64,000 nt of DNA. Origin: a virus. The translations under genes were made by a program, and so were the position numbers. This document shows, piece by piece, positions 1 to 64,000 of this stretch. How positions within the stretch are numbered: position 1 is the first letter of the stretch; each line of letters opens with the position of its first letter. The stretch spans positions 1 through 64,000 of IMG/VR virus record IMGVR_UViG_3300036886_000243; one strand, written 5' to 3'. A model generated the notes under the pieces. It was not told where the DNA came from and searched no databases. It saw only the letters and a list, made by a program, of their open reading frames with translations.

Positions 1-1
1 T

Positions 2-3000
2 GATGCATCCTTTGATTTGTATGGAAGCTATGGTTTCAAAGTTGGTTATTTCTCTAGCGCAGATTTATGTTATGGCACTAAAACCTTCACTTCACAAACT
101 GAAGTCTTTATGAGGGCTTATCTATATATTAGTCCTAATTATAAAGTAGCTGCTGCTGGAAACAGTATCAAAGTTTTAAGCTTCTTATCAACTGGTGGTG
201 GCCAGGAATTAGTTTCTTTATATTTGACTGCTAATGGTGCTACTAACATCATTAATAATTGGACCACATTTATAGATACAGTCGGCACACAAAACTTTGC
301 TACTAATTTCACAACAGGTAATTTTCACAAAATAGAATTACACTTTAGAGCTGGCACTGGTGCTGATGGTGGTGGCCAAATATGGGTAGACGATACGCTC
401 TTGGCTAGTAACTTAACTTTAAACTTAAGCGCATTAGCTTGTAACACTCTATTAGTTGGACCTAGTACTGCTGGTATAAATTCTATACAAGGTTCTTTCT
501 TGTACTTTGATGACATAAAAGTTGATAACTTCCCAGCAATTACTCCAGCAAGAATTCCCGACTATCATGATCTATATACCAAAGTATTTATCAACTCACC
601 AGAGACTAGAGGATATCAAGATTTCGGTTTAAATAAAGCTGATCCTAATATACAATTAACTATAACTGGTACATATGGTTTTTATATAACAGTAAATGGT
701 TATAGCTCTCCTGTCCTTGTCACCATTAACATAGTCGCTACCGATACTCTTAATACAATTGCATCAAAAATTAACCAGCAATTTGCTACACTAGCTTATA
801 ACGGAAGACCGTTTATATTTGCCTACGCTAGAGTTTTCTTAAGCCCTATAACAACTGGTTGGGACTTAAGGATATATAGTCAATCTAGTGGAGATTATTC
901 TACTATACTATTATGCGTATACGGCATTTGAAACTTAAACTTAGTTTTAGGTGGAACTGGATATTTAACAGCAGTTCCAGGCGTTAGCGATTGGAATATA
1001 ATAAATGATATCACATTAACTGATCATCAATTTATAGTAGCAAACGGTGTTACAACTCAGCCGCCTCCAGGATTAGATGTTGGTACGGTAGCCTATGAAT
1101 TGTATTATGCTATGTTAGCAGCTGGCACTAATTTCCCAGCAACAGCCCCACAAAACAACTTCACTATAGGGTTAAATAACTCTATAGGTTTTGATCACAG
1201 CAATCAACTCTATGTATACTCTAATTTAGCGACACAAGGCTTTCAAGCGTTGAATATGAGCGTACCTGATCCTGCTCTAAATTCTCTGCTAGCGCCATTA
1301 ACTACATATTATTTCAAATTAGTTGTAGACGGTGGACCTCTTACTGAGTATGCTATAATAACGACTACTGATACATCTTATCAGGGCGTAGTGAATTCAA
1401 TAAATAATGTACTGACTGGAATAGTCACTGTAAGCTTTAGTATAACAAACGACATCATATTCACATCTGATTCCTATGGACCTTTCTCGAGCGTATCTAC
1501 AGCTGACGGCACTACAGGTACTAGTTTATTTGGTTTTGCTTATCCTGCTGCTGGTTTTACACCTTCAGCCCTACATCTACCACCAGTCTTTGGAACTGGT
1601 ACTATAATTTCAATTAGGCCGTGTCCAATAAAAACGTTTGCAATAATAAAAGATTCAATTAAAGAAAGAGCCACATATAGTTATAATGATACTATAGTTT
1701 ATGTTACGCCCACAGCGCAATCTAGTAAAAGAGATTTTATAGATACCTATACAGCATTTTTAACTAGTACTAGTGCAAATAGATGGTCAACACAAAATAG
1801 TAGAACTATCGCCTTAGATTTAAGCGCTCATCCGAATTGGTTTGCTGGGTCGACAATAACTAAGTTATGTCCGCTTACTATTGGTCTTAATAACTACCTG
1901 TTAGTTGGTAACTCTAAAGGTCAAGTATTTTACTTTTTAGCTAATGTTACTTTGTATAACGAAGATATGATCATATCTTCTTCGACACCACCAGACCCTG
2001 CAACTTTTGTATACTTCACTAGCGCAAATTTAAGACAAGCTGGATTACCAACGCAAGGTGACCCTGAATTTATAAGCAACTTCTTTACTTATGTAGATTC
2101 TGTAAATAATAAGACTTATTTATTTATTTTAACTCAGAGCTACATATATTGGTCAGATATAACTGCTGGTCTAACGCCCAGTCAGTCTTTTAACATAGTA
2201 AATACTAGTAGTTCGTTAATAGTACCGAACGTAACTGACGTCGTATTCAAGGAAATAAGATCAGCAATAAGTTGGACTGCTACTGTTAATCCAACTACCC
2301 CATCAACAAATAATTATGTAATTTTTGTTGGTAAGTCTAACATAAGCACATGGAATCGCGCCCCTATTGTCTATGGACTGTATAATTATAATGGAGCGCA
2401 TCCTGAACAATCATTTATTTGGAATTCAGAAAGTGTATATGAGAAATCACAAATAGACGATATAAGATCTATATCTAAATTTAACAACTGGCAAGATCCA
2501 CAACAAACATATCAATTATTTATAACTAACAACGTTAACGGTCCAGAACTCTGGACTGGTAATTCTCAAAACGGTACGTTTGAGGTTGGTGGTGTAGGTG
2601 GCGACAACAGATTTGTAAGGTTTAGTTGGATAAATGCTAATCATGAAAATGGTACTGATCCTTTTGGAATAAATACTAGTTTGAGCTATTTAAGCTTTGC
2701 GACTGTTTATGATAACAAGTTATTCGTCGGCGGATTACGCTATGACATTAACACTATTGGTGGATTATATAGTTACGGGCTCAACCAGCTTCAAAATTAT
2801 TTTACAGTTGATTCAACTTTATCATCAGCCTTTGTTGATACCTCTGTAAGTAATTCTGCTTTATATGTTGTATTACATGATGGAACTACGGGCAACGCCG
2901 ATCCAGCTATTGCTAAAATAAATCAAGAGACCGATGCTGGTAGAGCTGTAATAGTAAGCGCTATAGATCTTGAAACAGTTTCTGAGTGGCCATCGCAATC

Positions 3001-6000
3001 TGCTTTTCAAGTAGTATTGCTTGGATTCACAGTCGGTGGTATAGTTTATGACGGCACTTACAATGTAGTATTTAATGGAAATTTCTCTGACATAAATGCG
3101 ATTGTGACGGCAATGAATGGTGGTGATGTAGCAGCTGCAGGATTTAAAACAGCTATAAATACAGCTACTAGTACTGTAAGAGATTTGACGCCAGCAATAG
3201 AAGCTGTATTATTGACTGATATAGTATTGTCTGGTTCTGTCTATATAAACAAATTTAAAATTGCAATTCAAAGTAAGACTTCTGATCCAGCCGATCACAG
3301 CGGGTTCACTAGTCCAACACAACCAACTCAATCTAATTGTACTATAACCATTAATAACCCAACCACTGGAACTACTATAGTTGGCGTAGGCCCCAACACT
3401 CTAGAAATATTGGCTGGCACTACAGCACACGCTAATTTACAATTAATAGATTGGAATAACGCGAAACTTAGACAAGTAAAAAGAGTCTCGACTGATTCAT
3501 TCGAATTAAATTTTGGAACGCTAAGCTATATTAACATTACTCCATATATACCCGGCGGATATTCTATACTAACTGGTAGCTTTAGATTGAAGGCAGATCC
3601 AAACGACGAGATTGGTTATTCACAAGGCGACGGCCTAATTCTAACTAGCGGCACTACGCTAACATCGTTATCCCCAATATATAATGGAATTTACACCTTC
3701 AAAGTTGAGTTTGATGCAACAAACATTGCGGGAACTGCCCAGGTTACTAGAATTGTATGCGCAGCTGACTCTAACGGATCTTTGAGTGGAACCTACTTCT
3801 TAATTAACACGCCAACTAAATATTATTATGTTTGGTACAATGTTACTGGTTTAGCCAGCCCATCTATAGACCCACAAATATTTGGATGTTCACCAATAAT
3901 GGTAACAATCCCAAGAGGTACCAGTGCAGCAACTGTAGGTACTACGACTGCTTCTGCCCTAACTACAACCTCAGACTTTATAGCCTCTTCAACTTTAGGC
4001 ATAATCACAGCAACAAACACATCTAATGGTCGCCTAGTACCAGCATCTGATGGAGATACTGGTTTTGGGATTACTACTACAAACATGGGATCTGGTGGAA
4101 ATGTTATCAACCAAATTGTAGTAAATTCGGCCAGTGTCACAACAATAAGTAGTTTAATAATTTCTATAAATTCACAAATATCTGGTGGTGTAGCAACTTT
4201 AAGCCCTATTGGTAATACAACTGACTATTGCGACATAGTAATAACTTCTCTCACTATTGGTAATAATTCTAGTGTAAGAATTTTCGCAGATACTTTGGGC
4301 AACTATCTATTTACTAAATATGGATTGGATATAATACCTAATCAGCCAGTTCAAGGAAGTACGGGTCTTAATACGGCTGGTTATCAGACACTAGGATTTA
4401 CTTGGACTAATTCTGACTATTTCTTAGAATATAGTTATCCCAACAGCCCAGGTACTGGCCAAGTAAGAATCTATATTCCGAATGGTTCTACTAGATTGAA
4501 CACTGGTTCTACTATTTATTTAGATTTTTGGGCTTGGACTACACTAACTAAGATTGCGGCCAAAGTCGGTAACCCGCCACAGAATACTATTCCAGTAGCT
4601 GGTCAGTGGACTTATAAGCTAGAATCTAAAGAAATTGTTTTGGCAGTAGCCCCAAGTACAGTAGCACCACAAGACATGATTTTTGTAGATCTAGAAGTTT
4701 ACAAAGTTTTAGCAGAATTAGATTTAGGTAATACGCCGCCAGTTGATCAGACTGCTATATCTGATACTTTCTATGGTACTCAACCATTCAATCTGACTAA
4801 CGGGGATGTAGCCTTAAACAGACCATTAGCAAGAGTAGAAGCTTTAGATTATGGTATTTTCTTGTTGAGTACTAATACTTCCAACTTAGACAACACTGGT
4901 TCTAATTCACCTATAGTAATAAACTATTCTTTCTTCTTGCCTAGAATAGATCTATTAATGGCTCAAAAAATGCCGGATCAATATGGTAATAGAGTTATAG
5001 AAGTGAAGGGATTATCAGATTCAATAATGCCATGGGCCGAAGTACCACAAACAACTTTAGACTCTACTTCGATGTTATACGGAGCCTTTGTTAGCTCTCA
5101 AGATTATAATAACAATAACATAATAAGTCTGCCATGGTATAGTAACGCTGATGTAGATAAAGACAAAGTTTATTTCACTGGTGAATCTGTACATTATTTT
5201 AGCTCCGATCAAAACTTTATATCAGCTAGTGGTCTTAAGTATATATCTAGAAATATAAACTTAGATAAATTCATTCTTAATAATGATTACGAATTAGTAG
5301 TAGTCACAGATCCAGTCGGAATCAATAGTTTCCGAAATAGAGACGCCAAATATAATAATCTAGATCAGTCTAAATGTATATTCGTTAATAATGATACTGG
5401 TAGTGATGCTTCTGATGGTCAAACTAAAAATTCGCCCGTTAAAACATTACAGAACGCAATAAATCTAGCCACCAACACTAGACCTTACGTCATAATAACA
5501 AGACCAGAGAATTTAAACCAAACTGTTTATACTTCAATTACTATTAATAAGGGTTTTGAGATTTTCATAATAGCTGAATATATTGCTGCTATCCCCCAAA
5601 TAACAATCAGCAGTCCTTGTTATTTACAGGGATTAAACGTTGGAGGCACGGCGGCGCCAGGCTTGGGTATATTAATATTGAATGGCCATGATTTAACAGC
5701 TAAATATTGCAATATTCAAACAATAACTACAGTAGGATATCCATCTGGATCTGCAACGTACAGTAGTATTAATGTAGCTGTTTACAATTCTATTATAGAA
5801 GTAAATGGTGTTGTAGTACTAAATAATCCTATAATTCCATTGAATATAACTGGAGCTACTAATGTATTATTTCAGAATGTATTTATTAGAAGCAGCGCAC
5901 AGATACTTAACTTCAGTCCGGCGACTTATAGTATAACAGCGACTAATACTTTTACATTTAACAACATAACTAACGGTCAAGGTCATGCTGGTACTACTAT

Positions 6001-9000
6001 AACAACTGCTGGTGGAGTATCTCAGAGCATTAATATAACAATTAATAATTCTATATTACCAGCTAACGACGCAGCTGGAATCACAAACTTTGCAACTAAC
6101 GCTGTGGTGACTATTAATAGATCGTTAACTTATAGATTGGTCAATGTTGATTCGGGATCTATTGTAACTGATAAATCTCAAATTGTAAGCGTGGGCGATA
6201 TTGGAATAAATCCTATTACCGGTTCATCAAACTCAATAGCGAGAGGTTTCGCAACTGATTCTTTCGCCATAAACTATATTGATAGACACATAGACGCAGG
6301 AGCTTTCTTAGAAAACAGAATAGAATTAGGAATAGCTAATCAGGCAGCTCCTTCTCTAACCGAATCGTTTATGCACCTACATGAACAAAGATTACAATAC
6401 AGATATAGTATGTTGGGAGATAAGTTTAGCTTCTGGATCCGATTTCAATTGATGACAGACTATACCGTTCCATTTGTATTATTCGATACACGTTATGATG
6501 GCGACTTTAATGTTGATTCAGGATTGTGGAATTTAAACGGTAATGAATTTATACAGATTGTGTATGACAACAACACCTATGCTTTACCATATCTTGATGA
6601 TTCTAAATATTGTTTCAAGGTCGTATTTAGTAATAACTTTGCAACTTACGTAGCAGTCATTGGCCCATATTTTACAGCCTCAGACAATCAGGAATTTGGC
6701 GGACCGAGTGGTCCCAATGGATTCTGGCACGAACTAGGTGTCGTCTATTCTTTAAAGGATATCTATGACAATAAGTATGATTCAATTACAGGCACAGGCG
6801 TTTCTAGCTTAACTCCTCAAACAGTAGGTAGTCCTATTTCTAAGAGTGTAGTAGTTGATAGTAATAGAAAACAAGGTGTCGTTATTACTTTATGGGATAG
6901 TAAAGTAGACAAGATCTACGCACCTTCGTTACCGTTATTTGAAGATCTGAATGGTAATCCAGTTGCTAACAGTAACTGGTACCCCGGCGTATCTATAAGT
7001 AATTTCTTTAATATCGGTGGTGGTTGGTCAGCGGAGTGGGATGGAAGTATATGGTCCACGTGGATACCTTCTAACGGACATCTTTCAATTGATAGATTCT
7101 TAGTTAGTCACGAGGTAATTCCAGCCAATGTATTAGTCAGCATCGGACCAAGAGAAGTTATAATCTTAGATGAAAACGATTGGCGAACGGGTAGATGGGA
7201 TGACAAAGATACAGACATAATAATACATTGTCAAAATCCAAATCCATTCTCAGAAAACGGACTTTATCCAGAACCAGGATATCAAGTTTCATTCCGCCCA
7301 TATGAAGGGTTTGAAGGCAACGCAATAGCTATAGAAGAAGCAAGTCCAAACCTTATACAATATGGTCGCTTCCAGATGGGTCAATGGTTTGATAGAACTG
7401 CTGCAAGTCAATGGGCTACAGGACCTGTAACTGTTTATGAAGAAGTTCAAGCAACTAGTCCTGGTGTAGCTATAGCAGACCTTAGAGGTGGAAATTTAGT
7501 AGTCGATTTCTTGAACACTTCTACATTAGTTATAGCACATTCAACTACAGTATTAATTGGACCTACTTTACCCTTCTCGCCTCCAACAGTTTCAATGGAT
7601 ATTACCGGAAATAGTATAGTAGTGGGCTACATTTATTCTGATAGTTTCTTCTATTTTAATACAGTCAACACTAATACTTATTTATTGGGAACAACAGCGC
7701 CGGGATATCAACTTGCTAATACAGCTGGTGCTACCTATATATCAGTTACAGCTGGTGCTACTAGTTCACAAGCAATATTTACTTACGAACATACTGGTTT
7801 AGGTTACATAGTAATAATAGATGTAACTACTAATACTGTAATCGCTGGCCCAACTGCTTTTAGTATCGCTCCAATAACTTACAGTAACGCTAACACTTCT
7901 GTAGACAAAGATGGTAACCCAACTTACGTTATAGTTTATGTAGATGCAGCCACTAAGTTCTTGAACTATGTAATGTATAACTCAACCCTAACAGCCACTG
8001 TTTACCCAATAGCCACTTTAGTTCAAACAGAAAATCCAACTCATCTAGAATGCAATAGCTTTGGGGCTTTTGGAAATACAGCTATAAAGTGGATTAATAA
8101 TACCGACATGGTGGTTGGTGGAAATTGTGAAAGTATTACAGCTCCATTCTTGTTTGGACAAGTTCCAGCAGCAACTGTAAATGCAACGTGGGCCCAAAAC
8201 GCTTTAGTACCGCATACCGGTGGTTTTTCATTCGAGCTTACATTAACTCCCGCAGCAGCTGACGCCCAAGCTTTTTTGGGACCATCCTCTTCGGTAGACA
8301 TGAGCGGTTTTATTGCAGGGCACACATATAAATTTGCAGCATGGATTTACATTCCAGCCCAAGCTGTAGTAAATATTGCAAACTTCAGTCTCACATTTGG
8401 TTACTACAATGGATCTTGGACGTATGTTCCAGCTACACCCACGGCAATATTCAATGCATGGCAATATATTACTGCCTCAATTACGATACCTGGTGGTGCT
8501 ACGGGTGCTCAAGTCTTTGTTCAAATAACTTCGGCTGAAGCTATTGGTACGCATTGTTATTTTGATGATATTCAAATAATAGATGCAGCAAATCCGACTA
8601 CTCTAAAAACTGCATTGATTAACGACACTGGATTATTAGCAGTTTCACCATTTCCAGTATATGCTAACGCAGACACTGGATTACAAGCGGATGATGTATT
8701 GCTAACATCAAATAACAACATGTTATTTGCTGTAAAAGATTTTACTACACAACACATAAACTTTGCTATATACAATAGTGCACTAGACTTAGTACCCAAT
8801 TCGTCTAATATAAGACCTTACAATATGAGCGACGTTGACGGAAAAATATTATTATCTAATGTGTATAACTCTAACGACTATGTAATTATTACAGACAACA
8901 TTGCTGGTAACGCTAATATCATAACATTAGCTACAGATGTACCTACATTATGGTATAAAGATTTTACAGGAGTATTTCAGACTTTCATTGCGGATGTCGA

Positions 9001-12000
9001 ATCAACTAATAGCTTATTTGGTGAAGCGGCCTTTATCGATTTTGCCCACGAGCCAATGGCTGTAGAATCAGATGTATTTGTAGCTGACGCTGAAACAGGT
9101 AACATATCGCAATGGACGACGAACGTACAATCTGGTGGTAGTATAACTGCTGAAAATGCTATAATAATTCATGGTAATTATAGCTACCAATTTCAATACA
9201 ATGGATCAGGCAATGCAGTATATCTAAGTAAGAATGCTGGCCTTAACCCTGGTGGCAATCCAACGTTGTTTGGTAGATTCTACATTCAGTTGGATAGTTT
9301 TTTCACTTTAACGGGCGTCAACCCACAACTTGTTATAGCTCAATATGGGCCATCAGGTAATCCACTAGTTCTAAGTATAGTCTATAATTCAGTTGACAGA
9401 AAATATAAGTTATCAGGTTCTGCTGGCGCTTTCGGTAGTTTCCTTACTGCCAATAGTGTCATCGATTATAGTACTTCACACTATATTGATATAGAGTGGG
9501 TAAATAATGTTTCAATTGGCGGTTGGTCGGTTTGGGTAGATGGTACATTAGTTGCTAGCGATTTAGCTCAAGACACATCTTCGCTTGGCAATCCTTCAAT
9601 TTTCATAATAGGAAACACAGTTGCTCAAGCTACACCACCAGCTACATTAGCTAAGATCTATTTTGACGACGCCAGATCAGGCTACACTGGACCAATAGGC
9701 GCTTATACAGCAGGATTGGGACAAGGTCAGATATGGCAGCCAGTAACTGTAGTTAACTCAGGACAATATTTCATATCTGGATTTTTTGCAGTTACCTCAG
9801 GCAATTTTATACTTACATTAGAAAGTACTAGCACAGGCGCTGGTGGGGCACTAAGTAGCCCAATTCAATATGAGTTTAGTAATTTAAAAATCGAGGGAGA
9901 TATAGCTAACGCTATACACCTGACTAAAGGAACAGACACGGTAAATAATTTTACTTTGAACCAAGTAAATACTAATAGAATTGCTAGATTTACAATTGGA
10001 TTCACTGTCCCGAATGCCGGCTATATAAACGTTAGACTACAAACTCCCTATATCTCTGGCTCAGAAATAGACACTCTATTTGTGGACAATCTTAAATTAG
10101 AAAATAACGCTCATGCTACGAGTATAATAACTTCGGGCACAGGTAATGCTGTTTATGATATTCACTTGAAAGAGAAGGGTAATGCCTACTTTAGAATAAC
10201 CCCAGAGTTTTTCACTACTACAGCAACTAACCATACTATATTTTCTGGATACACCACTAACAGTTTGAATGTCGTATATACAACGCATGAATTATATTTT
10301 AGCGGAGCAACTAAACAATTTATTTTCTATATTCAAAATCTTGACTTGACAACAGTTCAAGTAGCGTCAGCAATATACGGAGATGCTATATCAATACCAG
10401 CCTTCACAGACTTAAATTCTCCGCATACAATTGTAGTGAACTGGGATTTATTCCACGGCTATTTGGAAATGTATATTGACACTATTTATTATTCTACTAC
10501 ATTCCCAGTTCAATCTAGAATAGCAACATTTAAGGAAGCTGATTTTACAGTTATTGGTAATGTATTTGATCTAAGCCGACATGCTGGTTGTCTATTTGAT
10601 TTAATACGAGTTGGTGAAACTCCACTATCTACAGACGAAGTTCTGGATCTGACTTTAAAGGCGAATCCTTTCGTTCATCCATCTGATACATACATAGGCT
10701 CAGTAGGAGTAACTGGTCTATCTTTCTTTGGATTAACCAGCGGTGATTTATATGATCAAACTATATATTCAAGACAAGTTGGTAACGGTTGGGATCTAGT
10801 TATTGATACTGGTAACAATTTTCTTAACAACTTAGTAGTTCAAGTTAACGGATCTCCGTTAGCAACTTTCACAGCCCAGGGCGTCGTAATAAATGGTAGC
10901 CTAGAGGTTACAAACTTAATAGCACAAACTACGACGACACTATCAACTACTGGAGATAACATAACTCTAAGATTTGGATTTACAGGAATCCCACAACCAT
11001 CTAACAATGGTTATTTCCAAGTAGATAGAGGTAATTTAGCTGACTCTCAAATTATTTGGCTAGAGGCTATAAAGGCTTGGGCGTTTAACGATGGAACTAA
11101 TACCAATATCGCTATTGATGGAACCTCTATAGGAACTTGGAACGCTGCCGCTCCTAATTGGAGCATAGATGTAAACGCAAGTGGCAATTTAACGTTCTTG
11201 AGTGGAACTACCACTAACTCTAACACCACGGCCAGAACTGGTGGCGTAGAAATGTTAAGAGTGAACTCAGCTGAAGTTGCATTTAACAACTCTAATCTCC
11301 AAACTATAAACTTTAGAATGTCTGGCGGTTCCAGAGATCATATGTTCTTCCTAAATACCAATTTAGGAAACTTAACTGTGGGTAGAAGCGCTGGATTGAT
11401 TCCAACTTTTACACCAAGTTACACACCTATAATGGCTGTAGATACTTTATTATCTGTGGTAAACGTCAACTCCAATAACTATGGATCTATAATGTTTGCT
11501 GAAAATGCAGGAACAGTTGGTGGTCATATAGGTTGGGGTAATTTTACAAGCTCGCCAACTTATTGGGAAATTGTAACTAGAACTGGTCAACTTAGAGTTT
11601 GGGGTAGTGACCTTGTAATGGGTAACACCGACGGATCTCGAGGAATAACATCTACAGGCTTAGGCCTAAGCTTTTTCGAGGATCCTATAAATGCTAGATT
11701 GGCATTTACTTCAAACGCACAAACACAAACTACCGGAGTTTCTTTAGCTGGCGTATATTGCTGGGGTAGTTTTACAGCCTACAAGGTATTTAACAATGTT
11801 TGGAACGATTACGCAGAAGCTTTCGATTTTGATAAACAAATAGAAAAAGATCCTGAACCAGGATTTGTTTACGAGCAAACGGAAAAAGGTCTGATCAAGT
11901 CTACTAAGCGAGCTAGTAAAGCTGCAATAGGTATTTACTCAGACACTTATGGACAACTTATGGGATCAGAAGGAAAACTATACGATGCTGAACATTTAGA

Positions 12001-12211
12001 CGGATCCAAGATCCCAATAGGCTTGATGGGAAAAGTTAAAGTATGGATCAAAGAAAAACTTGAAATCGGCGACTCGCTAGTTTCTGCACCTAATGGTTTT
12101 GCCACTAAAGCTAATGAATATGAAAGAACTTTCAGTGACTTAATACTTGGTAAAGTTCTCGAGACCTCTAATGATAATTCTGAAAAAAGAGTTTGGGTCT
12201 TAGTGAAATAA
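2..12211 (+). CDS. Giant beta-rich fibre/adhesin-like virion protein (5' end outside window, one in-frame TGA)
   Basis: The frame is open from the left edge, so the true start lies upstream. There are 4,069 codons before the TAA, interrupted only by a TGA at codon 310. The protein is rich in Asn, Thr, Ser and Gly and poor in Cys. Modules I can discern are a LamG-like lectin fold at about nt 17-540; a right-handed beta-helix entered by FVNNDTGSDASDG at about nt 5380-6320; a propeller-like stretch at about 7490-8110; a CBM4/9-like jelly roll at about 8120-8580; and further LamG-like folds at about 9060-9690 and 10130-10650. The last 420 nt hold a DYAE motif and a compact GDSL/VLE-ending domain resembling the autoproteolytic chaperone (peptidase G2-like) ends of phage fibres. 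It is probably a long tail fibre or capsid appendage that binds surface glycans. The role is inferred from fold and size; the receptor is unknown. Confidence 0.85.
929..931 (+). other. In-frame TGA inside the giant fibre gene
   Basis: Codons before (GTA TAC GGC ATT) and after (AAC TTA AAC TTA) stay in one frame. No further stop occurs until 12211, and the 168 nt after the TGA contain no start with a Shine-Dalgarno. Other genes here end with TGA, so the codon has not been reassigned throughout. It could be a nonsense mutation, a readthrough site or a consensus error. Confidence 0.8.
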
Positions 12212-12250
12212 ACACATAATTTAATTCTATACCAAAATTAGGAAGCTTCT

Positions 12251-15064
12251 ATGACAAACTTTACGCAACTTTTAAAAAAAGTAATGCTATTGAGTGATCT
12301 CAATCAAGCTCAAACTGCTATAAATAACGAGAGAGCTAGGCGTACCGCTATAAATGGCAGTACTATACCGGCATGGTCGTTTTTACCAGTTAGTCGATAT
12401 GATTACGCTTCTGGTAATTTAATTACCAACGGCAATGGCGAAACAGTTTCACCTGCTCCTGCTATTTTTGGGAAGACTGGTGCAGCAGTAAATTCAACTT
12501 TTACTCAAAGCTCAACACACGTTCACTTAGGCTCTAACGCCTTCAACTTAGCTTACACGTCTGGTCTTACTCAATTTTATTGGGACTTTGCATCGCCTGA
12601 AAGTTTCACCAACTTGGGAGGCTTAGTACCAAATACTACTTATACACTTACTGCTTGGGTTTATGTGCCTTCGTCAATAATTTCATTATCAAACGTTACG
12701 CTTGCCATTTATTATAGCACAGATGGTGTTAGTTGGACAAACTTTGCCCAATCTAATTCACCAACTGCTTACAATGATTATCAGCGCTTAACTTTAATTT
12801 TTACTTTGCCACCAAGCACTACTGGAACTATTTTAAAACTACTCGTTAATGAAGTCGGGGCCACTAAACAACTTTGGGTTGATGATATATATCTTCGATC
12901 TAATACTCCAGCTGTAGTAGCTGATTTAAGAAATTCTATAAACAACATGATAAACTATAGCTGGACACAATCGGCTGTTGAATATGGTTATGAAACAGCC
13001 CTAGGTCAAAGCGAAATACTTTGGAAAATTAACAGACTAGAAGAGAACGCTGAAACTTGTAATTCTTCTTGTATTGGATTCTGTCAAGGTTGTTCAACAC
13101 AATGTGGAACTGCATGTGCTACTGGTTGTGGTGCGGCTTGTGCTACTGGTTGCGGTGGTAGTTGTGCAATTGGCTGTGGAACTGCTTGTGCAAGCGGTTG
13201 CGGGGCAGCATGTCAAATTACTTGTGGTGGAACTTGTAATGAAAGCTGTAGCAGCTGTACTGGTAGTTGTGCTACTGGTTGTTCAGGTACTTGTTTCCAT
13301 GGCGCTACAGGTGCTGGTTTATATACTTCGTGTAATTGTGGTACTAGCTGTAGTAGTACTTGTGGCTCTTCCTGTTCTGGATGTTATACGACATGTACGT
13401 CGAGTTGCGGAAGTGCTTGCGTAGGTGGTTGTGGTACCTCTTGTCAAAGTGGTTGTGGTACTGGATGCGCTGGAGGTTGTGGAACTGCATGTACTAATGG
13501 TTGTGGAACTGCATGTCAGAGCGGCTGTGGAACTTCTTGTCAAGCTGGCTGCGGAACCTGCGCATTACAATGTTATAATGCATGTACAGGAACTTGTGGT
13601 GGATTATGCGTTGTTACTTGTGGATCTAACTGCACAGCTATCGCATCATATGCAACTAGTTTAAGCCGATTTATTACATCGCCTTATTATTCTATTCTTC
13701 CAGGTACTATAGTAGAATCACTCTATGATGATCAACAAGTTGTGGGAACTACCGATGTTACTGCTTCGGTAGTTTTTGGATCTTACGTTGTAGTGGGATC
13801 TTCTAGTGGACGTATTGCTTCGTTTGATACGGTCCATAATTATTGGAAGTGGTATACTGGTTATTCAAACGGAACTTCAAATGGGCCGTTTAATGTTGGA
13901 ACAGCTGTAAACAATCAAGCCGTAATAAAGTTACTAGTCTTAGGCACTAAACTTATAGTAGTAACACAGAATTATGTTGCTTCTTATGACGGCACTAATT
14001 GGAAAAATTATGACGGGACTGGCACCGGAACTGGACCATTCGATAATAACACAGCAACGGGCGGATATGGTAACTCAGATGCTGTCGTATGGACTACTAA
14101 ATTAATCATCATTGGACTTACTACAACATTTAATGGTACAAATTTCCTTGCACATAATAGATTATCTTCTTTTGACGGCACGAATTGGAAATATTATAAT
14201 GGAACTGGGACTGGAACTGGACCATTTGCAATAGATGTAAAATCAGATAACACAATTGGAAATCTTTGGGGAGTTTCAGGTTGGTCTTTTAGTTACAACG
14301 TCAAATTAACAACCTACAACACTTATCTTATTGTGTTTGGCGGATCGTTAATTACAGAAGGTCCAGGTACACCATTTACCCACTCTAACGCTGGCTGTGC
14401 TTCATATGATGGGAACTGGAAATATTTTGATGGAACTGGAACTGGAACTGGGCCATTCTTTAATAGCGCTCTAGCCAACGGCGGCCCATTGCCACACGTT
14501 AATGGCACGCTCACGACTATAGCCACAATTGGTGCTTGCGGAAGTTATAACGGGCAACTGATAGTGACTGATTTTGCTTATGGTAATACTAGAATAGCTT
14601 CCTGGGATGGTAGCCATTGGAAAAATGCTGATGGTACAGGGACAGGGACTGGTGTCTTCTATACTGGTACAGCTATTTTAGGAGCTAGCGCTCATATATT
14701 AAAATTATTAGATTACGCACCCGGCGCAACGCATTTCTTAGTAATAACCTCTGATATAGCTAGTGCTTTAGCTTCTTGGAATGGAGCTAGCTGGAGAAAC
14801 TCTGATGGTACAGGTACTGGCACAGGACCATCAAACTCTGGCACTGCAGTAAATTCTCAAATAATTCAAACACTATCTACACTAATATACAGTGGTAAAA
14901 ATTATTTGGTACTTGGAGCTAGTGGTGGAAATATTGCATCTTATGACGGGACTACATGGCTAAATTACAATACTGTGCCTACAATAATTACAACTGGAAC
15001 CTATTTTACAAATAATCCACCAGCTGAGTATTTTGGAGTGACTGGTTATTATACGTCAATTTAA
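12251..15064 (+). CDS. Fibre protein with CXXX-repeat cysteine domain and seven-motif beta-propeller
   Basis: This 937-residue protein has four parts. Residues 1-60 form a helical start. Residues about 55-225 form a CBM4/9-like jelly roll (NLITNGNGE start, LWVDDIYLRS end). Residues 270-461 hold 48 cysteines, almost all spaced CX3C with Gly, Thr, Ser and Ala between them. Residues about 515-915 carry seven copies of a motif like SYDGTNWKNYDGTGTGTGPF, the count expected for a seven-bladed propeller. A GGAAGC-type ribosome site precedes the ATG. It lies directly after the giant fibre and four positions upstream of a SPASM-only protein, with a radical SAM/SPASM enzyme between, so the cysteine ladder is the obvious candidate substrate for that enzyme. 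I infer an exported-with-the-virion receptor-binding or baseplate protein. The chemistry on the cysteines (disulfide, thioether or metal) is not visible from sequence. Confidence 0.85.
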   Translation: MTNFTQLLKKVMLLSDLNQAQTAINNERARRTAINGSTIPAWSFLPVSRYDYASGNLITNGNGETVSPAPAIFGKTGAAVNSTFTQSSTHVHLGSNAFNLAYTSGLTQFYWDFASPESFTNLGGLVPNTTYTLTAWVYVPSSIISLSNVTLAIYYSTDGVSWTNFAQSNSPTAYNDYQRLTLIFTLPPSTTGTILKLLVNEVGATKQLWVDDIYLRSNTPAVVADLRNSINNMINYSWTQSAVEYGYETALGQSEILWKINRLEENAETCNSSCIGFCQGCSTQCGTACATGCGAACATGCGGSCAIGCGTACASGCGAACQITCGGTCNESCSSCTGSCATGCSGTCFHGATGAGLYTSCNCGTSCSSTCGSSCSGCYTTCTSSCGSACVGGCGTSCQSGCGTGCAGGCGTACTNGCGTACQSGCGTSCQAGCGTCALQCYNACTGTCGGLCVVTCGSNCTAIASYATSLSRFITSPYYSILPGTIVESLYDDQQVVGTTDVTASVVFGSYVVVGSSSGRIASFDTVHNYWKWYTGYSNGTSNGPFNVGTAVNNQAVIKLLVLGTKLIVVTQNYVASYDGTNWKNYDGTGTGTGPFDNNTATGGYGNSDAVVWTTKLIIIGLTTTFNGTNFLAHNRLSSFDGTNWKYYNGTGTGTGPFAIDVKSDNTIGNLWGVSGWSFSYNVKLTTYNTYLIVFGGSLITEGPGTPFTHSNAGCASYDGNWKYFDGTGTGTGPFFNSALANGGPLPHVNGTLTTIATIGACGSYNGQLIVTDFAYGNTRIASWDGSHWKNADGTGTGTGVFYTGTAILGASAHILKLLDYAPGATHFLVITSDIASALASWNGASWRNSDGTGTGTGPSNSGTAVNSQIIQTLSTLIYSGKNYLVLGASGGNIASYDGTTWLNYNTVPTIITTGTYFTNNPPAEYFGVTGYYTSI
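13058..13633 (+). repeat. CXXX repeats: 48 cysteines at period four
   Basis: Cysteine codons recur almost every 12 nt from residue 270 to 461. The period slips to CX2C at about four places and to CXC once, and a single 12-residue spacer (residues about 355-366) splits the region into a block of 21 and a block of 27 cysteines. The intervening triplets are dominated by GTA, GTS, ATG, QSG and GAA. Confidence 0.95.
13812..14975 (+). repeat. Seven beta-propeller blade motifs
   Basis: Seven imperfect copies of [S][YFW]DG-x-x-W-K-x-x-DGTGTGTGPF recur about every 50-65 residues. The first is degenerate (FDTVHNYWKWYTG) and the last is truncated after W-L-N-Y. The regular spacing supports a closed seven-bladed propeller. 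Confidence 0.8.
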
Positions 15065-15076
15065 GGAGAATTTAAA

Positions 15077-16168
15077 ATGCCTGTTTTCATAAATCAAAAT
15101 TATACCGGGATAACATTCGCAGATTATCCAGTTTCAAATGTTGGGGTTTCAGCTTTTAATCTACAACACGACTGGTTTACTCAACAAGATTTATCAATCT
15201 ATACTGGAGCGGGTCATACTGGAACACAGCTTCTATTAGGAGTACACTATATTTTGGTAACACAAGCCACTGACTTGTCTGCTAACTGTACAGCTGTTCG
15301 AGGTATAACTATTAACGCTTACTATCAGATTCAAATAATAAATGTTACTTATCAAACAGGCAATCTATTTATTAGCGGTCGATATGTAGCTGACTCGCTT
15401 GACGCCTCAAAAGTTGAAGTATCGCCTACTATAGCAATATCAGGTAACTACACAATAATTCAAGACAAAATAAGATCTGTCCACGCTACTACTGGTGGTG
15501 GTACTGTAACTTTGACTTTACCTACAGGAACTATCAATGATTATCGAAGAGTGCGTTATGTCAAAGCAGACGCTGGCATTGGCACTGCCGTATTGGCTGT
15601 TGATATTAGTGATACAATAGGTCCTAGTGGAACAAGTTTCACATTATATTCTCAGGGTGATTATATTGATGTAGAGTATGAAGCACTAACTCATATTTGG
15701 TGGCCAATTGGTAATCGTGTATTACCAACAGCAGACATTTATTTGGGCAAACCGATTTATTTTACAACAGCCAACACAAGTAGATCGTTAGTTTCGACAA
15801 CACCTCCAATCGTAGCAAACTTTTCCACAGCAATACAAGCCACTGGTTTGGTTGGTATTCCTGCTAGCGCTAAAGCTATTATAGTAACTATTGATATAGA
15901 AGGGACAGTAGATAACACACCTTGTGAATTGTTGTTAGGCTTCTCAGATAACAATACAACTACCCCTTCTATTTCAACTAGCCATGCAAAGGCTCGTCTA
16001 TATGCTTCTGTAGGTGGGACTTTTAGTGGAACATGGAAAAATGATCCTGTCCAAGTTATCATACCATTAAATTCACTTGGGCAATTCTATACTTATACAA
16101 TAACTTTGAGTAACATCACAGGATCTACATATAACGTAATTGCTAACGGATATTACACCGGTCTTTAA
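15077..16168 (+). CDS. Predicted virion/tail-associated protein
   Basis: This 363-residue beta-rich protein begins 12 nt after the propeller fibre, behind a strong AAGGAG site. The first ~100 residues (ADYPVSNV, DWF, LLLGVHYILV) resemble short N-terminal modules of fibre or tailspike proteins. Residues about 115-215 resemble the generic trimeric-fibre stretch in which a constant-signal background is described (TTGGGTVTLTLPTGT, RRVRYVKAD, YSQGDYIDVEY). The C-terminal ~140 residues form a Thr/Ser-rich jelly-roll-like region. It has only two cysteines, so it is not a CXXX substrate. Its place between the cysteine-rich fibre and the radical SAM gene suggests one transcription unit. The function is inferred from context and composition only. 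Confidence 0.7.
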   Translation: MPVFINQNYTGITFADYPVSNVGVSAFNLQHDWFTQQDLSIYTGAGHTGTQLLLGVHYILVTQATDLSANCTAVRGITINAYYQIQIINVTYQTGNLFISGRYVADSLDASKVEVSPTIAISGNYTIIQDKIRSVHATTGGGTVTLTLPTGTINDYRRVRYVKADAGIGTAVLAVDISDTIGPSGTSFTLYSQGDYIDVEYEALTHIWWPIGNRVLPTADIYLGKPIYFTTANTSRSLVSTTPPIVANFSTAIQATGLVGIPASAKAIIVTIDIEGTVDNTPCELLLGFSDNNTTTPSISTSHAKARLYASVGGTFSGTWKNDPVQVIIPLNSLGQFYTYTITLSNITGSTYNVIANGYYTGL

Positions 16169-16182
16169 AGAAAGGTCATTAA

Positions 16183-17409
16183 GTGATAAGTGAAAAGCTA
16201 GATTCTCAAATAGCCAAAGGCGCTCCGCAATACAAAGCGGGAGAAGCCAAAGATATAACTTTCTGTGTCACACAAGCTTGTAACTTAAGATGTCGCTACT
16301 GCTATATTGTAGGAGCTGATAATCATAAGAGTCTTACTAAAGATCAAGCCAAGAAAAACATAGATTTTATTTTTGATAATCCCGAACTCTTTTATGAGAA
16401 CTCTGTTATTTGGAATTTTATAGGCGGAGAGCCTCTCTTAGAAATTGAGCTGATTGACTACATGTGCGACTATTTAAAAATAAGAATGTATGAAAAACGA
16501 TCAGATGATTGGTTAAGCGATCACATGTTTTGTTTTTCAACTAATGGAACATTGTATCATAAGCCGGAAGTTCGAAAATTCATAAATAAGAACAAGGATC
16601 ATCTCTCAATTGGTTTTTCAATAGACGGCGTAAAAGAACTTCATGATAAATACAGAGTTTATCAAGATGGTAGAGGTAGCTTTGAAGATGTTTTAAAAAA
16701 TGTACCTTTATATGTAGCTGATTTTCAACATCACCCAACTACTAAAGCTACTTTATCACATGACTCTTTACCTTATATTTTTGAGTCAATCAAATTTCTT
16801 TCGACTTTAGGTTTAGACATTTACATGAATACCGTCTTTGAAGATATTTGGCAAGATGGTGATGATGATATATACTATGACCAGCTTTTACAAGCAGCTG
16901 ATTGGCTTATTGAAACAGGAAAGTGGCGTACACAGGTTGTGAGTTTGTTTGACTCAGCATTAATTGGACCACGCAATAATAATAACAAAAATTGGTGTGG
17001 TTCTGGTAAGATGTTGCACATAGACATAAACGGTAAACTTTTTCCATGTACTCGACTCGCTCCATATTCTATGACTTATAGAAAAGAAGGATTTTCTTTT
17101 GGAGATATAGAGCGGGGATATGACCAAAATAAACTAGATGCTTTTCTCAATTTGACTAAGCCTGATCAGAGCGATATGAGTTGTTTAAGTTGCGACATAG
17201 ATGATGGATGTGCTTGGTGTACAGGCTGGAACTATGATAGATACGGCTCAATATTCAAAAGAGCCACCTTCATATGTAAAATGCATAAGGCCAGAATGAA
17301 AGCCAATAGATACTACTTTAATAGACTAGAAAGCTTGATAAAAAGTGAAAGTTTTGAAAACAGTCTAAAAGAGAATGCTCCCATCTGGGAAGCCTTAGCA
17401 AAGGAATAA
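16183..17409 (+). CDS. Radical SAM/SPASM enzyme, likely CXXX-repeat maturase
   Basis: This 408-residue protein starts at a GTG preceded by AAAGAAAGG. The radical SAM cluster motif is C33-x3-C37-x2-C40 (ACNLRCRYCY), followed by GGEP at 81-84 and the SIDG strand at about 146-149. The C-terminal SPASM domain shows seven cysteines: C272, C289, C334, C337, C343, C346 and C365, with the CX2CX5CX2C core. Radical SAM/SPASM enzymes of this layout install thioether or C-C crosslinks in peptides. It sits 14 nt after a virion gene and two genes from a 48-cysteine CX3C protein, and it is followed by a SPASM-like partner and a W-rich small protein, matching the gene set I recall for CXXX-repeat target systems. 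No NrdG, QueE or MoaA-specific feature is present. Assignment to the superfamily is firm; the substrate is inferred. Confidence 0.9.
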   Translation: MISEKLDSQIAKGAPQYKAGEAKDITFCVTQACNLRCRYCYIVGADNHKSLTKDQAKKNIDFIFDNPELFYENSVIWNFIGGEPLLEIELIDYMCDYLKIRMYEKRSDDWLSDHMFCFSTNGTLYHKPEVRKFINKNKDHLSIGFSIDGVKELHDKYRVYQDGRGSFEDVLKNVPLYVADFQHHPTTKATLSHDSLPYIFESIKFLSTLGLDIYMNTVFEDIWQDGDDDIYYDQLLQAADWLIETGKWRTQVVSLFDSALIGPRNNNNKNWCGSGKMLHIDINGKLFPCTRLAPYSMTYRKEGFSFGDIERGYDQNKLDAFLNLTKPDQSDMSCLSCDIDDGCAWCTGWNYDRYGSIFKRATFICKMHKARMKANRYYFNRLESLIKSESFENSLKENAPIWEALAKE

Positions 17410-17410
17410 T

Positions 17411-18115
17411 ATGGTTCTTTATTATCTAAGTGGTAAAATTCATAGCGACTGTCATTATGAAGACTTAGAGCTTGATGATATTGACATAGCCTTAGCCACA
17501 AAATTAGCCGACGAGAAACAAATATATTTGCAAGAATTTAGTGCATCGGAGTTTTCAGAGGACGGTTTAGATTTTCCAATTAATGAAAGTACTTGCAATA
17601 AAAGAATTTTAGCACCTGACATGAACATCTATTATTGTCCTGGATTTGTAGAATTGAAAGAACCTATTTGCTCTCTGAGAGAGTTTAATGAAGAAGATTT
17701 CGATAAAAAGCTTGAGGACTTCTATTTCAAAAAACTTTATATGTGTACAAGTCCCAACGTAGAAGACGTGAGAAGATTTTGTCCGGTGAAAACTAAATGT
17801 GATAAAAAAATGTGCTATTATCTAAATCACAAACTGACTGGTGATAATAGATTTCCTTTTAGCGATTTCTGCATAGTTAAGGAAAACAGGTACACTAAAA
17901 AAATGGACACGAATAATATAGATATTTTACCAATACTCTTAAATTGTTTAATAAAACAAAATGAGGCTATTCACTCTTTGGGAACTGCTCATCCAAATCC
18001 AGTAGTCAAAAATAGACTGCTCAATTTAGTTGAAGAAGTCAATGAAAATATCTCGACTGTTATTGACAGAATGGAACAAGCTGTAAAGCAAGATGGAGAA
18101 GAGGATGTCCCTTGA
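17411..18115 (+). CDS. SPASM-only partner of the radical SAM enzyme (candidate CXXX-repeat maturase component)
   Basis: This 234-residue protein begins 1 nt after the radical SAM stop. It lacks the CX3CX2C cluster motif but its cysteines (C62, C76, C124, C130, C135, C154) line up with the SPASM half of the neighbour: NIYYCPG matches KLFPCTR, and RFCPVKTKCDKKMC-(18)-C matches the CX2CX5CX2C-(18)-C core. It would therefore bind auxiliary Fe-S clusters and perhaps guide the substrate, without generating a radical itself. The last ~70 residues are helical (LNCLIKQNEAIHSLG). NCBI-type names such as CXXX repeat peptide maturase exist for a companion protein in such systems, but I cannot verify that this one belongs there. 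The alignment was made by eye. Confidence 0.7.
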   Translation: MVLYYLSGKIHSDCHYEDLELDDIDIALATKLADEKQIYLQEFSASEFSEDGLDFPINESTCNKRILAPDMNIYYCPGFVELKEPICSLREFNEEDFDKKLEDFYFKKLYMCTSPNVEDVRRFCPVKTKCDKKMCYYLNHKLTGDNRFPFSDFCIVKENRYTKKMDTNNIDILPILLNCLIKQNEAIHSLGTAHPNPVVKNRLLNLVEEVNENISTVIDRMEQAVKQDGEEDVP

Positions 18116-18293
18116 AAAAGGAATATATCACGGCAAAGAGAAACGCAAGCCCTATTACGACTCGCGCAGATTTGATTGGTCTTGTAAGCAGCATGGTGGA
18201 TGTGCCTGGTGCTATAGCAATCGTAAAGGGAAAGATTTAACTCGACTTCGAGAATGGACTCGAGCACAAATAGAAGAAATAGAAAGGAGCTAA
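18105..18293 (+). CDS. Small cysteine protein with CX5CAWC motif
   Basis: This 62-residue protein overlaps the preceding gene by 11 nt. GGAG six bases before the second ATG favours this start over the one at 18093. The central SCKQHGGCAWCYSNR resembles a small zinc-binding motif common in phage hypothetical proteins (C-x4-6-C-x2-C followed by N-R). It also shares CAWC with the SPASM core of the radical SAM enzyme two genes upstream. The rest is a charged helix. It may be an accessory of the maturation operon or an unrelated zinc protein carried in it. Confidence 0.6.
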   Translation: MSLEKGIYHGKEKRKPYYDSRRFDWSCKQHGGCAWCYSNRKGKDLTRLREWTRAQIEEIERS

Positions 18294-18294
18294 G

Positions 18295-18576
18295 ATGCGA
18301 AAAATAGTTGGTCATGTCACTCAAGCGGAGAAAGAAGAAATTCAAAATATCTTCAATCGAAAACGAGGTCTAGAAGAGTTATTCAATTCTCTCGTATCAA
18401 CTAAGGCTGACGTCAAAAATAATCCAACTTATGATAGGCTGCTAAAAGATTATACTGACACTACTACTCAGTTTCACGATTGGTGGAGCATGACATCTCA
18501 GAGATATCTTTGGGAAGGCATAGACAGTAAATCTTGGTTGATTGATTTTAATACTAACGAAATTTACTTAGAGTAG
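18295..18576 (+). CDS. Small W-rich protein resembling CXXX-repeat modification system protein
   Basis: This 93-residue protein lies 1 nt after the previous gene behind GAAAGGAG. It reads MRKIVGHVTQAEKEEIQ, then RKRGLEELFNSL, and ends with a WW-x7-YLWEG-x4-SWLIDF-x5-I-x-L pattern. From memory this resembles the ~90-residue family named CXXX repeat peptide modification system protein, which accompanies radical SAM maturases whose targets carry CXXX repeats. The agreement of context (48 CXXX repeats, radical SAM/SPASM, SPASM-only partner) makes the match more credible, but it was not tested by a search. It is the last gene before the terminator at 18590. Confidence 0.65.
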   Translation: MRKIVGHVTQAEKEEIQNIFNRKRGLEELFNSLVSTKADVKNNPTYDRLLKDYTDTTTQFHDWWSMTSQRYLWEGIDSKSWLIDFNTNEIYLE

Positions 18577-18589
18577 AGATACTCTCCTT

Positions 18590-18619
18590 AGCCGGTACTC
18601 TTTTGGTACCGGCTTTTTG
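18590..18619 (+). terminator. Rho-independent terminator closing the CXXX operon
   Basis: A perfect 9-bp stem AGCCGGTAC / GTACCGGCT with a 7-nt loop is followed by TTTTT. It lies 13 nt after the stop of the 93-residue gene and directly before a promoter-like CAAGATAAT. Confidence 0.9.
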
Positions 18620-18622
18620 TAG

Positions 18623-18631
18623 CAAGATAAT
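18623..18631 (+). promoter_or_regulatory. CAAGATAAT promoter-like site
   Basis: GATAAT ends 3 nt before the ATG of the next gene, so a transcript starting here would be nearly or fully leaderless. It follows immediately after a terminator, where a new promoter is expected. The same arrangement recurs before 34000, 50726 and 53263. Confidence 0.55.
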
Positions 18632-18634
18632 TTC

Positions 18635-18910
18635 ATGAGATGGGAAGCGGGACAAAAATATTACTACATCATCCACTACAAAGAAGGCGAGATTGGTGCT
18701 GTTGTAGTAGTTCCCAAAAAAGACTCTAACGACTTTTATCCCATACTTAAGATTGAAAAAATACTAACACCCGATGTATATTTAGGACACTCTGATAGAA
18801 TTATCGAAGGCCACGAGATTAGTGCTAATGAACTACAAGGCGGGGCTGCCGAAAATCATTATTTTGATCAATATGAGTTTATAGAAAGAATTTTTATCGG
18901 AGATCCTTAG
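18635..18910 (+). CDS. Small protein of unknown function
   Basis: This 91-residue acidic protein begins MRWEAGQKYYYIIHY and has alternating hydrophobic strands (GAVVVVPKK, FYPILKIEKIL), suggesting a small beta-barrel of the SH3 type. It has no Shine-Dalgarno, consistent with initiation close to the transcript start. Its last 4 nt overlap the end of the convergent nucleotidyltransferase gene. Confidence 0.7.
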   Translation: MRWEAGQKYYYIIHYKEGEIGAVVVVPKKDSNDFYPILKIEKILTPDVYLGHSDRIIEGHEISANELQGGAAENHYFDQYEFIERIFIGDP

Positions 18911-20091
18911 TCGGGTAGTTTGTGGAAGTGGGCAATCACTTCGGAACAAGATTCGCCGCTCAGTTTAAGTGAAGGCTCCTGTTCAAGCGATTCTTCAAAG
19001 TTTATCAGAGCTTCATCACTCAAAAAATCCCACGGCTCAATCAACCCTTTTATTTCTTCTTCAGAAAGAGTAGGCATAAAAATAGTAGATTCAAAACGCT
19101 TGGCCCGAACTACTTCTTGTTCTTCTTCTAACTCATCAGCAATAGACTTACGAAGAATTCCTATCAACCAGCTATTAGCCCAATTAAAATCAGGCTTCTT
19201 GGGTAGTTTTGTAGTCTTGTAGGCCTCATCAGCTGCTTTCTCGTATTTGTCATATAAGGCCATCAACTCATTCAAGTCTAGTTTAGCCTCTCGAACAGCA
19301 AGAATATCTTCTCTGGCTTGACCAGAGATAGGATAGCGTAATTCACCAGTAGCGAGAAGATCTACAGCCTCAGCGAGAATACGAATCAGGTGATAGCCGA
19401 ATTTCACATCATAGCCAAGGGTCTCAAAAGTCTTTGTGTGTACTCTCCAGCCATATGTGTCATATTCGGTCTTGAGGTGTTCATAAATCATTTTGATACT
19501 CATGCCAAGGTGAAAAGACTCGCAGTTCGCTCGCATGTTCTTGTAATACTTCAACATGCTGTTAAGCTGGTTGGCGTCAGTTTCGTTTATAGCAATATCG
19601 TCTCTATCTCTTTCTTCAGGACTGAAGGAGTCGACTATCCAGTCTAGGCCTTTAGCCAGGCTGGTGAATCTCTCACTCTTTACGGTGAGTTTCTTCTTTT
19701 GAGAATAAGCGTAGCCTTTGAATGTGTGATAGATTTTTTGAGAGATGATTTTGTCTCTGTTCGCCACAAGACTTTGCCATTCTGGTGAGGTCATCAAGAT
19801 GTTTTCTGGCGTAGCGAAGAAAAACTCTACAATGTTAGGGTTGTTTTCCAAAGCTAAGTGAAGATATTTGGGTAGGGCGTAAACCTTATCGTCTATATCT
19901 TCTGAGGTGTTTCTTGTTCCTGCTGCGGAACTCTTAGTCGAGTTATCTACTTCTTCTACATGCTTGAGACCAAGAATATACTCGCTCTTGGGAATAAACA
20001 CACCACCAAAGTCCTCATCCGACTCTGGATGATTCAGACCATAGAGATGGGACCCCGTGCGCAGTTTGAAAATCAATCGTCCTTGTTCCAT
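18907..20091 (-). CDS. RlaP-like nucleotidyltransferase (DNA polymerase beta fold)
   Basis: This 394-residue protein is on the minus strand, one of only three such genes in the window. The N-terminus carries the polymerase-beta nucleotidyltransferase signature: GSHLYG at 13-18, then SDEDFGGVF at 24-32 with the metal-binding D-x-D pair. A helical C-terminal domain follows, with YYKNMR and HLIRILAEA stretches. This matches the predicted nucleotidyltransferases of the RlaP/YcgL superfamily, which are common in large phages and have been linked by genome context to RNA ligases and RNA repair. The substrate is unknown. It is divergent from the gene at 20148 across a 56-nt gap and convergent with the gene at 18635. 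No lesion is seen. Confidence 0.85.
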   Translation of the reverse strand: MEQGRLIFKLRTGSHLYGLNHPESDEDFGGVFIPKSEYILGLKHVEEVDNSTKSSAAGTRNTSEDIDDKVYALPKYLHLALENNPNIVEFFFATPENILMTSPEWQSLVANRDKIISQKIYHTFKGYAYSQKKKLTVKSERFTSLAKGLDWIVDSFSPEERDRDDIAINETDANQLNSMLKYYKNMRANCESFHLGMSIKMIYEHLKTEYDTYGWRVHTKTFETLGYDVKFGYHLIRILAEAVDLLATGELRYPISGQAREDILAVREAKLDLNELMALYDKYEKAADEAYKTTKLPKKPDFNWANSWLIGILRKSIADELEEEQEVVRAKRFESTIFMPTLSEEEIKGLIEPWDFLSDEALINFEESLEQEPSLKLSGESCSEVIAHFHKLPD

Positions 20092-20133
20092 ACGTGTGTT
20101 TCCTATATTAGATTACTATCGAAGCTAAATATG

Positions 20134-20142
20134 CAAGATAAT
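20134..20142 (+). promoter_or_regulatory. CAAGATAAT promoter-like site
   Basis: GATAAT ends 5 nt before the ATG at 20148, inside the short divergent gap with the minus-strand nucleotidyltransferase. There is no Shine-Dalgarno before that ATG. Confidence 0.5.
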
Positions 20143-20147
20143 TTCTA

Positions 20148-20432
20148 ATGGAAATAGTAACTAGATTTATGGACGTCAAACCCGGAATGTATTTTTCAAG
20201 TGAAAAATGGGGTGCTGGCCGTCGGGCACTTGTACTTAAAAAAAGTGCTGAGAAAATCACAATGTTGATGTTATCCAAAGATTCAGCTGAAGTTTGGGTT
20301 TCATCTAATGAATGGCGATCGTCAGAATGGAAAGAAACATGGATGGGACTTGAGAAGCCAGCCCTGCTTAGTTTTTCTCAACGCAGAAATATATTTAGGG
20401 AAATATTCAAGAAAGAATTGAGGTACGCCTAA
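20148..20432 (+). CDS. Small protein of unknown function
   Basis: The 94 residues contain a short beta-rich start (FMDVKPGMYFSS, RRALVLKKS, KITMLMLS), a W-rich middle (EVWVSSNEWRSSEWKETW) and a basic C-terminal helix (FSQRRNIFREIFKKEL). The pattern suggests a small barrel domain with a charged tail, possibly a nucleic-acid binder, but no family is recognised. It ends in a TAATG overlap with the zinc-ribbon gene that follows. Confidence 0.7.
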   Translation: MEIVTRFMDVKPGMYFSSEKWGAGRRALVLKKSAEKITMLMLSKDSAEVWVSSNEWRSSEWKETWMGLEKPALLSFSQRRNIFREIFKKELRYA

Positions 20433-20578
20433 TGGCCTTTCATATGTGTCCCAGGTGTAGCAACCCGATAGCTCATTATGACCGCGAGGATAGCGAACAA
20501 GAAGATGTATATTATTGTAACTTGTGTGGTTGGTCGTATGAAAACGAAGAACACAAAAATCCAAAAAAAGCAAATTGA
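20432..20578 (+). CDS. Small zinc-ribbon protein
   Basis: This 48-residue ORF opens MAFHMCPRCSN and continues to YYCNLCGWSYENEE, giving two CX2C knuckles 19 residues apart, a typical rubredoxin-like zinc ribbon. It is coupled to its neighbours by 1-nt and 4-nt overlaps. Confidence 0.75.
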   Translation: MAFHMCPRCSNPIAHYDREDSEQEDVYYCNLCGWSYENEEHKNPKKAN

Positions 20579-20760
20579 TAGAAGCTAGAAAAATGGCCAA
20601 AATCATTAGGCTAATTGATAGTGAAAAGCTCAACAATAAAGACTACTTTAACCACTTGATATTAGACATTGAAGATATAATAGAAAACGAACCTAAATCT
20701 ATTTCTTATAGGGACTTTAGTAAGATAGTAATAGGACTTATTTTTTCACCAACTCAATAG
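20575..20760 (+). CDS. Small helical protein of unknown function
   Basis: Up to 61 residues from a TTG that overlaps the previous stop, or 55 from the ATG at 20593. Neither has a convincing ribosome site. The sequence is helical and charged (IIRLIDSEKLNNKDYFNHLILDIEDII). It precedes the NlpC-like gene by 9 nt, which carry AGGAGG for that gene. Confidence 0.55.
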   Translation: MIEARKMAKIIRLIDSEKLNNKDYFNHLILDIEDIIENEPKSISYRDFSKIVIGLIFSPTQ

Positions 20761-20769
20761 GAGGAATGG

Positions 20770-21516
20770 ATGGATATTTTACAGGACTTGATTAGACCTT
20801 TTATGCCGAAGCCGAATTTACTTTATCCCACAAGAATAGACTCACGAGGAGACCATGTTAATGTAATATCTGACCTACAAAGAGATCTATTACCCGGAGA
20901 TGTTCTCCTATTTAGAGTGTTTGATAAAAACGATTTCTTAGGCAACGTTGTTAGCCATATTACAGATTCGCCCTATTCTCACGCAGAGTGGCATATAGAA
21001 CACGGTTATGCTATTTCAGCTGACGCTGGCGGAGTAGGCTACGAAGACGTCATCAATCAAACTAACCACTTAGACGTTCTTAGGCTTAATAGACCGTTGA
21101 CAGAGGATGAATATATTGGAATGAAAGTAGCTGCACTTAAAGCTATTGGCTTACCCTACAACTATCTTAATTTAGCTGCCTTTGAATACTTGAGTGAAGA
21201 AGAAGCGCTGCAAATGTCTGGCGGACAATCTTTTATGTGTAGTCAATTAGTGTCTTGGTTATTCTTGCAAAAGAACATTCAGCTCATTACTGGGCAATCT
21301 ACAGCAAAGCAATCACCTTGTGATCTTGGAAGATCAGCAATTCTCAATTATATTGGTACTTATGTGTATATGGTAGAAAAATTGAGGGCTATTGGAGAAA
21401 CAAAAATTTGGAAGATCATGATAATGCTTTCGCAGATTTCATTGCCAACTTTATGGATCTATTTTCAAAAAAGGACGAATTCTATAAGGGCTTGGCCGAA
21501 CGAAATGACTTTTTAG
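20770..21516 (+). CDS. Permuted NlpC/P60 (YiiX-like) hydrolase with a C-terminal frameshift
   Basis: The papain-like fold of the permuted NlpC/P60 class is recognisable: LLPGDVLLFRV at 40-50, the catalytic His in SPYSHAEWHIE (H71), and the nucleophile in FMCSQLVSWLF (C157). Such enzymes cut amide bonds in peptidoglycan or lipid substrates. After residue ~210 the reading changes character. Inserting one A into the A5 run at 21402-21406 gives NLEDHDNAFADFIANFMDLF and an end at 21530, in a TAATG overlap with the next gene as is usual here. The annotated end at 21516 is therefore probably a frameshift product, altering only the last ~38 residues. No signal peptide is seen, so it may be virion-borne or act with a holin. 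Confidence 0.75.
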   Translation: MDILQDLIRPFMPKPNLLYPTRIDSRGDHVNVISDLQRDLLPGDVLLFRVFDKNDFLGNVVSHITDSPYSHAEWHIEHGYAISADAGGVGYEDVINQTNHLDVLRLNRPLTEDEYIGMKVAALKAIGLPYNYLNLAAFEYLSEEEALQMSGGQSFMCSQLVSWLFLQKNIQLITGQSTAKQSPCDLGRSAILNYIGTYVYMVEKLRAIGETKIWKIMIMLSQISLPTLWIYFQKRTNSIRAWPNEMTF

Positions 21517-21529
21517 CAGGCAAGGATTA

Positions 21530-21904
21530 ATGGCAACCACAATAGATACTACCGAATGTCCTTACTGTGAATTTCTCAACGCGATAGTAGAAAGTGATTA
21601 TGAAGAAATGTTTCAATATGAGGGCGAAGATTTTACTATACACAATAACTGCCCTTTATGTGGTTGGCAGCTGTATGAAAATAATTTTGGTAAAGAGAAA
21701 TCTGAAATAGAGCCTAAACCAAGACAACTTAAAGAGGCTAAGAAGATAGTAGCCGTCATAGACGAAATAGACATTGGCAGTTGGGTCGATGAATTAATTA
21801 CGGACTATATAATAGATAAATTCGAAGACTTAAAACCGGAAGAAAAATTAGCTAGAACTTTCTTTATAGATTTGATCAAGCTTGTGTTTGAGAAAAAGAA
21901 ATGA
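21530..21904 (+). CDS. Zinc-ribbon protein with acidic helical tail
   Basis: The first 45 residues form a zinc ribbon (ECPYCEF ... NCPLCGWQLYENN). The rest is a charged helical domain (IDIGSWVDELITDYIIDKFEDL). The start is a TAATG overlap with the corrected end of the NlpC-like gene, and the stop overlaps the next ATG. It could be an adaptor or transcription-associated protein; the role is unknown. Confidence 0.75.
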   Translation: MATTIDTTECPYCEFLNAIVESDYEEMFQYEGEDFTIHNNCPLCGWQLYENNFGKEKSEIEPKPRQLKEAKKIVAVIDEIDIGSWVDELITDYIIDKFEDLKPEEKLARTFFIDLIKLVFEKKK

Positions 21905-22137
21905 TTGAGATAAGGAAATATGTTTGGGGCGAAGAAGAAGATGTGGAAGATGGTTATGCTTTATCAAACACAAAAGCTAGATGGTGGTGTTATGTGGCGA
22001 TTAGAGATAGCAAAGTTTATGGTAGAGGTATAATTGTTAGTGATCGCAATAATGATGCTTGGATAATAAAAGATCATCAGCTACCAAGAATAGCCAAATA
22101 TGGCTTTATTCAAAATATATTTGAGAAGAAAAAATGA
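21901..22137 (+). CDS. Small protein of unknown function
   Basis: The 78 residues include tryptophan pairs (ARWWCYVAIRD) and a strand-turn-strand pattern (SKVYGRGIIVSDRNNDAWIIKD). It is the middle member of three genes joined by ATGA overlaps and shares a K-rich end (FEKKK) with its upstream neighbour. Confidence 0.7.
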   Translation: MIEIRKYVWGEEEDVEDGYALSNTKARWWCYVAIRDSKVYGRGIIVSDRNNDAWIIKDHQLPRIAKYGFIQNIFEKKK

Positions 22138-22415
22138 AACATAATCTATTCACTTGGCATTATAGATTTGGTAAAGCTGGCGAAGATAATCCTACATCTA
22201 CTAAACACTTTTTAATTAAGCCCCACAAGACAAAAGGATGGCTTTGTGTTTTATACATTCCAAAAAATATCGGTCGTGGGCGTTGGCTTTTAGTCCATTA
22301 TATTTCTATTGGGAATCCCACCAGTTCACCCAAGTTAATTTCTACAGATAGGCATAACCTGATTTTAAAATGCTGGGAAGATTGGCCCAATCAAAATTGG
22401 GCTCCTTCAAATTAA
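22134..22415 (+). CDS. Small protein of unknown function
   Basis: The 93 residues are rich in Trp, His and aromatic strands (FTWHYRFGKAG, WLCVLYIPKNIGRGRWLLVHYI). The composition resembles that of the preceding 78-residue protein, so the two may be distant relatives. It starts in an ATGA overlap. Confidence 0.65.
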   Translation: MKHNLFTWHYRFGKAGEDNPTSTKHFLIKPHKTKGWLCVLYIPKNIGRGRWLLVHYISIGNPTSSPKLISTDRHNLILKCWEDWPNQNWAPSN

Positions 22416-22417
22416 AA

Positions 22418-22642
22418 ATGAGATTGGAACAATTAGTGGAACTTAAATCTAGGGAAGACCTCAAATCTTGGAACGACGAACAAAAACGTTTAATTCAGTA
22501 TCTAATAAATGCTGGTTTACTCACAAAAAGCTATGAAGACATAACAGAATTCGGAAAATTCTTTTCAGATTACTTAAATAATTACGGCGAAACTCCTACG
22601 TTTGAAGAGGCTGAGAAACACTTCAAATTAAAAGTAAGCTAA
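22418..22642 (+). CDS. Small helical protein of unknown function
   Basis: Starting at the ATG 2 nt after the previous stop gives 74 residues of helical character (RLEQLVELKSREDLKSW, KRLIQYLINAGLLTKSYED). A longer frame from 22370 would overlap the previous gene by 46 nt without a ribosome site. It ends 26 nt before a GATAAT site. Confidence 0.65.
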   Translation: MRLEQLVELKSREDLKSWNDEQKRLIQYLINAGLLTKSYEDITEFGKFFSDYLNNYGETPTFEEAEKHFKLKVS

Positions 22643-22667
22643 AAACACAGAAAGCCTTAAAAGAAGT

Positions 22668-22676
22668 AAAGATAAT
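22668..22676 (+). promoter_or_regulatory. AAAGATAAT promoter-like site
   Basis: It lies 53 nt before the ATG of the virion protein at 22729, leaving room for a leader that ends in a strong GGAGG ribosome site. It is a variant of the CAAGATAAT motif used elsewhere. Confidence 0.4.
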
Positions 22677-22728
22677 AATAAGAGCTTTCCTATGGGCTTT
22701 TAGCTAAAATATACGGAGGAAAATAATT

Positions 22729-23127
22729 ATGGCACTTTTAGTTCCACTGGTTGGAGAAATAAACCTACTTGGCAGAATGTTGAATTTCGCCAGCCCAGAT
22801 GATGTTAAACTTCACCTTTATACCAATAACCACACACCTACAAGCTCGGATACTACAGCAAACTATACTGAGTCGTCAGGTGCTGGATACGCTGCTATCA
22901 CACTAACCGGCTCAAGCTGGGTAATCGCAGGACCTACGCCAGCAACAGCTTCTTATCCACAGCAGACGTTTACTTACACAGGTGCTGAGCCAACTATTTA
23001 TGGTTACTATGTAACAAATAACGCTGGCACGACTCTAGAGTGGGCAGAGCTATTCACAGATGGCCCCTACGCGATTCCCTCGGGCGGTGGGAGTGTTAAA
23101 ATAACTCCCAAGATTTCCTTGCAATAA
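22729..23127 (+). CDS. Small virion protein (LYTNN family, tail/baseplate type)
   Basis: The 132 residues follow a pattern common to small phage structural proteins: MALLVPLVGE, then LHLYTNNHTPTSSDT, YTESSGAGYAAITL, SYPQQTFTYTGA, a GYYVTNNAG turn and a C-terminal VKITPKISL strand. It shares the YTES-x2-GYA-x-ITL and W-x-F/T-TYT segments with the C-terminal half of the protein at 37205, so the two are probably homologues. It has the best Shine-Dalgarno in its neighbourhood (GGAGG, 8 nt) and its own promoter-like site and terminator, so it is likely made in quantity. Confidence 0.75.
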   Translation: MALLVPLVGEINLLGRMLNFASPDDVKLHLYTNNHTPTSSDTTANYTESSGAGYAAITLTGSSWVIAGPTPATASYPQQTFTYTGAEPTIYGYYVTNNAGTTLEWAELFTDGPYAIPSGGGSVKITPKISLQ

Positions 23128-23161
23128 TTCATTGTAATATAAGCAATTACATAAAATTAGA

Positions 23162-23190
23162 GGGTAAGCAAAACAGCTTACCCTTTTTTG
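23162..23190 (+). terminator. Rho-independent terminator
   Basis: GGGTAAGC / GCTTACCC stem with an AAAACA loop and a TTTTTTG tail, 34 nt after the stop of the virion gene. Confidence 0.9.
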
Positions 23191-23246
23191 TTTGTAAGAT
23201 GCCTCCTTATGTTGATATCGCATATATTATTCATAAGAGGAAAGTT

Positions 23247-24154
23247 ATGGATTTTGATTATAGTAAAATAGTAGGATGGACTGAAGAGCAAATAAGGTCA
23301 GGCGTCTATCATGATTATTCTAACACTAAAATTGTTAAAGACACAAGAAAACAAGATCGGAGATATAAAATATTTCCCGGTGGTAAAATTAAATACACTT
23401 ACTGGGTTTGGGAAAAATGTTACGGAACTCAAGCCCCATTTAATTTGATAATTCATCACAAAGACGAAAATCCTTTAAACGACAACATTGAAAACCTCAC
23501 CCTTATGACTAGAGGCGAACATTCTAAGTGGCACAGCCAAAGATTAGTTGGCAAAACTTACGACGAAATACATGGAGCTGAGAAAGCTGAAGTTATAAGA
23601 CAAAGAATAATTGACAATACAAAAGAAGCATTAGCATCTCCCGAAATGCGACAAAAAATTTCTGAGACTACTAAAGAAGGAATGATAGGTGTCAAGATCT
23701 GGTGTGAAGGTGGTCATCTTCCTGAAGAAGTAAAAGCTAAGATTAGTGAGAGTCGCTCTGGTAAATGTATGGGAGCGGACAATCCTAGTTTCGGTAAACC
23801 TTGTCCTGAGAAAACTAAAGAAGCAGTCAGTAAAGCTAATACTGGTAGAGCGCCATGGAATAAGGGCAAGAAGATTTCTCTAGAGCGCCCAGATATAATT
23901 GAAAATCAGAAAAAAAGTCATGCTGATATGAAAGGCGAAAATAATCCGTTCTATGGTCAAAAGCAAAGCAAAGCGAAGAATTGAAAAAGCATCTAGCTGC
24001 AATTAATACTAAACATCAAATTGGCGACGTCTGGAGAGACGAAAAAGGAATTCTCAAGTATAAAAATGAAGCCGGTAGGAATCGCCGAGTTCCTGACATA
24101 TTTAATCGTATACCAGAGTTCATAAAAGACAAAGTAAAAGAAGCAAGACAATGA
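23247..24154 (+). pseudogene. HNH/NUMOD3 homing endonuclease interrupted by a 5-bp tandem duplication
   Basis: From the ATG at 23247 (GAGG upstream) the frame encodes an HNH-type nuclease core (IIHHKDENPLNDNIENLTL, TRGEHSKWH) followed by NUMOD3 DNA-binding motifs (NPSFGKPC, NTGRAPWNKGK, NNPFYGQK). It stops at 23984. The region to 24154 continues the protein in another frame as KQSEELKKHLAAINTKH and so on. The junction contains AAGCA twice in tandem, and removing one copy restores a single ~300-codon ORF. Homing endonucleases spread within phage genomes and often decay. An alternative start at 23199 lacks a ribosome site. Either the insertion is genuine or it is a consensus error. Confidence 0.8.
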
Positions 24155-24171
24155 TATATGAAGGACCTAAA

Positions 24172-24438
24172 ATGAAACAACTAAAATATAAACTGTATGC
24201 TTGTAGTTATGGCAGCATTCTTCTTTATGAGGATGGCACAGTGGAGTTCATTCCTATGTTGTCTATCACCGTAAATGAAACGTTAGCAATGAGCGAGCTT
24301 GACGATTTAGATTTTGACAACAACGAGGTGTGTGAGTTCTTAGACGAAGATATTGAAGAATTTGAGGAGGATGAAGAAATCCACTCTACTGAAGATGTGC
24401 TGAAAAAGATTTTGGAAACGCCTGAAGAAGATTTGTGA
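24172..24438 (+). CDS. Small acidic protein
   Basis: The 88 residues begin with a basic strand pair (KQLKYKLYACSYGSILLYEDG) and end in a strongly acidic tail with more than a third Asp/Glu (DDLDFDNNEVCEFLDEDIE). GAAGGA seven bases upstream supports this start over 24151. Such acidic tails occur in DNA-mimic and chaperone-like phage proteins, but no specific function can be assigned. Confidence 0.65.
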   Translation: MKQLKYKLYACSYGSILLYEDGTVEFIPMLSITVNETLAMSELDDLDFDNNEVCEFLDEDIEEFEEDEEIHSTEDVLKKILETPEEDL

Positions 24439-24439
24439 T

Positions 24440-24619
24440 ATGGTCCCAGGCGATTGGATTGTTAATAAAGAAGTCATCAATTTATTGAAAGGTCATTCAT
24501 GTGAAGATTGTTGTATGGGTTGCGGTGGAATGGATTGGGCAATGATTTGTCAGATGTGGGAGTCTAGTGAGTCTTATAAAAAGAGAATGGAAGTTCTAAT
24601 GAAGGGTAGTCGTGCTTAA
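24440..24619 (+). CDS. LLK-TCDxC family protein, copy 1 (divergent)
   Basis: This 59-residue ORF starts 1 nt after the previous stop. It reads EVINLLKGHSCEDCCMGCGG, then CQMWESSESYKK, the pattern shared by eight small proteins here: a short amphipathic helix ending in LLK, then C-x2-C, a third Cys, a fourth Cys and W. This copy is the most divergent, with GHSCEDC in place of DRTCDNC. The four cysteines could hold one zinc ion. Confidence 0.65.
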   Translation: MVPGDWIVNKEVINLLKGHSCEDCCMGCGGMDWAMICQMWESSESYKKRMEVLMKGSRA

Positions 24620-24633
24620 GCATATATCTCTTT

Positions 24634-24825
24634 ATGATTGACTTTCTACTAACGGCTTTAGGAATACTTGGATGTATATTTGCTGCAGCTATTCTTATAG
24701 CTACAGGCATGGTGACCCTTTATTTTCTTCACATTGGATTGTGGGGCTTAGCGCTTGTAATTATTCTAATAGGCTGGCCTCTTGAGATTGCTGCAATAAT
24801 AAAAATTGGAACAGATTTCTTTTAG
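24634..24825 (+). CDS. Small two-helix membrane protein
   Basis: Nearly all of the 63 residues are hydrophobic: two transmembrane segments (residues about 3-33 and 37-58) with a short linker. It could be a holin-like or superinfection-related protein, but these sizes are not diagnostic. The ATG lies within the promoter-like sequence AAGCATAT-N5-TTTATG, and no Shine-Dalgarno precedes it. Confidence 0.65.
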   Translation: MIDFLLTALGILGCIFAAAILIATGMVTLYFLHIGLWGLALVIILIGWPLEIAAIIKIGTDFF

Positions 24826-24833
24826 GAGGAAAT

Positions 24834-25040
24834 ATGGGGTGGGCGAGTGGTAGCAGTCTTTTTTCAGAAATAATTCACGCCTCCAAAAAAGCGATTCCGA
24901 ATTCAATTCATAGAAAGAATTTTTATATAGAAATCATTCAAGCTTTTGAAGGTGAAGATTGGGACACTCAGGATGAATGCAGAGGCTTAGATATAGCCTA
25001 CGACGAAGCATTAGCGGAGCTTCATCAAGTGAGAAAGTAG
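24834..25040 (+). CDS. Conserved small phage protein (GWASGSxLFSEII)
   Basis: The 68 residues match a pattern I know from small phage hypothetical proteins: MGWASGSSLFSEIIHASK near the start, FYIEIIQAFEGEDWDTQDEC in the middle and a DEAL helix at the end. A perfect AGGAGG lies 6 nt upstream. The function of the family is unknown to me. Confidence 0.75.
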   Translation: MGWASGSSLFSEIIHASKKAIPNSIHRKNFYIEIIQAFEGEDWDTQDECRGLDIAYDEALAELHQVRK

Positions 25041-25049
25041 AGGACACCT

Positions 25050-25307
25050 ATGGGTATTGATAGAGGTGGGATGTGCGACACTGGTGAAAGTTATGATTCT
25101 TTTATCGCTAGGGTAAACGCAAAGCGAAGAGAAGAAAAATTAAGTCGGGTTTTAAGTTTAACCGAAAAAGAAGTGGCTAATCTTAAAAGATCTGTAGCCG
25201 CTTATCGCAAGAAACCCTTCGGAGCGCCTGACTTAGTTCTTAACGAAGGCTGGTTAAAAAGCATAGAGAAGCTTATTCACGATTGGGAATTTTTGAGAGG
25301 ATCATGA
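25050..25307 (+). CDS. Small helical protein of unknown function
   Basis: The 85 residues include a basic coiled-coil-like helix (FIARVNAKRREEKLSRVLSL TEKEV) and a second helix (WLKSIEKLIHDWEFL). It overlaps the following ATG by 4 nt. Nothing identifies a function. Confidence 0.65.
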   Translation: MGIDRGGMCDTGESYDSFIARVNAKRREEKLSRVLSLTEKEVANLKRSVAAYRKKPFGAPDLVLNEGWLKSIEKLIHDWEFLRGS

Positions 25308-25477
25308 ACGTCTCTACACACAACAACATTTGCTATATTGACTCTTCTGATTTAGATTGGTTTATGAAGATGCTAGAATTGTTTTGGTCAGAGCAACTTT
25401 TTGATATAAAAACTGGCGAGGTAGTTAAACACTTTGTTGAGTGGAAAACAAATAACACTGAATCTTCTGAAAGATAA
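25304..25477 (+). CDS. Small acidic protein of unknown function
   Basis: The ATG at 25304, with GAGAGG upstream, gives 57 residues (SSDLDWFMKMLELFWSEQLF core). A longer frame from 25283 would start inside the previous gene. Its end, coding ESSER, overlaps the beginning of the next LLK-TCDxC copy by 44 nt. Confidence 0.6.
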   Translation: MNVSTHNNICYIDSSDLDWFMKMLELFWSEQLFDIKTGEVVKHFVEWKTNNTESSER

Positions 25478-25640
25478 AACTTGTCAGTGGTGCATAAACA
25501 AAATAACACTTCATTGTTTCTATAAACCTGGCCAACCTTTACCGGTAAATTGTACATGCCCTAAATGGAAATTTACTTTTTCATTTCTATCAAATTGGGA
25601 AGCTGTTTTTAATTGTGTCAAAAAAGAAACCTATTTATAG
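25434..25640 (+). CDS. LLK-TCDxC family protein, copy 2
   Basis: The 68 residues start at a TTG and read TLNLLKDKTCQWCINK, then HCF, NCTCPKW. The family helix and CX2C are intact. No ATG is available upstream of the motif, so initiation at TTG, or coupled re-initiation from the overlapping gene, is likely. It overlaps the next gene (25615) by 26 nt. Confidence 0.6.
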   Translation: MLSGKQITLNLLKDKTCQWCINKITLHCFYKPGQPLPVNCTCPKWKFTFSFLSNWEAVFNCVKKETYL

Positions 25641-25785
25641 ACCGCCTCTTCCGACGGCTTGTAATACAAAACAAAAATACGAAAGAAAAGAAATTGCTGA
25701 TTGGTTTTTAAGAGAAGGCATGTCCTCCTATGAATGCCCTGTTTGTGGATATTGGCATATAGGTCACAAGAGAGAAGAAAAATGA
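25615..25785 (+). CDS. Small zinc-binding protein (CPVCGYWHIGHK type)
   Basis: A GTG start gives 56 residues with a C-terminal SYECPVCGYWHIGHK knuckle preceded by an ACNTKQKYERKEIADWFLR helix. This layout, one Cys before a helix and then CX2C-x4-H-x2-H, recurs in small phage zinc proteins. ATGA overlap with the following gene supports coupled translation. Confidence 0.65.
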   Translation: MSKKKPIYRPPLPTACNTKQKYERKEIADWFLREGMSSYECPVCGYWHIGHKREEK

Positions 25786-25937
25786 CTGATAAACTATTAC
25801 ATGAAATTCGTGTTTTCTTAAATGAAGTTGCTCAGCGTGATATGTATGGATCTTATCGTTTAATAGCTTATAGTTTACTTGACGATATATTTGAAGAGCT
25901 AGAAGCAGAAGTAGAAAAAAATTCACATACTTCTTAA
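25782..25937 (+). CDS. Small helical protein of unknown function
   Basis: The 51 residues from the ATG overlapping the previous stop form two helices (LLHEIRVFLNEVAQRD, LIAYSLLDDIFEELEAEVEK). A longer frame from 25734 would run antiparallel to the zinc protein's coding content and has no start signal. Confidence 0.6.
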   Translation: MTDKLLHEIRVFLNEVAQRDMYGSYRLIAYSLLDDIFEELEAEVEKNSHTS

Positions 25938-25939
25938 AT

Positions 25940-26116
25940 ATGATTCAACGTGGCGATATTAACACTATAAACCGTGAGATAACCAAAAATCTCCTGAGGG
26001 ATAGAACTTGTAACAATTGTCGTCGAACAATAAATGCTGCGTGTGTAGTTAATCTTGGAACTTGTTTGTTTTGGAAAGAAAAGATAAAGCCATTCCGATT
26101 ACCTTACGAAGAATAA
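25940..26116 (+). CDS. LLK-TCDxC family protein, copy 3
   Basis: This 58-residue ORF reads REITKNLLRDRTCNNCRR, then AAC and GTCLFWKEK, with all four cysteines and the W. It starts 2 nt after the previous stop and ends ahead of a small membrane protein. Confidence 0.7.
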   Translation: MIQRGDINTINREITKNLLRDRTCNNCRRTINAACVVNLGTCLFWKEKIKPFRLPYEE

Positions 26117-26126
26117 AGGGGAGAAT

Positions 26127-26303
26127 ATGAAACTTTGGAAACGCATTCTTATTACAATAGGAGTTTTTGCTTTCTTTGTTGTGCTAGGGACACTTCTTTC
26201 GTTAGGCTTTAGTGCCCTAAGTCCAGTAGGCATAATAATTGTATGCGGCATAATAATTGTAGGTTTTATTATTTTTGTGTTTCATCAAACTGGGAAGATG
26301 TGA
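26127..26303 (+). CDS. Small two-helix membrane protein
   Basis: The 58 residues begin MKLWKRILITIGVFAFFVVL and continue with a second hydrophobic helix containing a direct GIIIVCGIIIVGF repeat. GGGGAG precedes the ATG. It is hydrophobic from end to end, so probably embedded in the inner membrane. Its stop overlaps the next GTG start. Confidence 0.65.
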   Translation: MKLWKRILITIGVFAFFVVLGTLLSLGFSALSPVGIIIVCGIIIVGFIIFVFHQTGKM

Positions 26304-26500
26304 TACCAAAACAAGAAGTCCTAATGCTCTTAAGATACTCTCCTTTGCATGTGGCAATATGGAAAGACCATATTCATAAATGTAGAAATGCGCCTGAGTA
26401 TCACAATGGTCATAAATACGATTGTACTACTTGTGAAAAAACAGACCCAGATTATTTCAGTTATTGTAAAGACTTTTATGGACACCAAACAGCAAACTAA
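26300..26500 (+). CDS. Small Cys/His-rich protein
   Basis: A GTG overlapping the upstream TGA gives 66 residues with HKCRNAPEYHNGHKYDCTTC and YCKDFYG. Four cysteines and several histidines suggest a zinc site. It could be a highly divergent relative of the LLK-TCDxC family because it ends in C-x2-F, but it lacks the LLK helix. The start choice is uncertain; an ATG lies at 26324. Confidence 0.5.
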   Translation: MIPKQEVLMLLRYSPLHVAIWKDHIHKCRNAPEYHNGHKYDCTTCEKTDPDYFSYCKDFYGHQTAN

Positions 26501-26669
26501 GAATTTACTCAAGAATAAAACGTGTGATACTTGTATACGAAAAGATCCCTTCTATAGTTGGCGTTGTGGCGAGGAATATGAAGACCGTCTTACCTGCGAA
26601 AACTGGTTAAGAGATATGAGATTCAAGTTTGTAGACGGTCAAGTGATTAAAAAGAGAAGGGGCGACTAA
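26478..26669 (+). CDS. LLK-TCDxC family protein, copy 4
   Basis: Starting at the ATG at 26478 gives 63 residues: MDTKQQTKNLLKNKTCDTCIRK, then WRCGEE, LTCENWLRD. It overlaps the end of the previous gene by 23 nt. The C-terminal tail is basic (VIKKRRGD). Confidence 0.7.
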   Translation: MDTKQQTKNLLKNKTCDTCIRKDPFYSWRCGEEYEDRLTCENWLRDMRFKFVDGQVIKKRRGD

Positions 26670-26872
26670 TGTTTTGTTTTCATAAATACGGCAAAAGACA
26701 AAAAGACGGTTATCAATATTGTAGCAAGTGTGGCAAGGCTCACAGAGTACCTTGTAATCATAAATGGAATTTAACAGAACAAATTTCATGTTATTTCTTT
26801 AACGATCTAGACCATTATGTAAATGTCTATGAGTGTGAAAATTGTGGAAAGATGAAAAAGAAGAGGATATGA
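26669..26872 (+). CDS. Small double zinc-knuckle protein
   Basis: The 67 residues contain CFHKYGKRQKDGYQYCSKCG and VYECENCGKMKKKR, two CX2C knuckles framing CNHKW. The start DGYQYCSKCGKA is typical of small phage zinc proteins. TAATG-type contact with the upstream gene and an ATGA overlap downstream. Confidence 0.7.
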   Translation: MFCFHKYGKRQKDGYQYCSKCGKAHRVPCNHKWNLTEQISCYFFNDLDHYVNVYECENCGKMKKKRI

Positions 26873-27396
26873 AAATGAGTAACATGTATTGCCTTGATTG
26901 GATAGCACCACAAGATATTGACTTAGAATGTAAAAATCTGTGCATTGCTCTTAATGCTTTGCCTGGAATAGAAACTGATGAAAGTTGTTGTGGTCATGGC
27001 AAAGAGTCGTATCGTATTTGGTTTCGTGTAACAGATTATACCAGAAGAGGCTTTTTGTTTCTTTCGAGATTAATGTGTACCAGATACTACAATTTCCTTG
27101 AGTGGCAAGTTACATTACAACACAGTGATTCTACTGGCTTCACTCGCAAAAGTGGTTGGAGACAAATTGGATATCTCTTAGAGGGGCCACCAGGTAGTTA
27201 TACCTTTGATGGTAAGTCTGAGGGAGGTTTTGCTGAAGCTGAAAGCATAGCTGAAATAATCAGACGGCATATTTCTAAGAAGGAGCTAGGATATAACCTT
27301 CTTTATCATTCAGTCAACGACAAAACATATGATGAGTATTGGGAGAACGGTAAAAAGGCTCACGATACTGAGGAGTTAAAGAAAGATGCCGACTAG
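26869..27396 (+). CDS. Conserved phage protein with ESCCGHG motif
   Basis: From the overlapping ATG at 26869 (AAGAAGAGG upstream) the protein has 175 residues. The motif ETDESCCGHGKESYRIWFRV, in which a Cys-Cys-Gly-His-Gly turn leads into a strand, recurs in unannotated phage proteins. Downstream lie W- and Y-rich strands (YYNFLEWQVTLQHSD) and an acidic helix. The biochemical role is unknown to me. Its last 11 nt overlap the zinc-ribbon gene at 27386. Confidence 0.7.
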   Translation: MKMSNMYCLDWIAPQDIDLECKNLCIALNALPGIETDESCCGHGKESYRIWFRVTDYTRRGFLFLSRLMCTRYYNFLEWQVTLQHSDSTGFTRKSGWRQIGYLLEGPPGSYTFDGKSEGGFAEAESIAEIIRRHISKKELGYNLLYHSVNDKTYDEYWENGKKAHDTEELKKDAD

Positions 27397-27541
27397 AAGG
27401 ATTCGCGACATAAAGCCGCCGTGCAATCATCCAGATCATAGACCTCCAATGCATATGGTTTTTAAGCCTGGAGTATATGAACACACTTGCCCAGCTTGCG
27501 GCGAAGTAATTACTTTTACAGTACCACTTATAACGTGCTAA
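27386..27541 (+). CDS. Small zinc-ribbon protein (CNHPDHRPP type)
   Basis: The 51 residues read PPCNHPDHRPPMHMVFKPG then EHTCPACGEVITFTVP, a well-known small phage zinc-ribbon layout (C-x-H-P-x-H-x-P-P ... CPxCG). No ribosome site is obvious; translation is probably coupled to the overlapping upstream gene. Confidence 0.75.
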   Translation: MPTRRIRDIKPPCNHPDHRPPMHMVFKPGVYEHTCPACGEVITFTVPLITC

Positions 27542-27545
27542 CCGA

Positions 27546-27555
27546 CAAAGATAAT
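27546..27555 (+). promoter_or_regulatory. CAAAGATAAT promoter-like site
   Basis: GATAAT ends 18 nt before the ATG at 27574, and a GGGGGA ribosome site lies between. The preceding gene stops at 27541, so the site is intergenic. Confidence 0.45.
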
Positions 27556-27573
27556 TCCAAGTCGGGGGATTAT

Positions 27574-27885
27574 ATGAATCAAAATGACGTAGCCACGTTT
27601 ACAAATGCCATTACTCAAAAACTATATCAGATCTTAGTTGATCAAGCCAAGCAAATGAGTTTCGACGAAGTGCAGTCCAATATACTTGCCAATCAAATTG
27701 TTCCGCCTTGGAAAGAGCGTATTCAAGCCAAGTTGGCCTCATCTACCGTAGCAAAGGCAACAATTGCCATGATTGAAATTAAACCCAGATCTGTGTACTA
27801 TAAAGTACCACCTCAGACTCAAAAATTCAACAAACTTAGTGAACTGGCAAAGCTTTGTCTTGAGGCATGTTTTGCTAAATTATGA
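27574..27885 (+). CDS. Helical protein of unknown function
   Basis: The ATG at 27574, after GGGGGA, gives 103 residues. A frame open from 27487 would run through the zinc-ribbon gene and the promoter-like site. The protein is helical (FTNAITQKLYQILVDQAKQM, LSELAKLCLEACFAKL) with one strand (TIAMIEIKPRSVYYKV). No family is recognised. It ends in an ATGA overlap. Confidence 0.7.
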   Translation: MNQNDVATFTNAITQKLYQILVDQAKQMSFDEVQSNILANQIVPPWKERIQAKLASSTVAKATIAMIEIKPRSVYYKVPPQTQKFNKLSELAKLCLEACFAKL

Positions 27886-28052
27886 AAACCCCAATTGATG
27901 TGAAATGTCTTTGCGGACGCACAGTTAAAACAATGCAAGAAACTTTACCTATGTTAGTTGAGGTTGATGAAGATAAAGATTTGATCTTTATGATTTGTGG
28001 TCATGGCGTCGTCCTTTTTGATAAGAAGTCTTTAGAGAAAAGACGTAATTAA
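27882..28052 (+). CDS. Small cysteine-containing protein
   Basis: The 56 residues include KCLCGRTVKTMQETLPM and LIFMICGHGVVLFDKKS. The Cys-x-Cys-Gly and Cys-Gly-His pairs suggest a compact zinc-binding fold. It overlaps neighbours at both ends by 4 nt and 1 nt. Confidence 0.65.
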   Translation: MKTPIDVKCLCGRTVKTMQETLPMLVEVDEDKDLIFMICGHGVVLFDKKSLEKRRN

Positions 28053-28312
28053 TGACTTACCCGACAATGAATGAATTGCATTCAGTTGTAAAAAAGCAAA
28101 TAACTAAGAATTTACTTAAAGACAGAATTTGTGATAATTGCAGACATCGTGGGAAAGGCGCAGACAGACCATGTCCGCATAATGAAACAATCACTTGCTG
28201 TCAATGGGAAAAAGATGAACGCGTTTTATTCCAAGGTGGCGAAAGTGATTGGACGTGGGCTGACGGCACAGAATCGAGATGGAAGTGGTATACTGTTGAC
28301 TCCGAAAGATAA
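28052..28312 (+). CDS. LLK-TCDxC family protein, copy 5
   Basis: The 86 residues carry the family core KKQITKNLLKDRICDNCRHRG, then RPCPHNETITCCQWEKDE, followed by a W-rich extension (DWTWADGTESRWKWY). Its end, coding DSER, overlaps the next copy, the same arrangement as at 25477. Confidence 0.75.
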   Translation: MTYPTMNELHSVVKKQITKNLLKDRICDNCRHRGKGADRPCPHNETITCCQWEKDERVLFQGGESDWTWADGTESRWKWYTVDSER

Positions 28313-28550
28313 AACAAAAAATCTTCTCAAAGACAGGACTTGTGATAATTGTGGCGCTGCATATCGTCCTTGTCATTCGATTGACAGAACCTGTAAAGAT
28401 TGGGTGGAATCGAGTGCAGCTTGGACAGTAGAGTTTAAAGAAGCTATTGACCAAGAGGTCATAAAAAATCTTCAGCAGTGGATGAAATTAGCAACACCAG
28501 AACAAGAGCTATGGATACCCTCCGATATAATTGAAATCACACATGACTAA
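28296..28550 (+). CDS. LLK-TCDxC family protein, copy 6
   Basis: From the TTG at 28296 this gives 84 residues: LTPKDKTKNLLKDRTCDNCG, RPCHSIDRTCKDWVE, then an acidic helical tail (EVIKNLQQWMKLATPEQELW). An upstream ATG at 28215 would make a longer product overlapping copy 5 by nearly 100 nt; the GGAAGTGG before the TTG favours the short form. Confidence 0.65.
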   Translation: MTPKDKTKNLLKDRTCDNCGAAYRPCHSIDRTCKDWVESSAAWTVEFKEAIDQEVIKNLQQWMKLATPEQELWIPSDIIEITHD

Positions 28551-28782
28551 AGAGATCACGAAAAGCCTTCTTAAAAATGAGACATGCGACACTTGCATAT
28601 TTAAATTTAAAAAGAATTGTTCGTGTCCCGAGCTAACTTGTAGTGGGTATTTCAAGGCAATTGAGATGAGCTGGGAACAACTAAATGGGACTAAGCATCA
28701 TGGTATTATTGTAGACATTGAGGATGATGCATTCTACATTTATTGCGACATCCACAATAAGGAGTGTTGTTGCTCATTATGA
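28543..28782 (+). CDS. LLK-TCDxC family protein, copy 7
   Basis: The ATG at 28543 overlaps the stop of copy 6. The 79 residues read KEITKSLLKNETCDTCIFKF, NCSCPELTCSGYF, then a strand-rich extension ending in CDIHNKECCCSL, which adds four more cysteines. Copies 5-7 are contiguous and probably arose by tandem duplication. Confidence 0.7.
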   Translation: MTKEITKSLLKNETCDTCIFKFKKNCSCPELTCSGYFKAIEMSWEQLNGTKHHGIIVDIEDDAFYIYCDIHNKECCCSL

Positions 28783-29399
28783 AAGTTAAAGATCTAATAA
28801 AAGAACTACAAGAAGCTGATCCCACTGGCGAATGTTATGTTCGCTGTGATGCTGGGGCTCCTTTCTTTGTCGAACGTAAAGAGGGATATTGGGATGGACC
28901 ATACCACTATATAGAAGATGGCAAATATCACATCTCTTCTACTCATGACAAAGTTGACATCCAATCTATGGACTATGAATCTTGGATATGGGATCACGAC
29001 GGTGATTACTCTAGCATTGAAGTAGATACTTCAGTCTATTGCGCATCGGCCGAACGAAAGAAAGAGTGGCTAGAAAAGTTTGAGAAGATTTCTAAAGAGT
29101 GCAAGAAGTTCAAAGAACAATGTCTCAAGGAAATGACTTTTGATGTTCTTAAGCGACTCAACGATGATTGGCACATTTATCAAGATACCGATAAACCAGT
29201 CGGTCACTATAATGCAATGTATTATGAAAAGTATACTCCACTGCCAGGAAATCAAACAGAATTTGCGAGGGATAGACTTTGTCAAGGTGAAACTGAAGTT
29301 CTCTTAGAATCTGGTCTATTTTGTATTAATCCAGCAAATATTCATGAGTGGGTTTTAGCGTCTCCAAATCATCAGAAGGGATACAAGAAAAATGGCTAA
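28779..29399 (+). CDS. Conserved phage protein (KDLIKELQEADPTG type)
   Basis: The ATG at 28779 overlaps the previous stop and gives 206 residues. The start MKVKDLIKELQEADPTGECY matches a motif seen in many phage hypothetical proteins. An acidic, Tyr/Trp-rich middle and a Lys/Glu-rich coiled-coil (EKFEKISKECKKFKEQCLKE) follow. No enzymatic motif is seen. Confidence 0.7.
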   Translation: MKVKDLIKELQEADPTGECYVRCDAGAPFFVERKEGYWDGPYHYIEDGKYHISSTHDKVDIQSMDYESWIWDHDGDYSSIEVDTSVYCASAERKKEWLEKFEKISKECKKFKEQCLKEMTFDVLKRLNDDWHIYQDTDKPVGHYNAMYYEKYTPLPGNQTEFARDRLCQGETEVLLESGLFCINPANIHEWVLASPNHQKGYKKNG

Positions 29400-29598
29400 G
29401 CCACGTTTCGATAAAGACAAAGATCCTGCCCGCGCTCAGCAACGTTGGCATGAGCTGTGGAAAGAATGGTCGCCATATATGAATAGAGAAAGTTTTAATC
29501 TCGAAGAAAAAGAGGCCTTTATAGTTCAAAAATATTTCGAACGTAAATGGGCTGAAAAACATGTTCACCAAGAAACAACTGACAATTCTACTACTTAA
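29392..29598 (+). CDS. Small charged helical protein
   Basis: The 68 residues begin MAKPRFDKDKDPARAQQRWH, and the remainder is a W-rich amphipathic helix (ELWKEWSPYMNRESFNLEEK). It overlaps both neighbours (8 nt and 38 nt). The function is unknown. Confidence 0.65.
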   Translation: MAKPRFDKDKDPARAQQRWHELWKEWSPYMNRESFNLEEKEAFIVQKYFERKWAEKHVHQETTDNSTT

Positions 29599-29842
29599 AG
29601 GTGCAATTTGTAGTGATTGTATAAAATCGATGAATAGTGAATACTTGATTGATAATTCCTTTTGTATTCATAAACATCCAATGACGGTAGACAGCTTTGG
29701 ATTAATTCGATTTGCGTTTGCTGATGGCAATTATTGTATAGACGAATTGGTAAGAGATAAAAAATTAGATTATAGACATACTGACCACTCAGAGATTAAT
29801 AGAATATTTGAAAAATATTTTCCTGAATTGAAACACTTATAG
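29561..29842 (+). CDS. LLK-TCDxC family protein, copy 8 (divergent)
   Basis: The 93 residues read KKQLTILLLKGAICSDCIKS, then NSFCIHKH, and continue with an unrelated C-terminal domain (FGLIRFAFADGNYCIDELVR). The LLK helix, CX2C and third Cys are kept, but the terminal C-x2-W is missing. This copy may have been recruited to another role. Confidence 0.6.
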   Translation: MFTKKQLTILLLKGAICSDCIKSMNSEYLIDNSFCIHKHPMTVDSFGLIRFAFADGNYCIDELVRDKKLDYRHTDHSEINRIFEKYFPELKHL

Positions 29843-29850
29843 GAGCTAAG

Positions 29851-30042
29851 ATGGAAAATAAATATGGCATTCTCCCTTACGCTTTTGAAGAAATGAACTC
29901 TGAAGTATTTGCAGCTGCTGAAAAAGAGTGGGGCATAGTAATAATCAAGAGAAGAGATTTTACAAAACTTTCTATTTTACAAAAAGAATTAGTTTACGTC
30001 GAAGCCGATAAGATTATACAGGCGTCAGAGTATTTACAGTAA
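29851..30042 (+). CDS. Small protein of unknown function
   Basis: The 63 residues (YGILPYAFEEMNSEVFAAAE, IVIIKRRDFTKL) have a mixed alpha/beta look. AGGAGC precedes the ATG. Its last 29 nt overlap the end of the convergent minus-strand gene. Confidence 0.65.
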   Translation: MENKYGILPYAFEEMNSEVFAAAEKEWGIVIIKRRDFTKLSILQKELVYVEADKIIQASEYLQ

Positions 30043-30361
30043 TTCCCGCCAAATCAGGACTGTCTGTTAAATAAGCAGTCACGTAATAAGTAAAGCCACC
30101 GCTCGGCATTTGAACTGCCCAACTACCATTTGAGCCTGAAGTGGTAGTAGCTGTTAGTATATTTGTGTCAGTTCTAAATACATTAACTGTAGCATTAGAA
30201 ACTACCATACCAGTTATAGTATAAGTAAAACCCGCTAACGTCCAAGTATGAGAGGCATTATCTCCAGAGTGGATTGGGCCCTGGACAGGAACAAATCGTT
30301 GAGGCCGAAAAGGGCCCTGCCCAGGCCAAGAGTGGGTTCTAAATACGCGGGTCAATACCAT
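30014..30361 (-). CDS. Small virion-associated protein with carboxypeptidase-regulatory-like fold
   Basis: The 115 residues start with a Pro/Gln-rich stretch (SWPGQGPFRPQRFVPVQGP), then an Ig-like sandwich: YTITGMVVSNATVNVFRTDT, TTSGSNGSWAVQMPSG, YYVTAYLTDSPDLAG. That arrangement matches CarboxypepD_reg/CnaB-like domains used as decorations on phage structural proteins. It directly follows the other minus-strand gene (stop and ATG touch). Confidence 0.65.
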   Translation of the reverse strand: MVLTRVFRTHSWPGQGPFRPQRFVPVQGPIHSGDNASHTWTLAGFTYTITGMVVSNATVNVFRTDTNILTATTTSGSNGSWAVQMPSGGFTYYVTAYLTDSPDLAGITVNTLTPV

Positions 30362-30924
30362 TAGTTAGATGCCTCTAATACATAATCTAATAGAGTAATA
30401 GCGTTACCAGCGTTGTTTACGCTGAATTGGGCAAATAAGTTAGCCTGCTGAGTAGTAGTAGCGTCCCATCCTGCGCTAACTGCTGGAGCAGAAGTTGGGA
30501 ACACAATAGAGCCAGAACCACCTGTTCCTGGGACTAGTGAGCCTACATAGCTCTCTGATTGGAATGTTCCAAAGAATATGTTATTGGTACTTGTTCCTGA
30601 ACCTAACGCCCTTACAGTACCAGTCATCTCCAATTGCCAAGAGACGTTAGTTTTAGCTACAGCATTCATTTGTAAAGCACCGCTAGTGCAAACTACTACT
30701 GCACCAAATTGAAAGTTAAAAGTTATTGTGCCAGGCGTAGTAACTATATTGCTCATTTGGCCATATGCCTTGAGATGCCACTTCTGTCCTATAAAAGAGA
30801 AAAAGTTTGCAGGAAAAGTGAATAGAGCCGAAGTCGGCAATATAGTAGTATTTGCAGTTGAGGCTGAAAGTGTTGTTCCAGCGGTCTGAGCTGTAGTTAC
30901 AGCTTGCATCCAAGATTGATTCAT
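30361..30924 (-). CDS. Predicted virion protein
   Basis: The 187 residues follow a pattern I associate with phage structural genes: MNQSWMQAVTTAQTAGTTL, NFFSFIGQKWHLKAYGQMSN, TPGTITFNFQFGAVVVCTSG, WQLEMTGTVRALGSGT, then a QANLFAQFSVNNAG strand and a C-terminal LDYVLEASN. It is the first gene of a two-gene minus-strand unit divergent from the repeat fibre at 31001. A GGAG site precedes the ATG. Confidence 0.75.
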   Translation of the reverse strand: MNQSWMQAVTTAQTAGTTLSASTANTTILPTSALFTFPANFFSFIGQKWHLKAYGQMSNIVTTPGTITFNFQFGAVVVCTSGALQMNAVAKTNVSWQLEMTGTVRALGSGTSTNNIFFGTFQSESYVGSLVPGTGGSGSIVFPTSAPAVSAGWDATTTQQANLFAQFSVNNAGNAITLLDYVLEASN

Positions 30925-30942
30925 AGTTTAATTCTCCTTGGA

Positions 30943-30951
30943 GTTATCTTT
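30943..30951 (-). promoter_or_regulatory. AAAGATAAC promoter-like site (minus strand)
   Basis: Read on the minus strand this is AAAGATAAC, 18 nt upstream of the ATG at 30924 with AAGGAG between. It places the same motif on the other strand exactly where the minus-strand unit needs a promoter. Confidence 0.45.
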
Positions 30952-30986
30952 CGATGCAATGTAGTAAATTTCTCAGCTCTTTTTCT

Positions 30987-31000
30987 CAAGTTAATAATAA
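30987..31000 (+). promoter_or_regulatory. CAAGTTAATAATAA site before the repeat fibre
   Basis: It abuts the ATG at 31001. The 17-nt string CAAGTTAATAATAAATG is repeated exactly at 43441-43457, ahead of another gene. It resembles the CAAGATAAT motif with one substitution and an extension. Confidence 0.4.
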
Positions 31001-33532
31001 ATGCCTACGACTACTACTTGGATCTACACTACACAAACTAATACTGGATGGACTAATGGCCCGAGAGCAGTAGATAATACTGGTGGAACTTTTGCAACTA
31101 TTAGTATCGGCCCTCCTAACGGACTGCATACTACTACTCCTATAACTACTAGCGCTGGCAATTTTACAACAGCTCAACTACCTACGCCGACAGTTATACA
31201 ATTGGGAATTCAAGGATTAACGGCTAACACAGCCAACTGTCAACCCAGAGTAATACCACTTTTCAACGGCGTTACAGCTGGTGCAACTTATACTGTAACT
31301 TGGGCATTGGCAGAAACTACTGTTTTTGTAGATGTGACCAATGATGCTGCTGGCCCCGGTTCTGGTAACTGGACTTGGGCAGATGTTGACGCTCTTGAGT
31401 CGCGGGTTATAGGAAACCGAGTAGCCGGTACTACAACTCTATCGTTAGACCAATTTTTTATTCAAGTTACTTACAACGATCCACCAGATCCTACAGGTGG
31501 AGGAACTTTTTCTGGTTCAGGCATTACTTCATATACACCTAACTATAAGTATACAGCCGATGAAGGTTTTGGTAGCAGTAATGTAACTCTACATAATGTT
31601 TCAAATTACGTTAGTGGAAGTATAATAGTTTATCTTTATTCAACAGCGGACGTCAATCTTATAGCTTTTGGATCTGCACTTACGCAACAATTTTCTATAA
31701 ATGCTGAAGTTTCTGGTGGAGCTGTACTTTCAGGAGCTGTTACTAACAATGTAGTTGATATAGTAGCTACTGTTCAAAGTGGCACAGCTCATCTATCGGG
31801 TACAGCTACAACACAAGTCAATGTTATATATACAGCCTCAGGCACAGCCCACTTAAGTGGAGCTGTAACAGCTACATTAAATTTCTCTTACACAGCCTCA
31901 GGTACAGCCCATCTAAGTGGAACTGTTACTACTCAAGTCAATGTTATATATACAGCCTCAGGTACAGCCCACTTAAGTGGAACTGTTACTACTCAAGTCA
32001 ATGTTATATATACAGCTTCAGGTACAGCTGTATTAAGCGGTTCAGCTAATTATTCTCACGGCGCTGATTTTAGTTATACTGGTACGGGAACTGCTGTATT
32101 ATCAGGTCATATTACAGCTACATTAAACTTCTCCTACACAGCCTCAGGCACGGCTCACTTAAGTGGAACTGTTACTACTCAAGTCAATGTTATATATACG
32201 GCCTCAGGTACAGCTCATCTTTCAGGAACAGTTACAGCTACATTAAACTTCTCTTACACAGCTTCAGGCACAGCTCATCTTTCAGGAACAGTTACAGCTA
32301 CATTAAATTTTTCCTATACGGCCTCAGGCACAGCTCATCTTTCGGGAACTGTTATTAATAATGTAGTCGATATAGTAGCTACTGTTCAAAGTGGAACAGC
32401 TATATTATCAGGAACAGTCACAGCCACACCGGACTTCTCTTATGCAGCATCTGGTACAGCTACACTATCAGGAGCTGCCGACCATACAATAGTATTCAGT
32501 TATACAGCTAGCGGTACAGCCCATCTATCAGGAGCTGCTATAACATCTTTTACTCCGACTGCTGTATATGTCGCATCAGGAACAGCTATATTTTCTGGTA
32601 GCGCCAACCATACAATAGTGTTTTCTTATACAGCCACGGGAACAGTTATATTAAGTGGGACAGTTACAACACAAGTCAATGTTATATATATAGCGTCAGG
32701 CACGGCCCATCTATCAGGGGCAGCTATAACATCTGCAGAGCCAGCTTTCACATATACCGCTTCGGGTACTGCAATATTATCGGGAGCAGCTAATTTTAGT
32801 TTCCCTGGTCAATTCCATTATATTGCATCAGGAACTGCAAATCTATCAGGAACTGCAATTACCCAGGTTAACGTTATATATATCGCCTCAGGTACGGCCC
32901 GTTTATCAGGTGCTGTAACTACACAGGTTATTGTTATATATATTGCTTCGGGTACAGCCATATTATCTGGAACTGCAATGGAACAGGAAAGTTTTTCTTA
33001 TACAGCTTCAGGTACAACAATACTCTTAGGAACTGTAACAGCTACATTAAACTTTAGATACACAGCTTCAGGTACTGCCCATCTATCGGGCCATGTCACA
33101 GCGGAGTTAAATTTCTCTTACACAGCTTCAGGCACGGCCCATCTATCTGGGGCTGCTATAACTAGTAACTTAAGAAACTACTTCTATACTGGCTCTGGAA
33201 CTGTAGTCTTATCAGGGTCAGTCAATTTTAGTTTCCCTGGTCAATTCCATTATATTGCTTCGGGCGATATATTCATGTCAGGTACAGTTGAAGCCAAATT
33301 GGAATTTTCTTACACAGCTGCAGGTACGGCAATATTAAGTGGTACAACTATACGAGTAGTCAATATAATTTACACAGTTGTACCATCTACTATGAATTTG
33401 TTTGGGGCTGCAATTACTAGCGGTACCAAGTTTATAGTTTATACTAACCCAATTGTAGGCTCCATGTTGGCCTTTGCTCCACCTGCAAAAGTTGCTGTTA
33501 GAGCTTTTTTCACGATAGTCCCTAACAGTTAA
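31001..33532 (+). CDS. Fibre protein of about 28 twenty-residue beta repeats
   Basis: The 843 residues have an N-terminal ~165-residue beta domain (TTWIYTTQTNTGWTNGP, LDQFFIQVTYNDPP). About 28 copies of a 20-22-residue unit follow, with consensus NFSYTASGTAHLSGTVTTQV. The invariant core is Y-x-A-S-G-T-A-x-L-S-G. Such Thr/Ser/Gly strands at fixed period fit a beta-solenoid or triple-stranded fibre shaft. Central units are almost identical at the DNA level, indicating recent expansion or recombination between units, while the last units are degenerate. It has no Shine-Dalgarno. It starts the second fibre module and is followed by a short gene with related repeats. No enzymatic domain is seen. 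Confidence 0.8.
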   Translation: MPTTTTWIYTTQTNTGWTNGPRAVDNTGGTFATISIGPPNGLHTTTPITTSAGNFTTAQLPTPTVIQLGIQGLTANTANCQPRVIPLFNGVTAGATYTVTWALAETTVFVDVTNDAAGPGSGNWTWADVDALESRVIGNRVAGTTTLSLDQFFIQVTYNDPPDPTGGGTFSGSGITSYTPNYKYTADEGFGSSNVTLHNVSNYVSGSIIVYLYSTADVNLIAFGSALTQQFSINAEVSGGAVLSGAVTNNVVDIVATVQSGTAHLSGTATTQVNVIYTASGTAHLSGAVTATLNFSYTASGTAHLSGTVTTQVNVIYTASGTAHLSGTVTTQVNVIYTASGTAVLSGSANYSHGADFSYTGTGTAVLSGHITATLNFSYTASGTAHLSGTVTTQVNVIYTASGTAHLSGTVTATLNFSYTASGTAHLSGTVTATLNFSYTASGTAHLSGTVINNVVDIVATVQSGTAILSGTVTATPDFSYAASGTATLSGAADHTIVFSYTASGTAHLSGAAITSFTPTAVYVASGTAIFSGSANHTIVFSYTATGTVILSGTVTTQVNVIYIASGTAHLSGAAITSAEPAFTYTASGTAILSGAANFSFPGQFHYIASGTANLSGTAITQVNVIYIASGTARLSGAVTTQVIVIYIASGTAILSGTAMEQESFSYTASGTTILLGTVTATLNFRYTASGTAHLSGHVTAELNFSYTASGTAHLSGAAITSNLRNYFYTGSGTVVLSGSVNFSFPGQFHYIASGDIFMSGTVEAKLEFSYTAAGTAILSGTTIRVVNIIYTVVPSTMNLFGAAITSGTKFIVYTNPIVGSMLAFAPPAKVAVRAFFTIVPNS
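31690..33420 (+). repeat. Tandem 60-66-bp coding repeats
   Basis: About 28 units encode the 20-22-residue repeat. Several neighbours differ at only a few positions over 60 bp (for example near 31800-32030 and 32110-32350). No spacers are present, so this is not a CRISPR array. Confidence 0.9.
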
Positions 33533-33542
33533 TAGGAACGAT

Positions 33543-33986
33543 ATGAATTACATTTATATAGCGTCTGGAATATTAAAATTTGATACTGGGGCTAATTGGC
33601 AATTTAATGGTATTGAAACAATAAGAGCATATACTGTATCCAGCGATAGTACTAAATTTTCGGGCGAAGCTATAACTATTAAGTTCACAGCTAGCTATAT
33701 TTATTTAGGCACAGGAACTGCTCATGTTTCTGGTACAGCTTCCAATATAGATATAGGTTATATCTATATTGTAATACCTGCTGCTGGAACTAGACTTGGC
33801 GGAGCTGCTATCTATTCTTTTAAAAACTTTCAAGCAAATTTTAATTATTTCGCATTTGGAAAAATCGTTCTATGGAATACTGGTGTAGATGTAGAACAAA
33901 TTAGATATTTTGGAAATGTGTATACTCGATTCGGACCGATCATATCTCCGTTAGTGAATAACAATCAGCCTTTTACTATTAATTAG
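33543..33986 (+). CDS. Virion protein with degenerate copies of the fibre repeat
   Basis: The 147 residues begin MNYIYIASGILKFDTG and include YIYLGTGTAHVSGTAS and YIYIVIPAAGTRLGGAA, clearly related to the 20-residue unit of the preceding gene. It starts 10 nt after that gene behind TAGGAA. It may be a cap or continuation of the same fibre, separated by a gene split, or an independent short paralogue. Confidence 0.7.
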   Translation: MNYIYIASGILKFDTGANWQFNGIETIRAYTVSSDSTKFSGEAITIKFTASYIYLGTGTAHVSGTASNIDIGYIYIVIPAAGTRLGGAAIYSFKNFQANFNYFAFGKIVLWNTGVDVEQIRYFGNVYTRFGPIISPLVNNNQPFTIN

Positions 33987-33996
33987 CAAAGATAAT
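33987..33996 (+). promoter_or_regulatory. CAAAGATAAT promoter-like site
   Basis: GATAAT ends exactly 3 nt before the ATG at 34000, the same spacing as at 18635, 50726 and 53263. It begins 1 nt after the TAG stop of the previous gene. Confidence 0.55.
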
Positions 33997-33999
33997 AGT

Positions 34000-35580
34000 A
34001 TGGCTAGAGTATATATTGGTCAAACTGCTCTACAAATAAGGCTTAATTTAAATCAGAACATTACTGACGCCTACAAAAGAATTTTGATAAAGTATAAAAA
34101 ACCAAATGGCGTTAGAGGTTTTTGGGAAGCCGATGTTTTAGATCCCAGTATTGGCTTGATTGCTTTCAATATGGATCCAAATAAAGATGGATTTACGGAC
34201 ATAGGCTATTGGATGGTTTGGGCCCACATTTATTTTAAAGACGGTTCAGAGATAGCAGGCGAAAGAGTTCAAATAGGCGTTTATCAACAAGGTAAAACTT
34301 ATGTAGCTTTTCCGTATGGCCAATTTTCTAGCGTTGGAGAGGATACAATAATGGCACAAGAAGCTTTTGAAATTATATACAACAATTCAGAATCAGCTTT
34401 AGCAGCAACAAACGTTCAAGACGCGATAGACGAAGTTAAGTCTGATGTAGATCACGTAACTATACCTGACGCTGCCCAAATATCTTATAACAATTCTAGC
34501 TCTCACTTACCAGCTATTGATGTACAATCGGCAATAGATTTAATAGACCAAACTATTGATAGAAGTTTAGCTCTAGTATCTAGTACTGACGGAACTATTT
34601 ACATTGATCCCAATAGAACGGATAATTATGTACCAACTGGTAATGTTCTGACACCTTTCAAAAGCATTGCAGCAGCTTTAATAAATATACCTTCTGGATC
34701 TTCTATATCGCTTGCTCCTTTTACTTATTTTGAAAATGTTGCATTACCCGATGGTGTAAGTATGTTTGGAACAGAGCCAACTTTTACTATCATAAGCGGC
34801 GATATATCTACTGGAAACTATTTTACATTATTATCTAACTTTACACAGCGAGGCAGACTAACTACTTTTGGAACAGCAGTAGTCTCGAGCGTAGTAGTTA
34901 ATGGAAACGTAGTAGTCAATGGGGATTTTGATAGTTCTGATTTTTCGATATTCCCCACTAATGGGGTGCCATTAACTGTTAACACTGGTAATTGTAGTTT
35001 ACACTTCGTAAGAACTACTGCTATAGATAATTCCTCTTCTATAATCCAACATGGTGGCGTCATACAATTTTCCTTTTGCCAAGCAAATAACAACAGTCCT
35101 GTTAACGCTACTATATTTTCCGATGGTGGTATAATAAGAACAATTTCAACTACTGCAATAAATATTGGTGGCGGACCATCATTAAATATAGATAATGACG
35201 GTAGTTTAATATCGCCAAATGAGTTAACAGCTGTAGATTTTGTCGGCCGCATAGAAGCCGGTGATGCCTATACAATAGTAGAGCTTATTCACTTTGCTGT
35301 GCCAACTACAATAAGTGGTACTAATATAATATTAAGACCAGCATCATTTATAGCATATGATACTAGTAATACACATCTGCCTTTACCAAACATAGATCCT
35401 GGGGCTCCAGCTTTTAATACCACTGTTCAAACAGCAATAGATTTTATATGGAGTTCTTGTAAAAGTGGTATAACAAATCCAGTTTATACGCCAATTAAAG
35501 CCCCAGAACTATATGTAAATACAGCTACAAATACTTTGTGGATATGGACAGGTACATGGCACTTTGTCACACTAACTTAA
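34000..35580 (+). CDS. Fused BppU-like plus beta-helix fibre protein
   Basis: The 526 residues have two parts. Residues 1-115 (YIGQTALQIRLNLNQ, KKPNGVRGFWEADVLDPSIG, GYWMVWAHIYFKDG) resemble the N-terminal beta-sandwich of baseplate upper proteins (BppU-like). From about 120 follow coiled QDAIDEVKSD / QSAIDLIDQT segments and a right-handed beta-helix introduced by YIDPNRTDNY and FKSIAAALINI. The end is LWIWTGTWHFVTLT. The pair of genes at 35582 and 35941 encodes the same two parts separately. Here the junction reads through an in-frame ATG (DTIMAQEAFE). It is probably a host-binding fibre attached to the baseplate. Confidence 0.8.
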   Translation: MARVYIGQTALQIRLNLNQNITDAYKRILIKYKKPNGVRGFWEADVLDPSIGLIAFNMDPNKDGFTDIGYWMVWAHIYFKDGSEIAGERVQIGVYQQGKTYVAFPYGQFSSVGEDTIMAQEAFEIIYNNSESALAATNVQDAIDEVKSDVDHVTIPDAAQISYNNSSSHLPAIDVQSAIDLIDQTIDRSLALVSSTDGTIYIDPNRTDNYVPTGNVLTPFKSIAAALINIPSGSSISLAPFTYFENVALPDGVSMFGTEPTFTIISGDISTGNYFTLLSNFTQRGRLTTFGTAVVSSVVVNGNVVVNGDFDSSDFSIFPTNGVPLTVNTGNCSLHFVRTTAIDNSSSIIQHGGVIQFSFCQANNNSPVNATIFSDGGIIRTISTTAINIGGGPSLNIDNDGSLISPNELTAVDFVGRIEAGDAYTIVELIHFAVPTTISGTNIILRPASFIAYDTSNTHLPLPNIDPGAPAFNTTVQTAIDFIWSSCKSGITNPVYTPIKAPELYVNTATNTLWIWTGTWHFVTLT

Positions 35581-35581
35581 T

Positions 35582-35941
35582 ATGGCAAAAATATATGTAG
35601 GTCAGACGGCTTTACAAATAAGGTTAAATCTCAATCAAGACATTTCTAATGTTTATAATCGTGTCCTGATAAGATTTAAAAAACCTAATGGCATTATGGG
35701 ATTTTGGCCAGCTGAAGTATTAGATCCAATCTGTGGAATAGTAGCTTACACAATTCCACCCGGAGGTATGGATTTAACTGACTCTGGACTTTGGATGGTT
35801 TGGCCCTATGTTTATTTTAAAGATGGATCAATTACAGTTGGCGACCCGACACAATTAGAGGTATTTGAAGAAGGAGAAAGTTATATAGCTTATCCTTATG
35901 GTCAAGTTTCAAGCATAGGAGAAGGTGAGGTTCAACAATAA
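35582..35941 (+). CDS. BppU-like N-terminal fibre domain (split paralogue)
   Basis: The 119 residues match residues 1-115 of the preceding gene almost position for position (KIYVGQTALQIRLNLNQ, KKPNGIMGFWPAEVLDPICG, GLWMVWPYVYFKDG). It ends with TAATG, where the fused paralogue reads on. It starts 1 nt after the fused gene. It would supply the attachment domain in trans, or by tight translational coupling. Confidence 0.8.
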   Translation: MAKIYVGQTALQIRLNLNQDISNVYNRVLIRFKKPNGIMGFWPAEVLDPICGIVAYTIPPGGMDLTDSGLWMVWPYVYFKDGSITVGDPTQLEVFEEGESYIAYPYGQVSSIGEGEVQQ

Positions 35942-37176
35942 TGGCAACATTTACACCCCAAGAAGCTTTTGAAATAGCTTACAATAATAGCGTATCACAC
36001 TTAATATCTACTAACGTTCAAGATGCTGTTGACGAACTTAAATCAGACATAAACGGTATAACTCCAGCTGATGCATCTCATGTTCCATATAGTAATGCCG
36101 TCTCTCATTTACCAGTCACTAACGTTCAGCAAGCAATAGACACACTCCATAGTAATGATGCATTTCAAACAGCGTTACTAGCTAACACTAATGGTGTATT
36201 ATATGTAAATCCAGCAAGAACTGACCCATATCAACCAACTGGTAATATCAACATGCCTTTCAAAAGCATATCTGCTGCTATCAATGCATCATCGTCTGGC
36301 TATCTTTTATTTTTAGCACCCTTCACTTATTACGAAAATGTATTTTTGCCAGATGGAGTAAGTATAACTGGAACAGAGACTACATTTACAGTAATAACTG
36401 GTGATGTTAGAACTGGTAACTATGTAAGCGCTGTGTCTAATTTAACCGTAAACGGTAGTCTAACTACATTTGGCGATAGCGATCTTGATTCGGTGACAGT
36501 AAATGGAAATGTTATAGTCAATGGGCGACTGGATACAGAAGAATTAGTAGTAACAGCAGCTATTGGCGCCCCTCTAACTATAAACGCCTCAGCGGGTACT
36601 GAAGAAGTTAATTTACATTTTGCCGTTTTCAATACGGGCGATGCTTCTTCATGTATAATTCAACACGGCGGTTTATTAAGAACTTCATTTGCTTTCTTTA
36701 AAAATAATAGTCTTACTGCCCCATGTCTCTTGTCCGATAATGGATCTTTTAGAATAATAAGTTCTAATTTCCTCAACGTTGGTGGTGGACTTTCCATAAG
36801 TGGCAATAATGGATCTACGATAAGTAGCCCTAACGTTTTAGCAGATCAAGTTATACAGGGTAATGCAGTTTTAGGAGATGCTTTTACTTATTTGGAAGCT
36901 ATACACTTTGTAGGAGCTTCAACTATAACTGGCTCTCAGATAGTAACAAGACCAGCTACTTTGATAAGTTATAACGTTGCTAACACTGGTATTCCTTTAG
37001 TGTATCCTAATCAAACAGTTCAAGCAGCTATTGATTATACTTATTCTAGTTCGAAGAGCGGCATTACAGATCCAACATACACGCCTGTTAGAGCTCCAGA
37101 ATACTTCTTTAATACTGTCAATCATAAGCTTTGGATTTGGGATGGTACAGGTTGGCATTACACAACATTGACATAA
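35941..37176 (+). CDS. Beta-helix fibre protein (split paralogue)
   Basis: The 411 residues correspond to residue ~117 to the end of the fused fibre at 34000 (EAFEIAYNNSVSHL, QDAVDELKSDI, VNPARTDPY, FKSISAAIN, LWIWDGTGWHYTTLT). Sequence identity is moderate in the beta-helix and highest at both ends, as expected for fibres whose receptor-facing part diverges. Its ATG overlaps the stop of the attachment domain. Confidence 0.8.
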   Translation: MATFTPQEAFEIAYNNSVSHLISTNVQDAVDELKSDINGITPADASHVPYSNAVSHLPVTNVQQAIDTLHSNDAFQTALLANTNGVLYVNPARTDPYQPTGNINMPFKSISAAINASSSGYLLFLAPFTYYENVFLPDGVSITGTETTFTVITGDVRTGNYVSAVSNLTVNGSLTTFGDSDLDSVTVNGNVIVNGRLDTEELVVTAAIGAPLTINASAGTEEVNLHFAVFNTGDASSCIIQHGGLLRTSFAFFKNNSLTAPCLLSDNGSFRIISSNFLNVGGGLSISGNNGSTISSPNVLADQVIQGNAVLGDAFTYLEAIHFVGASTITGSQIVTRPATLISYNVANTGIPLVYPNQTVQAAIDYTYSSSKSGITDPTYTPVRAPEYFFNTVNHKLWIWDGTGWHYTTLT

Positions 37177-37182
37177 GATAAC
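37173..37182 (+). promoter_or_regulatory. ATAAGATAAC promoter-like site
   Basis: It overlaps the stop codon of the beta-helix gene and lies 22 nt before the ATG at 37205, with GGAGG in between. Confidence 0.4.
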
Positions 37183-37204
37183 TATACATTTGGAGGATTT
37201 TTAA

Positions 37205-37861
37205 ATGGCAGAAACTTTAGTTTTTTCTTCTCAGGGTCTTACAGAAGCTTTGCAAGCTGCAGTAGGTACTAGGAATGCATTGACGTATACACTGACAGAT
37301 ATAAGCTTTATAGCTTTAGACAACTCTATTAATACGGCAGGTGGTAACTTTGTAACAGCTGGTTTTGCAGTAGGACAAATAATAAATGTCACAGGCAGTG
37401 TATCTAACAACATAATTGGCGGTCTAGTAGAAAGTGTCACAACTCTTAAAATCATAGTAGCTATTGTTACTTTAACTGATGAAAGCGACGCAAACAGTAT
37501 TTCACTTCATACAACTACACCAGCTACGACTTGGATTGCCCATTTAGCGAGCGTAGGTCCAGTAACGCCTGGATTTACTGATACTGTGTCAAGCTATACA
37601 GAATCCACGGAAACGGGCTATGCCCCAGTTACATTAGCATACACAAACTATGTTTGGACTGTACTTAATCCTAACGCAATTGGTACTTATGCCAACTTCT
37701 CTTATACTTTTACAGTAGCATTTGCAACAGTTACACACGTATTCATTACAGACAACACTGGATTGATCCTAATTGGCGGTTCTAAGTTAACCACACCAAA
37801 CGTATCAGGAACTGCTGGTGGAACGATAAATATCGACAGTTTAGCTTTTGCAATTAGTTAA
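37205..37861 (+). CDS. Virion protein, paralogue of the LYTNN-type protein
   Basis: The 218 residues have an N-terminal half with a repeated-strand domain (FVTAGFAVGQIINVTGS, LKIIVAIVTLTDESDANSIS), seen in phage proteins that fill generic structural slots. The C-terminal half (TESTETGYAPVTLAYTNYVW, NFSYTFTVAFATVTHVFITD) is related to the small virion protein at 22729. GGAGG precedes the ATG. It is probably a baseplate or fibre-attachment component. Confidence 0.7.
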   Translation: MAETLVFSSQGLTEALQAAVGTRNALTYTLTDISFIALDNSINTAGGNFVTAGFAVGQIINVTGSVSNNIIGGLVESVTTLKIIVAIVTLTDESDANSISLHTTTPATTWIAHLASVGPVTPGFTDTVSSYTESTETGYAPVTLAYTNYVWTVLNPNAIGTYANFSYTFTVAFATVTHVFITDNTGLILIGGSKLTTPNVSGTAGGTINIDSLAFAIS

Positions 37862-37874
37862 TAGAAGAGGCTAA

Positions 37875-39815
37875 ATGGCCCTAAATACTTTCACAGGTGT
37901 AGGTAACTGGGAGAACGCGTCTAACTGGAGCTTGGGTGTACCAGCTGCCGGGCAATCAATTAAGATAAGCGGTAGTTGTACTATAAATGAATTTGAAACA
38001 CTAGGCTATACAGACCTAACTGTAGATACAGGTGCTTTATTATTATCCTCTAACACAGGTACTACTCTTTTAGAAGTTAATGGCTCTGTAGTTTTAAATG
38101 GACAAATTGGCAAGATAAACGACCAACAACTCCAGTTAGTAATTGCAAATACTTCCAGTGCTACATTAAGTAGCACAAACAACATTCTCAATAACATTTC
38201 TCTAACAGCCGCCGGAACGACATTAAACTTGGCCAGTAATATTGTTGTTGCTAGCTTGGTGTTGATGAATGGGATTTTAGACGTTACTCCCGCTAATTAT
38301 CAAATTACTACATCATATTTTGAAATATATCCAGGTACTTCCTTTAACCCCCAAAATGGTACAATAGTATTTGTAGGCAACGCTAGTCTAATAGTTAGTA
38401 CTTCTTCAAATTTATCGTTTTGGAATTTGACCGTAGCTCCGCTGAGTAATCTAACAATATATGGTGATGATACGCCGCTAATAGGCAATACGCTAAATCA
38501 CGCTGAAGAAATTATTTATAAAAGTGTTTTCGCAAGTTGGGCCAATCAGATTTGGTATCAGAATTTCAATCGCGCTCATTTAACTCTTACTTCAAATTTT
38601 TTAGATAGAAGAACATATGACAATACTTTTACAACGCAATTAATTATAGATAGCTCTTTCATTAACAGCAACATACAAATAGATGGCAACAACATATTTA
38701 GCCGATCTGACCACGCTTTAACAGGCTCGTTTGCCAATACATTTACAACAGATAGTACCGACACGTTTAATAGAACAAACCTGATAATAACTGAGTCTTA
38801 TTTAGATTTAGTAGACAAGAGAACATATACAAATACTTTCAATACGACTAGCCTTAATATTGCAACTTCTTACAACGAGAGCGGTACAACTGATAATACA
38901 AATAATTTCGACGCAGCTAATCTTAGTATAGCTGCATCATTTACAGACAGCAACACGACCAACAGCGTAGATGTTATCAATGGTAATAGTTTCATAGCTG
39001 TATCATTTACAGACAGCAACACGACCAGCAGCATGGACGTTATTAACGCGTCTTTAGTGGCTAGTGCGTCTTTTGTCAATTCTTATACAGTCGTTTATAC
39101 CAACATATTTAATACAGCGCAAGGTGTATTAACTGGATCTTATTTGGATCGAAGAACATACACTAATAGTTTTGATACCGCATTACTTTCCCTAGCTGGA
39201 TCTTTTGTCAATAGCAACATAACAAGGAGCAACAATAATTTCTTGGCTAGTTCAAACTTAGTAGCGATTGATTCGTTTGCTGTAGTCAACATAACAAGTT
39301 CAGCCGACATATTTAACAGAGCTAATTTGATTGTGACTGACTCTTTTACAAATAACAACTCTAGAACATACACTAATACTTTCAATCATACTAATTTAGT
39401 TGTAGCGTCTAACACTTTCCATATTGATGAGCCTGTGAGAAACTATACTAATACCTTCAATCCTGCCACTTTAACAATTACAGGAACTCTTTTAGACATT
39501 TATCATAGAGTTAGTGTATATGTTTTCATAAGTGGTAGTTTCACAGATAGCAACGCAACTAACAACATAGACGCATTCAATACAACTGATTTAGTAATTG
39601 GTAGTTCTTTCGTAAAAGTATATACTTCTAATCCGACGTCTTCAACTAATACTAATACCTTTAACGCAGTGGATCTAACAATGACTGGTGTATTCACAAA
39701 TGGCACCAAGATAAACTGGACTGATACTTTTGACCCATCCAATACTGTAGTTAGTAGTTCGTTTGTTAACAGCTACTCAACAGATTGGTTAGACGACTTT
39801 GACAGCTTATCATGA
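37875..39815 (+). CDS. G8-like/beta-solenoid fibre with FN-SF repeats
   Basis: The 646 residues open with GVGNWENASNWSLGVPAAGQ, the usual entry to G8-like and autotransporter-type beta-solenoids, continuing through ~200 residues of short strands. From residue ~235 to the end a 25-29-residue unit recurs about 14 times, with the pattern [YT]TNTFN-x4-L-x-I-x2-SF-x-[DN]S. The repeats are Asn/Thr/Ser-rich and cysteine-free. It is likely the last fibre of the second module and ends in an ATGA overlap with the PemK-like gene. Confidence 0.75.
   Translation: MALNTFTGVGNWENASNWSLGVPAAGQSIKISGSCTINEFETLGYTDLTVDTGALLLSSNTGTTLLEVNGSVVLNGQIGKINDQQLQLVIANTSSATLSSTNNILNNISLTAAGTTLNLASNIVVASLVLMNGILDVTPANYQITTSYFEIYPGTSFNPQNGTIVFVGNASLIVSTSSNLSFWNLTVAPLSNLTIYGDDTPLIGNTLNHAEEIIYKSVFASWANQIWYQNFNRAHLTLTSNFLDRRTYDNTFTTQLIIDSSFINSNIQIDGNNIFSRSDHALTGSFANTFTTDSTDTFNRTNLIITESYLDLVDKRTYTNTFNTTSLNIATSYNESGTTDNTNNFDAANLSIAASFTDSNTTNSVDVINGNSFIAVSFTDSNTTSSMDVINASLVASASFVNSYTVVYTNIFNTAQGVLTGSYLDRRTYTNSFDTALLSLAGSFVNSNITRSNNNFLASSNLVAIDSFAVVNITSSADIFNRANLIVTDSFTNNNSRTYTNTFNHTNLVVASNTFHIDEPVRNYTNTFNPATLTITGTLLDIYHRVSVYVFISGSFTDSNATNNIDAFNTTDLVIGSSFVKVYTSNPTSSTNTNTFNAVDLTMTGVFTNGTKINWTDTFDPSNTVVSSSFVNSYSTDWLDDFDSLS
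38570..39810 (+). repeat. About 14 degenerate coding repeats of roughly 80 bp
   Basis: The units are recognised by TNTFN or TDxFN followed 10-12 residues later by SF-x-[DN]S. They are diverged at the DNA level except for two neighbours near 38935-39030 (TTTACAGACAGCAACACGAC in both). Confidence 0.75.
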
Positions 39816-40168
39816 AATTAAGTAGAGTTCTTAAAGAAGCATTAGAACAAGAAATTCGAAAAGGCCATATTGCATTAGCGCCCTTTCCATATTCAGACAG
39901 AGATGAATCTAAAGTTCGACCCTGTTTAGTGTTAGCCAAGAAAGGTGATGATATTCTGTGTGCTTATATGAGCAGTAAGCTGGAGCGCGAAGGTGTTCTA
40001 ATAAAGTCGGTAGATTTGAGCTGGAGTGAATTGAAAGATCCAACTGCATTGATTCGACCAGACAAACTTGCTACTATAGACGTAAAACGAATAGAAAAAA
40101 TAGTAGGCCACCTAATAGAGCCTAAACGAAAAGAAGTGGTCAACCGCATAAACAATCTAATACAATGA
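39812..40168 (+). CDS. Orphan PemK/MazF-like protein with N-terminal helix
   Basis: The 118 residues carry the PemK/MazF signature KGHIALAPFPYSDRDESKVRP followed by CLVLAKKGDDILCAYMSSK and a C-terminal IEKIVGHLI helix. MazF-type proteins cut RNA at specific short sites. The family usually begins near the KGHI strand, whereas this protein has an extra ~16 residues (MKLSRVLKEALEQEIR) forming an amphipathic helix. No antitoxin gene is adjacent: the upstream gene is a fibre and the downstream one an unknown protein. It could be an auxiliary late nuclease or a toxin carried in the capsid. The fold assignment is good; the role is inferred. Confidence 0.75.
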   Translation: MKLSRVLKEALEQEIRKGHIALAPFPYSDRDESKVRPCLVLAKKGDDILCAYMSSKLEREGVLIKSVDLSWSELKDPTALIRPDKLATIDVKRIEKIVGHLIEPKRKEVVNRINNLIQ

Positions 40169-40506
40169 AAGAGCCTGAAAAAATACTTGGTGGACTTTAT
40201 TTGAGTACGTGGTTTAACACGGAAGGGCTCTTCGTCTGTGTGAAAATAAATCAATACAAAGGAATAGCTAGTGTTAGCTTTCAATACACGAAAACAAAAA
40301 AACCTGATTCTGTGGGCGGCTTCAAGCCAATCTGGCCACAAAGTTTAACAGACCATTTTAAAGCTATGAAATGGGCTCCGTCTTACCTTCCATCCGTTGG
40401 TATAGAGTGGGTCGATGTAGAGTTGGCCACTCCATCAAGCGCTAAAGATATCATAAACAAAATTGATAAGAGAAATTTTATCATAGACCTTTTCAAATAT
40501 GAATGA
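40165..40506 (+). CDS. Protein of unknown function
   Basis: The 113 residues show an alternating strand pattern (GGLYLSTWFNTEGLFVCVKI, GIASVSFQYTKTK), W-rich loops and a C-terminal helix (AKDIINKIDKRNFIIDLFKY). It overlaps the PemK-like gene by 4 nt. It could be a partner of that protein, but shows no features of known antitoxins. Confidence 0.65.
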   Translation: MKEPEKILGGLYLSTWFNTEGLFVCVKINQYKGIASVSFQYTKTKKPDSVGGFKPIWPQSLTDHFKAMKWAPSYLPSVGIEWVDVELATPSSAKDIINKIDKRNFIIDLFKYE

Positions 40507-40558
40507 AATAATAGGCAAGCCCACTAATCTTTAGATTGAGGATAGTTCACTACTAGCC

Positions 40559-40576
40559 TCGACAGTTCTATATACT
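40559..40576 (+). promoter_or_regulatory. TCGACAG-N5-TATACT promoter-like site
   Basis: First of six sites of this class. TATACT ends 7 nt before the ATG at 40584, and no Shine-Dalgarno precedes that ATG. Confidence 0.55.
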
Positions 40577-40583
40577 ATATTAA

Positions 40584-41081
40584 ATGGGCGATTCAAAACG
40601 CTTTGATTTATTTGCAGAGTATATTGCTCGCAACTTTCCTGTTTCAAAATATAAGCGTGTAGCTGATATTGCTGGTGGCCAAGGTTACCTACAGCAAGCT
40701 CTCCGTAAGTTAAGCTATGATGTCACTACGTTTGATAAGCGCCATAAACATGTTAAGAGCAACAAGATTCAATACAAGTTCAAGTATTTCGACTCTAGTA
40801 TAAAGGACGACTATGATCTCTTAGTGGGAATGCATCCAGACGAAGCGACTGACATTATCATAGCTGAAGCTATTAAAAGGAACATTCCCTTTGTAGTTGT
40901 CCCTTGCTGCATTAAACCAACTGTCACGACATTCAAAGGTCAACAGGACTACAAAGCATGGGTCAATCATCTCAAGTTTTTTGCTATGCGACAAGGATAT
41001 CACGTAGAGGAATACCAACTGAAAATGGCCGGAAAAAATATTCTTCTAAAAGGTTCGCCTAAATCTGCTTCACGGCGCTGA
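40584..41081 (+). CDS. SAM-dependent methyltransferase-like protein
   Basis: The 165 residues have a Rossmann glycine loop (VADIAGGQGYLQQAL at 26-40), an acidic turn after strand 2 (TTFDKRH) and a strand-4 motif (LLVGMHPDEAT) followed by FVVVPCCIKP. The combination of a GxH strand and a PCC motif resembles the Methyltransf_32/METTL25-like class. At 165 residues it is short but contains the complete core. The target cannot be told. Confidence 0.7.
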   Translation: MGDSKRFDLFAEYIARNFPVSKYKRVADIAGGQGYLQQALRKLSYDVTTFDKRHKHVKSNKIQYKFKYFDSSIKDDYDLLVGMHPDEATDIIIAEAIKRNIPFVVVPCCIKPTVTTFKGQQDYKAWVNHLKFFAMRQGYHVEEYQLKMAGKNILLKGSPKSASRR

Positions 41082-41087
41082 GAAGTT

Positions 41088-41105
41088 TCGAACGCGGCAT
41101 ATATT
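41088..41105 (+). promoter_or_regulatory. TCGAACG-N5-TATATT promoter-like site
   Basis: A slightly degenerate member of the TCGACAG-N5-TATTAT class, 39 nt before the ATG of the H1-like gene, followed by a leader ending in AGGAGG. Confidence 0.5.
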
Positions 41106-41144
41106 AAGGCAAAGAGATTCACCATCAACCAATAGGAGGTAAAG

Positions 41145-41576
41145 ATGGACGACACCAAGAAGAAGACGACTCCGGCTCCGGTTGCAGAGCAGACCGATTC
41201 AACTCCGGCTGCGGCCTCCGCCGCCCCTGTAGTCGCCGCCCCCAAGAAGGCATCCCCCGCAAAGAAGCCAGTCGGCACCAAGCCCACCCAGGGCACGAAG
41301 GGCACCAAGCCCACGAAGTCGACCGGTGACAAGCCGAAGGCCCCGAAGGCTCCCAAGGCCCCCGTGGCCCCGAAGACTCCCCGGGTGAAGAAGTCCGCCG
41401 AGGACAAGAGACTCGCTCGCCGGGCCAGGGCCAAGAACCGACGGGTCAAGGCGAAGGCTGCCAAGCTCCACATTTCCGAAGCCGAAGTCCTGAAGCGCAT
41501 GGCCGAACGGAAGACCAATGCCGCGGCACGGAAGGCCGAGAAGGCCACCAAGATGGCCGCCAAGAAATCGGCCTAG
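41145..41576 (+). CDS. Histone H1-like Lys/Ala/Pro-rich basic protein
   Basis: The 143 residues start acidic-neutral (DDTKKKTTPAPVAEQTDST), then become K/A/P/T repeats (KKASPAKKPVGTKPTQG, PKAPKAPKAPVAPKTP) and end in basic helices (RLARRARAKNRRVKAKAAK, ARKAEKATKMAAKKSA). The composition is that of histone H1 tails and bacterial HctB/AlgP-type DNA-condensing proteins. Codons end overwhelmingly in G or C, unlike its neighbours. AGGAGG and a class-specific promoter suggest high expression. It likely coats or condenses DNA, but sequence of low complexity limits certainty. Confidence 0.75.
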   Translation: MDDTKKKTTPAPVAEQTDSTPAAASAAPVVAAPKKASPAKKPVGTKPTQGTKGTKPTKSTGDKPKAPKAPKAPVAPKTPRVKKSAEDKRLARRARAKNRRVKAKAAKLHISEAEVLKRMAERKTNAAARKAEKATKMAAKKSA

Positions 41577-41593
41577 CTCCATCATCCTGATCA

Positions 41594-41625
41594 CTGAGGC
41601 TGCCTGGGTATTTCGGCAGCCTCAG
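41594..41625 (+). terminator. Strong stem-loop after the H1-like gene
   Basis: An 11-bp perfect stem CTGAGGCTGCC / GGCAGCCTCAG with a 10-nt loop, but no T-run (TCGCGTGT follows). It may act in transcript stability or as a weak terminator. Confidence 0.6.
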
Positions 41626-41644
41626 TCGCGTGTAAAGGGAAATA

Positions 41645-41824
41645 ATGGCTACCAAGGAAGAAGTCTTGGCAATGCTCAAGTGGAAACCAAATCCTGAGTA
41701 CGTTTGCTTAGACTGTGGTAATACTTCTGATTTTCAAGCAATTCAGGCTGACTACGATCTTCAGCTAGAATGTCTAACTTGTGGGAGTAAGAGAGTAACG
41801 GAAAAACAACAGCTTCGACAGTGA
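41645..41824 (+). CDS. Small zinc-ribbon protein
   Basis: The 59 residues have knuckles YVCLDCGNTSDF and LECLTCGSKRV with ~18 residues between, plus an N-terminal helix (TKEEVLAMLKWKP). Its last ten bases are also the start of the next TCGACAG promoter-like site. Confidence 0.7.
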   Translation: MATKEEVLAMLKWKPNPEYVCLDCGNTSDFQAIQADYDLQLECLTCGSKRVTEKQQLRQ

Positions 41825-41832
41825 TATATTAT
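41815..41832 (+). promoter_or_regulatory. TCGACAG-N5-TATTAT promoter-like site
   Basis: A consensus member of the class, 22 nt before the ATG at 41855, with AGGAGG in the leader. Confidence 0.6.
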
Positions 41833-41854
41833 AAAGCATCAGGAGGAACCTGCA

Positions 41855-42430
41855 ATGGCTTTCGGTAGAAGAAGTCGGATAACTGGGGATGAGGCGGTAG
41901 TCGCCCAGTCCACCAGCAGCAAGCTTGGCGAGGAAATGCAGTGGTTCTATGATCAGGTCAGGACCTTCCGAGGCAAGGTGACCGATGAAGCTATTGCAAA
42001 GGTTGAGGCGGAAATCGAGGAAAGGCACATTTGCCACCTGGTCGATATCTGTACTCTCTTCGGCTGGGCAAAGGGAACTCACACAGAGCTTCGCAATAAA
42101 CTGTCTCACCTGTCCTATGTAATACTCATGAACAATAACGGCCAGGCAGATACAGCAACTATCCTCTTCTCCGCTATGAAGAGGGGTCTCAAGGATGACT
42201 ACAAAGACCCAGTTGACTTGGTCCTATCCAAGAAAGAGAGCCGGAAGGCCAGGAAGCTCAGGAAGTCCCTCGAGAAAAACGACATTGACCTTGCCAAGAA
42301 ACTCAGACTGCCCAAGACTGACGACGCCAAGGCGGCTTCTAGGAAGAAGAGGCAGGAAATTCGGAAGGCTGCTAAGGCTGCTGGACTTTCTACAGCCGAC
42401 TACAAAGCGAAGATAGAGAAGGCAAGCTAA
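41855..42430 (+). CDS. Basic-tailed protein of unknown function
   Basis: The 191 residues have an N-terminal helical domain (SSKLGEEMQWFYDQVRTFRG, ICHLVDICTLFGWAKGTHTE) and a Lys/Ala-rich C-terminal tail from ~130 (SRKARKLRKSLEKND, KAASRKKRQEIRKAAKAAG). The tail resembles nucleic-acid-binding extensions, and its composition parallels the H1-like protein 300 nt upstream. It is G+C-richer than average here. It is followed 2 nt later by a membrane protein. Confidence 0.7.
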   Translation: MAFGRRSRITGDEAVVAQSTSSKLGEEMQWFYDQVRTFRGKVTDEAIAKVEAEIEERHICHLVDICTLFGWAKGTHTELRNKLSHLSYVILMNNNGQADTATILFSAMKRGLKDDYKDPVDLVLSKKESRKARKLRKSLEKNDIDLAKKLRLPKTDDAKAASRKKRQEIRKAAKAAGLSTADYKAKIEKAS

Positions 42431-42432
42431 AA

Positions 42433-42669
42433 ATGATCTGGTTCATTCTAACCATATTTCTCACCTGGTGGCTGATCGGATTCACCGGAATTGCTTTTTG
42501 GTGGATGGGAGAATTCGGCGACCTCGAAGGATATGTCAACATGTCAATCGCGTTCGGATTGATAACTGGCATATTCTCTTGGCTCATTGGTATTTTCATT
42601 CACGAGCCGTGGAACTGGTATCATCCGTGGAGGTATGATCACCGTAAGCCGTTCTGGATAAATGACTGA
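42433..42669 (+). CDS. Small membrane protein
   Basis: The 78 residues contain two transmembrane segments (IWFILTIFLTWWLIGFTGIA and MSIAFGLITGIFSWLIGIFI) and a W/H/P-rich cytoplasmic or periplasmic end (HEPWNWYHPWRYDHRK). The Trp-rich tail is unusual for a holin. The function is unknown. Confidence 0.65.
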   Translation: MIWFILTIFLTWWLIGFTGIAFWWMGEFGDLEGYVNMSIAFGLITGIFSWLIGIFIHEPWNWYHPWRYDHRKPFWIND

Positions 42670-42737
42670 ATACATTTACGGTGAAGCTCTGCCTACTTCA
42701 AGCCAAAGCTAGACTTCTACGAAAAAGGAATGAGTCA

Positions 42738-43448
42738 ATGATCGAACGAACCATTGAATATATCCAAGACGACGAGAAGGCAACACTTCATATCATCGAG
42801 CGGCTCGCCGAATACTACGACGACGACAAAAAACATCTGAAAGAAATCAGTCTCATAGTAGACAATCAATTCAGTGGCGATCATAGAGGCTATTGGCCAA
42901 ACGGCTCTATCAAGTTCCGGCATCATTACACTCACGGCGTCTTTCATGGGGCCTACTATGAATACGACGAGAACGGCAAAATCATTACACGACTTTTCTA
43001 TTGTAATGGCGAACTGTCTAATTCGCCGAATGCAAACAAGCCTATCACAATCAAAACTATCAACCAGTATGGCCTTCAGGAAATGTTGGAATGGCTCAAG
43101 CACGCCAAGAAGCCATTCGACTATTTGCCTGGAGGTTTCAAGGTTCACACCAACTCCAATCGGCTAAAGCTTTTCCGCCAAACTCAAACATGCGTAGCCT
43201 GTGGAATCAGAGGTGATCACTTCCAACTCAATTGGACAAAGAACGACGTCATTCCTCACTTGAATATGTACGCTACCAAAAACGGAGCCTCTATTCTGAT
43301 GACAAGAGATCATATCGAACCGAAGTCATTAGGTGGCGGTAACGGTTTGGCTAACTCTCAAGTCATGTGCTGCCATTGTAATAGTAAGAAGGGGAACAAA
43401 AGAGATCACGAGCTAGCTCAGGGTTTTTGGAAAGTAAAAGCAAGTTAA
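42738..43448 (+). CDS. HNH endonuclease with MORN-like repeat
   Basis: From the ATG at 42738 (AAAAGGA upstream) the protein has 236 residues. Residues ~45-95 contain MORN-like strands (GDHRGYWPNGSIKFRHHYTH, HGAYYEYDENGKI). The C-terminal third is an HNH nuclease: CVACGIRG, then TRDHIEPKSLGGGNGLANSQ, MCCHCNSKKGN, where two CX2C pairs hold zinc and the DH-N-H residues form the active site. It is a likely homing-type or DNA-processing nuclease. The frame can be extended to a GTG at 42681, without support. Confidence 0.8.
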   Translation: MIERTIEYIQDDEKATLHIIERLAEYYDDDKKHLKEISLIVDNQFSGDHRGYWPNGSIKFRHHYTHGVFHGAYYEYDENGKIITRLFYCNGELSNSPNANKPITIKTINQYGLQEMLEWLKHAKKPFDYLPGGFKVHTNSNRLKLFRQTQTCVACGIRGDHFQLNWTKNDVIPHLNMYATKNGASILMTRDHIEPKSLGGGNGLANSQVMCCHCNSKKGNKRDHELAQGFWKVKAS

Positions 43449-43457
43449 TAATAAATG
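43441..43457 (+). promoter_or_regulatory. CAAGTTAATAATAAATG site
   Basis: Identical over 17 nt to the site at 30987-31003. It spans the stop of the HNH gene and lies 30 nt before the ATG at 43487. A small hairpin GACAT/ATGTC with an A-rich loop follows. Confidence 0.4.
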
Positions 43458-43486
43458 AGACATAAAAAAATGTCAAGGAGAATTTC

Positions 43487-44476
43487 ATGAGTTTGGGTTT
43501 TACAATTGCAATTGTTCTTTGGTTTCTTGCCTTTGGTTTTATAGGCTATCTAATCGGTAATTCAAAAAAGCAACCGATCCTTGGTCTTGTGTTGGGTTTT
43601 CTTTTGGGGCCGATTGGGATTGCTATCATTCTGCTTCTTAAATCAAAAGCGGCGCCTACTACAAGCGGAGGCAAGGCTACGCTTGAATTTACTCATAACG
43701 TTTCACCAACAAGTATCAAGACAGCAGCAAGAACGCTAGCAGCACCAGCGAAAGTAGCTGCCGAATCTGTTGCTGTAATAGATCCGAATAGCGGAATGAA
43801 TATTGTCAATAATGATTTTCAAGCTGCGTATGATGCTCTGGATCAATATATGACAACAAATCAAACGGCCACTGTCGAATATCTTACGCCCTCAGAGTTT
43901 ACAATCAAGACCTATGGAATAGACTTCTATGGCTCAGCTGGTAATAGCATTTTATTTGGAAATACTGATCAATCAATTGATTTTATTGATGCCCCAACAT
44001 CTATTACATCAGATATAAAATCCGACACTTATATTTGCTTTGAATTTGATTTAACCCAAGGAGGAGAAATTAAATTTGGTGGAAGTAACATTGTCACTAC
44101 TTTTAAAGACCTCCTTTCAAATTTCATAAATAGCGATTTGTTTGCTGTTATTGGTTACACTTCATGGCCGACAGATGATCCATATCTTGTACCAGATAAT
44201 ATCACAACTTTCGCTTGGGCAAGCGATACGACACCACTTAGCTATCATAGACCAAGCGATCCGAATGGACATCTACCATTACTTCTTGGTAACAACAATA
44301 GTTTCCCACTTCCAATTGATGCTGTAGCAAACAACTATACACTGACACTTAATTGGGATCTCGCCAATATCATTGCGCACTATAACATTAACGCAAAGGA
44401 TTATTATATTTTGAACAAAGATTTCATGGATAGGATGACTGTCACAGTTTTAGCAACTGCGATAGCGGCACAATGA
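43487..44476 (+). CDS. Membrane-anchored protein of unknown function
   Basis: The 329 residues begin with two transmembrane helices (residues ~4-23 and ~30-51) joined by GNSKKQ, the small hairpin seen in many bacterial membrane proteins (LGLVLGFLLGPIGIAIILLL). A Lys/Ala linker and a ~220-residue soluble domain of mixed strands follow (YGIDFYGSAGNSILFGNT, YICFEFDLTQGGEIKFGG). The soluble part has no recognised motif. It may modify the host membrane. AGGAG precedes the ATG. Confidence 0.65.
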   Translation: MSLGFTIAIVLWFLAFGFIGYLIGNSKKQPILGLVLGFLLGPIGIAIILLLKSKAAPTTSGGKATLEFTHNVSPTSIKTAARTLAAPAKVAAESVAVIDPNSGMNIVNNDFQAAYDALDQYMTTNQTATVEYLTPSEFTIKTYGIDFYGSAGNSILFGNTDQSIDFIDAPTSITSDIKSDTYICFEFDLTQGGEIKFGGSNIVTTFKDLLSNFINSDLFAVIGYTSWPTDDPYLVPDNITTFAWASDTTPLSYHRPSDPNGHLPLLLGNNNSFPLPIDAVANNYTLTLNWDLANIIAHYNINAKDYYILNKDFMDRMTVTVLATAIAAQ

Positions 44477-44844
44477 GTAAAAAAGAACCAAAAGACCCAG
44501 TGAAATGGAATGGCTTCAATTACATGGAGCTGAAAGATTATGTGGGGCCGGAAGTCCGGCTCCATCCTTTTCTTTACGGAGATAAAATAGATCTTGACAA
44601 AGTAGTCATTGAAGGTTTCATCGTCGAGCTTCACAACATAATTACAAAGACTGTTACACAGGATAATGGAGAGGCTATCTCTCCACCAACTGAATTGGAA
44701 CTTAAAAAAGTCACAGTCTCGAAAAAGAAGGGTGTGAACCGAAGAGTAGAAATTGAATTTGCTCTTCCCGTTCAATCATACAAGCAGCATACGGTAGAAG
44801 AAGAGGCTTTAGATGACGACGACGGCGACCCATGCTCGATATAA
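44473..44844 (+). CDS. Small protein with acidic tail
   Basis: The 123 residues comprise a strand-rich core (VVIEGFIVELHNIITKTVTQ, RRVEIEFALPVQSY) and a C-terminal acidic run (EEEALDDDDGDP). It overlaps the preceding gene by 4 nt and the following PARG gene by 32 nt, where the acidic run is read in a second frame. The function is unknown. Confidence 0.65.
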   Translation: MSKKEPKDPVKWNGFNYMELKDYVGPEVRLHPFLYGDKIDLDKVVIEGFIVELHNIITKTVTQDNGEAISPPTELELKKVTVSKKKGVNRRVEIEFALPVQSYKQHTVEEEALDDDDGDPCSI

Positions 44845-45670
44845 TCTTTACAGGCAATTGCACATCTCAAGAAAGAAGGGTGTTCGTCTAGGTCAAGAAG
44901 CACTAGACATTTGTACCAATGGGTACTACATGGCACCTTCTGGCAACGAAGTTGATTTCACTTCCTTGCTTCTTCACGCTATGGAAGCGACATTATCCTA
45001 TCCGGAAGACCTAGAACTCTTACCGCCAAAGAATAACGGATTCACTACTACCTATGAAGTCCGCAACGAAACTACTCTCGCTGCAACCCGTAGATTAAAC
45101 ACTAAAGGCTTTCATCCAGTCGCTTTGAATATGGCATCAGCACACCGACCAGGAGGCGGCTTCCTTTCTGGAGCCGCCGCCCAAGAAGAATACTTGTGTC
45201 GGTCTTCCGCTCTTTATCCATGTCTTCTGGATAACCCAATGTATTCTTTGCCACGCGATCCATTCGCTACTGATTATACAATTTATTCTCCCGACGTTCC
45301 TATATTTAGGAACGATGAGGGAAGGCTGTTGGAAGCAGTAGAGCTTTATTCTGTCCTCACATGTGCTGCGGTCCACGCAAGAGTCATTGGCAGAGACATG
45401 CCAGAAAGAGTTTCTGAAATCAAGCCCGTTATGGAAAAGCGTATCAAAAGACTTCTCAACATCGCAGCTATCCAAAACCATAACTCTCTAGTTCTCGGAG
45501 CTTGGGGATGTGGCGTTTTTGAAAATAGCGGAGAGCTGATTGCTTCTCTTTTCAAGAAAGCTCTCAGGCACGAATTTAAGGGCGTCTTCAGTAAGGTAGT
45601 CTTTGCTATTGCTGATTGGTCTATAGAACAGAAATTCATCGAGCCATTTATCAAAGCTTTTGCAAAATGA
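44813..45670 (+). CDS. Bacterial-type poly(ADP-ribose) glycohydrolase (PARG-like macrodomain)
   Basis: The 285 residues contain the bacterial PARG signature: NMASAHRPGGGFLSGAAAQE with GGG at 114-116 and QEE at 124-126, seven residues apart. It continues with LGAWGCGVFENSG, the second macrodomain loop. Enzymes of this type remove ADP-ribose from macromolecules. The length is normal for the TIGR02452 type. It is translationally coupled to the upstream gene by a 32-nt overlap and to the downstream secreted protein by ATGA. In a phage it could undo ADP-ribosylation-based defences or regulate phage-made modification. The role is inferred. Confidence 0.9.
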   Translation: MTTTATHARYNLYRQLHISRKKGVRLGQEALDICTNGYYMAPSGNEVDFTSLLLHAMEATLSYPEDLELLPPKNNGFTTTYEVRNETTLAATRRLNTKGFHPVALNMASAHRPGGGFLSGAAAQEEYLCRSSALYPCLLDNPMYSLPRDPFATDYTIYSPDVPIFRNDEGRLLEAVELYSVLTCAAVHARVIGRDMPERVSEIKPVMEKRIKRLLNIAAIQNHNSLVLGAWGCGVFENSGELIASLFKKALRHEFKGVFSKVVFAIADWSIEQKFIEPFIKAFAK

Positions 45671-46134
45671 AAAAGCCTCTATTCCTTTTGCTATTTTTTA
45701 GTGTCGCCCAACTTTTCGCTGATCCCATTATCGGCTCTCGGCAACTGACAATCGATGTTGCTTATGCATACGTCCTAACTCACATGACTTATGTCAGCGA
45801 CACTGAATTGTATAAGGTGCACGAGGGAAGCTATGCTCCCTCACAAGAAGAGGTAGTCGCTCACAACTTCAAAGGTGACTGTAAAGCCTATGCCGTTTTA
45901 TTTGCATATATTGTCCATCGTATGTTGCCAGATGCAAAGATCGAATTCGTAGCTGTATATCAAAAGCATCACACTATGGGACACATGGAAGTTGATGTAG
46001 ATGGAACGCGATATTTCTGCGCCAAAGGCTACGCCATTGAAGTTCACAAGTGGAGCTATGATGAATATATGAACATAGTCCACTCAACGCATGATTTAGA
46101 AGTACCTGAATCAGATCTAATTAAAATACAATAA
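45667..46134 (+). CDS. Secreted transglutaminase-like cysteine peptidase
   Basis: The ATG overlapping the PARG stop gives 155 residues with a signal peptide (MKKPLFLLLFFSVAQLFADP, no lipobox). The mature part shows a transglutaminase/papain-like triad: C72 in FKGDCKAYAVLFAYI, H106 in HHTMGHMEVDVDG, and D110 or D112. Such domains cut or crosslink peptides. Export to the periplasm would place it at the cell wall. It could aid lysis or alter receptors after infection. The start 51 nt further upstream would destroy the signal peptide. Confidence 0.75.
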   Translation: MKKPLFLLLFFSVAQLFADPIIGSRQLTIDVAYAYVLTHMTYVSDTELYKVHEGSYAPSQEEVVAHNFKGDCKAYAVLFAYIVHRMLPDAKIEFVAVYQKHHTMGHMEVDVDGTRYFCAKGYAIEVHKWSYDEYMNIVHSTHDLEVPESDLIKIQ

Positions 46135-46137
46135 GCA

Positions 46138-46155
46138 TCGACAGTGATTTATTAT
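46138..46155 (+). promoter_or_regulatory. TCGACAG-N5-TATTAT promoter-like site
   Basis: A consensus match located 17 nt before the ATG at 46173, with a GTGGAGG ribosome site between. Confidence 0.6.
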
Positions 46156-46172
46156 GTTCTTGTGGAGGACAC

Positions 46173-46574
46173 ATGAACCTTGAGATTCTTTCTGAAGACG
46201 TGAAAGAGTTTTGTCGAAGGGCTTCATCCAAGCAGGAGCTGGGAATGTCTTTCATCCAAGCAAACACAGAAGTCCTCAACGAGGTGCTCCCGAACTATGA
46301 AGCCTTTTGGCAGTTGGTCATCTTGGCCGTCATCTGCCGTCGCGGCGATTTTAGCGGCGACATTTTCATGGATTACTTCCTAGACCACACTGACCAGAAA
46401 ATCCACAAATTTGTATGGCAAGAGTTGGCTATCAATCGTCAGAATGGACTTGGTATTGGCAAGATGCACTTGAGCCACAAAGAGTGGAATGAAGAAGTCA
46501 AAGAGCTCATGGACATCATGGCCCAGAAAGACAAACGGACCGCTACCACTTGGCCCCTGACTTCAGAGGCATAA
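46173..46574 (+). CDS. Helical protein of unknown function
   Basis: The 133 residues form a helical domain (EDVKEFCRRASSKQELGMSF, EAFWQLVILAVICRRGDFSG) with W-rich segments in the second half. No motif is recognised. It has its own TCGACAG-class promoter and a GGAGG site, and the next promoter begins 19 nt after its stop. Confidence 0.7.
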   Translation: MNLEILSEDVKEFCRRASSKQELGMSFIQANTEVLNEVLPNYEAFWQLVILAVICRRGDFSGDIFMDYFLDHTDQKIHKFVWQELAINRQNGLGIGKMHLSHKEWNEEVKELMDIMAQKDKRTATTWPLTSEA

Positions 46575-46592
46575 AATTCCCAGGGAAAAGTT

Positions 46593-46610
46593 TCGACAGA
46601 ATGGTATTAT
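46593..46610 (+). promoter_or_regulatory. TCGACAG-N5-TATTAT promoter-like site
   Basis: A consensus member 23 nt before the ATG at 46634, followed by AGGAGG. Confidence 0.6.
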
Positions 46611-46633
46611 ATTCTATCAGGAGGAAGAAGGAA

Positions 46634-47233
46634 ATGGCGAAGAACTTCATGGATCAGGCAAAGGCAGCGGCTTCTACGGCAAAACCGGCCGCGAAGAAAT
46701 CTTCAGTTCCGGTCATCACCGACGCCCCGGCCGATGTCACGGCGGCAGTCAAGGCCTATGTCAAGGCAGTGGATTCCAAGAAGGAAGCCGAAGCCGAAAT
46801 GGCCAACCAGTTCACGGTGGTCGATGAATTCGTCACCAAGGTCCAGGACGAGAAGGCTTTCAAGGGTTCCTTCTCCAAGTCCTACAAGGTTCAGCTTGAC
46901 ACCGGAGACACGGTTCTCTACTCCAGCCAGAATCGCTTCAAGATCAACCCTGAGGCCGAAGAGGACATCAAGGCTCTCCTCGGAGACAACTTCGGGGCTA
47001 TGGTCCAGGAGAAGCTCACGGTCACGGTCAAGGAAGAGGTTTTCGAGGACGAGGCTCTGATGAAGGAGCTCGGCGAACTCCTCGGGGACAACTTCTCCAA
47101 GTTCTTCAACTCGAAGATGGAGCTCAAGGTCAAAGACAACTTCGACGAGAAGATCTTCGCAGTGGCCAAGACCGCCAAGAAGCTGGCCGAGGTCAGGACC
47201 TTCATCGAACCCTGGAAGCACACCCTCAAGTAG
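46634..47233 (+). CDS. Probably abundant protein of unknown function (G+C-rich gene)
   Basis: The ATG at 46634 (GGAGGAAG upstream) gives 199 residues: an Ala/Lys-rich start (FMDQAKAAASTAKPAAKKSS), a helical segment (VTAAVKAYVKAVDSKKEAEA), then a strand domain (KSYKVQLDTGDTVLYSSQNR) and two similar LGDNF-containing stretches at ~118 and ~150 (KALLGDNFGAMVQEK, GELLGDNFSKFFNSK). Codons end mainly in G or C. With a consensus promoter, a strong ribosome site and a dedicated terminator it is likely made in quantity. The function is not recognised. Confidence 0.75.
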   Translation: MAKNFMDQAKAAASTAKPAAKKSSVPVITDAPADVTAAVKAYVKAVDSKKEAEAEMANQFTVVDEFVTKVQDEKAFKGSFSKSYKVQLDTGDTVLYSSQNRFKINPEAEEDIKALLGDNFGAMVQEKLTVTVKEEVFEDEALMKELGELLGDNFSKFFNSKMELKVKDNFDEKIFAVAKTAKKLAEVRTFIEPWKHTLK

Positions 47234-47261
47234 GGCATACTTCCTACCAGGACAATCCAAG

Positions 47262-47288
47262 ATGGCCGGTTATCCGGCCATTTCTTTT
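47262..47288 (+). terminator. Rho-independent terminator
   Basis: An 8-bp ATGGCCGG / CCGGCCAT stem with a TTAT loop and TTCTTTT tail, 28 nt after the stop of the preceding gene. Confidence 0.85.
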
Positions 47289-47304
47289 GCGTAAAGGATC
47301 ACAT

Positions 47305-47613
47305 ATGACTGAAGAAAACATTGGTATCGTAAGAGAGTTGAGGACGCACCAGGAGTGCACTCGACAGGATGCTAAGGTTGTGATCAAGATCTTGAAGGAT
47401 AAGAACGTTACTGTCATGGATAAATTAGCCATGCTATTCGCGTTTTCTACCAACGATAGATTTCTTGAGACTTTCCTTGATCGGAAACCAGAAGTCGACT
47501 ATTGGATTATAAAAAATCTGAAAGATCTAAACGAAGGTAACGAAAACTACGAAGAAGATAGGTCATTACTATACAAAGCAATTGCCAATGAATGGCTGAA
47601 GGAGACGACATGA
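47305..47613 (+). CDS. Helical protein of unknown function
   Basis: The ATG at 47305, with AAAGGA upstream, gives 102 residues of helical character (RTHQECTRQDAKVVIKILKD, VMDKLAMLFAFSTNDRFLET). It lies directly after the terminator, so an unrecognised promoter may exist or readthrough supplies it. ATGA overlap with the following zinc-ribbon gene. Confidence 0.65.
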   Translation: MTEENIGIVRELRTHQECTRQDAKVVIKILKDKNVTVMDKLAMLFAFSTNDRFLETFLDRKPEVDYWIIKNLKDLNEGNENYEEDRSLLYKAIANEWLKETT

Positions 47614-47792
47614 AATGTGCTTGTGGTTTCAAAGGCAAGTTCGTTCCACTTGGGAATGTCAACTCAGCTAATTTGGGAATGTACTACATTCTCAAGCCTA
47701 AAATGGAATCCAAGTATGAAGGCCTGGTAGAGCTTTACGTCTGCCCCAAATGCAAGACCGTTAAAGCTCTAACTGACAAGGAGGCTAAATGA
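47610..47792 (+). CDS. Small zinc-ribbon protein
   Basis: The 60 residues carry MKCACGFKGKFVPLG and LYVCPKCKTVKAL, a CXCG / CX2C ribbon. It overlaps its neighbours by 4 nt at both ends. Confidence 0.7.
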   Translation: MKCACGFKGKFVPLGNVNSANLGMYYILKPKMESKYEGLVELYVCPKCKTVKALTDKEAK

Positions 47793-47971
47793 TTCTCTAC
47801 CACGACATTCCTGTACAGATCACAGATTCTTTCGTCAATAAGCTCAACGGCGAAATCTGTGTTAAGATTTCTACTGCTAATGAAAATCGTTGGTCAAACG
47901 GTTGGGTCCGAGGCAGCGATCTTACTTTTGTCGAGGGCGAAACTCTTGAATCTACTTTAAGGAGACTTTAA
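47789..47971 (+). CDS. Small protein of unknown function
   Basis: The 60 residues have a strand pattern typical of a small barrel (ILYHDIPVQITDSFVNKLNG, VKISTANENRWSNGWVRGSD). It may be an SH3-like nucleic-acid binder. TAATG overlap with the next gene. Confidence 0.6.
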   Translation: MILYHDIPVQITDSFVNKLNGEICVKISTANENRWSNGWVRGSDLTFVEGETLESTLRRL

Positions 47972-48411
47972 TGACAGCAAAAGAAATCGTAGACTTCGTC
48001 GTAGGTTGGCTTGAAGCTGGCCAAGCAAAGCGAACTCAGACGTTTTCTGAGGTAGCTCTCACCGGACAGTTCGGCACAGAAAGCCATTACAACCAGGATG
48101 ATGTCGAGAATCTCTATCAGCGCCTTGTGAAGCTGGACGAAATGGATGCAGTTTTGGTTATCAAGTGCATCTTAGAAAAGCTGAACTTCGCCGATCCTTC
48201 TATCCTCGACTCTGTCATGTCTTCGCACAACAGTCACTTTGATAAGACAGTCATCAAGATACTGAGCCAATACCAGCCGCTTTCACCGCCTACTCCTGTT
48301 TTGCTTGGGCGAATCCGGCGGTCCAAAAAGAATCCGCCAGTTGATAACCCTATGCGCAGCATCTTCGATCAACGGTGGGCAGAGGTTCAAGCCGCTTCGA
48401 CAGTATCTTAG
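47971..48411 (+). CDS. Protein of unknown function
   Basis: The 146 residues include an N-terminal helical region (AKEIVDFVVGWLEAGQAKRT) and a middle segment reminiscent of a winged helix (HYNQDDVENLYQRLVKLDEM). A Pro/Arg-rich region follows (SPPTPVLLGRIRRSKKNPP). The next TCGACAG promoter-like site overlaps its end. Confidence 0.6.
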   Translation: MTAKEIVDFVVGWLEAGQAKRTQTFSEVALTGQFGTESHYNQDDVENLYQRLVKLDEMDAVLVIKCILEKLNFADPSILDSVMSSHNSHFDKTVIKILSQYQPLSPPTPVLLGRIRRSKKNPPVDNPMRSIFDQRWAEVQAASTVS

Positions 48412-48414
48412 AAT
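48397..48414 (+). promoter_or_regulatory. TCGACAG-N5-TAGAAT promoter-like site
   Basis: Last of the six, overlapping the end of the upstream gene and finishing 6 nt before the ATG of the ligase, which lacks a clear Shine-Dalgarno. Confidence 0.5.
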
Positions 48415-48420
48415 GATCGT

Positions 48421-49029
48421 ATGGAGATCACTACCTTTTCTTACTTCTATCCCGAAAAGCCGACCCTGATTTCAAAGGATCAGGATCTTTTCAAAAACAT
48501 CATCAAGTCGGGTCAATATGTAGCGGAGCGGAAGTATAACGGAATGAGACTTCAACTCCACTATCTCAACGGAAAGTTTCAGTGCTGGAATCGCCATCAT
48601 GAAGATCTGAGCCAGACGATCAAGTTCTGCCCCGAAGGTGCTTTGGCGGGAGCTCTGGCTGCTCTTCCTCTCAAAGGCTATTGTCTTTTTGATGGAGAGC
48701 TCCGCCAGAACAAGACCAAGGGTATCAAACAGAAGATGATGCTTTTCGATGTCTTCATCTGGCAAAACGAAATGCTTCTTGGAGTTCCCTTCGCTGAGAG
48801 GCGGCAGATCCTGGCCGACTTGATTCAGGTCGATGGCGACCCGCTCGGTATTCCCTTCCAGTTCGAGGGCGACTTCGAAAAGGTTTTCAACCAGGTCGTC
48901 GTGGACGAAGAGATCGAGGGCTTGGTCATGAAGAAGAAACAAGGCCAGTTCAAAATCAGCCGGAAGAACCCAGTTGACTCCACCTGGATGTATAAGGTTC
49001 GGAAGGCTAACAACAAATATCGATTTTAG
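48421..49029 (+). CDS. Minimal ATP-dependent DNA ligase (adenylation domain only)
   Basis: The 202 residues contain nucleotidyltransferase motifs in order: I with the lysine nucleophile (AERKYNGMRL, K38), III (LFDGEL, 90-94), IIIa (MMLFDVFIW), IV (EGLVMKKK, 166-173) and V (WMYKVRKA, K192). The family usually carries an OB-fold of ~100 residues after motif V; here the protein ends ten residues later. It may act with a partner supplying the OB-fold, or on a special substrate. The motif spacing fits DNA ligases better than RNA ligases, but RNA ends cannot be excluded. Confidence 0.85.
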   Translation: MEITTFSYFYPEKPTLISKDQDLFKNIIKSGQYVAERKYNGMRLQLHYLNGKFQCWNRHHEDLSQTIKFCPEGALAGALAALPLKGYCLFDGELRQNKTKGIKQKMMLFDVFIWQNEMLLGVPFAERRQILADLIQVDGDPLGIPFQFEGDFEKVFNQVVVDEEIEGLVMKKKQGQFKISRKNPVDSTWMYKVRKANNKYRF

Positions 49030-49036
49030 GAGCAAC

Positions 49037-49405
49037 ATGGACAAGGTAGTTTTGCATAACAAAGCAGTTAGCTTCTTTCTCCGCTCGTATTGGAGATATC
49101 AGAAGATTTCTGACTTTGTTGTAGAAAAAGACGGTGAGAAGTTCACCGTAATAACAAATTTCCCAAAAAACAAAAACACTGGCAATATCTCTTTTAATCC
49201 AAATAGGATTGAGCAGATGTTGAGAGATGATTGCATAGGAGCAATCATTGTCCATTGCTTTGGATCAGACAACTTTGAGGTCTTTGGCATTACAACTATC
49301 AATGATCTTGCTAAAGGTATTGCTAAAACGTGGCAGCCAAACAAGTACGGTTACAATGATTACAAGCTGGCTGCTATTCGCCACCTTAACATTCAGGCGG
49401 CTTAA
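49037..49405 (+). CDS. Protein of unknown function
   Basis: The ATG at 49037, after TAGGAGC, gives 122 residues of mixed alpha/beta type (FVVEKDGEKFTVITNFPKNK, GAIIVHCFGSDNFEVFGITT). The strand pattern is that of a compact alpha/beta fold. No motif is recognised. Its base composition is lower in G+C than the ligase before it. Confidence 0.65.
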   Translation: MDKVVLHNKAVSFFLRSYWRYQKISDFVVEKDGEKFTVITNFPKNKNTGNISFNPNRIEQMLRDDCIGAIIVHCFGSDNFEVFGITTINDLAKGIAKTWQPNKYGYNDYKLAAIRHLNIQAA

Positions 49406-49415
49406 GGAGAATTAC

Positions 49416-49721
49416 ATGGCAAAGAAGAAAACAACGAAGAGACCCAAGAGCTATTACCAGAAGGTAGTAGACAAGATCCGGAAAGATCTTTTGTCCAACG
49501 TGAAAGGTATGCAGTCAGAATCAACTTCCGACGAAGAGCACGCCAGCTACGACGAAACCATCAGCAAAATCAAAGCAGCAAAGACAATCGGCGCTCTTTC
49601 AAACGTTGCCCAAGAAATGGCTTGGGACTACGAGTCCTTCATTGGCCTCTTGCTCGACTCTCTCGGTGGGAAAGAGCCGGTTGATTCGGCAATGTTTGAC
49701 GCTTTCGGTTGGGACACATGA
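49416..49721 (+). CDS. Protein of unknown function with basic start
   Basis: The 101 residues start MAKKKTTKRPKSYYQKVVDK, a basic segment, and continue with acidic helices (SDEEHASYDETISKIKAAKT, WDYESFIGLLLDSLGGKEPV). AAGGAG precedes the ATG. ATGA overlap with the next gene. Confidence 0.65.
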   Translation: MAKKKTTKRPKSYYQKVVDKIRKDLLSNVKGMQSESTSDEEHASYDETISKIKAAKTIGALSNVAQEMAWDYESFIGLLLDSLGGKEPVDSAMFDAFGWDT

Positions 49722-50014
49722 ACAGCCAAGAGCGCATCAATGAGCTCCAGCAGGAGATCGAAAAAGAGCGTTACAAAATCGATCACTGCTGCCACATCTT
49801 CGGCGAGCCTTTCAGCAACCCTGAAAAATTCATGGAAGGCTACGGTTCGAAACTCATGCATCAAGGCTCTGATTGCTGGACAGAGTTCGAGGGCTACAAA
49901 GAGGCCTTCAAGCCACGTTGGACAAGAACCTGCAACAAGTGTGGTCATCAGGAACATACCTATAAACGGAAGCCGGTCATATCTGATTATGTGCCAGACT
50001 TCGGAAAGGAATAA
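49718..50014 (+). CDS. Zinc-knuckle protein
   Basis: The 98 residues have an N-terminal coiled-coil (QERINELQQEIEKERYKIDH), a CC pair (HCCHIFGEPF) and a C-terminal TCNKCGHQEHTYKRKPV. The last motif, CX2CG followed by a basic K-R-K-P-V turn, occurs in many unassigned phage zinc proteins. Confidence 0.7.
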   Translation: MNSQERINELQQEIEKERYKIDHCCHIFGEPFSNPEKFMEGYGSKLMHQGSDCWTEFEGYKEAFKPRWTRTCNKCGHQEHTYKRKPVISDYVPDFGKE

Positions 50015-50017
50015 TTC

Positions 50018-50140
50018 ATGTTCGTAGGAGCCGGAATAGTTCTAGCGTGTTTCGCCGCTTCGGGAGCTTTTCATGTCACCTGGTGGGCGGTGATTATTTG
50101 GATTTTGGGTAGCGCACAGCTCCTCAAGTGGATGCTCTAG
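50018..50140 (+). CDS. Very small membrane protein
   Basis: Forty residues (FVGAGIVLACFAASGAFHVT, WWAVIIWILGSAQLLKWML) are hydrophobic throughout, with one or two membrane segments. GGAAAGGA precedes it. The next gene has its own strong ribosome site 5 nt later. Confidence 0.6.
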   Translation: MFVGAGIVLACFAASGAFHVTWWAVIIWILGSAQLLKWML

Positions 50141-50153
50141 AAAGGAGAATCAC

Positions 50154-50447
50154 ATGAAGGTCAACTTGGACATTCGAGACGACAAAGAGCTTCGTGACAT
50201 GGTCAAGGACATGATCCGCGGTCAGGTCAAGAGCGTTATGCGGACCGACATCGACGAGATCATGAAGGAAGTGGTCGGCGACAAGACGGCCAAGCTATCC
50301 GACGTCATGGCTAAAGAGATCACCAAGGTCGTTCGGGACTTCTTCCAGAGCGGCTATACTCGCGGCCCTGGTTATGCCATGATCGAGAAAGAGATCAAGG
50401 AACAGGTCGCTCTCACTCTCAAGAAGGTCATCCAGGAAGCCCGCTAA
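50154..50447 (+). CDS. Helical protein of unknown function
   Basis: The 97 residues are almost wholly helical and charged (DDKELRDMVKDMIRGQVKSV, KLSDVMAKEITKVVRDFFQS). Codon use is G/C-ending. The regular heptads suggest an oligomer. It ends in a TAATG overlap. Confidence 0.7.
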   Translation: MKVNLDIRDDKELRDMVKDMIRGQVKSVMRTDIDEIMKEVVGDKTAKLSDVMAKEITKVVRDFFQSGYTRGPGYAMIEKEIKEQVALTLKKVIQEAR

Positions 50448-50713
50448 TGCAGGATCGGTCAAACGACATAGAAGTTAGCGGCGTCAAGATCAAAGACGAA
50501 TGCCTGCTCATGGTGCAAAAAGCCATGAGCGGGTTTCCGTCCATCCGTTTCCTCTACAATCCTATCAAGTATTTTCGAACTCCTTACTATGAGATTGCCT
50601 ATGGCGGCAAGAGCAATGATGTACGAGCATTTGAAGTTGCCATCCAGGACTTCTACTGGAACCCACCTGAGCCACCCAAAAGAACCTTCTTCCAAAAGCT
50701 TTTCAACATTTAA
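50447..50713 (+). CDS. Small protein of unknown function
   Basis: The 88 residues include an aromatic middle (PSIRFLYNPIKYFRTPYYEI) and a Pro-rich C-terminus (FYWNPPEPPKRTFFQKLF). It is the last member of the G+C-richer block; the following gene returns to AT-rich codons after a CAAGATAAC site. Confidence 0.65.
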   Translation: MQDRSNDIEVSGVKIKDECLLMVQKAMSGFPSIRFLYNPIKYFRTPYYEIAYGGKSNDVRAFEVAIQDFYWNPPEPPKRTFFQKLFNI

Positions 50714-50722
50714 CAAGATAAC
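50714..50722 (+). promoter_or_regulatory. CAAGATAAC promoter-like site
   Basis: It begins 1 nt after the stop at 50713 and ends 3 nt before the ATG at 50726, the same spacing as three other sites. It marks the boundary between the G+C-richer and AT-rich blocks. Confidence 0.55.
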
Positions 50723-50725
50723 TTC

Positions 50726-51055
50726 ATGTTGCTCTATGAAGATTTTGTATATAGAAAACCTGCATCTAGATATTTTGGAAAATGGCGTCTAAGTAGTTCT
50801 GGGCGATGGGGTCATTATGACTTATTCATAAAGGCCATCAAAGAGAATACTAATTCAGTCCACTTTTTAGTTTGGAGTCCAGGAGAACCAGAGTCGACTA
50901 ATCCAAGTTTTAAAAAACCTTATCTGAGCGATGAATTTCACCAATGGACTGCTAATTATGGCGGCGAACTCATACCGCAACCAAGCATTAAAGTTTTAAG
51001 AAACCTTATCAAATCCTTATTCGTCGAACATACTTATAGATTCATAAAGGACTAA
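50726..51055 (+). CDS. Protein of unknown function
   Basis: The 109 residues contain RRY/W-rich strands (YRKPASRYFGKWRLSSSGRW, SVHFLVWSPGEPESTNPSFK) and a C-terminal helix. No Shine-Dalgarno is present, consistent with a leaderless message from the adjacent site. It ends 2 nt before the next gene. Confidence 0.65.
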   Translation: MLLYEDFVYRKPASRYFGKWRLSSSGRWGHYDLFIKAIKENTNSVHFLVWSPGEPESTNPSFKKPYLSDEFHQWTANYGGELIPQPSIKVLRNLIKSLFVEHTYRFIKD

Positions 51056-51057
51056 TT

Positions 51058-51528
51058 ATGAACGATGAAGTATTCGCAGCCAGACAGTTTGTGCTTGTCA
51101 CGTTGAGGGAACGACATACAGGAACTCCATCTACAACTTTATCCGAACTAGGCGAGAAAGCCAATAAGCGCGGAAAGTCTTTCTCTTACGATACCATCAA
51201 ACAAGCCGCATGCGAGTTAGTAGCTGATCATAAAGCCAAGTTCATTTACCCCGTGTCAGATGCCAAAGTTTCTGAGAGAATTGAGGCCACTCCTATGGAT
51301 CATGTAGAAGAAGGTCAATCAGGAATCGCTTGGATGTCTGAATATTGGTCTGAGCTACAAGAAAAATATGGCGGCATGTGGGTAGCTATCAAAGACTTTG
51401 AAGTAAAATTTGCCGCTAAAAATCCGAAGCAACTCAAAAAACTTCTTGATGCCCATCCCGGACTTTGTCCTCTCTTGCAACAAATTAGTAAACCCAACAC
51501 TGAAAGGAAGTGGTTTGCAGTTTTCTAG
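51058..51528 (+). CDS. Protein of unknown function with possible winged-helix start
   Basis: Residues 1-60 of 156 look like a winged helix (ARQFVLVTLRERHTG, TTLSELGEKANKRGKSFSYD, TIKQAACELVADHKAKFIYP). The rest holds an acidic linker and a small domain (YGGMWVAIKDFEVKFAAKNP, KQLKKLLDAHPGLCPLLQQI) resembling the DUF5678-type short strand-helix unit. DNA-binding is possible but unproven. Confidence 0.6.
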   Translation: MNDEVFAARQFVLVTLRERHTGTPSTTLSELGEKANKRGKSFSYDTIKQAACELVADHKAKFIYPVSDAKVSERIEATPMDHVEEGQSGIAWMSEYWSELQEKYGGMWVAIKDFEVKFAAKNPKQLKKLLDAHPGLCPLLQQISKPNTERKWFAVF

Positions 51529-51530
51529 CT

Positions 51531-51539
51531 CAAGATAAA
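51531..51539 (+). promoter_or_regulatory. CAAGATAAA promoter-like site
   Basis: It lies 2 nt after the previous stop and 17 nt before the ATG at 51557, with GGGAGG between. Confidence 0.45.
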
Positions 51540-51556
51540 TTCTGGGAGGGATTCAT

Positions 51557-52081
51557 ATGATCCCAGATATGCATCGTGAAACACTAATGGCCATCCGGCA
51601 ATTAGTGCAACAGCACATTATAGATGGAAATTCAATTTTAGTGGTACGACCTATAGATACTTATCAATACAACCAATGGCTTAACAGCGTTCTTTTTGAT
51701 CTTAACTCTTGGTTGAAAGATGTCCCTTGGGGTCTCAAAGTTTTCAATTACTACACAGCCCACGTACCACCCAATCCCTCTACGAATCCAAACCTAATGA
51801 CGCCGACGCCTCCGCCAAGATGGTCGTTTATTCACTTTGATCGTTTTGAAGAAGGTGATGCAGAATGGCCAGATGTTTATGATAATGACGGACAGTATTT
51901 TAACTTCCCATGCCGATTCTTTCCTCGTCCAGTTCCGCCTCCACCAACTCCACCTTTAGAGCCGCTGACTACAGAAGAGAGTGCAGTCCAATTATTAAAG
52001 ACACAGATTGTAGCCTTACAAGCAATTTACGCTCGACTCAACGCAGAGACAATACCTACTGGGTCTATTGTATTCCCATAA
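51557..52081 (+). CDS. Protein of unknown function with Pro-rich segment
   Basis: The 174 residues have a helical N-terminus (RETLMAIRQLVQQHIIDGNS), an acidic middle with Phe/Trp (WSFIHFDRFEEGDAEWPDVY) and a proline stretch (FPRPVPPPPTPPLEPLTTEE) before a final helix. It may be structural or an adaptor. Its stop overlaps the next ATG (TAATG). Confidence 0.65.
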   Translation: MIPDMHRETLMAIRQLVQQHIIDGNSILVVRPIDTYQYNQWLNSVLFDLNSWLKDVPWGLKVFNYYTAHVPPNPSTNPNLMTPTPPPRWSFIHFDRFEEGDAEWPDVYDNDGQYFNFPCRFFPRPVPPPPTPPLEPLTTEESAVQLLKTQIVALQAIYARLNAETIPTGSIVFP

Positions 52082-52341
52082 TGAAAGCTGGCGATATTAC
52101 TTACAGAAAAGATAAAGAAGTACCTGGTGAATTTTGGCACATAGCCACTGACAGCTTTAACATTCTACGTTTTACATCTTTAGAACCAAACAGATTCTTA
52201 TATTCTATGCCAAGCGGATCTTATCCATCAGCTCGTTTTATTGCTGGTCGCTTTGTCAAAAATCCAGATCTACACAGAAAGAGAATAATAAAAGCTATCT
52301 TCAAAGCAAAAGTGTTTCAAGAGCATTCAGCTATGAGGTAA
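52081..52341 (+). CDS. Small basic protein of unknown function
   Basis: The ATG overlapping the upstream TAA gives 86 residues: strands at the start (GDITYRKDKEVPGEFWHIAT, LEPNRFLYSMPSGSYPSARF) and a basic helix (KRIIKAIFKAKVFQEHSAMR). A frame from 51910 would run inside the upstream gene. Confidence 0.65.
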   Translation: MKAGDITYRKDKEVPGEFWHIATDSFNILRFTSLEPNRFLYSMPSGSYPSARFIAGRFVKNPDLHRKRIIKAIFKAKVFQEHSAMR

Positions 52342-52359
52342 ACAGCATATTTCTATTGT

Positions 52360-52710
52360 ATGATCAAGTCACTAAAAAACGCTTGGTTTGGCTTAAGGTA
52401 TACTTGGGCTACTCAAAGAAACCTCCGTGTCCAACTCATTATACTTTTCTTAGTAATAATTGCAGGATTTATATTTAGCATCACACCTATCGAGTGGATT
52501 TTTGTAATGTCAGCTGGTTTTATGGTGATTGGTGCCGAAGTAGCAAACACTAGCGTGGAAAGACTAGTCGACCTTATAGAACCCAAAAGAAATATCAATT
52601 GTAAGCTTGTCAAAGACATTACTGCAGGACTCGTAATGATCGTTTGCGTTTACGCAGCAATAGTAGGAGGCATAGTCTTTATTCCAAAGCTGGTTGCTTT
52701 ATTACTATGA
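52360..52710 (+). CDS. Diacylglycerol/undecaprenol kinase family protein
   Basis: The 116 residues have three transmembrane segments (~26-47, ~48-68, ~88-112) and the family signature E60-x2-N63-T-x2-E67-x3-D71, then K82-x2-K85-D86. These residues bind Mg-ATP and the lipid alcohol in DgkA/UdpK enzymes. The length is normal. In bacteria the family phosphorylates diacylglycerol or undecaprenol in the inner membrane. A phage copy may support cell-wall carrier supply or membrane change during infection. No accompanying lipid gene is visible in the window. The ATG lies within a promoter-like CAGCATAT-N5-TTGTATG. Confidence 0.85.
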   Translation: MIKSLKNAWFGLRYTWATQRNLRVQLIILFLVIIAGFIFSITPIEWIFVMSAGFMVIGAEVANTSVERLVDLIEPKRNINCKLVKDITAGLVMIVCVYAAIVGGIVFIPKLVALLL

Positions 52711-52744
52711 GCATAGTTATTATTCACATTGAAAAGGTTGTCTC

Positions 52745-53242
52745 ATGGCAAGAAAAGAAACATTCCGAGAGGAGTGTAATCTTCTAATAGAAGAAGTTCG
52801 TTTGTTAACGAATCTTTACAAAAATAAATATCTAAAAGACTGGAGTAAAAAATTAGCTGGTAAAGTTCTCTCTGATAGATTATGGAGATTCAAATCATCA
52901 GCCTATTGCGGTCTTATATCATTGAGCGCTTCGAAGTGGCCCGCTAAGGATAGGGTATTGGATCATGCTCTTGGGCGACTCAATAGCAGTCTTCAAATTG
53001 TGAAGATGATTGAAGCCAATGACGACACAAGAAATATCATAGCTTTTATGCGTAGAGCCGTTTCTACTATTCGTGTAACAAAAGACGAAAATATGTTATT
53101 GAAGAAGTCTCAGAGGCATGGGCTCATGACTCTCAAAAATTATGAATCTGTTTGTGGTAAATTGTATTGGTTAGAAAAGAGCGCTCGTAAACATAAAATT
53201 CGTTTAGCCACAGCAAGAGAAAAAAGAAAATTATTTGGTTAA
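52745..53242 (+). CDS. Basic helical protein of unknown function
   Basis: The 165 residues are helical and strongly basic (YKNKYLKDWSKKLAGKVLSD, KHKIRLATAREKRKLFG), with an S/C-rich centre (KSSAYCGLISLSASKWPAKD). It is not recognised. It is followed after 20 nt by a gene with a start-adjacent promoter-like site. Confidence 0.65.
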   Translation: MARKETFREECNLLIEEVRLLTNLYKNKYLKDWSKKLAGKVLSDRLWRFKSSAYCGLISLSASKWPAKDRVLDHALGRLNSSLQIVKMIEANDDTRNIIAFMRRAVSTIRVTKDENMLLKKSQRHGLMTLKNYESVCGKLYWLEKSARKHKIRLATAREKRKLFG

Positions 53243-53250
53243 GCATAGTT

Positions 53251-53259
53251 CAAGATAAT
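53251..53259 (+). promoter_or_regulatory. CAAGATAAT promoter-like site
   Basis: GATAAT ends 3 nt before the ATG at 53263. It is preceded by AAGCATAG, a string that also occurs before several neighbouring genes. Confidence 0.55.
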
Positions 53260-53262
53260 ATC

Positions 53263-53655
53263 ATGAAAGTATTTGTTTTAGAAGATGACGAGAATAGACT
53301 ATCAGTGTTCCACAGAGAAATTCCAAGAATTTTTCCAAATTGTGAATATTATTTTTCAATAAGCGCTTCAGGCGCTAAGGCTATTTTGGCTCAACATAAA
53401 GTGTTTGACTTGATTTGTCTTGATCACGACTTAGGCGGTCAAATCTTCGTAAATTCTTCAATGGAGAATACAGGATATCAGGTAGCTAAGTTCATACGGC
53501 AAAACGGCATAAAAAGCCGATTTCTTATTTGCCATAGTTTAAATCCTGTAGGAACAGAGAATATTGTAAACGTTTTCCCAGGATGCTTCCGTGTACCATT
53601 TCCAACTTTAATGTCTTACTTACGCTTGTTAGCACAGGAGCTTAAAAATGAATAA
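53263..53655 (+). CDS. cREC-type receiver-like protein
   Basis: The 130 residues have the receiver fold: VFVLEDDENRL at 3-13 and LICLDHDLGGQ at 50-60, where D54-H55-D56 replaces the usual single phosphoacceptor. This DHDLGG form is typical of the cyclic-phosphate-processing receiver (cREC) group, found as stand-alone proteins in phages and near RNA-repair genes, rather than of two-component regulators. No output domain or kinase is present. A role in processing RNA 2',3'-cyclic phosphate ends has been proposed for the group. The assignment is by motif. Confidence 0.7.
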   Translation: MKVFVLEDDENRLSVFHREIPRIFPNCEYYFSISASGAKAILAQHKVFDLICLDHDLGGQIFVNSSMENTGYQVAKFIRQNGIKSRFLICHSLNPVGTENIVNVFPGCFRVPFPTLMSYLRLLAQELKNE

Positions 53656-53899
53656 AAGCATAGAATACTATATGACTCTCAACTACGAAGTCAAGACTGA
53701 AAAGATACCAACCGAAGAAGGTGGCGGATGGACTGCTTGGATTCCTTTGTTAGGTGAATATTTTTGCGTAGGTGATGGCGATACCGAGGAAGAGGCAATA
53801 AAGGATTTAATGAAGTGGAGGGCTGAGTGCTTCAAGATTCTCATTCAACAGGGAATACATATTCCTGAACCAGGGGGCAAAAATCTTGAAGATAATTAG
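53648..53899 (+). CDS. Orphan HicB-like protein
   Basis: The 83 residues match the HicB partial RNase H fold: YEVKTEKIPTEEGGGWTAWI, then LGEYFCVGDGDTEEEAIKDL, with a C-terminal helix and HIPEPG. HicB normally neutralises HicA, but no HicA-sized basic ORF is adjacent. It may counter a host HicA or regulate transcription. It overlaps the cREC gene by 8 nt and the next gene by 14 nt. Confidence 0.75.
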   Translation: MNKSIEYYMTLNYEVKTEKIPTEEGGGWTAWIPLLGEYFCVGDGDTEEEAIKDLMKWRAECFKILIQQGIHIPEPGGKNLEDN

Positions 53900-54602
53900 C
53901 GCGCATGACACTAAGATCGCTCAATTAGATTGCTCGTGTTGCAGCGACAATGAACATATAATAATTACTAAAACTAAAAACTGGGACCCCATCTGGGATC
54001 CGGAAGATTATTGTTTTACATTCGAATTTATAGACAAAGATGAATACAAATCTCTTTGGCAAAGAATTAAAAGGGCTGTCTGGTATTTAAAAACTAAAGA
54101 AGGTAATCAACAGAACAGTGTCATGGTAGAGATCAGGGAGTTGAAGGAATTCTATAAATTACTCTATGAAGAGTCAAAAACATTCTTGGACCCTTCTCAA
54201 TATCTTTTGATAAACGAACCAGTACCACCAAAAATTCGCAAAGAGTATGGAAACTGGAAGCCAAACGATATGCCGCCGAAAATGTATGATGCTTACCTTT
54301 TTGAAACTGTAGATTTTGCTTTTGGTTTTTTTGGCGACGAAAGAGAAGGCTTATCGGCTGATCAAATGGACATTGATACTTTCATTTTTGATTTCAAGAA
54401 AGAAAAGTATTCATGGGAACGCCAACAAATTTGGGGTTGGTTACGTTGGGGTTATAAGAGCGGCATTGAACACCATGAAATTTGCATCAATAAGTATCAA
54501 CTGATCAACTTATTAGCTGCAATGAGTTGGTGCATTAAAAGTCACAGAGAAGATGCTAAGGATAAATACGGTCCAAAATATATCCAGCTGGAGATACTAT
54601 GA
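53886..54602 (+). CDS. Protein with internal duplication, unknown function
   Basis: The 238 residues appear to hold two copies of one domain: residues ~20-95 (IIITKTKNWDPIWDPEDYCF, LWQRIKRAVWYLKTKE, ELKEFYKLLYEES) and ~140-225 (FGDEREGLSADQMDIDTFIF, RQQIWGWLRWGYKSG, KYQLINLLAAMSW). A TTG overlapping the HicB end is the only plausible start. No family is recognised. Confidence 0.6.
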   Translation: MKIISAHDTKIAQLDCSCCSDNEHIIITKTKNWDPIWDPEDYCFTFEFIDKDEYKSLWQRIKRAVWYLKTKEGNQQNSVMVEIRELKEFYKLLYEESKTFLDPSQYLLINEPVPPKIRKEYGNWKPNDMPPKMYDAYLFETVDFAFGFFGDEREGLSADQMDIDTFIFDFKKEKYSWERQQIWGWLRWGYKSGIEHHEICINKYQLINLLAAMSWCIKSHREDAKDKYGPKYIQLEIL

Positions 54603-54883
54603 CGTTTGTAGAAAAATGTGTCAACGGATTGGTTAAGCTCGAGGAAGTTGACGACTATGTTGAAGAGTGGCATAGAAATTCTGAGCATCACCACGAGTCT
54701 TTAAGAGAGTTCTTAGGAATGACCCAGAAAGAATTTGGTCGTTGGCTCAGAGAAGCAGAAGCTTTGCGTGAAATAATAAAAGAACATAAAATTCGAGAGG
54801 AGCCGTACTTAACGACGGAGCGAGGAAGAACAAGAGTAGACGGAATAACTCCCCTCGATAAAATTGGGGACAACCCCGACTAA
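54599..54883 (+). CDS. Conserved small phage protein (EFLGMTxxEFxxW)
   Basis: The 94 residues resemble a common phage hypothetical: FVEKCVNGLVKLEEVDDYVE, W-H, then LREFLGMTQKEFGRWLREAE. The LGMT-x2-E-[YF]-x2-W motif recalls a helix-turn-helix-like repressor helix. The function is unknown. ATGA overlap with the upstream gene. Confidence 0.75.
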   Translation: MTFVEKCVNGLVKLEEVDDYVEEWHRNSEHHHESLREFLGMTQKEFGRWLREAEALREIIKEHKIREEPYLTTERGRTRVDGITPLDKIGDNPD

Positions 54884-54900
54884 ACGGAACTCATATAAAT

Positions 54901-54906
54901 GATAAT
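54901..54906 (+). promoter_or_regulatory. GATAAT promoter-like site before dnaK
   Basis: GATAAT 23 nt before the dnaK ATG, with AGGAGG between. The upstream three bases are AAT instead of CAA, so it is a weaker member of the class. Confidence 0.4.
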
Positions 54907-54929
54907 CTACAGGAGGAAATATAGAAATT

Positions 54930-56734
54930 ATGGCACGAGTAATTGGAATTGATCTTGGAACCTCAAACTCAGCAGCAGCTGTTATGGAGGGTGATCGCCC
55001 GGTAATAATCCCCTCAGCCGAAGGAGCCGGAGTTTCTTCAGGTAAGGCATTTCCATCATTTGTGGCCTTCACCAAAGAAGGAGATCGTTTAGTTGGTGAG
55101 CCCGCTAAAAGGCAGGCCGCCATTAACCCAGATGGTACTATTTACGCTGCAAAGCGAAAGATGGGAAGTGATCATAAGTTTAAAGTTTTTGGTAAAGATT
55201 ATAGCCCTCAGCAAATCTCGGCGAAAGTGTTGAGGAAGTAGTCATTACATGCCCAGCTTACTTTGACGACAATCAACGTACAGCTACTAAAGACGCAGGC
55301 GAAATAGCCGGCCTGAAAGTTCTCCGTATTATTAATGAGCCCACTGCAGCGTGCCTTGCTTACGGTCTAGAAAAAGCAGGCAAAGAGCTTAAGATCCTCG
55401 TCTTTGATTTTGGTGGTGGAACTCTTGACGTCACCATTATGGAGATGTGGAAAGAAGGCGGCTTCAAGGTCATTTCCACTAGCGGCGACACCCAACTAGG
55501 TGGTACCGATATGGACAACGTTTTTGTAGATTACGTTGAAAAAGAATTCATGCGACAGACTGGTATCGATCTCAAAAAAGATACCATGGCTACACAACGA
55601 GTAAGAGAAGCAGTAGAGAAAGCCAAGGTAGAACTTTCTAGTACTCTCACTACCGACATTAGTCTACCTTTCATTACAGCCGACAATACTGGCCCTAAGC
55701 ACCTTACAATGAACATAAACAGAGCAAAGCTTGATGAACTCATTGAGCCCATTGTGCAACGCTGTAGGGCACCGCTAATGACTGCTTTACGTGATGCAAG
55801 GGCCGCCTTCCAAAAAGATGGTGCTCAATTCAGCGAAAATGGTGCCGAGATTGACAAAATTATCATGGTAGGTGGTCCCACTCGTATGCCAATCGTTCAG
55901 AAGTTTGTCGAGGACTTCTTCGGCAAGAAAATTGAACGCGGCGTAGACCCAATGGAATGTGTAGCACTAGGCGCAGCTGTTCAGGCTGCCATTATCAAAG
56001 GCGACGTCAAGGATATTCTACTTCTCGATGTTACCCCACTTTCACTTGGTATTGAAACACTGGGCGCCGTAAACACTAAGCTCATTGATCGCAATACTAC
56101 AATTCCCACACGAAAGAGCCAGATATTTTCTACTGCAGCTGAAAATCAAACAGAAGTTACTGTTCGAGTGCTTCAAGGCGAGCGTCAAATGGCTAACGAC
56201 AACGTAGAGCTTGGTCGATTCAATCTGGTAGGTATCCCAGCAGCTCCGCGAGGCGTCCCTCAAATTGAAGTAGCCTTTGACATAGATGCTAACGGTATTG
56301 TAAGCGTTACAGCTAAAGATCTTGGTACCAACAAGCAACAGTCTATCAAGATCACTGCACCAAAAAAGCTCTCCAAGGAAGAAATTGAGAAGATGGTTCG
56401 GCAAGCTGAACAATTTGCCTCAGATGATGCTAAGCGCAAAGAAGAAGTAGAGTCTACTAATCAAGCTGATGCCCTTGCCTACTCAGTAGAAAAATCACTT
56501 AAAGATTTCGGCGACAAAATAAGTCAGACTGAACGAGCCGACATTGAATCTAAGCTTAATGACTTAAAGACGGCTATCAAAGACAAGAATCTTGATAGGA
56601 TCAAAAAGGCCTCAGAAGATTTGACTACAGCAGCGCATAAATTAGCTGAAGTAGTTTATCAGCAAAAACCTGGACAGCAACCAAAAAATAAGAAAGAGGG
56701 TGACGACGTTATAGACGCCGAGTTCCATGAATGA
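54930..56734 (+). pseudogene. dnaK: Hsp70 chaperone DnaK, broken by a short deletion
   Basis: The N-terminal part ([34 protein letters not shown]) runs in one frame to a TAG at 55239-55241. The rest runs in another frame from 55220: [49 protein letters not shown], the substrate domain ([13 protein letters not shown]) and the acidic end [10 protein letters not shown]. At the junction GCGAAAGTG reads as AKV in the first frame and as (G)ESV in the second. About 12-14 residues that normally separate ISAKV from GESVEEVV are missing. This fits a deletion between two copies of a 9-nt direct repeat. If real, the product lacks a complete ATPase domain; a start at 55439 would give only its C-terminal half. 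No grpE or dnaJ is in the window. Confidence 0.85.
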
Positions 56735-57177
56735 AATTGATGATAGTGGGTGAAAGTCCTAGTAAAACGCGGCCAGATGGAATGCAAGAGGTAGCGTTCT
56801 CTGGCCGCACTTCCCATATTCTTTGGGATGAACTTGCAAAGTATGGTATCACTCGTGAGAACTGCTATGTCACAAATATCATCACAGATCATATTGAGTG
56901 GAAAAATATAACTGATGAAATTGCCAAATGCAATCATGACCGACTTGAAAAAGAAATACAAGAACAGAAACCACACGTTATCTTAGCAGTTGGGGCTAAA
57001 GCACGCGAGTGGTTTGGTAGAGGAAAATCATATGATGGTTTCCTACTCCATAGCAAGCTTTACAATTGTTGGATAACAGCTTGCGTCCATCCAGCGGCCG
57101 TAGCCAGGAACCCACAACTGAAAAATGAATTCATAGATTGTATCTACGTTTTATCGGAGGTTCTAAACTTAGTATGA
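56731..57177 (+). CDS. Uracil-DNA glycosylase family protein
   Basis: The 148 residues match the family 4/5-like UDG core: [12 protein letters not shown]-type start ([15 protein letters not shown]), [40 protein letters not shown] and the C-terminal motif [10 protein letters not shown]. The Fe-S cysteines of family 4 are not evident, so it may be a phage-specific branch. It would remove uracil from DNA or act on another base. ATGA overlap with the broken dnaK. Confidence 0.8.
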
Positions 57178-57186
57178 CAAGATAAT
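57178..57186 (+). promoter_or_regulatory. CAAGATAAT promoter-like site
   Basis: It starts 1 nt after the UDG stop and lies 18 nt before the ATG at 57205. Confidence 0.5.
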
Positions 57187-57204
57187 TAGTGAAGGTATCT
57201 AACT

Positions 57205-57468
57205 ATGAACTTACAAGAATTCATGCTTGAATTAGCAGGCAGCAAAGGTGATACTATAAAACTTGATGAATTATTAACATCAAAGGTAGAAGGCATCCAA
57301 GTAGTTGAAGATATGGATGATGGAATTAGGCTCTTAGTTGAAGAGCCAAAAAACATAACAACTATAAAAGAAAGAATAGTAGAAGTCTTAGATAAAGCTG
57401 GTTATGATGAATACAAAATTACTATAGAAAAGGATGGGCCAGTTAGGCATATTTTTATAGAAGTATAG
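57205..57468 (+). CDS. Small protein with capsid-targeting-like start
   Basis: The 87 residues start MNLQEFMLELAGSKG, resembling the QEF-x2-E-A helix of T4 internal-protein capsid-targeting sequences. The rest is an alpha/beta unit (GIQVVEDMDDGIRLLVEEPK, YKITIEKDGPVRHIFIEV). The resemblance is by eye and short. Confidence 0.6.
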   Translation: MNLQEFMLELAGSKGDTIKLDELLTSKVEGIQVVEDMDDGIRLLVEEPKNITTIKERIVEVLDKAGYDEYKITIEKDGPVRHIFIEV

Positions 57469-57482
57469 AGGTCCAAAATAAT

Positions 57483-57941
57483 ATGAAGTTGAGTAAGCTA
57501 TTAAGTAATGTCTTAGACGGACAAAAATTAGTCGACAATCTACCCGATAAAAATGAAGAAGCAAAACCTCCAGTACAAGAAGAGGAGATAATAACAAAGA
57601 AATCCAAGACAATAGAAACACCATCTGAACTTGAGCCTAAAGTAAAAGCTAAATCAACTAAAGTGAAGAAAACACCTGCTCCTGTTGCTGCACCAGTACC
57701 AGAACTTCCTACGCCAATTACGCCTGAAGCTAAACAGAAACATGATGAAGAAATTGCTGCAAAGATTAAAGCTCAGATTAAGAAGTCAACTAAGCCGGTA
57801 GAGCCGCCTGCCAGAACTATGAGCGTACCCGATTTTGCAAAGATAAGAGAGTTGACAAAGCAAGCTAAAAAGCCCGCTCCTCCTGTACAAGAAACTGCTG
57901 TTGAAAAAACACCAATTAAAACAGACACTCCAAAAACTTAA
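57483..57941 (+). CDS. Lys/Pro-rich low-complexity protein
   Basis: The 152 residues have a helical start (MKLSKLLSNVLDGQKLVDNL), then acidic and K/P/A-rich disordered sequence (KSTKVKKTPAPVAAPVPELP, AKIKAQIKKSTKPVEPPART). The composition is that of flexible DNA- or capsid-associated proteins. The start LLSNVLD recurs as LLSNILD at 62183. The last 41 nt overlap the HNH gene. Confidence 0.65.
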   Translation: MKLSKLLSNVLDGQKLVDNLPDKNEEAKPPVQEEEIITKKSKTIETPSELEPKVKAKSTKVKKTPAPVAAPVPELPTPITPEAKQKHDEEIAAKIKAQIKKSTKPVEPPARTMSVPDFAKIRELTKQAKKPAPPVQETAVEKTPIKTDTPKT

Positions 57942-58449
57942 TATAGCTTTATATGACAAACAAGAGGAAAGGGTTCTTGAAAATGGCATATTTGAATTAA
58001 CTGAGTTCATTGAAGACAATATAACCGAAGAAGAGCTAATAAAACAGTTTGAGTTAATAAGATTCAAAAATCTCATCCAAGATTTTGAAACCAAAGATCC
58101 GAAAGAATTTTATCGCCAACACAAAAGAACATTAGAGACAGACAAAGCCAAACAGATTGTTTTTTGTAAAGAGTTTGTGATTAATGATTTCACAGCCTTT
58201 AAAAAAAGCTTAGTAGAGGTGTATCCTGATGCTTTTTATGATGAGAGTCTAAGACACTTAATTTTAGAAGAACAGGATAACAGATGCCGCTTATGTCACA
58301 AGGATATTTCTTGGAGTGAGCCGCATTTACACCACGTGAATTACAACAAGCAAGACTGTGAAAGAAAGAATCTAGTTTTCTTATGCCCGCGGTGTCATAG
58401 TAAAACGAACCGTAACAGAGAATACTGGATGAGTGTGTTAATATCTTAA
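57901..58449 (+). CDS. HNH endonuclease
   Basis: The 182 residues start at a TTG (the only start before the domain other than AUA-type codons). A charged helical region of ~120 residues precedes the HNH core: CRLCHKDISWSEPHLHHVNY, then LVFLCPRCHSKTNRNREYW, with two CX2C zinc pairs and the HH-N-H catalytic set. It is probably a homing-type or DNA-processing nuclease, next to another nuclease-like gene. Confidence 0.8.
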   Translation: MKKHQLKQTLQKLNIALYDKQEERVLENGIFELTEFIEDNITEEELIKQFELIRFKNLIQDFETKDPKEFYRQHKRTLETDKAKQIVFCKEFVINDFTAFKKSLVEVYPDAFYDESLRHLILEEQDNRCRLCHKDISWSEPHLHHVNYNKQDCERKNLVFLCPRCHSKTNRNREYWMSVLIS

Positions 58450-58464
58450 AATGTTGGAGTCAAT

Positions 58465-59418
58465 ATGTCTCTCGTTTGTATTTTGGATAAGACAACTAAA
58501 AATGAAAAGAGTGTTGAGTTAATAAAATCTAACGATATAGTCATTTTCATTTGTGATATTTGTTTTCGCAAATCCCAACGACAATATAGAAAAACTAAAT
58601 ATGGCTTGAAGCCTACTTGTCAAGAGTGTCTGACTAAACAAAAGTGGTTAAACAACTACAGTGTAGATAATCCATTCAAATATGGACCCATAATAGAGCG
58701 AGTTAAAAAAGCCGATAGATCTGAAAAAGTCCAACAAAAGAAGAGACTAACCTGTTTAAAGAAATATGGTGTAGACAATGTAAATAAGCTCAGCTCGACA
58801 AGAAGCAAAATAGATCGAACTAATTTAAAGAAATACGGCTCGAAGTTTCCTACACAGACGGATGCAATAAAAAATAGAACAAAACAAACTTGCTTAAAAA
58901 AGTATGGTGTTGAAAGCCATAACCAAGTTGAGTCAGTAAAAGTCACCAAACAAAAGGTTTGTTTAGAAAAATATGGCGTAGATAACGTAAGTCAAATTAG
59001 TGCAGTAAAAAATAAGAAATACCTAACTCATAAAAAGAATAATAGTTTCAATATATCTAAACCAGAAAGAGTCGCTGAATCAGCTTTGAGAGCTATATGT
59101 TCAGATTTGATTTGCCAACACAAGGAAGATAGATATCCATTTTCTTGTGATTTTTATTCTCCGACCAAAGATTTATTTATAGAATGTAATTTTCATTGGG
59201 CACACGGTAAAAAACCATTTGATTCCAACGATATGATCGACCTAGCAAAGTTAGGATATTGGCAAGAAAAATCTAAGAATTCTAAGTTCTATAAGCACGC
59301 TATAAAAACTTGGACAGTAAGTGATCTAGAAAAAAGAAATATCGCTGCTAAGAATAATCTCAACTATTTGGTATTTTGGTCTTTGAAAGATTTATTAAAG
59401 TACTGCGAGGTAAAATGA
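58465..59418 (+). CDS. Homing-type endonuclease with LKKYGVDN repeats
   Basis: The 317 residues begin with a zinc knuckle (FICDICFRKSQRQYRK, PTCQECLTK). Four or five copies of a ~30-residue unit follow, centred on TCLKKYGVDNVNK / NLKKYGSKFPTQ / TCLKKYGVESHNQ / VCLEKYGVDNVSQ. The C-terminal domain (YPFSCDFYSPTKDLFIECNF, HWAHGKK) resembles a Vsr/PD-(D/E)XK nuclease core. Such repeat-nuclease proteins are found in large phages as mobile endonucleases. It overlaps the following gene by ATGA. Confidence 0.75.
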   Translation: MSLVCILDKTTKNEKSVELIKSNDIVIFICDICFRKSQRQYRKTKYGLKPTCQECLTKQKWLNNYSVDNPFKYGPIIERVKKADRSEKVQQKKRLTCLKKYGVDNVNKLSSTRSKIDRTNLKKYGSKFPTQTDAIKNRTKQTCLKKYGVESHNQVESVKVTKQKVCLEKYGVDNVSQISAVKNKKYLTHKKNNSFNISKPERVAESALRAICSDLICQHKEDRYPFSCDFYSPTKDLFIECNFHWAHGKKPFDSNDMIDLAKLGYWQEKSKNSKFYKHAIKTWTVSDLEKRNIAAKNNLNYLVFWSLKDLLKYCEVK

Positions 59419-60290
59419 ATAAACATGTTGTTTCTACAAATGAAAATATAAATTGGCCCAGAGGGTTTACAATTTTAGATAATCGGATCCATGATGAGCT
59501 TCAAAGATATCTTAGGCCGTCTTCGTTTTGTATCTGGTGCCAATATCTTAGGTTTTGGGGTAGTGATAAAAAGAAAGCTTATCCAAGTTTATCCTATTTA
59601 AGTAATGTGACTGGTCTCGCTGAAAGAACAATCCGTAGTTGTAATACGGAACTTGTCGATAAGAAATTCCTAAAAAAGAAATCGGGTAGTTCTAACTCTT
59701 CAAATATTTACTACTATGTTCCTATTGATAAGATTCTTAAATACTACAAAGATGGGACTGAACCAGAAGCTGATAAAGAGAGCGTAAGTGAAACACAAGA
59801 TATCAATGACCTCTTGAAAGATGTAGCCAAAGGTAATCAAATATCAGCAGCATTATTCATAAAAGATTTTGAAGATGGTCATGGTGGACAATACAACCTT
59901 AACGACAAGGATATAGAGGCTCTTAACCAAAATTCAACTCAGCTAAGTCCTAAGCTTATAGACATTTTCTTCAAGACTAAGAACCCTTATATCGCAAACT
60001 CCGATCACACCATGTATTTCTTTTTCCGTCCGAAGACACAACAAGTATTAAAAGCTGAGTTTTTTAAGAGCGACATAGGACGCTGGACTAATCAAGCTGA
60101 AAGAGCATGGGCTGGTATAATGCCAGTCCTAAGTAATCCACAGACACCTGAGCTCAAGACTACAATTCTCAATGATCTAAATACTTTCATTAAAACTTAC
60201 GTAAAATTCAATCGCGGCAATTCAAGTAGAGATGCCTTTGTTTACAAATACTTAGAGCAAAAGATTGAGGCCTTCTTGAAAGATAAATAG
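59415..60290 (+). CDS. Winged-helix replication-initiator-like protein
   Basis: The ATG overlapping the previous stop gives 291 residues. Residues ~15-105 form a winged helix of the HTH_36 kind: FTILDNRIHDELQRYLRPSS, then AYPSLSYLSNVTGLAERTIR and LVDKKFLKKKSGSSNSSNIY. A charged linker and a C-terminal helical domain (RWTNQAERAWAGIMPVL, FIKTYVKFNRG) follow. The layout resembles plasmid and phage replication proteins and DnaD-like loaders. No origin repeats are seen within the gene. Confidence 0.65.
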   Translation: MNKHVVSTNENINWPRGFTILDNRIHDELQRYLRPSSFCIWCQYLRFWGSDKKKAYPSLSYLSNVTGLAERTIRSCNTELVDKKFLKKKSGSSNSSNIYYYVPIDKILKYYKDGTEPEADKESVSETQDINDLLKDVAKGNQISAALFIKDFEDGHGGQYNLNDKDIEALNQNSTQLSPKLIDIFFKTKNPYIANSDHTMYFFFRPKTQQVLKAEFFKSDIGRWTNQAERAWAGIMPVLSNPQTPELKTTILNDLNTFIKTYVKFNRGNSSRDAFVYKYLEQKIEAFLKDK

Positions 60291-60293
60291 ACT

Positions 60294-60527
60294 ATGATCT
60301 TATATCGTTCTTCTAAAGGAGCTGTGCCTGGGGCATGGTTTATACCTATTTCTCGGCAAGGTAATTGGTACTCTTGGCTATCAATCACTAAGCGCGACGA
60401 ACTCTTCCTAGAAGAAATTAAAATTAACGGTTCTCATATATCAGGCGGCAACTCAGCAACTAAAGGTGACTTGAGACGTCTCGTCAGATATCTTTTTTAT
60501 TTGGATTTGAAGTATGAAGCAACTTAA
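60294..60527 (+). CDS. Small protein of unknown function
   Basis: The 77 residues (MILYRSSKGAVPGAWFIPIS, GNWYSWLSITKRDELFLEEI) look like a small W-rich barrel followed by a helix (LRRLVRYLFYLDLKYE). It starts 3 nt after the winged-helix gene and overlaps the next gene by 14 nt. Confidence 0.6.
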   Translation: MILYRSSKGAVPGAWFIPISRQGNWYSWLSITKRDELFLEEIKINGSHISGGNSATKGDLRRLVRYLFYLDLKYEAT

Positions 60528-60801
60528 AGTTGGTGATAAAGTTTGGTGGGCGTGGTTTAAATATGGAGATAATGTCTTTGGCCGCGTTGAGATATTCGAC
60601 TTCGCTAAAGATGTATCACCGACTCACTACATATTGAAACCAATCAAAATCTATTTTGACGAAGCTTTTTCTGCTGAGAATGGCGTTCCTTTAAAGGGCG
60701 TCGCTATAGAACGTAAGCACTTATTCACTGATGAAGAGTTCAATCACCTCAAAGCAAAACCTCATCTCATTATATCTATTTTTCATTACAGATGGGATTA
60801 A
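60514..60801 (+). CDS. Small SH3-like protein of unknown function
   Basis: The 95 residues start KQLKVGDKVWWAWFKYGDNV, a typical entry into an SH3-like barrel, with further strands (GRVEIFDFAKDVSPTHYILK, GVAIERKHLFTDEE). The function is unknown. It is followed by a 127-nt intergenic region. Confidence 0.65.
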   Translation: MKQLKVGDKVWWAWFKYGDNVFGRVEIFDFAKDVSPTHYILKPIKIYFDEAFSAENGVPLKGVAIERKHLFTDEEFNHLKAKPHLIISIFHYRWD

Positions 60802-60803
60802 CA

Positions 60804-60812
60804 CAAGATAAC
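60804..60812 (+). promoter_or_regulatory. CAAGATAAC promoter-like site
   Basis: It lies 2 nt after the stop at 60801 and 8 nt before a perfect hairpin, with no ORF for 116 nt. It may drive a structured leader or small RNA. Confidence 0.45.
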
Positions 60813-60820
60813 TACAAAAG

Positions 60821-60912
60821 AGCCGCAAGGCATCAACGACGCTTGCGGCTTATAACAGATTAAGGAAAGAGCCTAAAAAGACCCTTTAGAAAGAAATATG
60901 CGAATGGCTCTT
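60821..60912 (+). ncRNA. Candidate structured leader or small RNA
   Basis: Two stems are visible: AGCCGCAAG / CTTGCGGCT (9 bp, 12-nt loop, 60821-60850) and AAGAGCC / GGCTCTT (60867-60873 with 60906-60912) enclosing ~32 nt. No U-run ends it. No known riboswitch or RNA family is recognised. Confidence 0.4.
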
Positions 60913-60928
60913 AATTTAGGGGTATATT

Positions 60929-61231
60929 ATGGACGATATGGAGAATCCAGATAGCGGCAAAAGTAACAACAGTAAGGAAAACATTGCATGGTACGAAGCT
61001 GCTAGCAAAGGTAGGTTGCCCAGGGGAATAGACTTGATAAAGGAATATTCCAATGGCGGATGGGAAATTGTTATGGACGGCGAAATCAAGGAGATGAAGC
61101 CTTGTGAAATAATAGATGAACTATTGAATAGGTTCTGTAAAACGATACCACACGAACCAGGAGTGGGTGAATCTTTGGAAACCCTTAACGATTTTCTGAC
61201 TGAAGAAGTAAAGTCTTATAAGAAGAGGTAA
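60929..61231 (+). CDS. Acidic helical protein of unknown function
   Basis: The 100 residues (SKENIAWYEAASKGRLPRGI, GWEIVMDGEIKEMKPCEIID) are acidic with a C-terminal helix (LETLNDFLTEEVKSYKKR). AGGGG precedes the ATG, and the structured intergenic RNA lies immediately upstream. Confidence 0.65.
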   Translation: MDDMENPDSGKSNNSKENIAWYEAASKGRLPRGIDLIKEYSNGGWEIVMDGEIKEMKPCEIIDELLNRFCKTIPHEPGVGESLETLNDFLTEEVKSYKKR

Positions 61232-61234
61232 ATT

Positions 61235-61399
61235 ATGTTGGACGAAAAGAAACGCGAACCCTATCTCCAAGCAGGAGAGGGCGACGACGAAATGGCTGAC
61301 ACTACTTTCAAGAAGAAGAAGAACTGGCAAAAGTTCTGGAAAACATCGAAGAAAGAGTTAAGCGGTGGACGTAAGAACAAGAAAAAAACTAACCGTTAA
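61235..61399 (+). CDS. Very small basic protein
   Basis: This 54-residue ORF turns from acidic (GEGDDEMADTT) to strongly basic (FKKKKNWQKFWKTSKKELSG, GRKNKKKTNR). Its end overlaps the next gene's GTG start by 35 nt. Confidence 0.55.
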   Translation: MLDEKKREPYLQAGEGDDEMADTTFKKKKNWQKFWKTSKKELSGGRKNKKKTNR

Positions 61400-61733
61400 A
61401 TACGTATTCATATTCCCCCAGCAGACTATACTGCCAGACCTATTTAAGAAAGGTGTTGAAGATATGCAAGACGTAGAGTATGGAGTAGAGTGGCCTGAAA
61501 GTTGGAATGTAAAAGTAGAAAATATGGGCCGTGGCTATACTGGTCCCACTAACTACAAATTGCGATTAGTCGATAAAAACGAAGATCCTGGACCAGACGA
61601 AGAAGACCCATATGGCACAGCCACAAAATATACGTTTTTGATATGGTGCAATGAATCTAAATTGAAAGACGTAATTGATTTTCTGAAATACTTAGGTATG
61701 GGCCATAGCAACAATTTTTACAAGAGCATATAA
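61365..61733 (+). CDS. Protein of unknown function
   Basis: A GTG start gives 122 residues: a basic strand (KKLTVKYVFIFPQQTILPDL), an acidic loop (VDKNEDPGPDEEDPYG) and an alpha/beta end (YTFLIWCNESKLKDVIDFLK). It might be a small ferredoxin-like fold. Its last base is shared with the ATG of the next gene (TAATG). Confidence 0.6.
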   Translation: MDVRTRKKLTVKYVFIFPQQTILPDLFKKGVEDMQDVEYGVEWPESWNVKVENMGRGYTGPTNYKLRLVDKNEDPGPDEEDPYGTATKYTFLIWCNESKLKDVIDFLKYLGMGHSNNFYKSI

Positions 61734-62119
61734 TGAAGAAGAAAGCATTAAGAGTCAACATTTTAAAAGATCTTGGACTAGGTAGGATGAACAGAGTTTA
61801 CAAAAAGAAAATATTCATTACTATCTTCAAGGATCTTAAAAGTGGTAAAGGCATGCTAGAACAATTTAATAAAACTGGTTTACTTGTTGCCTATAGCCTT
61901 AGAAGCAAAGTGCTTTTAGAAAAGATAAATACTTGGCTCAGATCTAAAGACAAATATATAGACATCGTAGATAAAACTATTTATGTAGAATTCTTGGATG
62001 ATGAAATAGAGATAAGTGGTAATTGGGATAATGAAAATTATGGACATAGTAATTTTTCAGTCTTTGCCGATTTATCTGGTAATTTAATTAACTTTGATAT
62101 TGATGAAAGCACACATTAA
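61733..62119 (+). CDS. Protein of unknown function
   Basis: The 128 residues have a basic N-terminal region (KKKALRVNILKDLGLGRMNR, KKKIFITIFKDLKSGKGMLE) and an acidic strand-rich C-terminal half (IYVEFLDDEIEISGNWDNEN). Nothing recognisable. Confidence 0.6.
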   Translation: MKKKALRVNILKDLGLGRMNRVYKKKIFITIFKDLKSGKGMLEQFNKTGLLVAYSLRSKVLLEKINTWLRSKDKYIDIVDKTIYVEFLDDEIEISGNWDNENYGHSNFSVFADLSGNLINFDIDESTH

Positions 62120-62120
62120 A

Positions 62121-62186
62121 ATGAAGAGAGAAGAAAAACTCATACTCGACCCAAAATCAAAATTAACTAATGGGCTAACGGGATGA
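62121..62186 (+). CDS. Possible 21-residue peptide
   Basis: An ATG 1 nt after the previous stop opens 21 codons (MKREEKLILDPKSKLTNGLT) ending in an ATGA overlap with the next gene. The fitted junctions suggest translation, perhaps only for coupling. Confidence 0.35.
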   Translation: MKREEKLILDPKSKLTNGLTG

Positions 62187-63331
62187 AGGAACTATTGAGT
62201 AATATACTTGATGAGGCTTTTGACGTTAAATCTAATTTGGGTCAGCTATTAGAAATCAAAGGTTCAAGCCTAGAAAAATTAGCCAAAACAGACGTCTTGC
62301 GAGTAATGACTGATTTTCCAGTTGATATGGTTCGTATTTTATTTAACGCTTTAGAAGATGCTGATATAAAAATAAAGCCTTCAACTATAGAAGATTATGT
62401 TGGTAAATTTGGTGAAAGCACTAAAGTTCCTTCATATAGTAAAAACCCATGGTTCGATACTAACAATAGAAATGAGTTTGAATTCGGAGATGAAAATTCT
62501 CTTGATACTCGTGGTAAGCCAATTCGCATTAACATAGAGATAAAAATACAAGGGACTATAGCTCACTTTGGAATAGATGCCCATTTTCTTAGACGTATTA
62601 GTGTAGACGAATCTAAACCAATAAGGCTAGCTAATTTATCTGCAAGTGATTTCGCCAAAGAGATTGCCAAGAAAACTAAAAGTTTAATGACTAAATTAGA
62701 CCCAGATTGGGAAATTAGCATAAAGAGCGCAGAGCAAGCTATGAAGGATTTAGCTAAAGACAAACCTCCAATAGTTAATAAGTTGAAACCAATGGGTCAA
62801 GTTTATTTACTATGGGTTGCTGGTGAAAAAGATAAAGAATCAAAAAATATAGATTTGGTTACTTTCTATCCAAGCTTTGCAAAATTTGGGATAGGTTGGC
62901 CAGATCAAAATCCAGATTGGGATGATATCAATAAAAACTGGGGCAGCTTTAGCAGCGATAGAAATAAATTCAGAAATTTTTCTTACAGCTTTCAAACTGA
63001 ATTATTACTTGAAGCAATACCCATAATTTTTAAACGGTTAAGAGAAAATAACTTGACAATTATGAGCGCGCATTTAGATTCAGAAAGTATGGGTATTTTA
63101 GTTGCAGCCGTTGACAGGAATGCTAAATTTCCAGCTAGATATCGAGTTGCAGAAGGCGAGCAAATAAAAAAGCCAACTTATGCTGACATAGAAGAAAGCA
63201 AAAGAAAATTTATAATGGATCAAGCTCAAACTTTAAATGACAAAGCTATAAAAATGACTGTAGACGAATTTAGACATACAATAATTCAAAATGCTTTAGA
63301 CCCGACAGTAAAGAAAGAACCTAAAAAGTAA
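62183..63331 (+). CDS. Protein of unknown function with LLSN-type start
   Basis: The 382 residues begin MKELLSNILDEAFDVKSNLG, similar to the start at 57483. A helical region (LRVMTDFPVDMVRILFNALE) and a beta-rich middle (RINIEIKIQGTIAHFGIDAH, GQVYLLWVAGEKDKESKNID) follow. The C-terminal part includes FQTELLLEAIPIIFKRLREN and a Lys-rich end. No catalytic motif is evident. It may be a structural or internal protein of the head. Confidence 0.65.
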   Translation: MKELLSNILDEAFDVKSNLGQLLEIKGSSLEKLAKTDVLRVMTDFPVDMVRILFNALEDADIKIKPSTIEDYVGKFGESTKVPSYSKNPWFDTNNRNEFEFGDENSLDTRGKPIRINIEIKIQGTIAHFGIDAHFLRRISVDESKPIRLANLSASDFAKEIAKKTKSLMTKLDPDWEISIKSAEQAMKDLAKDKPPIVNKLKPMGQVYLLWVAGEKDKESKNIDLVTFYPSFAKFGIGWPDQNPDWDDINKNWGSFSSDRNKFRNFSYSFQTELLLEAIPIIFKRLRENNLTIMSAHLDSESMGILVAAVDRNAKFPARYRVAEGEQIKKPTYADIEESKRKFIMDQAQTLNDKAIKMTVDEFRHTIIQNALDPTVKKEPKK

Positions 63332-63558
63332 TGACGACTAAATATAATGAAAGTGGCAATTTAGAGTCTTCACAGCGCTACATAATGTTGCATATTTTTG
63401 AGCCTGATATTTATGGTTTCGATGTCTCTTGGAAAGAAGGTTCAACGCATTACAAAATACAGGGCTGGCAGATTGGTGGCGAAGCGCATGGCCGTTTAAG
63501 TAAAGGTGAAATGGGAAGTGATTTTAAATTTTGGGGTGAAGTAATTAAGAGTTGGTGA
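63331..63558 (+). CDS. Small protein of unknown function
   Basis: The 75 residues are strand-rich (RYIMLHIFEPDIYGFDVSWK, THYKIQGWQIGGEAHGRLSK). TAATG overlap with the upstream gene and 1 nt to the downstream one. Confidence 0.65.
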   Translation: MTTKYNESGNLESSQRYIMLHIFEPDIYGFDVSWKEGSTHYKIQGWQIGGEAHGRLSKGEMGSDFKFWGEVIKSW

Positions 63559-63559
63559 A

Positions 63560-63943
63560 ATGGCAATACTAAAGAAATATCAACTGAGTGGTCCAGAAAT
63601 TAAACACTATTTATTAAGAAAGGCGTGGGTAATTGATGACGAGTGGATACAACCAGAATTGATGGACCTTCTTAAAGAAGAGGCAGCTAAGCTAGGCATA
63701 TATGATATGGATGAGAGTCCTCTCGGTGGATGGGAATACGAACCACATGGCGAAAAAATTCCAGCTTGGTTTGTTGGTTTCCACGGAACTGATAGTAAAA
63801 TTGCTCAACAGCAAAAAGAAATATTAGTTAAGGATAAAAACTCAAAACTTGATCCTGATGAATTCGGGATGGCTTTCATATATTTCTATTTTAATTTGAA
63901 GAACGGTCGTCTATACAAAGTAGAATCTGAGTCCGTTCAATAA
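63560..63943 (+). CDS. Protein of unknown function
   Basis: The 127 residues include W-rich segments (KHYLLRKAWVIDDEWIQPEL, GGWEYEPHGEKIPAWFVGFH) and a C-terminal strand pair (FGMAFIYFYFNLKNGRLYKV). It ends 27 nt before the next gene. Confidence 0.65.
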   Translation: MAILKKYQLSGPEIKHYLLRKAWVIDDEWIQPELMDLLKEEAAKLGIYDMDESPLGGWEYEPHGEKIPAWFVGFHGTDSKIAQQQKEILVKDKNSKLDPDEFGMAFIYFYFNLKNGRLYKVESESVQ

Positions 63944-63970
63944 TTTTTAACAAGACATAGGATTGGTTTT

Positions 63971-64000
63971 ATGAAAAAAGTAGCACTTGTTTATAGCGCC
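63971..64000 (+). CDS. Start of a gene cut by the window edge
   Basis: Ten codons (MKKVALVYSA) follow AGGATTGG. The start looks like a nucleotide-binding alpha/beta protein, but the fragment is too short to name. Confidence 0.45.
   Translation, partial: MKKVALVYSA

Follow-up and report, generated by a model that had tools for sequence, protein, structure and literature searches.

Among radical SAM/SPASM enzymes, those with cysteine-rich targets include PapB and the other ranthipeptide maturases (NF047865) and the SCIFF maturase (TIGR03974), and both families form thioethers. PapB makes Cys-to-Asp/Glu thioethers in the Cx3D/E motifs of small peptides, with a mass change of -2 Da (PMC9413430). 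A related cellular system is represented by the families TIGR04115, TIGR04116, TIGR04119 and TIGR04114, for instance in Bacteroidales, and has a substrate with Cys at every fourth position (CXXX) encoded near the enzyme and its companion. These cellular substrates have 84-416 residues, mostly carry Tat-type RR signals and are sometimes encoded beside tatA/tatC. We found no published description of CXXX systems in phages, in a search that took in only a minority of the subscription journals and preprints.

The DNA analysed here (the window) is a 64,000-nucleotide part of a 91,508-base virus record from a T4-like myovirus. The phage encodes a T4-like portal protein and a gp23-type capsid protein, which place it among the tailed phages of the T4-like kind; the portal protein (L007 6235-8607, G000) has an intein-splicing domain. 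A first-pass annotation had proposed that a fibre of this phage is the substrate of a CXXX maturation system. This interpretation is supported by our analysis, in which all three observations named as able to refute it were looked for and none came out against it; the fibre would be modified, probably as thioethers, and would belong to the virion. The reading frames on which it was based are open and in the order given in Table 1, and a terminator-like hairpin follows the last of them. The cassette shares its enzyme and companion families with the cellular systems but differs from them in its large, signal-less fibre protein, its place in a tail operon and its very divergent TIGR04119 relative; there are no tat genes in it, unlike in some cellular CXXX loci. 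The 363-residue protein encoded in the same operon had no match in Pfam or NCBIfam, nor any among annotated phages.

Table 1. Features of the window cassette and of the records compared with it.
Record	Feature	Coordinates	Strand	Remarks
Window	3703-aa giant tail-fibre-type protein	1100..12211	+	CBM_4_9 module; upstream of 937-aa gene
Window	937-aa CXXX fibre protein, proposed substrate	12251..15064	+	open ORF
Window	N-terminal region, residues 12-105	12284..12565	+	weak match to phage E..RR partner domain
Window	Carbohydrate-binding-type module (CBM_4_9 / F5_8 type C)	12416..12895	+	common to 937-aa and 3703-aa proteins
Window	CXXX tract, 48 Cys in 195 residues	13058..13642	+	residues 270-464 of 937-aa protein
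Window	C-terminal repeat region of 937-aa protein	13634..15061	+	about six repeats of the form YDGTxWKxxDGTGTGTGPF
Window	363-aa protein, same operon	15077..16168	+	virion-type by eye
Window	Radical SAM/SPASM maturase, TIGR04115	16183..17409	+	GTG start; HMM score
Window	234-aa SPASM-only protein, putative divergent TIGR04119 relative	17411..18115	+	local HMM, BLAST
Window	66-aa CX5CAWC protein	18093..18293	+	probably generic small phage protein
Window	93-aa companion, TIGR04116	18295..18576	+	HMM score over cut-off
Window	Intrinsic-terminator-like hairpin, 10 pairs, closes operon	18590..18614	+	3' of 93-aa gene
SPN3US (L207)	Tandem CXXX ORFs	3070-3462, 3473-3877		
CP220 (L358)	Cys-rich protein CPT_0032	19899-20270		123 aa, 27 Cys, CxxC-type spacing

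The period of four noted for the cysteines of the 937-residue protein is borne out by shuffling: the tract contains 41 C-x3-C pairs, against a mean of 11.4 and a maximum of 23 in 20,000 shuffles of the same residues. Its Cys codons are TGT (39) and TGC (9), and its Cys content is exceptional in the window, where other long reading frames have about 0-4% Cys. Residues 56-215 of the protein are homologous to residues 2336-2493 of the 3703-residue fibre (29%, E 4e-14), and the CBM_4_9 match of the 937-residue protein (E 8.5e-5, 23.4 bits) falls slightly below the cut-off of 25.9. The C-terminal end of the 3703-residue protein, which also shows a weak Peptidase_G2 match, is related (E 3e-11) to a tail protein of the gut phage MT835573, whose gene lies directly upstream of the CXXX gene of that phage. 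C-terminal to the tract, about six DGTGTGTGPF-type repeats look propeller-like by eye, and Pfam gave no match in this region. Taken together, the shared module, the kinship with the MT835573 tail protein and the repeats give the protein, as read from its sequence, the look of a tail fibre or an adhesin built around a central CXXX tract, and we infer that it is part of the virion. Neither of the CXXX-target models TIGR04114 and TIGR04117 matched it at E<=1, and its N-terminus (MTNFTQLLKKVMLLSDLNQ) lacks a Tat-type RR signal. In CXXX tracts generally, acidic residues are rare and the fillers are Gly, Ser, Thr and Ala, so the acceptor must differ from that of PapB; in the window tract, with mainly the same fillers, there is no Cx3D/E motif, and the residue at +4 is Cys instead of an acidic acceptor.

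The radical SAM enzyme encoded downstream matches the full model of TIGR04115, the radical SAM peptide maturase family with CXXX-repeat targets, at 430.1 bits (cut-off 350). Its next-best families score far below; PapB and the SCIFF maturase rank high among them, PapB being the closest characterised family by score. The nearest solved structure is 5wgg, the SCIFF maturase CteB. The 93-residue protein, which had been likened to a companion family of about 90 residues, is indeed a member of TIGR04116, annotated as a CXXX repeat modification system protein (79.5 bits, cut-off 50). The other two proteins assigned to the cassette fared less well. The SPASM-only protein had no NCBIfam match at E<=1, but its residues 66-157 weakly matched a locally built HMM of the TIGR04119 type (E 3.7e-5), a CXXX repeat peptide maturase family with which it also aligned by BLAST (E 1e-4); it keeps the LAPD..YxCPxF and CD..C..LNxKxT elements of that profile and can weakly be assigned as a divergent relative. 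The CX5CAWC protein is similar to a small protein of unrelated phages, such as Aeromonas phage AhSzw-1, and was rejected as a probable outsider for this reason. In 38 other loci a gene for a protein of about 100 residues lies directly upstream of the enzyme, and it is a remote homologue of TIGR04116 by HMM-HMM comparison (probability 95.7%, E 1e-8). Its structure model (pLDDT 96) has a beta-alpha-alpha-beta-beta order, with no significant match in the PDB.

In a quick tree, built without bootstrap, the enzymes formed one big phage clade (74 rows, SH-aLRT 100) and a cellular clade of CXXX maturases (25 rows, SH-aLRT 98), and the window enzyme, which might have fallen in an unrelated SPASM clade, was sister to the latter (SH-aLRT 94). 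From this position the window phage has a cell-type cassette, TIGR04116 and the TIGR04119 relative included, and probably stands apart from the main lineage of phages. Two features of other enzymes in the collection were also observed. Radical SAM enzymes of six loci (L022, L042, L047, L086, L337 and L338) were matched in two pieces with about 100-330 residues between them, which in L022 and L042 resemble homing-endonuclease or intein sequence by eye. Several in-frame stops of a single type interrupt the enzyme genes of L052 (TGA) and of L032, L038-L041 and L316 (TAG), suggesting reassigned stop codons.

We surveyed viral loci by profile scans of IMG/VR, since the window enzyme, used as a lone query against viral contigs, gave no hits; with the gut phage MT835573, this gave 96 loci with a strong enzyme match, which include near-duplicates (80 distinct enzymes) and contigs some of which could include host sequence. 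All were picked by the enzyme alone except L160, which came from a scan for the CXXX pattern in DNA. With thresholds for calling a CXXX reading frame that we set ourselves, such a frame lies within 3.5 kb of the enzyme in 93 of the 96, in agreement with the expectation that related phages would carry both, and in 68 of the 69 loci that are flanked on each side by 3 kb or more. Farther than 3.5 kb from the enzyme, the same viral loci contain 6 CXXX frames in 841 kb. The one well-flanked locus without such a frame, L016, has a Cys-rich tract whose spacing is slightly irregular. Most of what the pattern scan itself returned was tandemly repeated DNA read in the wrong frame. Seven of its records were searched for the enzyme, and the three that carry it (L126, L143 and L160) are the ones whose CXXX tracts are convincing. 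A tblastn search with the CXXX protein of phage locus L008 found nothing, perhaps due to low-complexity filtering. Other radical SAM families in viral contigs adjoin Cys-rich proteins of different spacing (L056, L059, L066, L068, L069 and L087; CNCNYSCT, for example, in L087). Two records were rejected as phages: a hit on the Anaerococcus plasmid pAPRE01 is a cellular bacteriocin island, and MT837480.1 (L002), deposited as a bacteriophage, has the look of a piece of bacterial DNA, with genes resembling tatA/tatC and a complete cellular CXXX cassette.

Cellular loci show the same association, with a CXXX frame near the enzyme in 77 of 80. Their products differ from those of phages: 89 of 99 cellular CXXX proteins have a Tat-like RR within the first 30 residues, while an export signal-like sequence was found in none of 81 phage CXXX proteins, which are mostly longer than the cellular ones and often exceed 200 residues. 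The genes upstream of the phage cassettes belong mostly to baseplate, tail-fibre, collar and tail families, and the neighbour clusters that recur include no conspicuous transporter. The lack of signals fits a release with the virion at lysis.

Most phage CXXX proteins contain a second domain, here called E..RR after its motif, on one side of the tract or the other. Three of its positions are nearly invariant and, within the loci searched, it accompanies Cys-rich tracts alone. This domain may serve as a recognition site for the enzyme or the companion, or as a part for virion attachment. An AlphaFold model of moderate confidence (pLDDT 75) had no match in the PDB. In the window fibre one profile matched this domain (E 3.4e-5); the match is weak because a second profile did not recover it at E<=0.001. 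The tract is also joined to domains of known kinds. A C-terminal tract matching phrog_6085 is attached to a tail-fibre protein in L050 (phrog_2631, E 3e-32), an N-terminal one to a Hoc-like head decoration protein in L077 (E 2e-89), and others to tail proteins (L160, L075), a GDSL lipase (L011) and an RCC1 propeller (L307). The radical SAM enzymes of L050, L075 and L077 are more distant than the main viral set, and thus the combination probably arose more than once.

These architectures bear on an alternative in which the CXXX protein is a RiPP precursor, a bacteriocin or signal carried as cargo, with E..RR as its leader peptide and an incidental location among tail genes. The cellular homologues, small, exported through Tat-type signals and RiPP-like, and in one case placed in the bacteriocin island of pAPRE01, lend it some plausibility, and E..RR, nearly invariant and confined to proteins with Cys-rich tracts, could act in recognition much as a leader does, which would suit a RiPP equally. 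Against it, E..RR can lie on either side of the tract, and the phage proteins lack both signals and a conspicuous transporter, are often long and are in some cases fused to tail-fibre, Hoc-like, lipase or propeller domains, so that we consider a RiPP unlikely.

It is equally doubtful that the CXXX domain binds metal (Zn, Fe or Cu) or acts in redox on the virion while the enzyme makes some other modification. Between diverged relatives, 91-100% of the tract cysteines are conserved, against 27-77% identity at the other tract positions, and the number of repeats varies; alignments of this kind show selection acting on the tract cysteines. Such dense and strictly conserved cysteines would suit a metal site, and we found no paper describing the chemistry of TIGR04115. 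The nearest characterised families, PapB and the SCIFF maturase, nevertheless form thioethers, and cysteines at a strict period of four with Gly/Ser/Thr fillers look like an array of crosslink sites.

CXXX genes are also present in cultured jumbo phages. SPN3US (Salmonella), CR5 (Cronobacter), Asesino, Huxley, phiEaH2, Wellington and SPLA5c, several of them Erwinia phages, have two tandem CXXX frames, most with a purine-rich ribosome-binding-like site, and in these seven phages the pair is flanked by a virion structural gene on one side and two radical SAM genes on the other. Both SPN3US frames, on the minus strand of NC_027402.1 at about 144220-143828 and 143817-143413, are full-length matches to phrog_6085, a family without assigned function, and 72 phage records match one of them. 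In the SPN3US record a gene annotated in a different frame, SPN3US_0166, overlaps one of the two, and the second is unannotated; the CXXX genes of several records of Seoulvirus, Erskinevirus, Machinavirus, Wellingtonvirus and Derbicusvirus are likewise unannotated or in the wrong frame (L207, L351, L353-L357). As in the window, the Seoulvirus-type radical SAM genes (SPN3US_0163/0164, phrog_1802) lie beside CXXX frames and virion structural genes, but there are two of them, the CXXX proteins are small (about 130 residues) and the enzyme is distant, with 125.6 bits to TIGR04115 in SPN3US, far below the cut-off. In a mass-spectrometry study that reports 86 virion proteins for SPN3US, the neighbours of these frames, gps 168-170, are virion proteins and judged candidates for the baseplate or tail fibre (PMC5694885).

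Like the window phage, the Campylobacter phages CP220/CPt10 and IBB_35 are T4-like and carry radical SAM genes, which have been read as metabolic (PMC2853527, PMC3322345). In CP220, unlike in the window, no CXXX protein lies near the radical SAM gene examined; a Cys-rich protein about 7 kb from that gene was rejected as a CXXX protein on account of its CxxC spacing. As an explanation of the window enzyme, an auxiliary metabolic or host-takeover gene in a chance neighbourhood, for which these published readings speak, is disfavoured and very improbable, given a CXXX protein near the enzyme in 93 of 96 viral loci and its membership of a peptide-maturase family.

We therefore favour crosslinking of a virion tail protein, on the strength of the gene content, the family memberships, the co-occurrence, the place in a tail operon, the fusions to virion domains in other phages, the selection on Cys and the lack of export signals: with a probability of roughly three in four, the enzyme crosslinks the CXXX tract, probably as thioethers, where the modification, its chemistry and the virion location are all what we infer. 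The phage would make a tail fibre or adhesin of 937 residues with Cys at every fourth residue of its central domain. Ahead of virion assembly or in its course, in what is presumably an anaerobic host, the radical SAM/SPASM enzyme would join the sulphurs of the cysteines to carbon atoms of residues close by, most probably as ranthipeptide-type thioethers; the TIGR04116 companion would assist it, as would the SPASM-only protein. Repeated thioethers would turn a flexible tract rich in Gly, Ser, Thr and Cys into a rigid stalk or tip resistant to proteases and redox changes, and the crosslinked fibre would exit the cell with the virion at lysis and not through secretion.

The survey suggests that in many phages parts of the tail fibres are locked chemically by the phage itself. 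More broadly, and with somewhat less assurance, radical-SAM crosslinking of virion proteins is likely to be a widespread, previously unrecognised class of phage modification, in which many lineages, cultured jumbo phages included, have independently acquired a portable CXXX domain, with its maturase, on tail fibres, tail proteins and head decoration proteins. As SPN3US and its like carry CXXX genes, the idea is testable now. The portable domain and enzyme could also serve for making rigid protein rods. If the reading is true, phrog_6085 would gain a function, as would the phage radical SAM genes so far taken to be metabolic, and it would become clear why some virion components may be invisible to routine proteomics, their genes being unannotated and their peptides crosslinked. 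So far this enzyme family is known to act on small peptides; its use on a structural protein would be new, and would give phages, probably in anaerobic habitats, a new way to build and stabilise their tail fibres.

Follow-up and report, generated by a model that had tools for sequence, protein, structure and literature searches.

A strikingly amplified and apparently undescribed family of small four-cysteine proteins in large uncultivated phages

Analysis of a 64-kb window, the opening part of the 91,508-bp record of an uncultivated phage, and of related phage contigs revealed a large, real and strikingly amplified family of small phage proteins, which is apparently undescribed so far. An N-terminal module has been amplified both in tandem and in dispersed positions and is joined to loops of very different length and to tails that are unrelated or absent. 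The reading that we tentatively prefer, while putting it at somewhat short of an even chance, is that the module is a metal-stapled scaffold which has multiplied and diverged so as to bind many partners, probably in an arms race with the host.

The original prediction had placed an eight-member family in the window. All eight open reading frames (ORFs) were present at its positions on the + strand, and their grouping was confirmed by pattern and profile searches. In a six-frame translation of the 91,508-bp record, the pattern LL[KR][DNG]xxCxxC matches exactly eight times, in each case on the + strand and within a family copy, whereas 0.005 matches are expected on average in residue-shuffled frames. 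The core profile of the eight copies, which the prediction had suggested as a check, likewise recovered just those eight when the complete record was searched in six frames. Since the targets are themselves part of such a profile, leave-one-out profiles were built from the other seven copies in each case; these detected six copies at E-values of 2e-6 to 6e-11 and the copy at 29561 at 1.4e-4, and missed the copy at 24440 (E = 0.5, worse than the best non-member). An HMM built from 104 sequences from other phages, with zero window copies among them, ranked the eight window copies first (E = 6e-13 to 2e-6, with 24440 at 1.8e-6), although this test is not fully independent since the 104 sequences were found with window-seeded profiles. 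No clear ninth copy was detected in the record with this HMM. The runner-up, the ORF at 41636–41821 (E = 0.02), was rejected as a member, as only its N-terminus is similar and the remainder is a zinc ribbon.

Copy 1 (24440–24619, 59 aa, ATG start) has the arrangement KEVINLLKGHSCEDC...C...CQMW and is the most diverged. It is followed by copy 2 (25434–25640, 68 aa), with KQITLNLLKDKTCQWC...C...TCPKW (leave-one-out E = 2.3e-6; other-phage HMM E = 6e-10), copy 3 (25940–26116, 58 aa), with REITKNLLRDRTCNNC...C...TCLFW (2.2e-7 and 5e-11, in the same order), and copy 4 (26478–26669, 63 aa, ATG at 26478), with KQQTKNLLKNKTCDTC...C...TCENW (1.8e-10 and 6e-13). The next three copies are contiguous, as had been predicted, and also overlap: copy 5 (28052–28312, 86 aa, with an alternative ATG start at 28067; KQITKNLLKDRICDNC...C...TCCQW; 6e-11 and 2e-12), copy 6 (28296–28550; KDKTKNLLKDRTCDNC...C...TCKDW and a longer tail; 1.1e-6 and 8e-11) and copy 7 (28543–28782, 79 aa; KEITKSLLKNETCDTC...C...TCSGY and a 40-aa tail; 7e-9 and 1e-6). 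TTG starts are required for copies 2 and 6. In copy 8 (29561–29842, 93 aa; KQLTILLLKGAICSDC...C and a 52-aa tail; other-phage HMM E = 9e-9), a Val occupies the position of the fourth Cys. The spacing between the second and third cysteines is 3–14 residues in the window and not 5–19 as originally given. Several unrelated small zinc-ribbon or zinc-finger proteins are encoded inside the same array, for example at 26669–26872.

The module is conserved as a protein. Over 15 codons around the LLK and CxxC motifs of the window copies, pS averages 0.81 and pN 0.31, with pN lower than pS in 28 of 28 pairs, which shows that purifying selection acts on the protein. A DNA-level repeat or an RNA element was ruled out, because the synonymous positions are saturated while the amino acids are preserved. 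The same values demonstrate similarity past the cysteines, the lack of which the original prediction had named as evidence against a family.

Relatives of the window copies were confined, in pattern scans of viral contigs, to a handful of uncultivated phages. An iterated profile search of eight contigs yielded 113 copies (25, 20, 17, 14, 12, 10, 8 and 7 per contig), and this number is an undercount, as exemplified by the unflagged ORF at 59272–59736 of contig G004, which has the same architecture. Contigs G002 and G004 have 11,155 bp in common at their ends with 100% identity, so one phage lineage holds ∼38 copies. The expansion and diversification that had been proposed are thus well supported and larger than was first seen. 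Nearly all copies of a contig lie on one strand, and 82 of the 113 have a neighbouring copy within 300 bp. In a tree of the cores, paralogues from different phages intermix, with some clustering by phage, and most forks are without resolution. The carrier phages are large and uncultivated and have a gp23-type capsid protein where the gene was found; the window record itself ends inside such a major capsid gene (89,990–91,507), whose product is 71% identical to that of another family-carrying phage.

No model in Pfam, PHROGs or NCBIfam describes the module, as judged by profile searches, and the window copies searched one by one against PHROGs and Pfam gave no match. The significant repeated matches in PHROGs v4 are to the major head protein and fall in the tails, and one member matches an uncharacterised PHROG at 6e-5. 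No convincing homologues were found in the cultured phages searched; a match in Pseudomonas phage Littlefix lies inside the portal protein and was attributed to chance. Among the huge phages nearest by capsid protein there was no good family match, and of 13 pattern matches in bacterial genomes one exceeded the working profile threshold and was judged to be due to chance. These searches agree with the earlier statement that no description of the family was known. Since Pfam, PHROGs and NCBIfam all lack an entry for it, a family profile would annotate many dark small genes.

The module consists of an N-terminal helix (consensus K-x-I-T-K-N-L-L-K or, more loosely, K-x-I-T-K-x-L-L-K) followed by C-x2-C...C...C-x2-[WFY]. 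All four cysteines and the aromatic residue are retained in 96 of the 113 copies, and the full four-cysteine pattern is missing in 17, including copy 8. The gap between the second and third cysteines ranges from 2 to 47 residues and that between the third and fourth from 3 to 27, the latter loop containing Pro in 68 of the 96 complete copies. At most 12 residues follow the module in 54 of the 113 copies, which identifies it as the minimal unit; about half of the copies have longer tails. AlphaFold2 (AF2) predicted the N-terminal helix with confidence and folded the cysteine region loosely, with a modest pLDDT of 71.6 (an earlier AF2 model was poor), and a Foldseek search with the model found no fold match in the PDB or among viral models. 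This anatomy fits a cysteine-stapled scaffold with variable loops.

In several phages, the copies sit in common slots between conserved genes and are nonetheless highly diverged. The slots lie between a dUTPase-like (dut) and a polymerase-like gene and between a PHP-domain gene and a Nudix-like gene, these gene identities having been assigned by eye. No defence gene or consistent neighbour that would name a target was found near the copies. Just upstream of the window array, an HNH-type endonuclease that is not a family member is encoded at 23199–23984 (+ strand; several PHROG HNH families, best E = 3.8e-8). For phage T6, anti-defence loci amplified near homing endonucleases have been reported (PMC13096335), which offers a precedent for the preferred reading. 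Occupied slots, the adjoining HNH gene, tandem arrays with overlapping frames and tails that hold bits of unrelated proteins would all be expected if a mobile or tandem-duplicating small ORF had spread largely neutrally or selfishly through intergenic slots beside homing endonucleases, capturing its tails by chance. We consider such an origin unlikely, as purifying selection on the module is strong, the module shows nothing typical of a nuclease or recombinase, and the gp23-like segments described below remain in frame at ∼50% amino-acid identity.

Unexpectedly, three tails in two other phages contain fragments that resemble gp23, the major capsid protein. The copies of the 14.6-kb contig G003 form a cluster ∼1.6 kb downstream of the capsid gene, and the tail of the copy in the frame 1108–1488 is 53% identical over 34 residues to the capsid protein of the same phage (BLAST E = 5e-9). 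A neighbouring paralogue carries a diverged version of this tail, which was recognised through its paralogue (tail-to-tail E = 1e-6). The third example, in G004, comprises 46 residues from a different part of gp23 (BLAST E = 2e-11). The Pfam Gp23 family is matched by three members, with a best E-value of 1.1e-9. In another tail, 17 residues correspond to a conserved motif of ribonucleotide reductase (E = 4e-4), a match that is only suggestive because 60 tails were tested. Shuffled tails gave one match down to 0.003 in 300. None of the eight tails in the window has a detectable source protein, and the search for a capsid-like tail in copies 6 and 7 gave no significant result. When mapped on T4 gp23, both G003 tails correspond to about residues 95–129 and the G004 segment to about residues 263–308; the Gol region presumably covers about residues 93–122. 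A review of T4 reports that no part of gp23 is more conserved than the 29-residue Gol region, to which EF-Tu binding and activation of the Lit protease are ascribed (PMC3014915). Capsid proteins in general are established triggers of defence (PMC9712102).

It is conceivable, on these grounds, that the module displays peptides copied from phage core proteins (for instance the Gol-like and a long helical segment of gp23) as capsid mimics or decoys, which would occupy host sensors or EF-Tu-like partners or tune capsid folding. This is quite unlikely: such tails were seen in just 3–4 of 113 copies and in none of the eight in the window, a trigger-bearing tail might activate a sensor instead of blocking it, and local recombination beside the capsid gene, ∼1.6 kb from the G003 cluster, is an alternative source. 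In a bolder version, exchangeable peptides copied from essential proteins of the phage (capsid and ribonucleotide reductase) would be presented on a constant metal-stapled module and act as a repertoire of decoys or retargeting adaptors that counter host defences linked to EF-Tu or based on capsid sensing; this version appears improbable. The resemblance of a few tails to a piece of the phage's capsid protein does hint at rapidly evolving means of countering the bacterial host.

A further possibility was suggested by a TIGR04115 peptide maturase encoded at 16183–17409 of the window and by a weak SCIFF match in a single member (E = 0.017), namely that the copies are RiPP precursors with a conserved leader and a variable cysteine core modified by this radical SAM enzyme. 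This maturase is encoded 7 kb away, next to a CXXX-repeat protein on which it would be expected to act. No radical SAM match was found in G004 and G005, both of which are copy-rich, or in G003, which is only 14.6 kb long, and such proteins encoded elsewhere belong to different types (e.g. lysine-aminomutase-like). A survey of radical SAM genes in nine records thus did not place the TIGR04115 maturase near the family across phages; the idea is unsupported and is highly improbable.

The small proteins of this family probably bind metal. No known zinc-finger family in Pfam or NCBIfam was matched above its curated cut-off (the best match, zf-FCS, was obtained for one member at E = 0.0024, under its cut-off), and no NCBIfam family was matched by more than one member. 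A match to a well-known zinc family, which the original prediction had named as counter-evidence, did not occur at a significant level in the Pfam, PHROGs and NCBIfam searches. When the core profile was compared with all PDB sequences, six matches were found at E-values up to 10 and all six, unexpectedly, are high-potential iron–sulfur proteins (HiPIPs; best E = 0.01). HIPIP (PF01355) is also the only Pfam family matched by more than one member, although the two matches among 58 members, at E = 0.032 or worse, do not reach the family cut-off. Alignment with three HiPIP cores in hhalign gave a probability of 86.5%, whereas 60 shuffled HiPIPs in which the four cysteines and the aromatic (Trp) position were kept reached at most 27% (median 0.6%), so the resemblance exceeds the cysteine pattern. 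The HiPIP ligand order C-x2-C...C...C is found in 96 of 113 copies. It might then be asked whether the family comprises HiPIP-like [4Fe-4S] proteins for electron transfer or redox sensing. We regard this as rather unlikely and the resemblance as a lead, given that the E-values are marginal and HiPIP was chosen as the top of the entire database. The loops differ in length much more widely than those of the aligned HiPIPs, and many paralogues per phage are hard to square with electron carriers. The GWC-type motif at the last ligand is absent as well: GW precedes the last Cys in all three aligned HiPIP sequences, whereas 71 of 96 copies have T, I or S immediately before it. Of the earlier reading as diversifying host-interaction or zinc-adaptor factors, expansion and diversification stand. 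Zinc is one candidate metal, and the nearest solved relatives by profile are HiPIPs; the functional side of that reading, host interaction included, is plausible.

According to the preferred reading of a diversified scaffold, the four cysteines would hold one metal centre and so staple a very small scaffold; the metal may be zinc or, as in HiPIP, a [4Fe-4S] cluster. The constant helix may dock on one common partner, and the loops and tail would direct the individual copies to targets of their own. In this way the phage would maintain a range of small adaptors or inhibitors directed at host factors that change, a repertoire that is expected from a host–phage arms race with gene amplification. 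Counting against this reading are the 17 copies with an incomplete four-cysteine pattern, the modest confidence of the AF2 model with its lack of a Foldseek match, and the lack of a defence gene or consistent neighbour that would point to a target. The presence of dozens of diverged copies of one tiny protein in one phage looks unusual, and the expansion provides a genetic entry point to the question of what large uncultivated phages contest with their hosts. Variable loops and tails on a metal-held core, together with the capsid fragments, lead to concrete, testable predictions about partners and capsid-sensing defence.

In comparison with known systems, the family shares with HiPIPs (PF01355) the order C-x2-C...C...C-x2-W and a profile similarity beyond the cysteines, and differs from them in lacking GWC, in its loops of 2–47 and 3–27 residues, in being phage-borne and multicopy, and in its marginal E-values. 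Like the small zinc-ribbon and zinc-finger proteins of phages, the copies are small, contain four cysteines and occur in dense arrays of short genes, but they have no profile similarity to zinc ribbons (hhalign probability ≤2.5% against those of the window). Short segments in the tails of three relatives resemble gp23 (PF07068), the major capsid protein of T4-like phages; these segments stand behind the four-cysteine module and are absent from the window copies.

The window encodes a radical SAM enzyme (16183–17409) that matches the NCBIfam model TIGR04115, 'radical SAM peptide maturase, CXXX-repeat target family', with a score of 430 bits, above the cut-off of 350 bits. A short way upstream of its gene, positions 12251–15064 encode a protein of 937 aa that contains long CXXX repeats rich in Gly and Cys, and a Cys-rich ORF (17411–18115) follows the enzyme gene. 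The phage may cross-link its own CXXX-repeat protein. Lysine 2,3-aminomutase-like radical SAM genes are found in two contigs from other uncultivated phages, G002 (35668–36786) and G006 (37819–38910), both of which also encode the four-Cys family.

The helix of this family may be combined with other Cys modules too, as a small zinc-ribbon-like ORF of the window (41636–41821; E 0.02 with a family profile built from copies of other phages) begins with KEEVLAMLK, similar to the family helix, and continues with CxxC...CxxC. Elsewhere in the window, a TIGR02452 protein (44813–45670, E 1e-68) belongs to a macrodomain/PARG-like family, and a DnaK-like protein is spread over two separate ORFs (54930–55241 and 55439–56734), either because the gene is split or frameshifted or because the sequence contains an error.

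In sequence L030 (5190–7222), small genes are arranged in tandem, each with a K-L-x-L-[KR]-G-L-[IV] ending. This common ending is probably not a protein motif but the translated Shine-Dalgarno sequence of the following gene, which overlaps its predecessor at ATGA. A second multicopy family of small proteins comprises G004:82023–82253, from the same phage lineage as G002, and small ORFs of G002 and of the phage contig G008. By capsid profile (E 2.7e-6), one member resembles a portion of gp23, the capsid protein, and capsid-like segments are thus recurrent in small ORFs of these phages.
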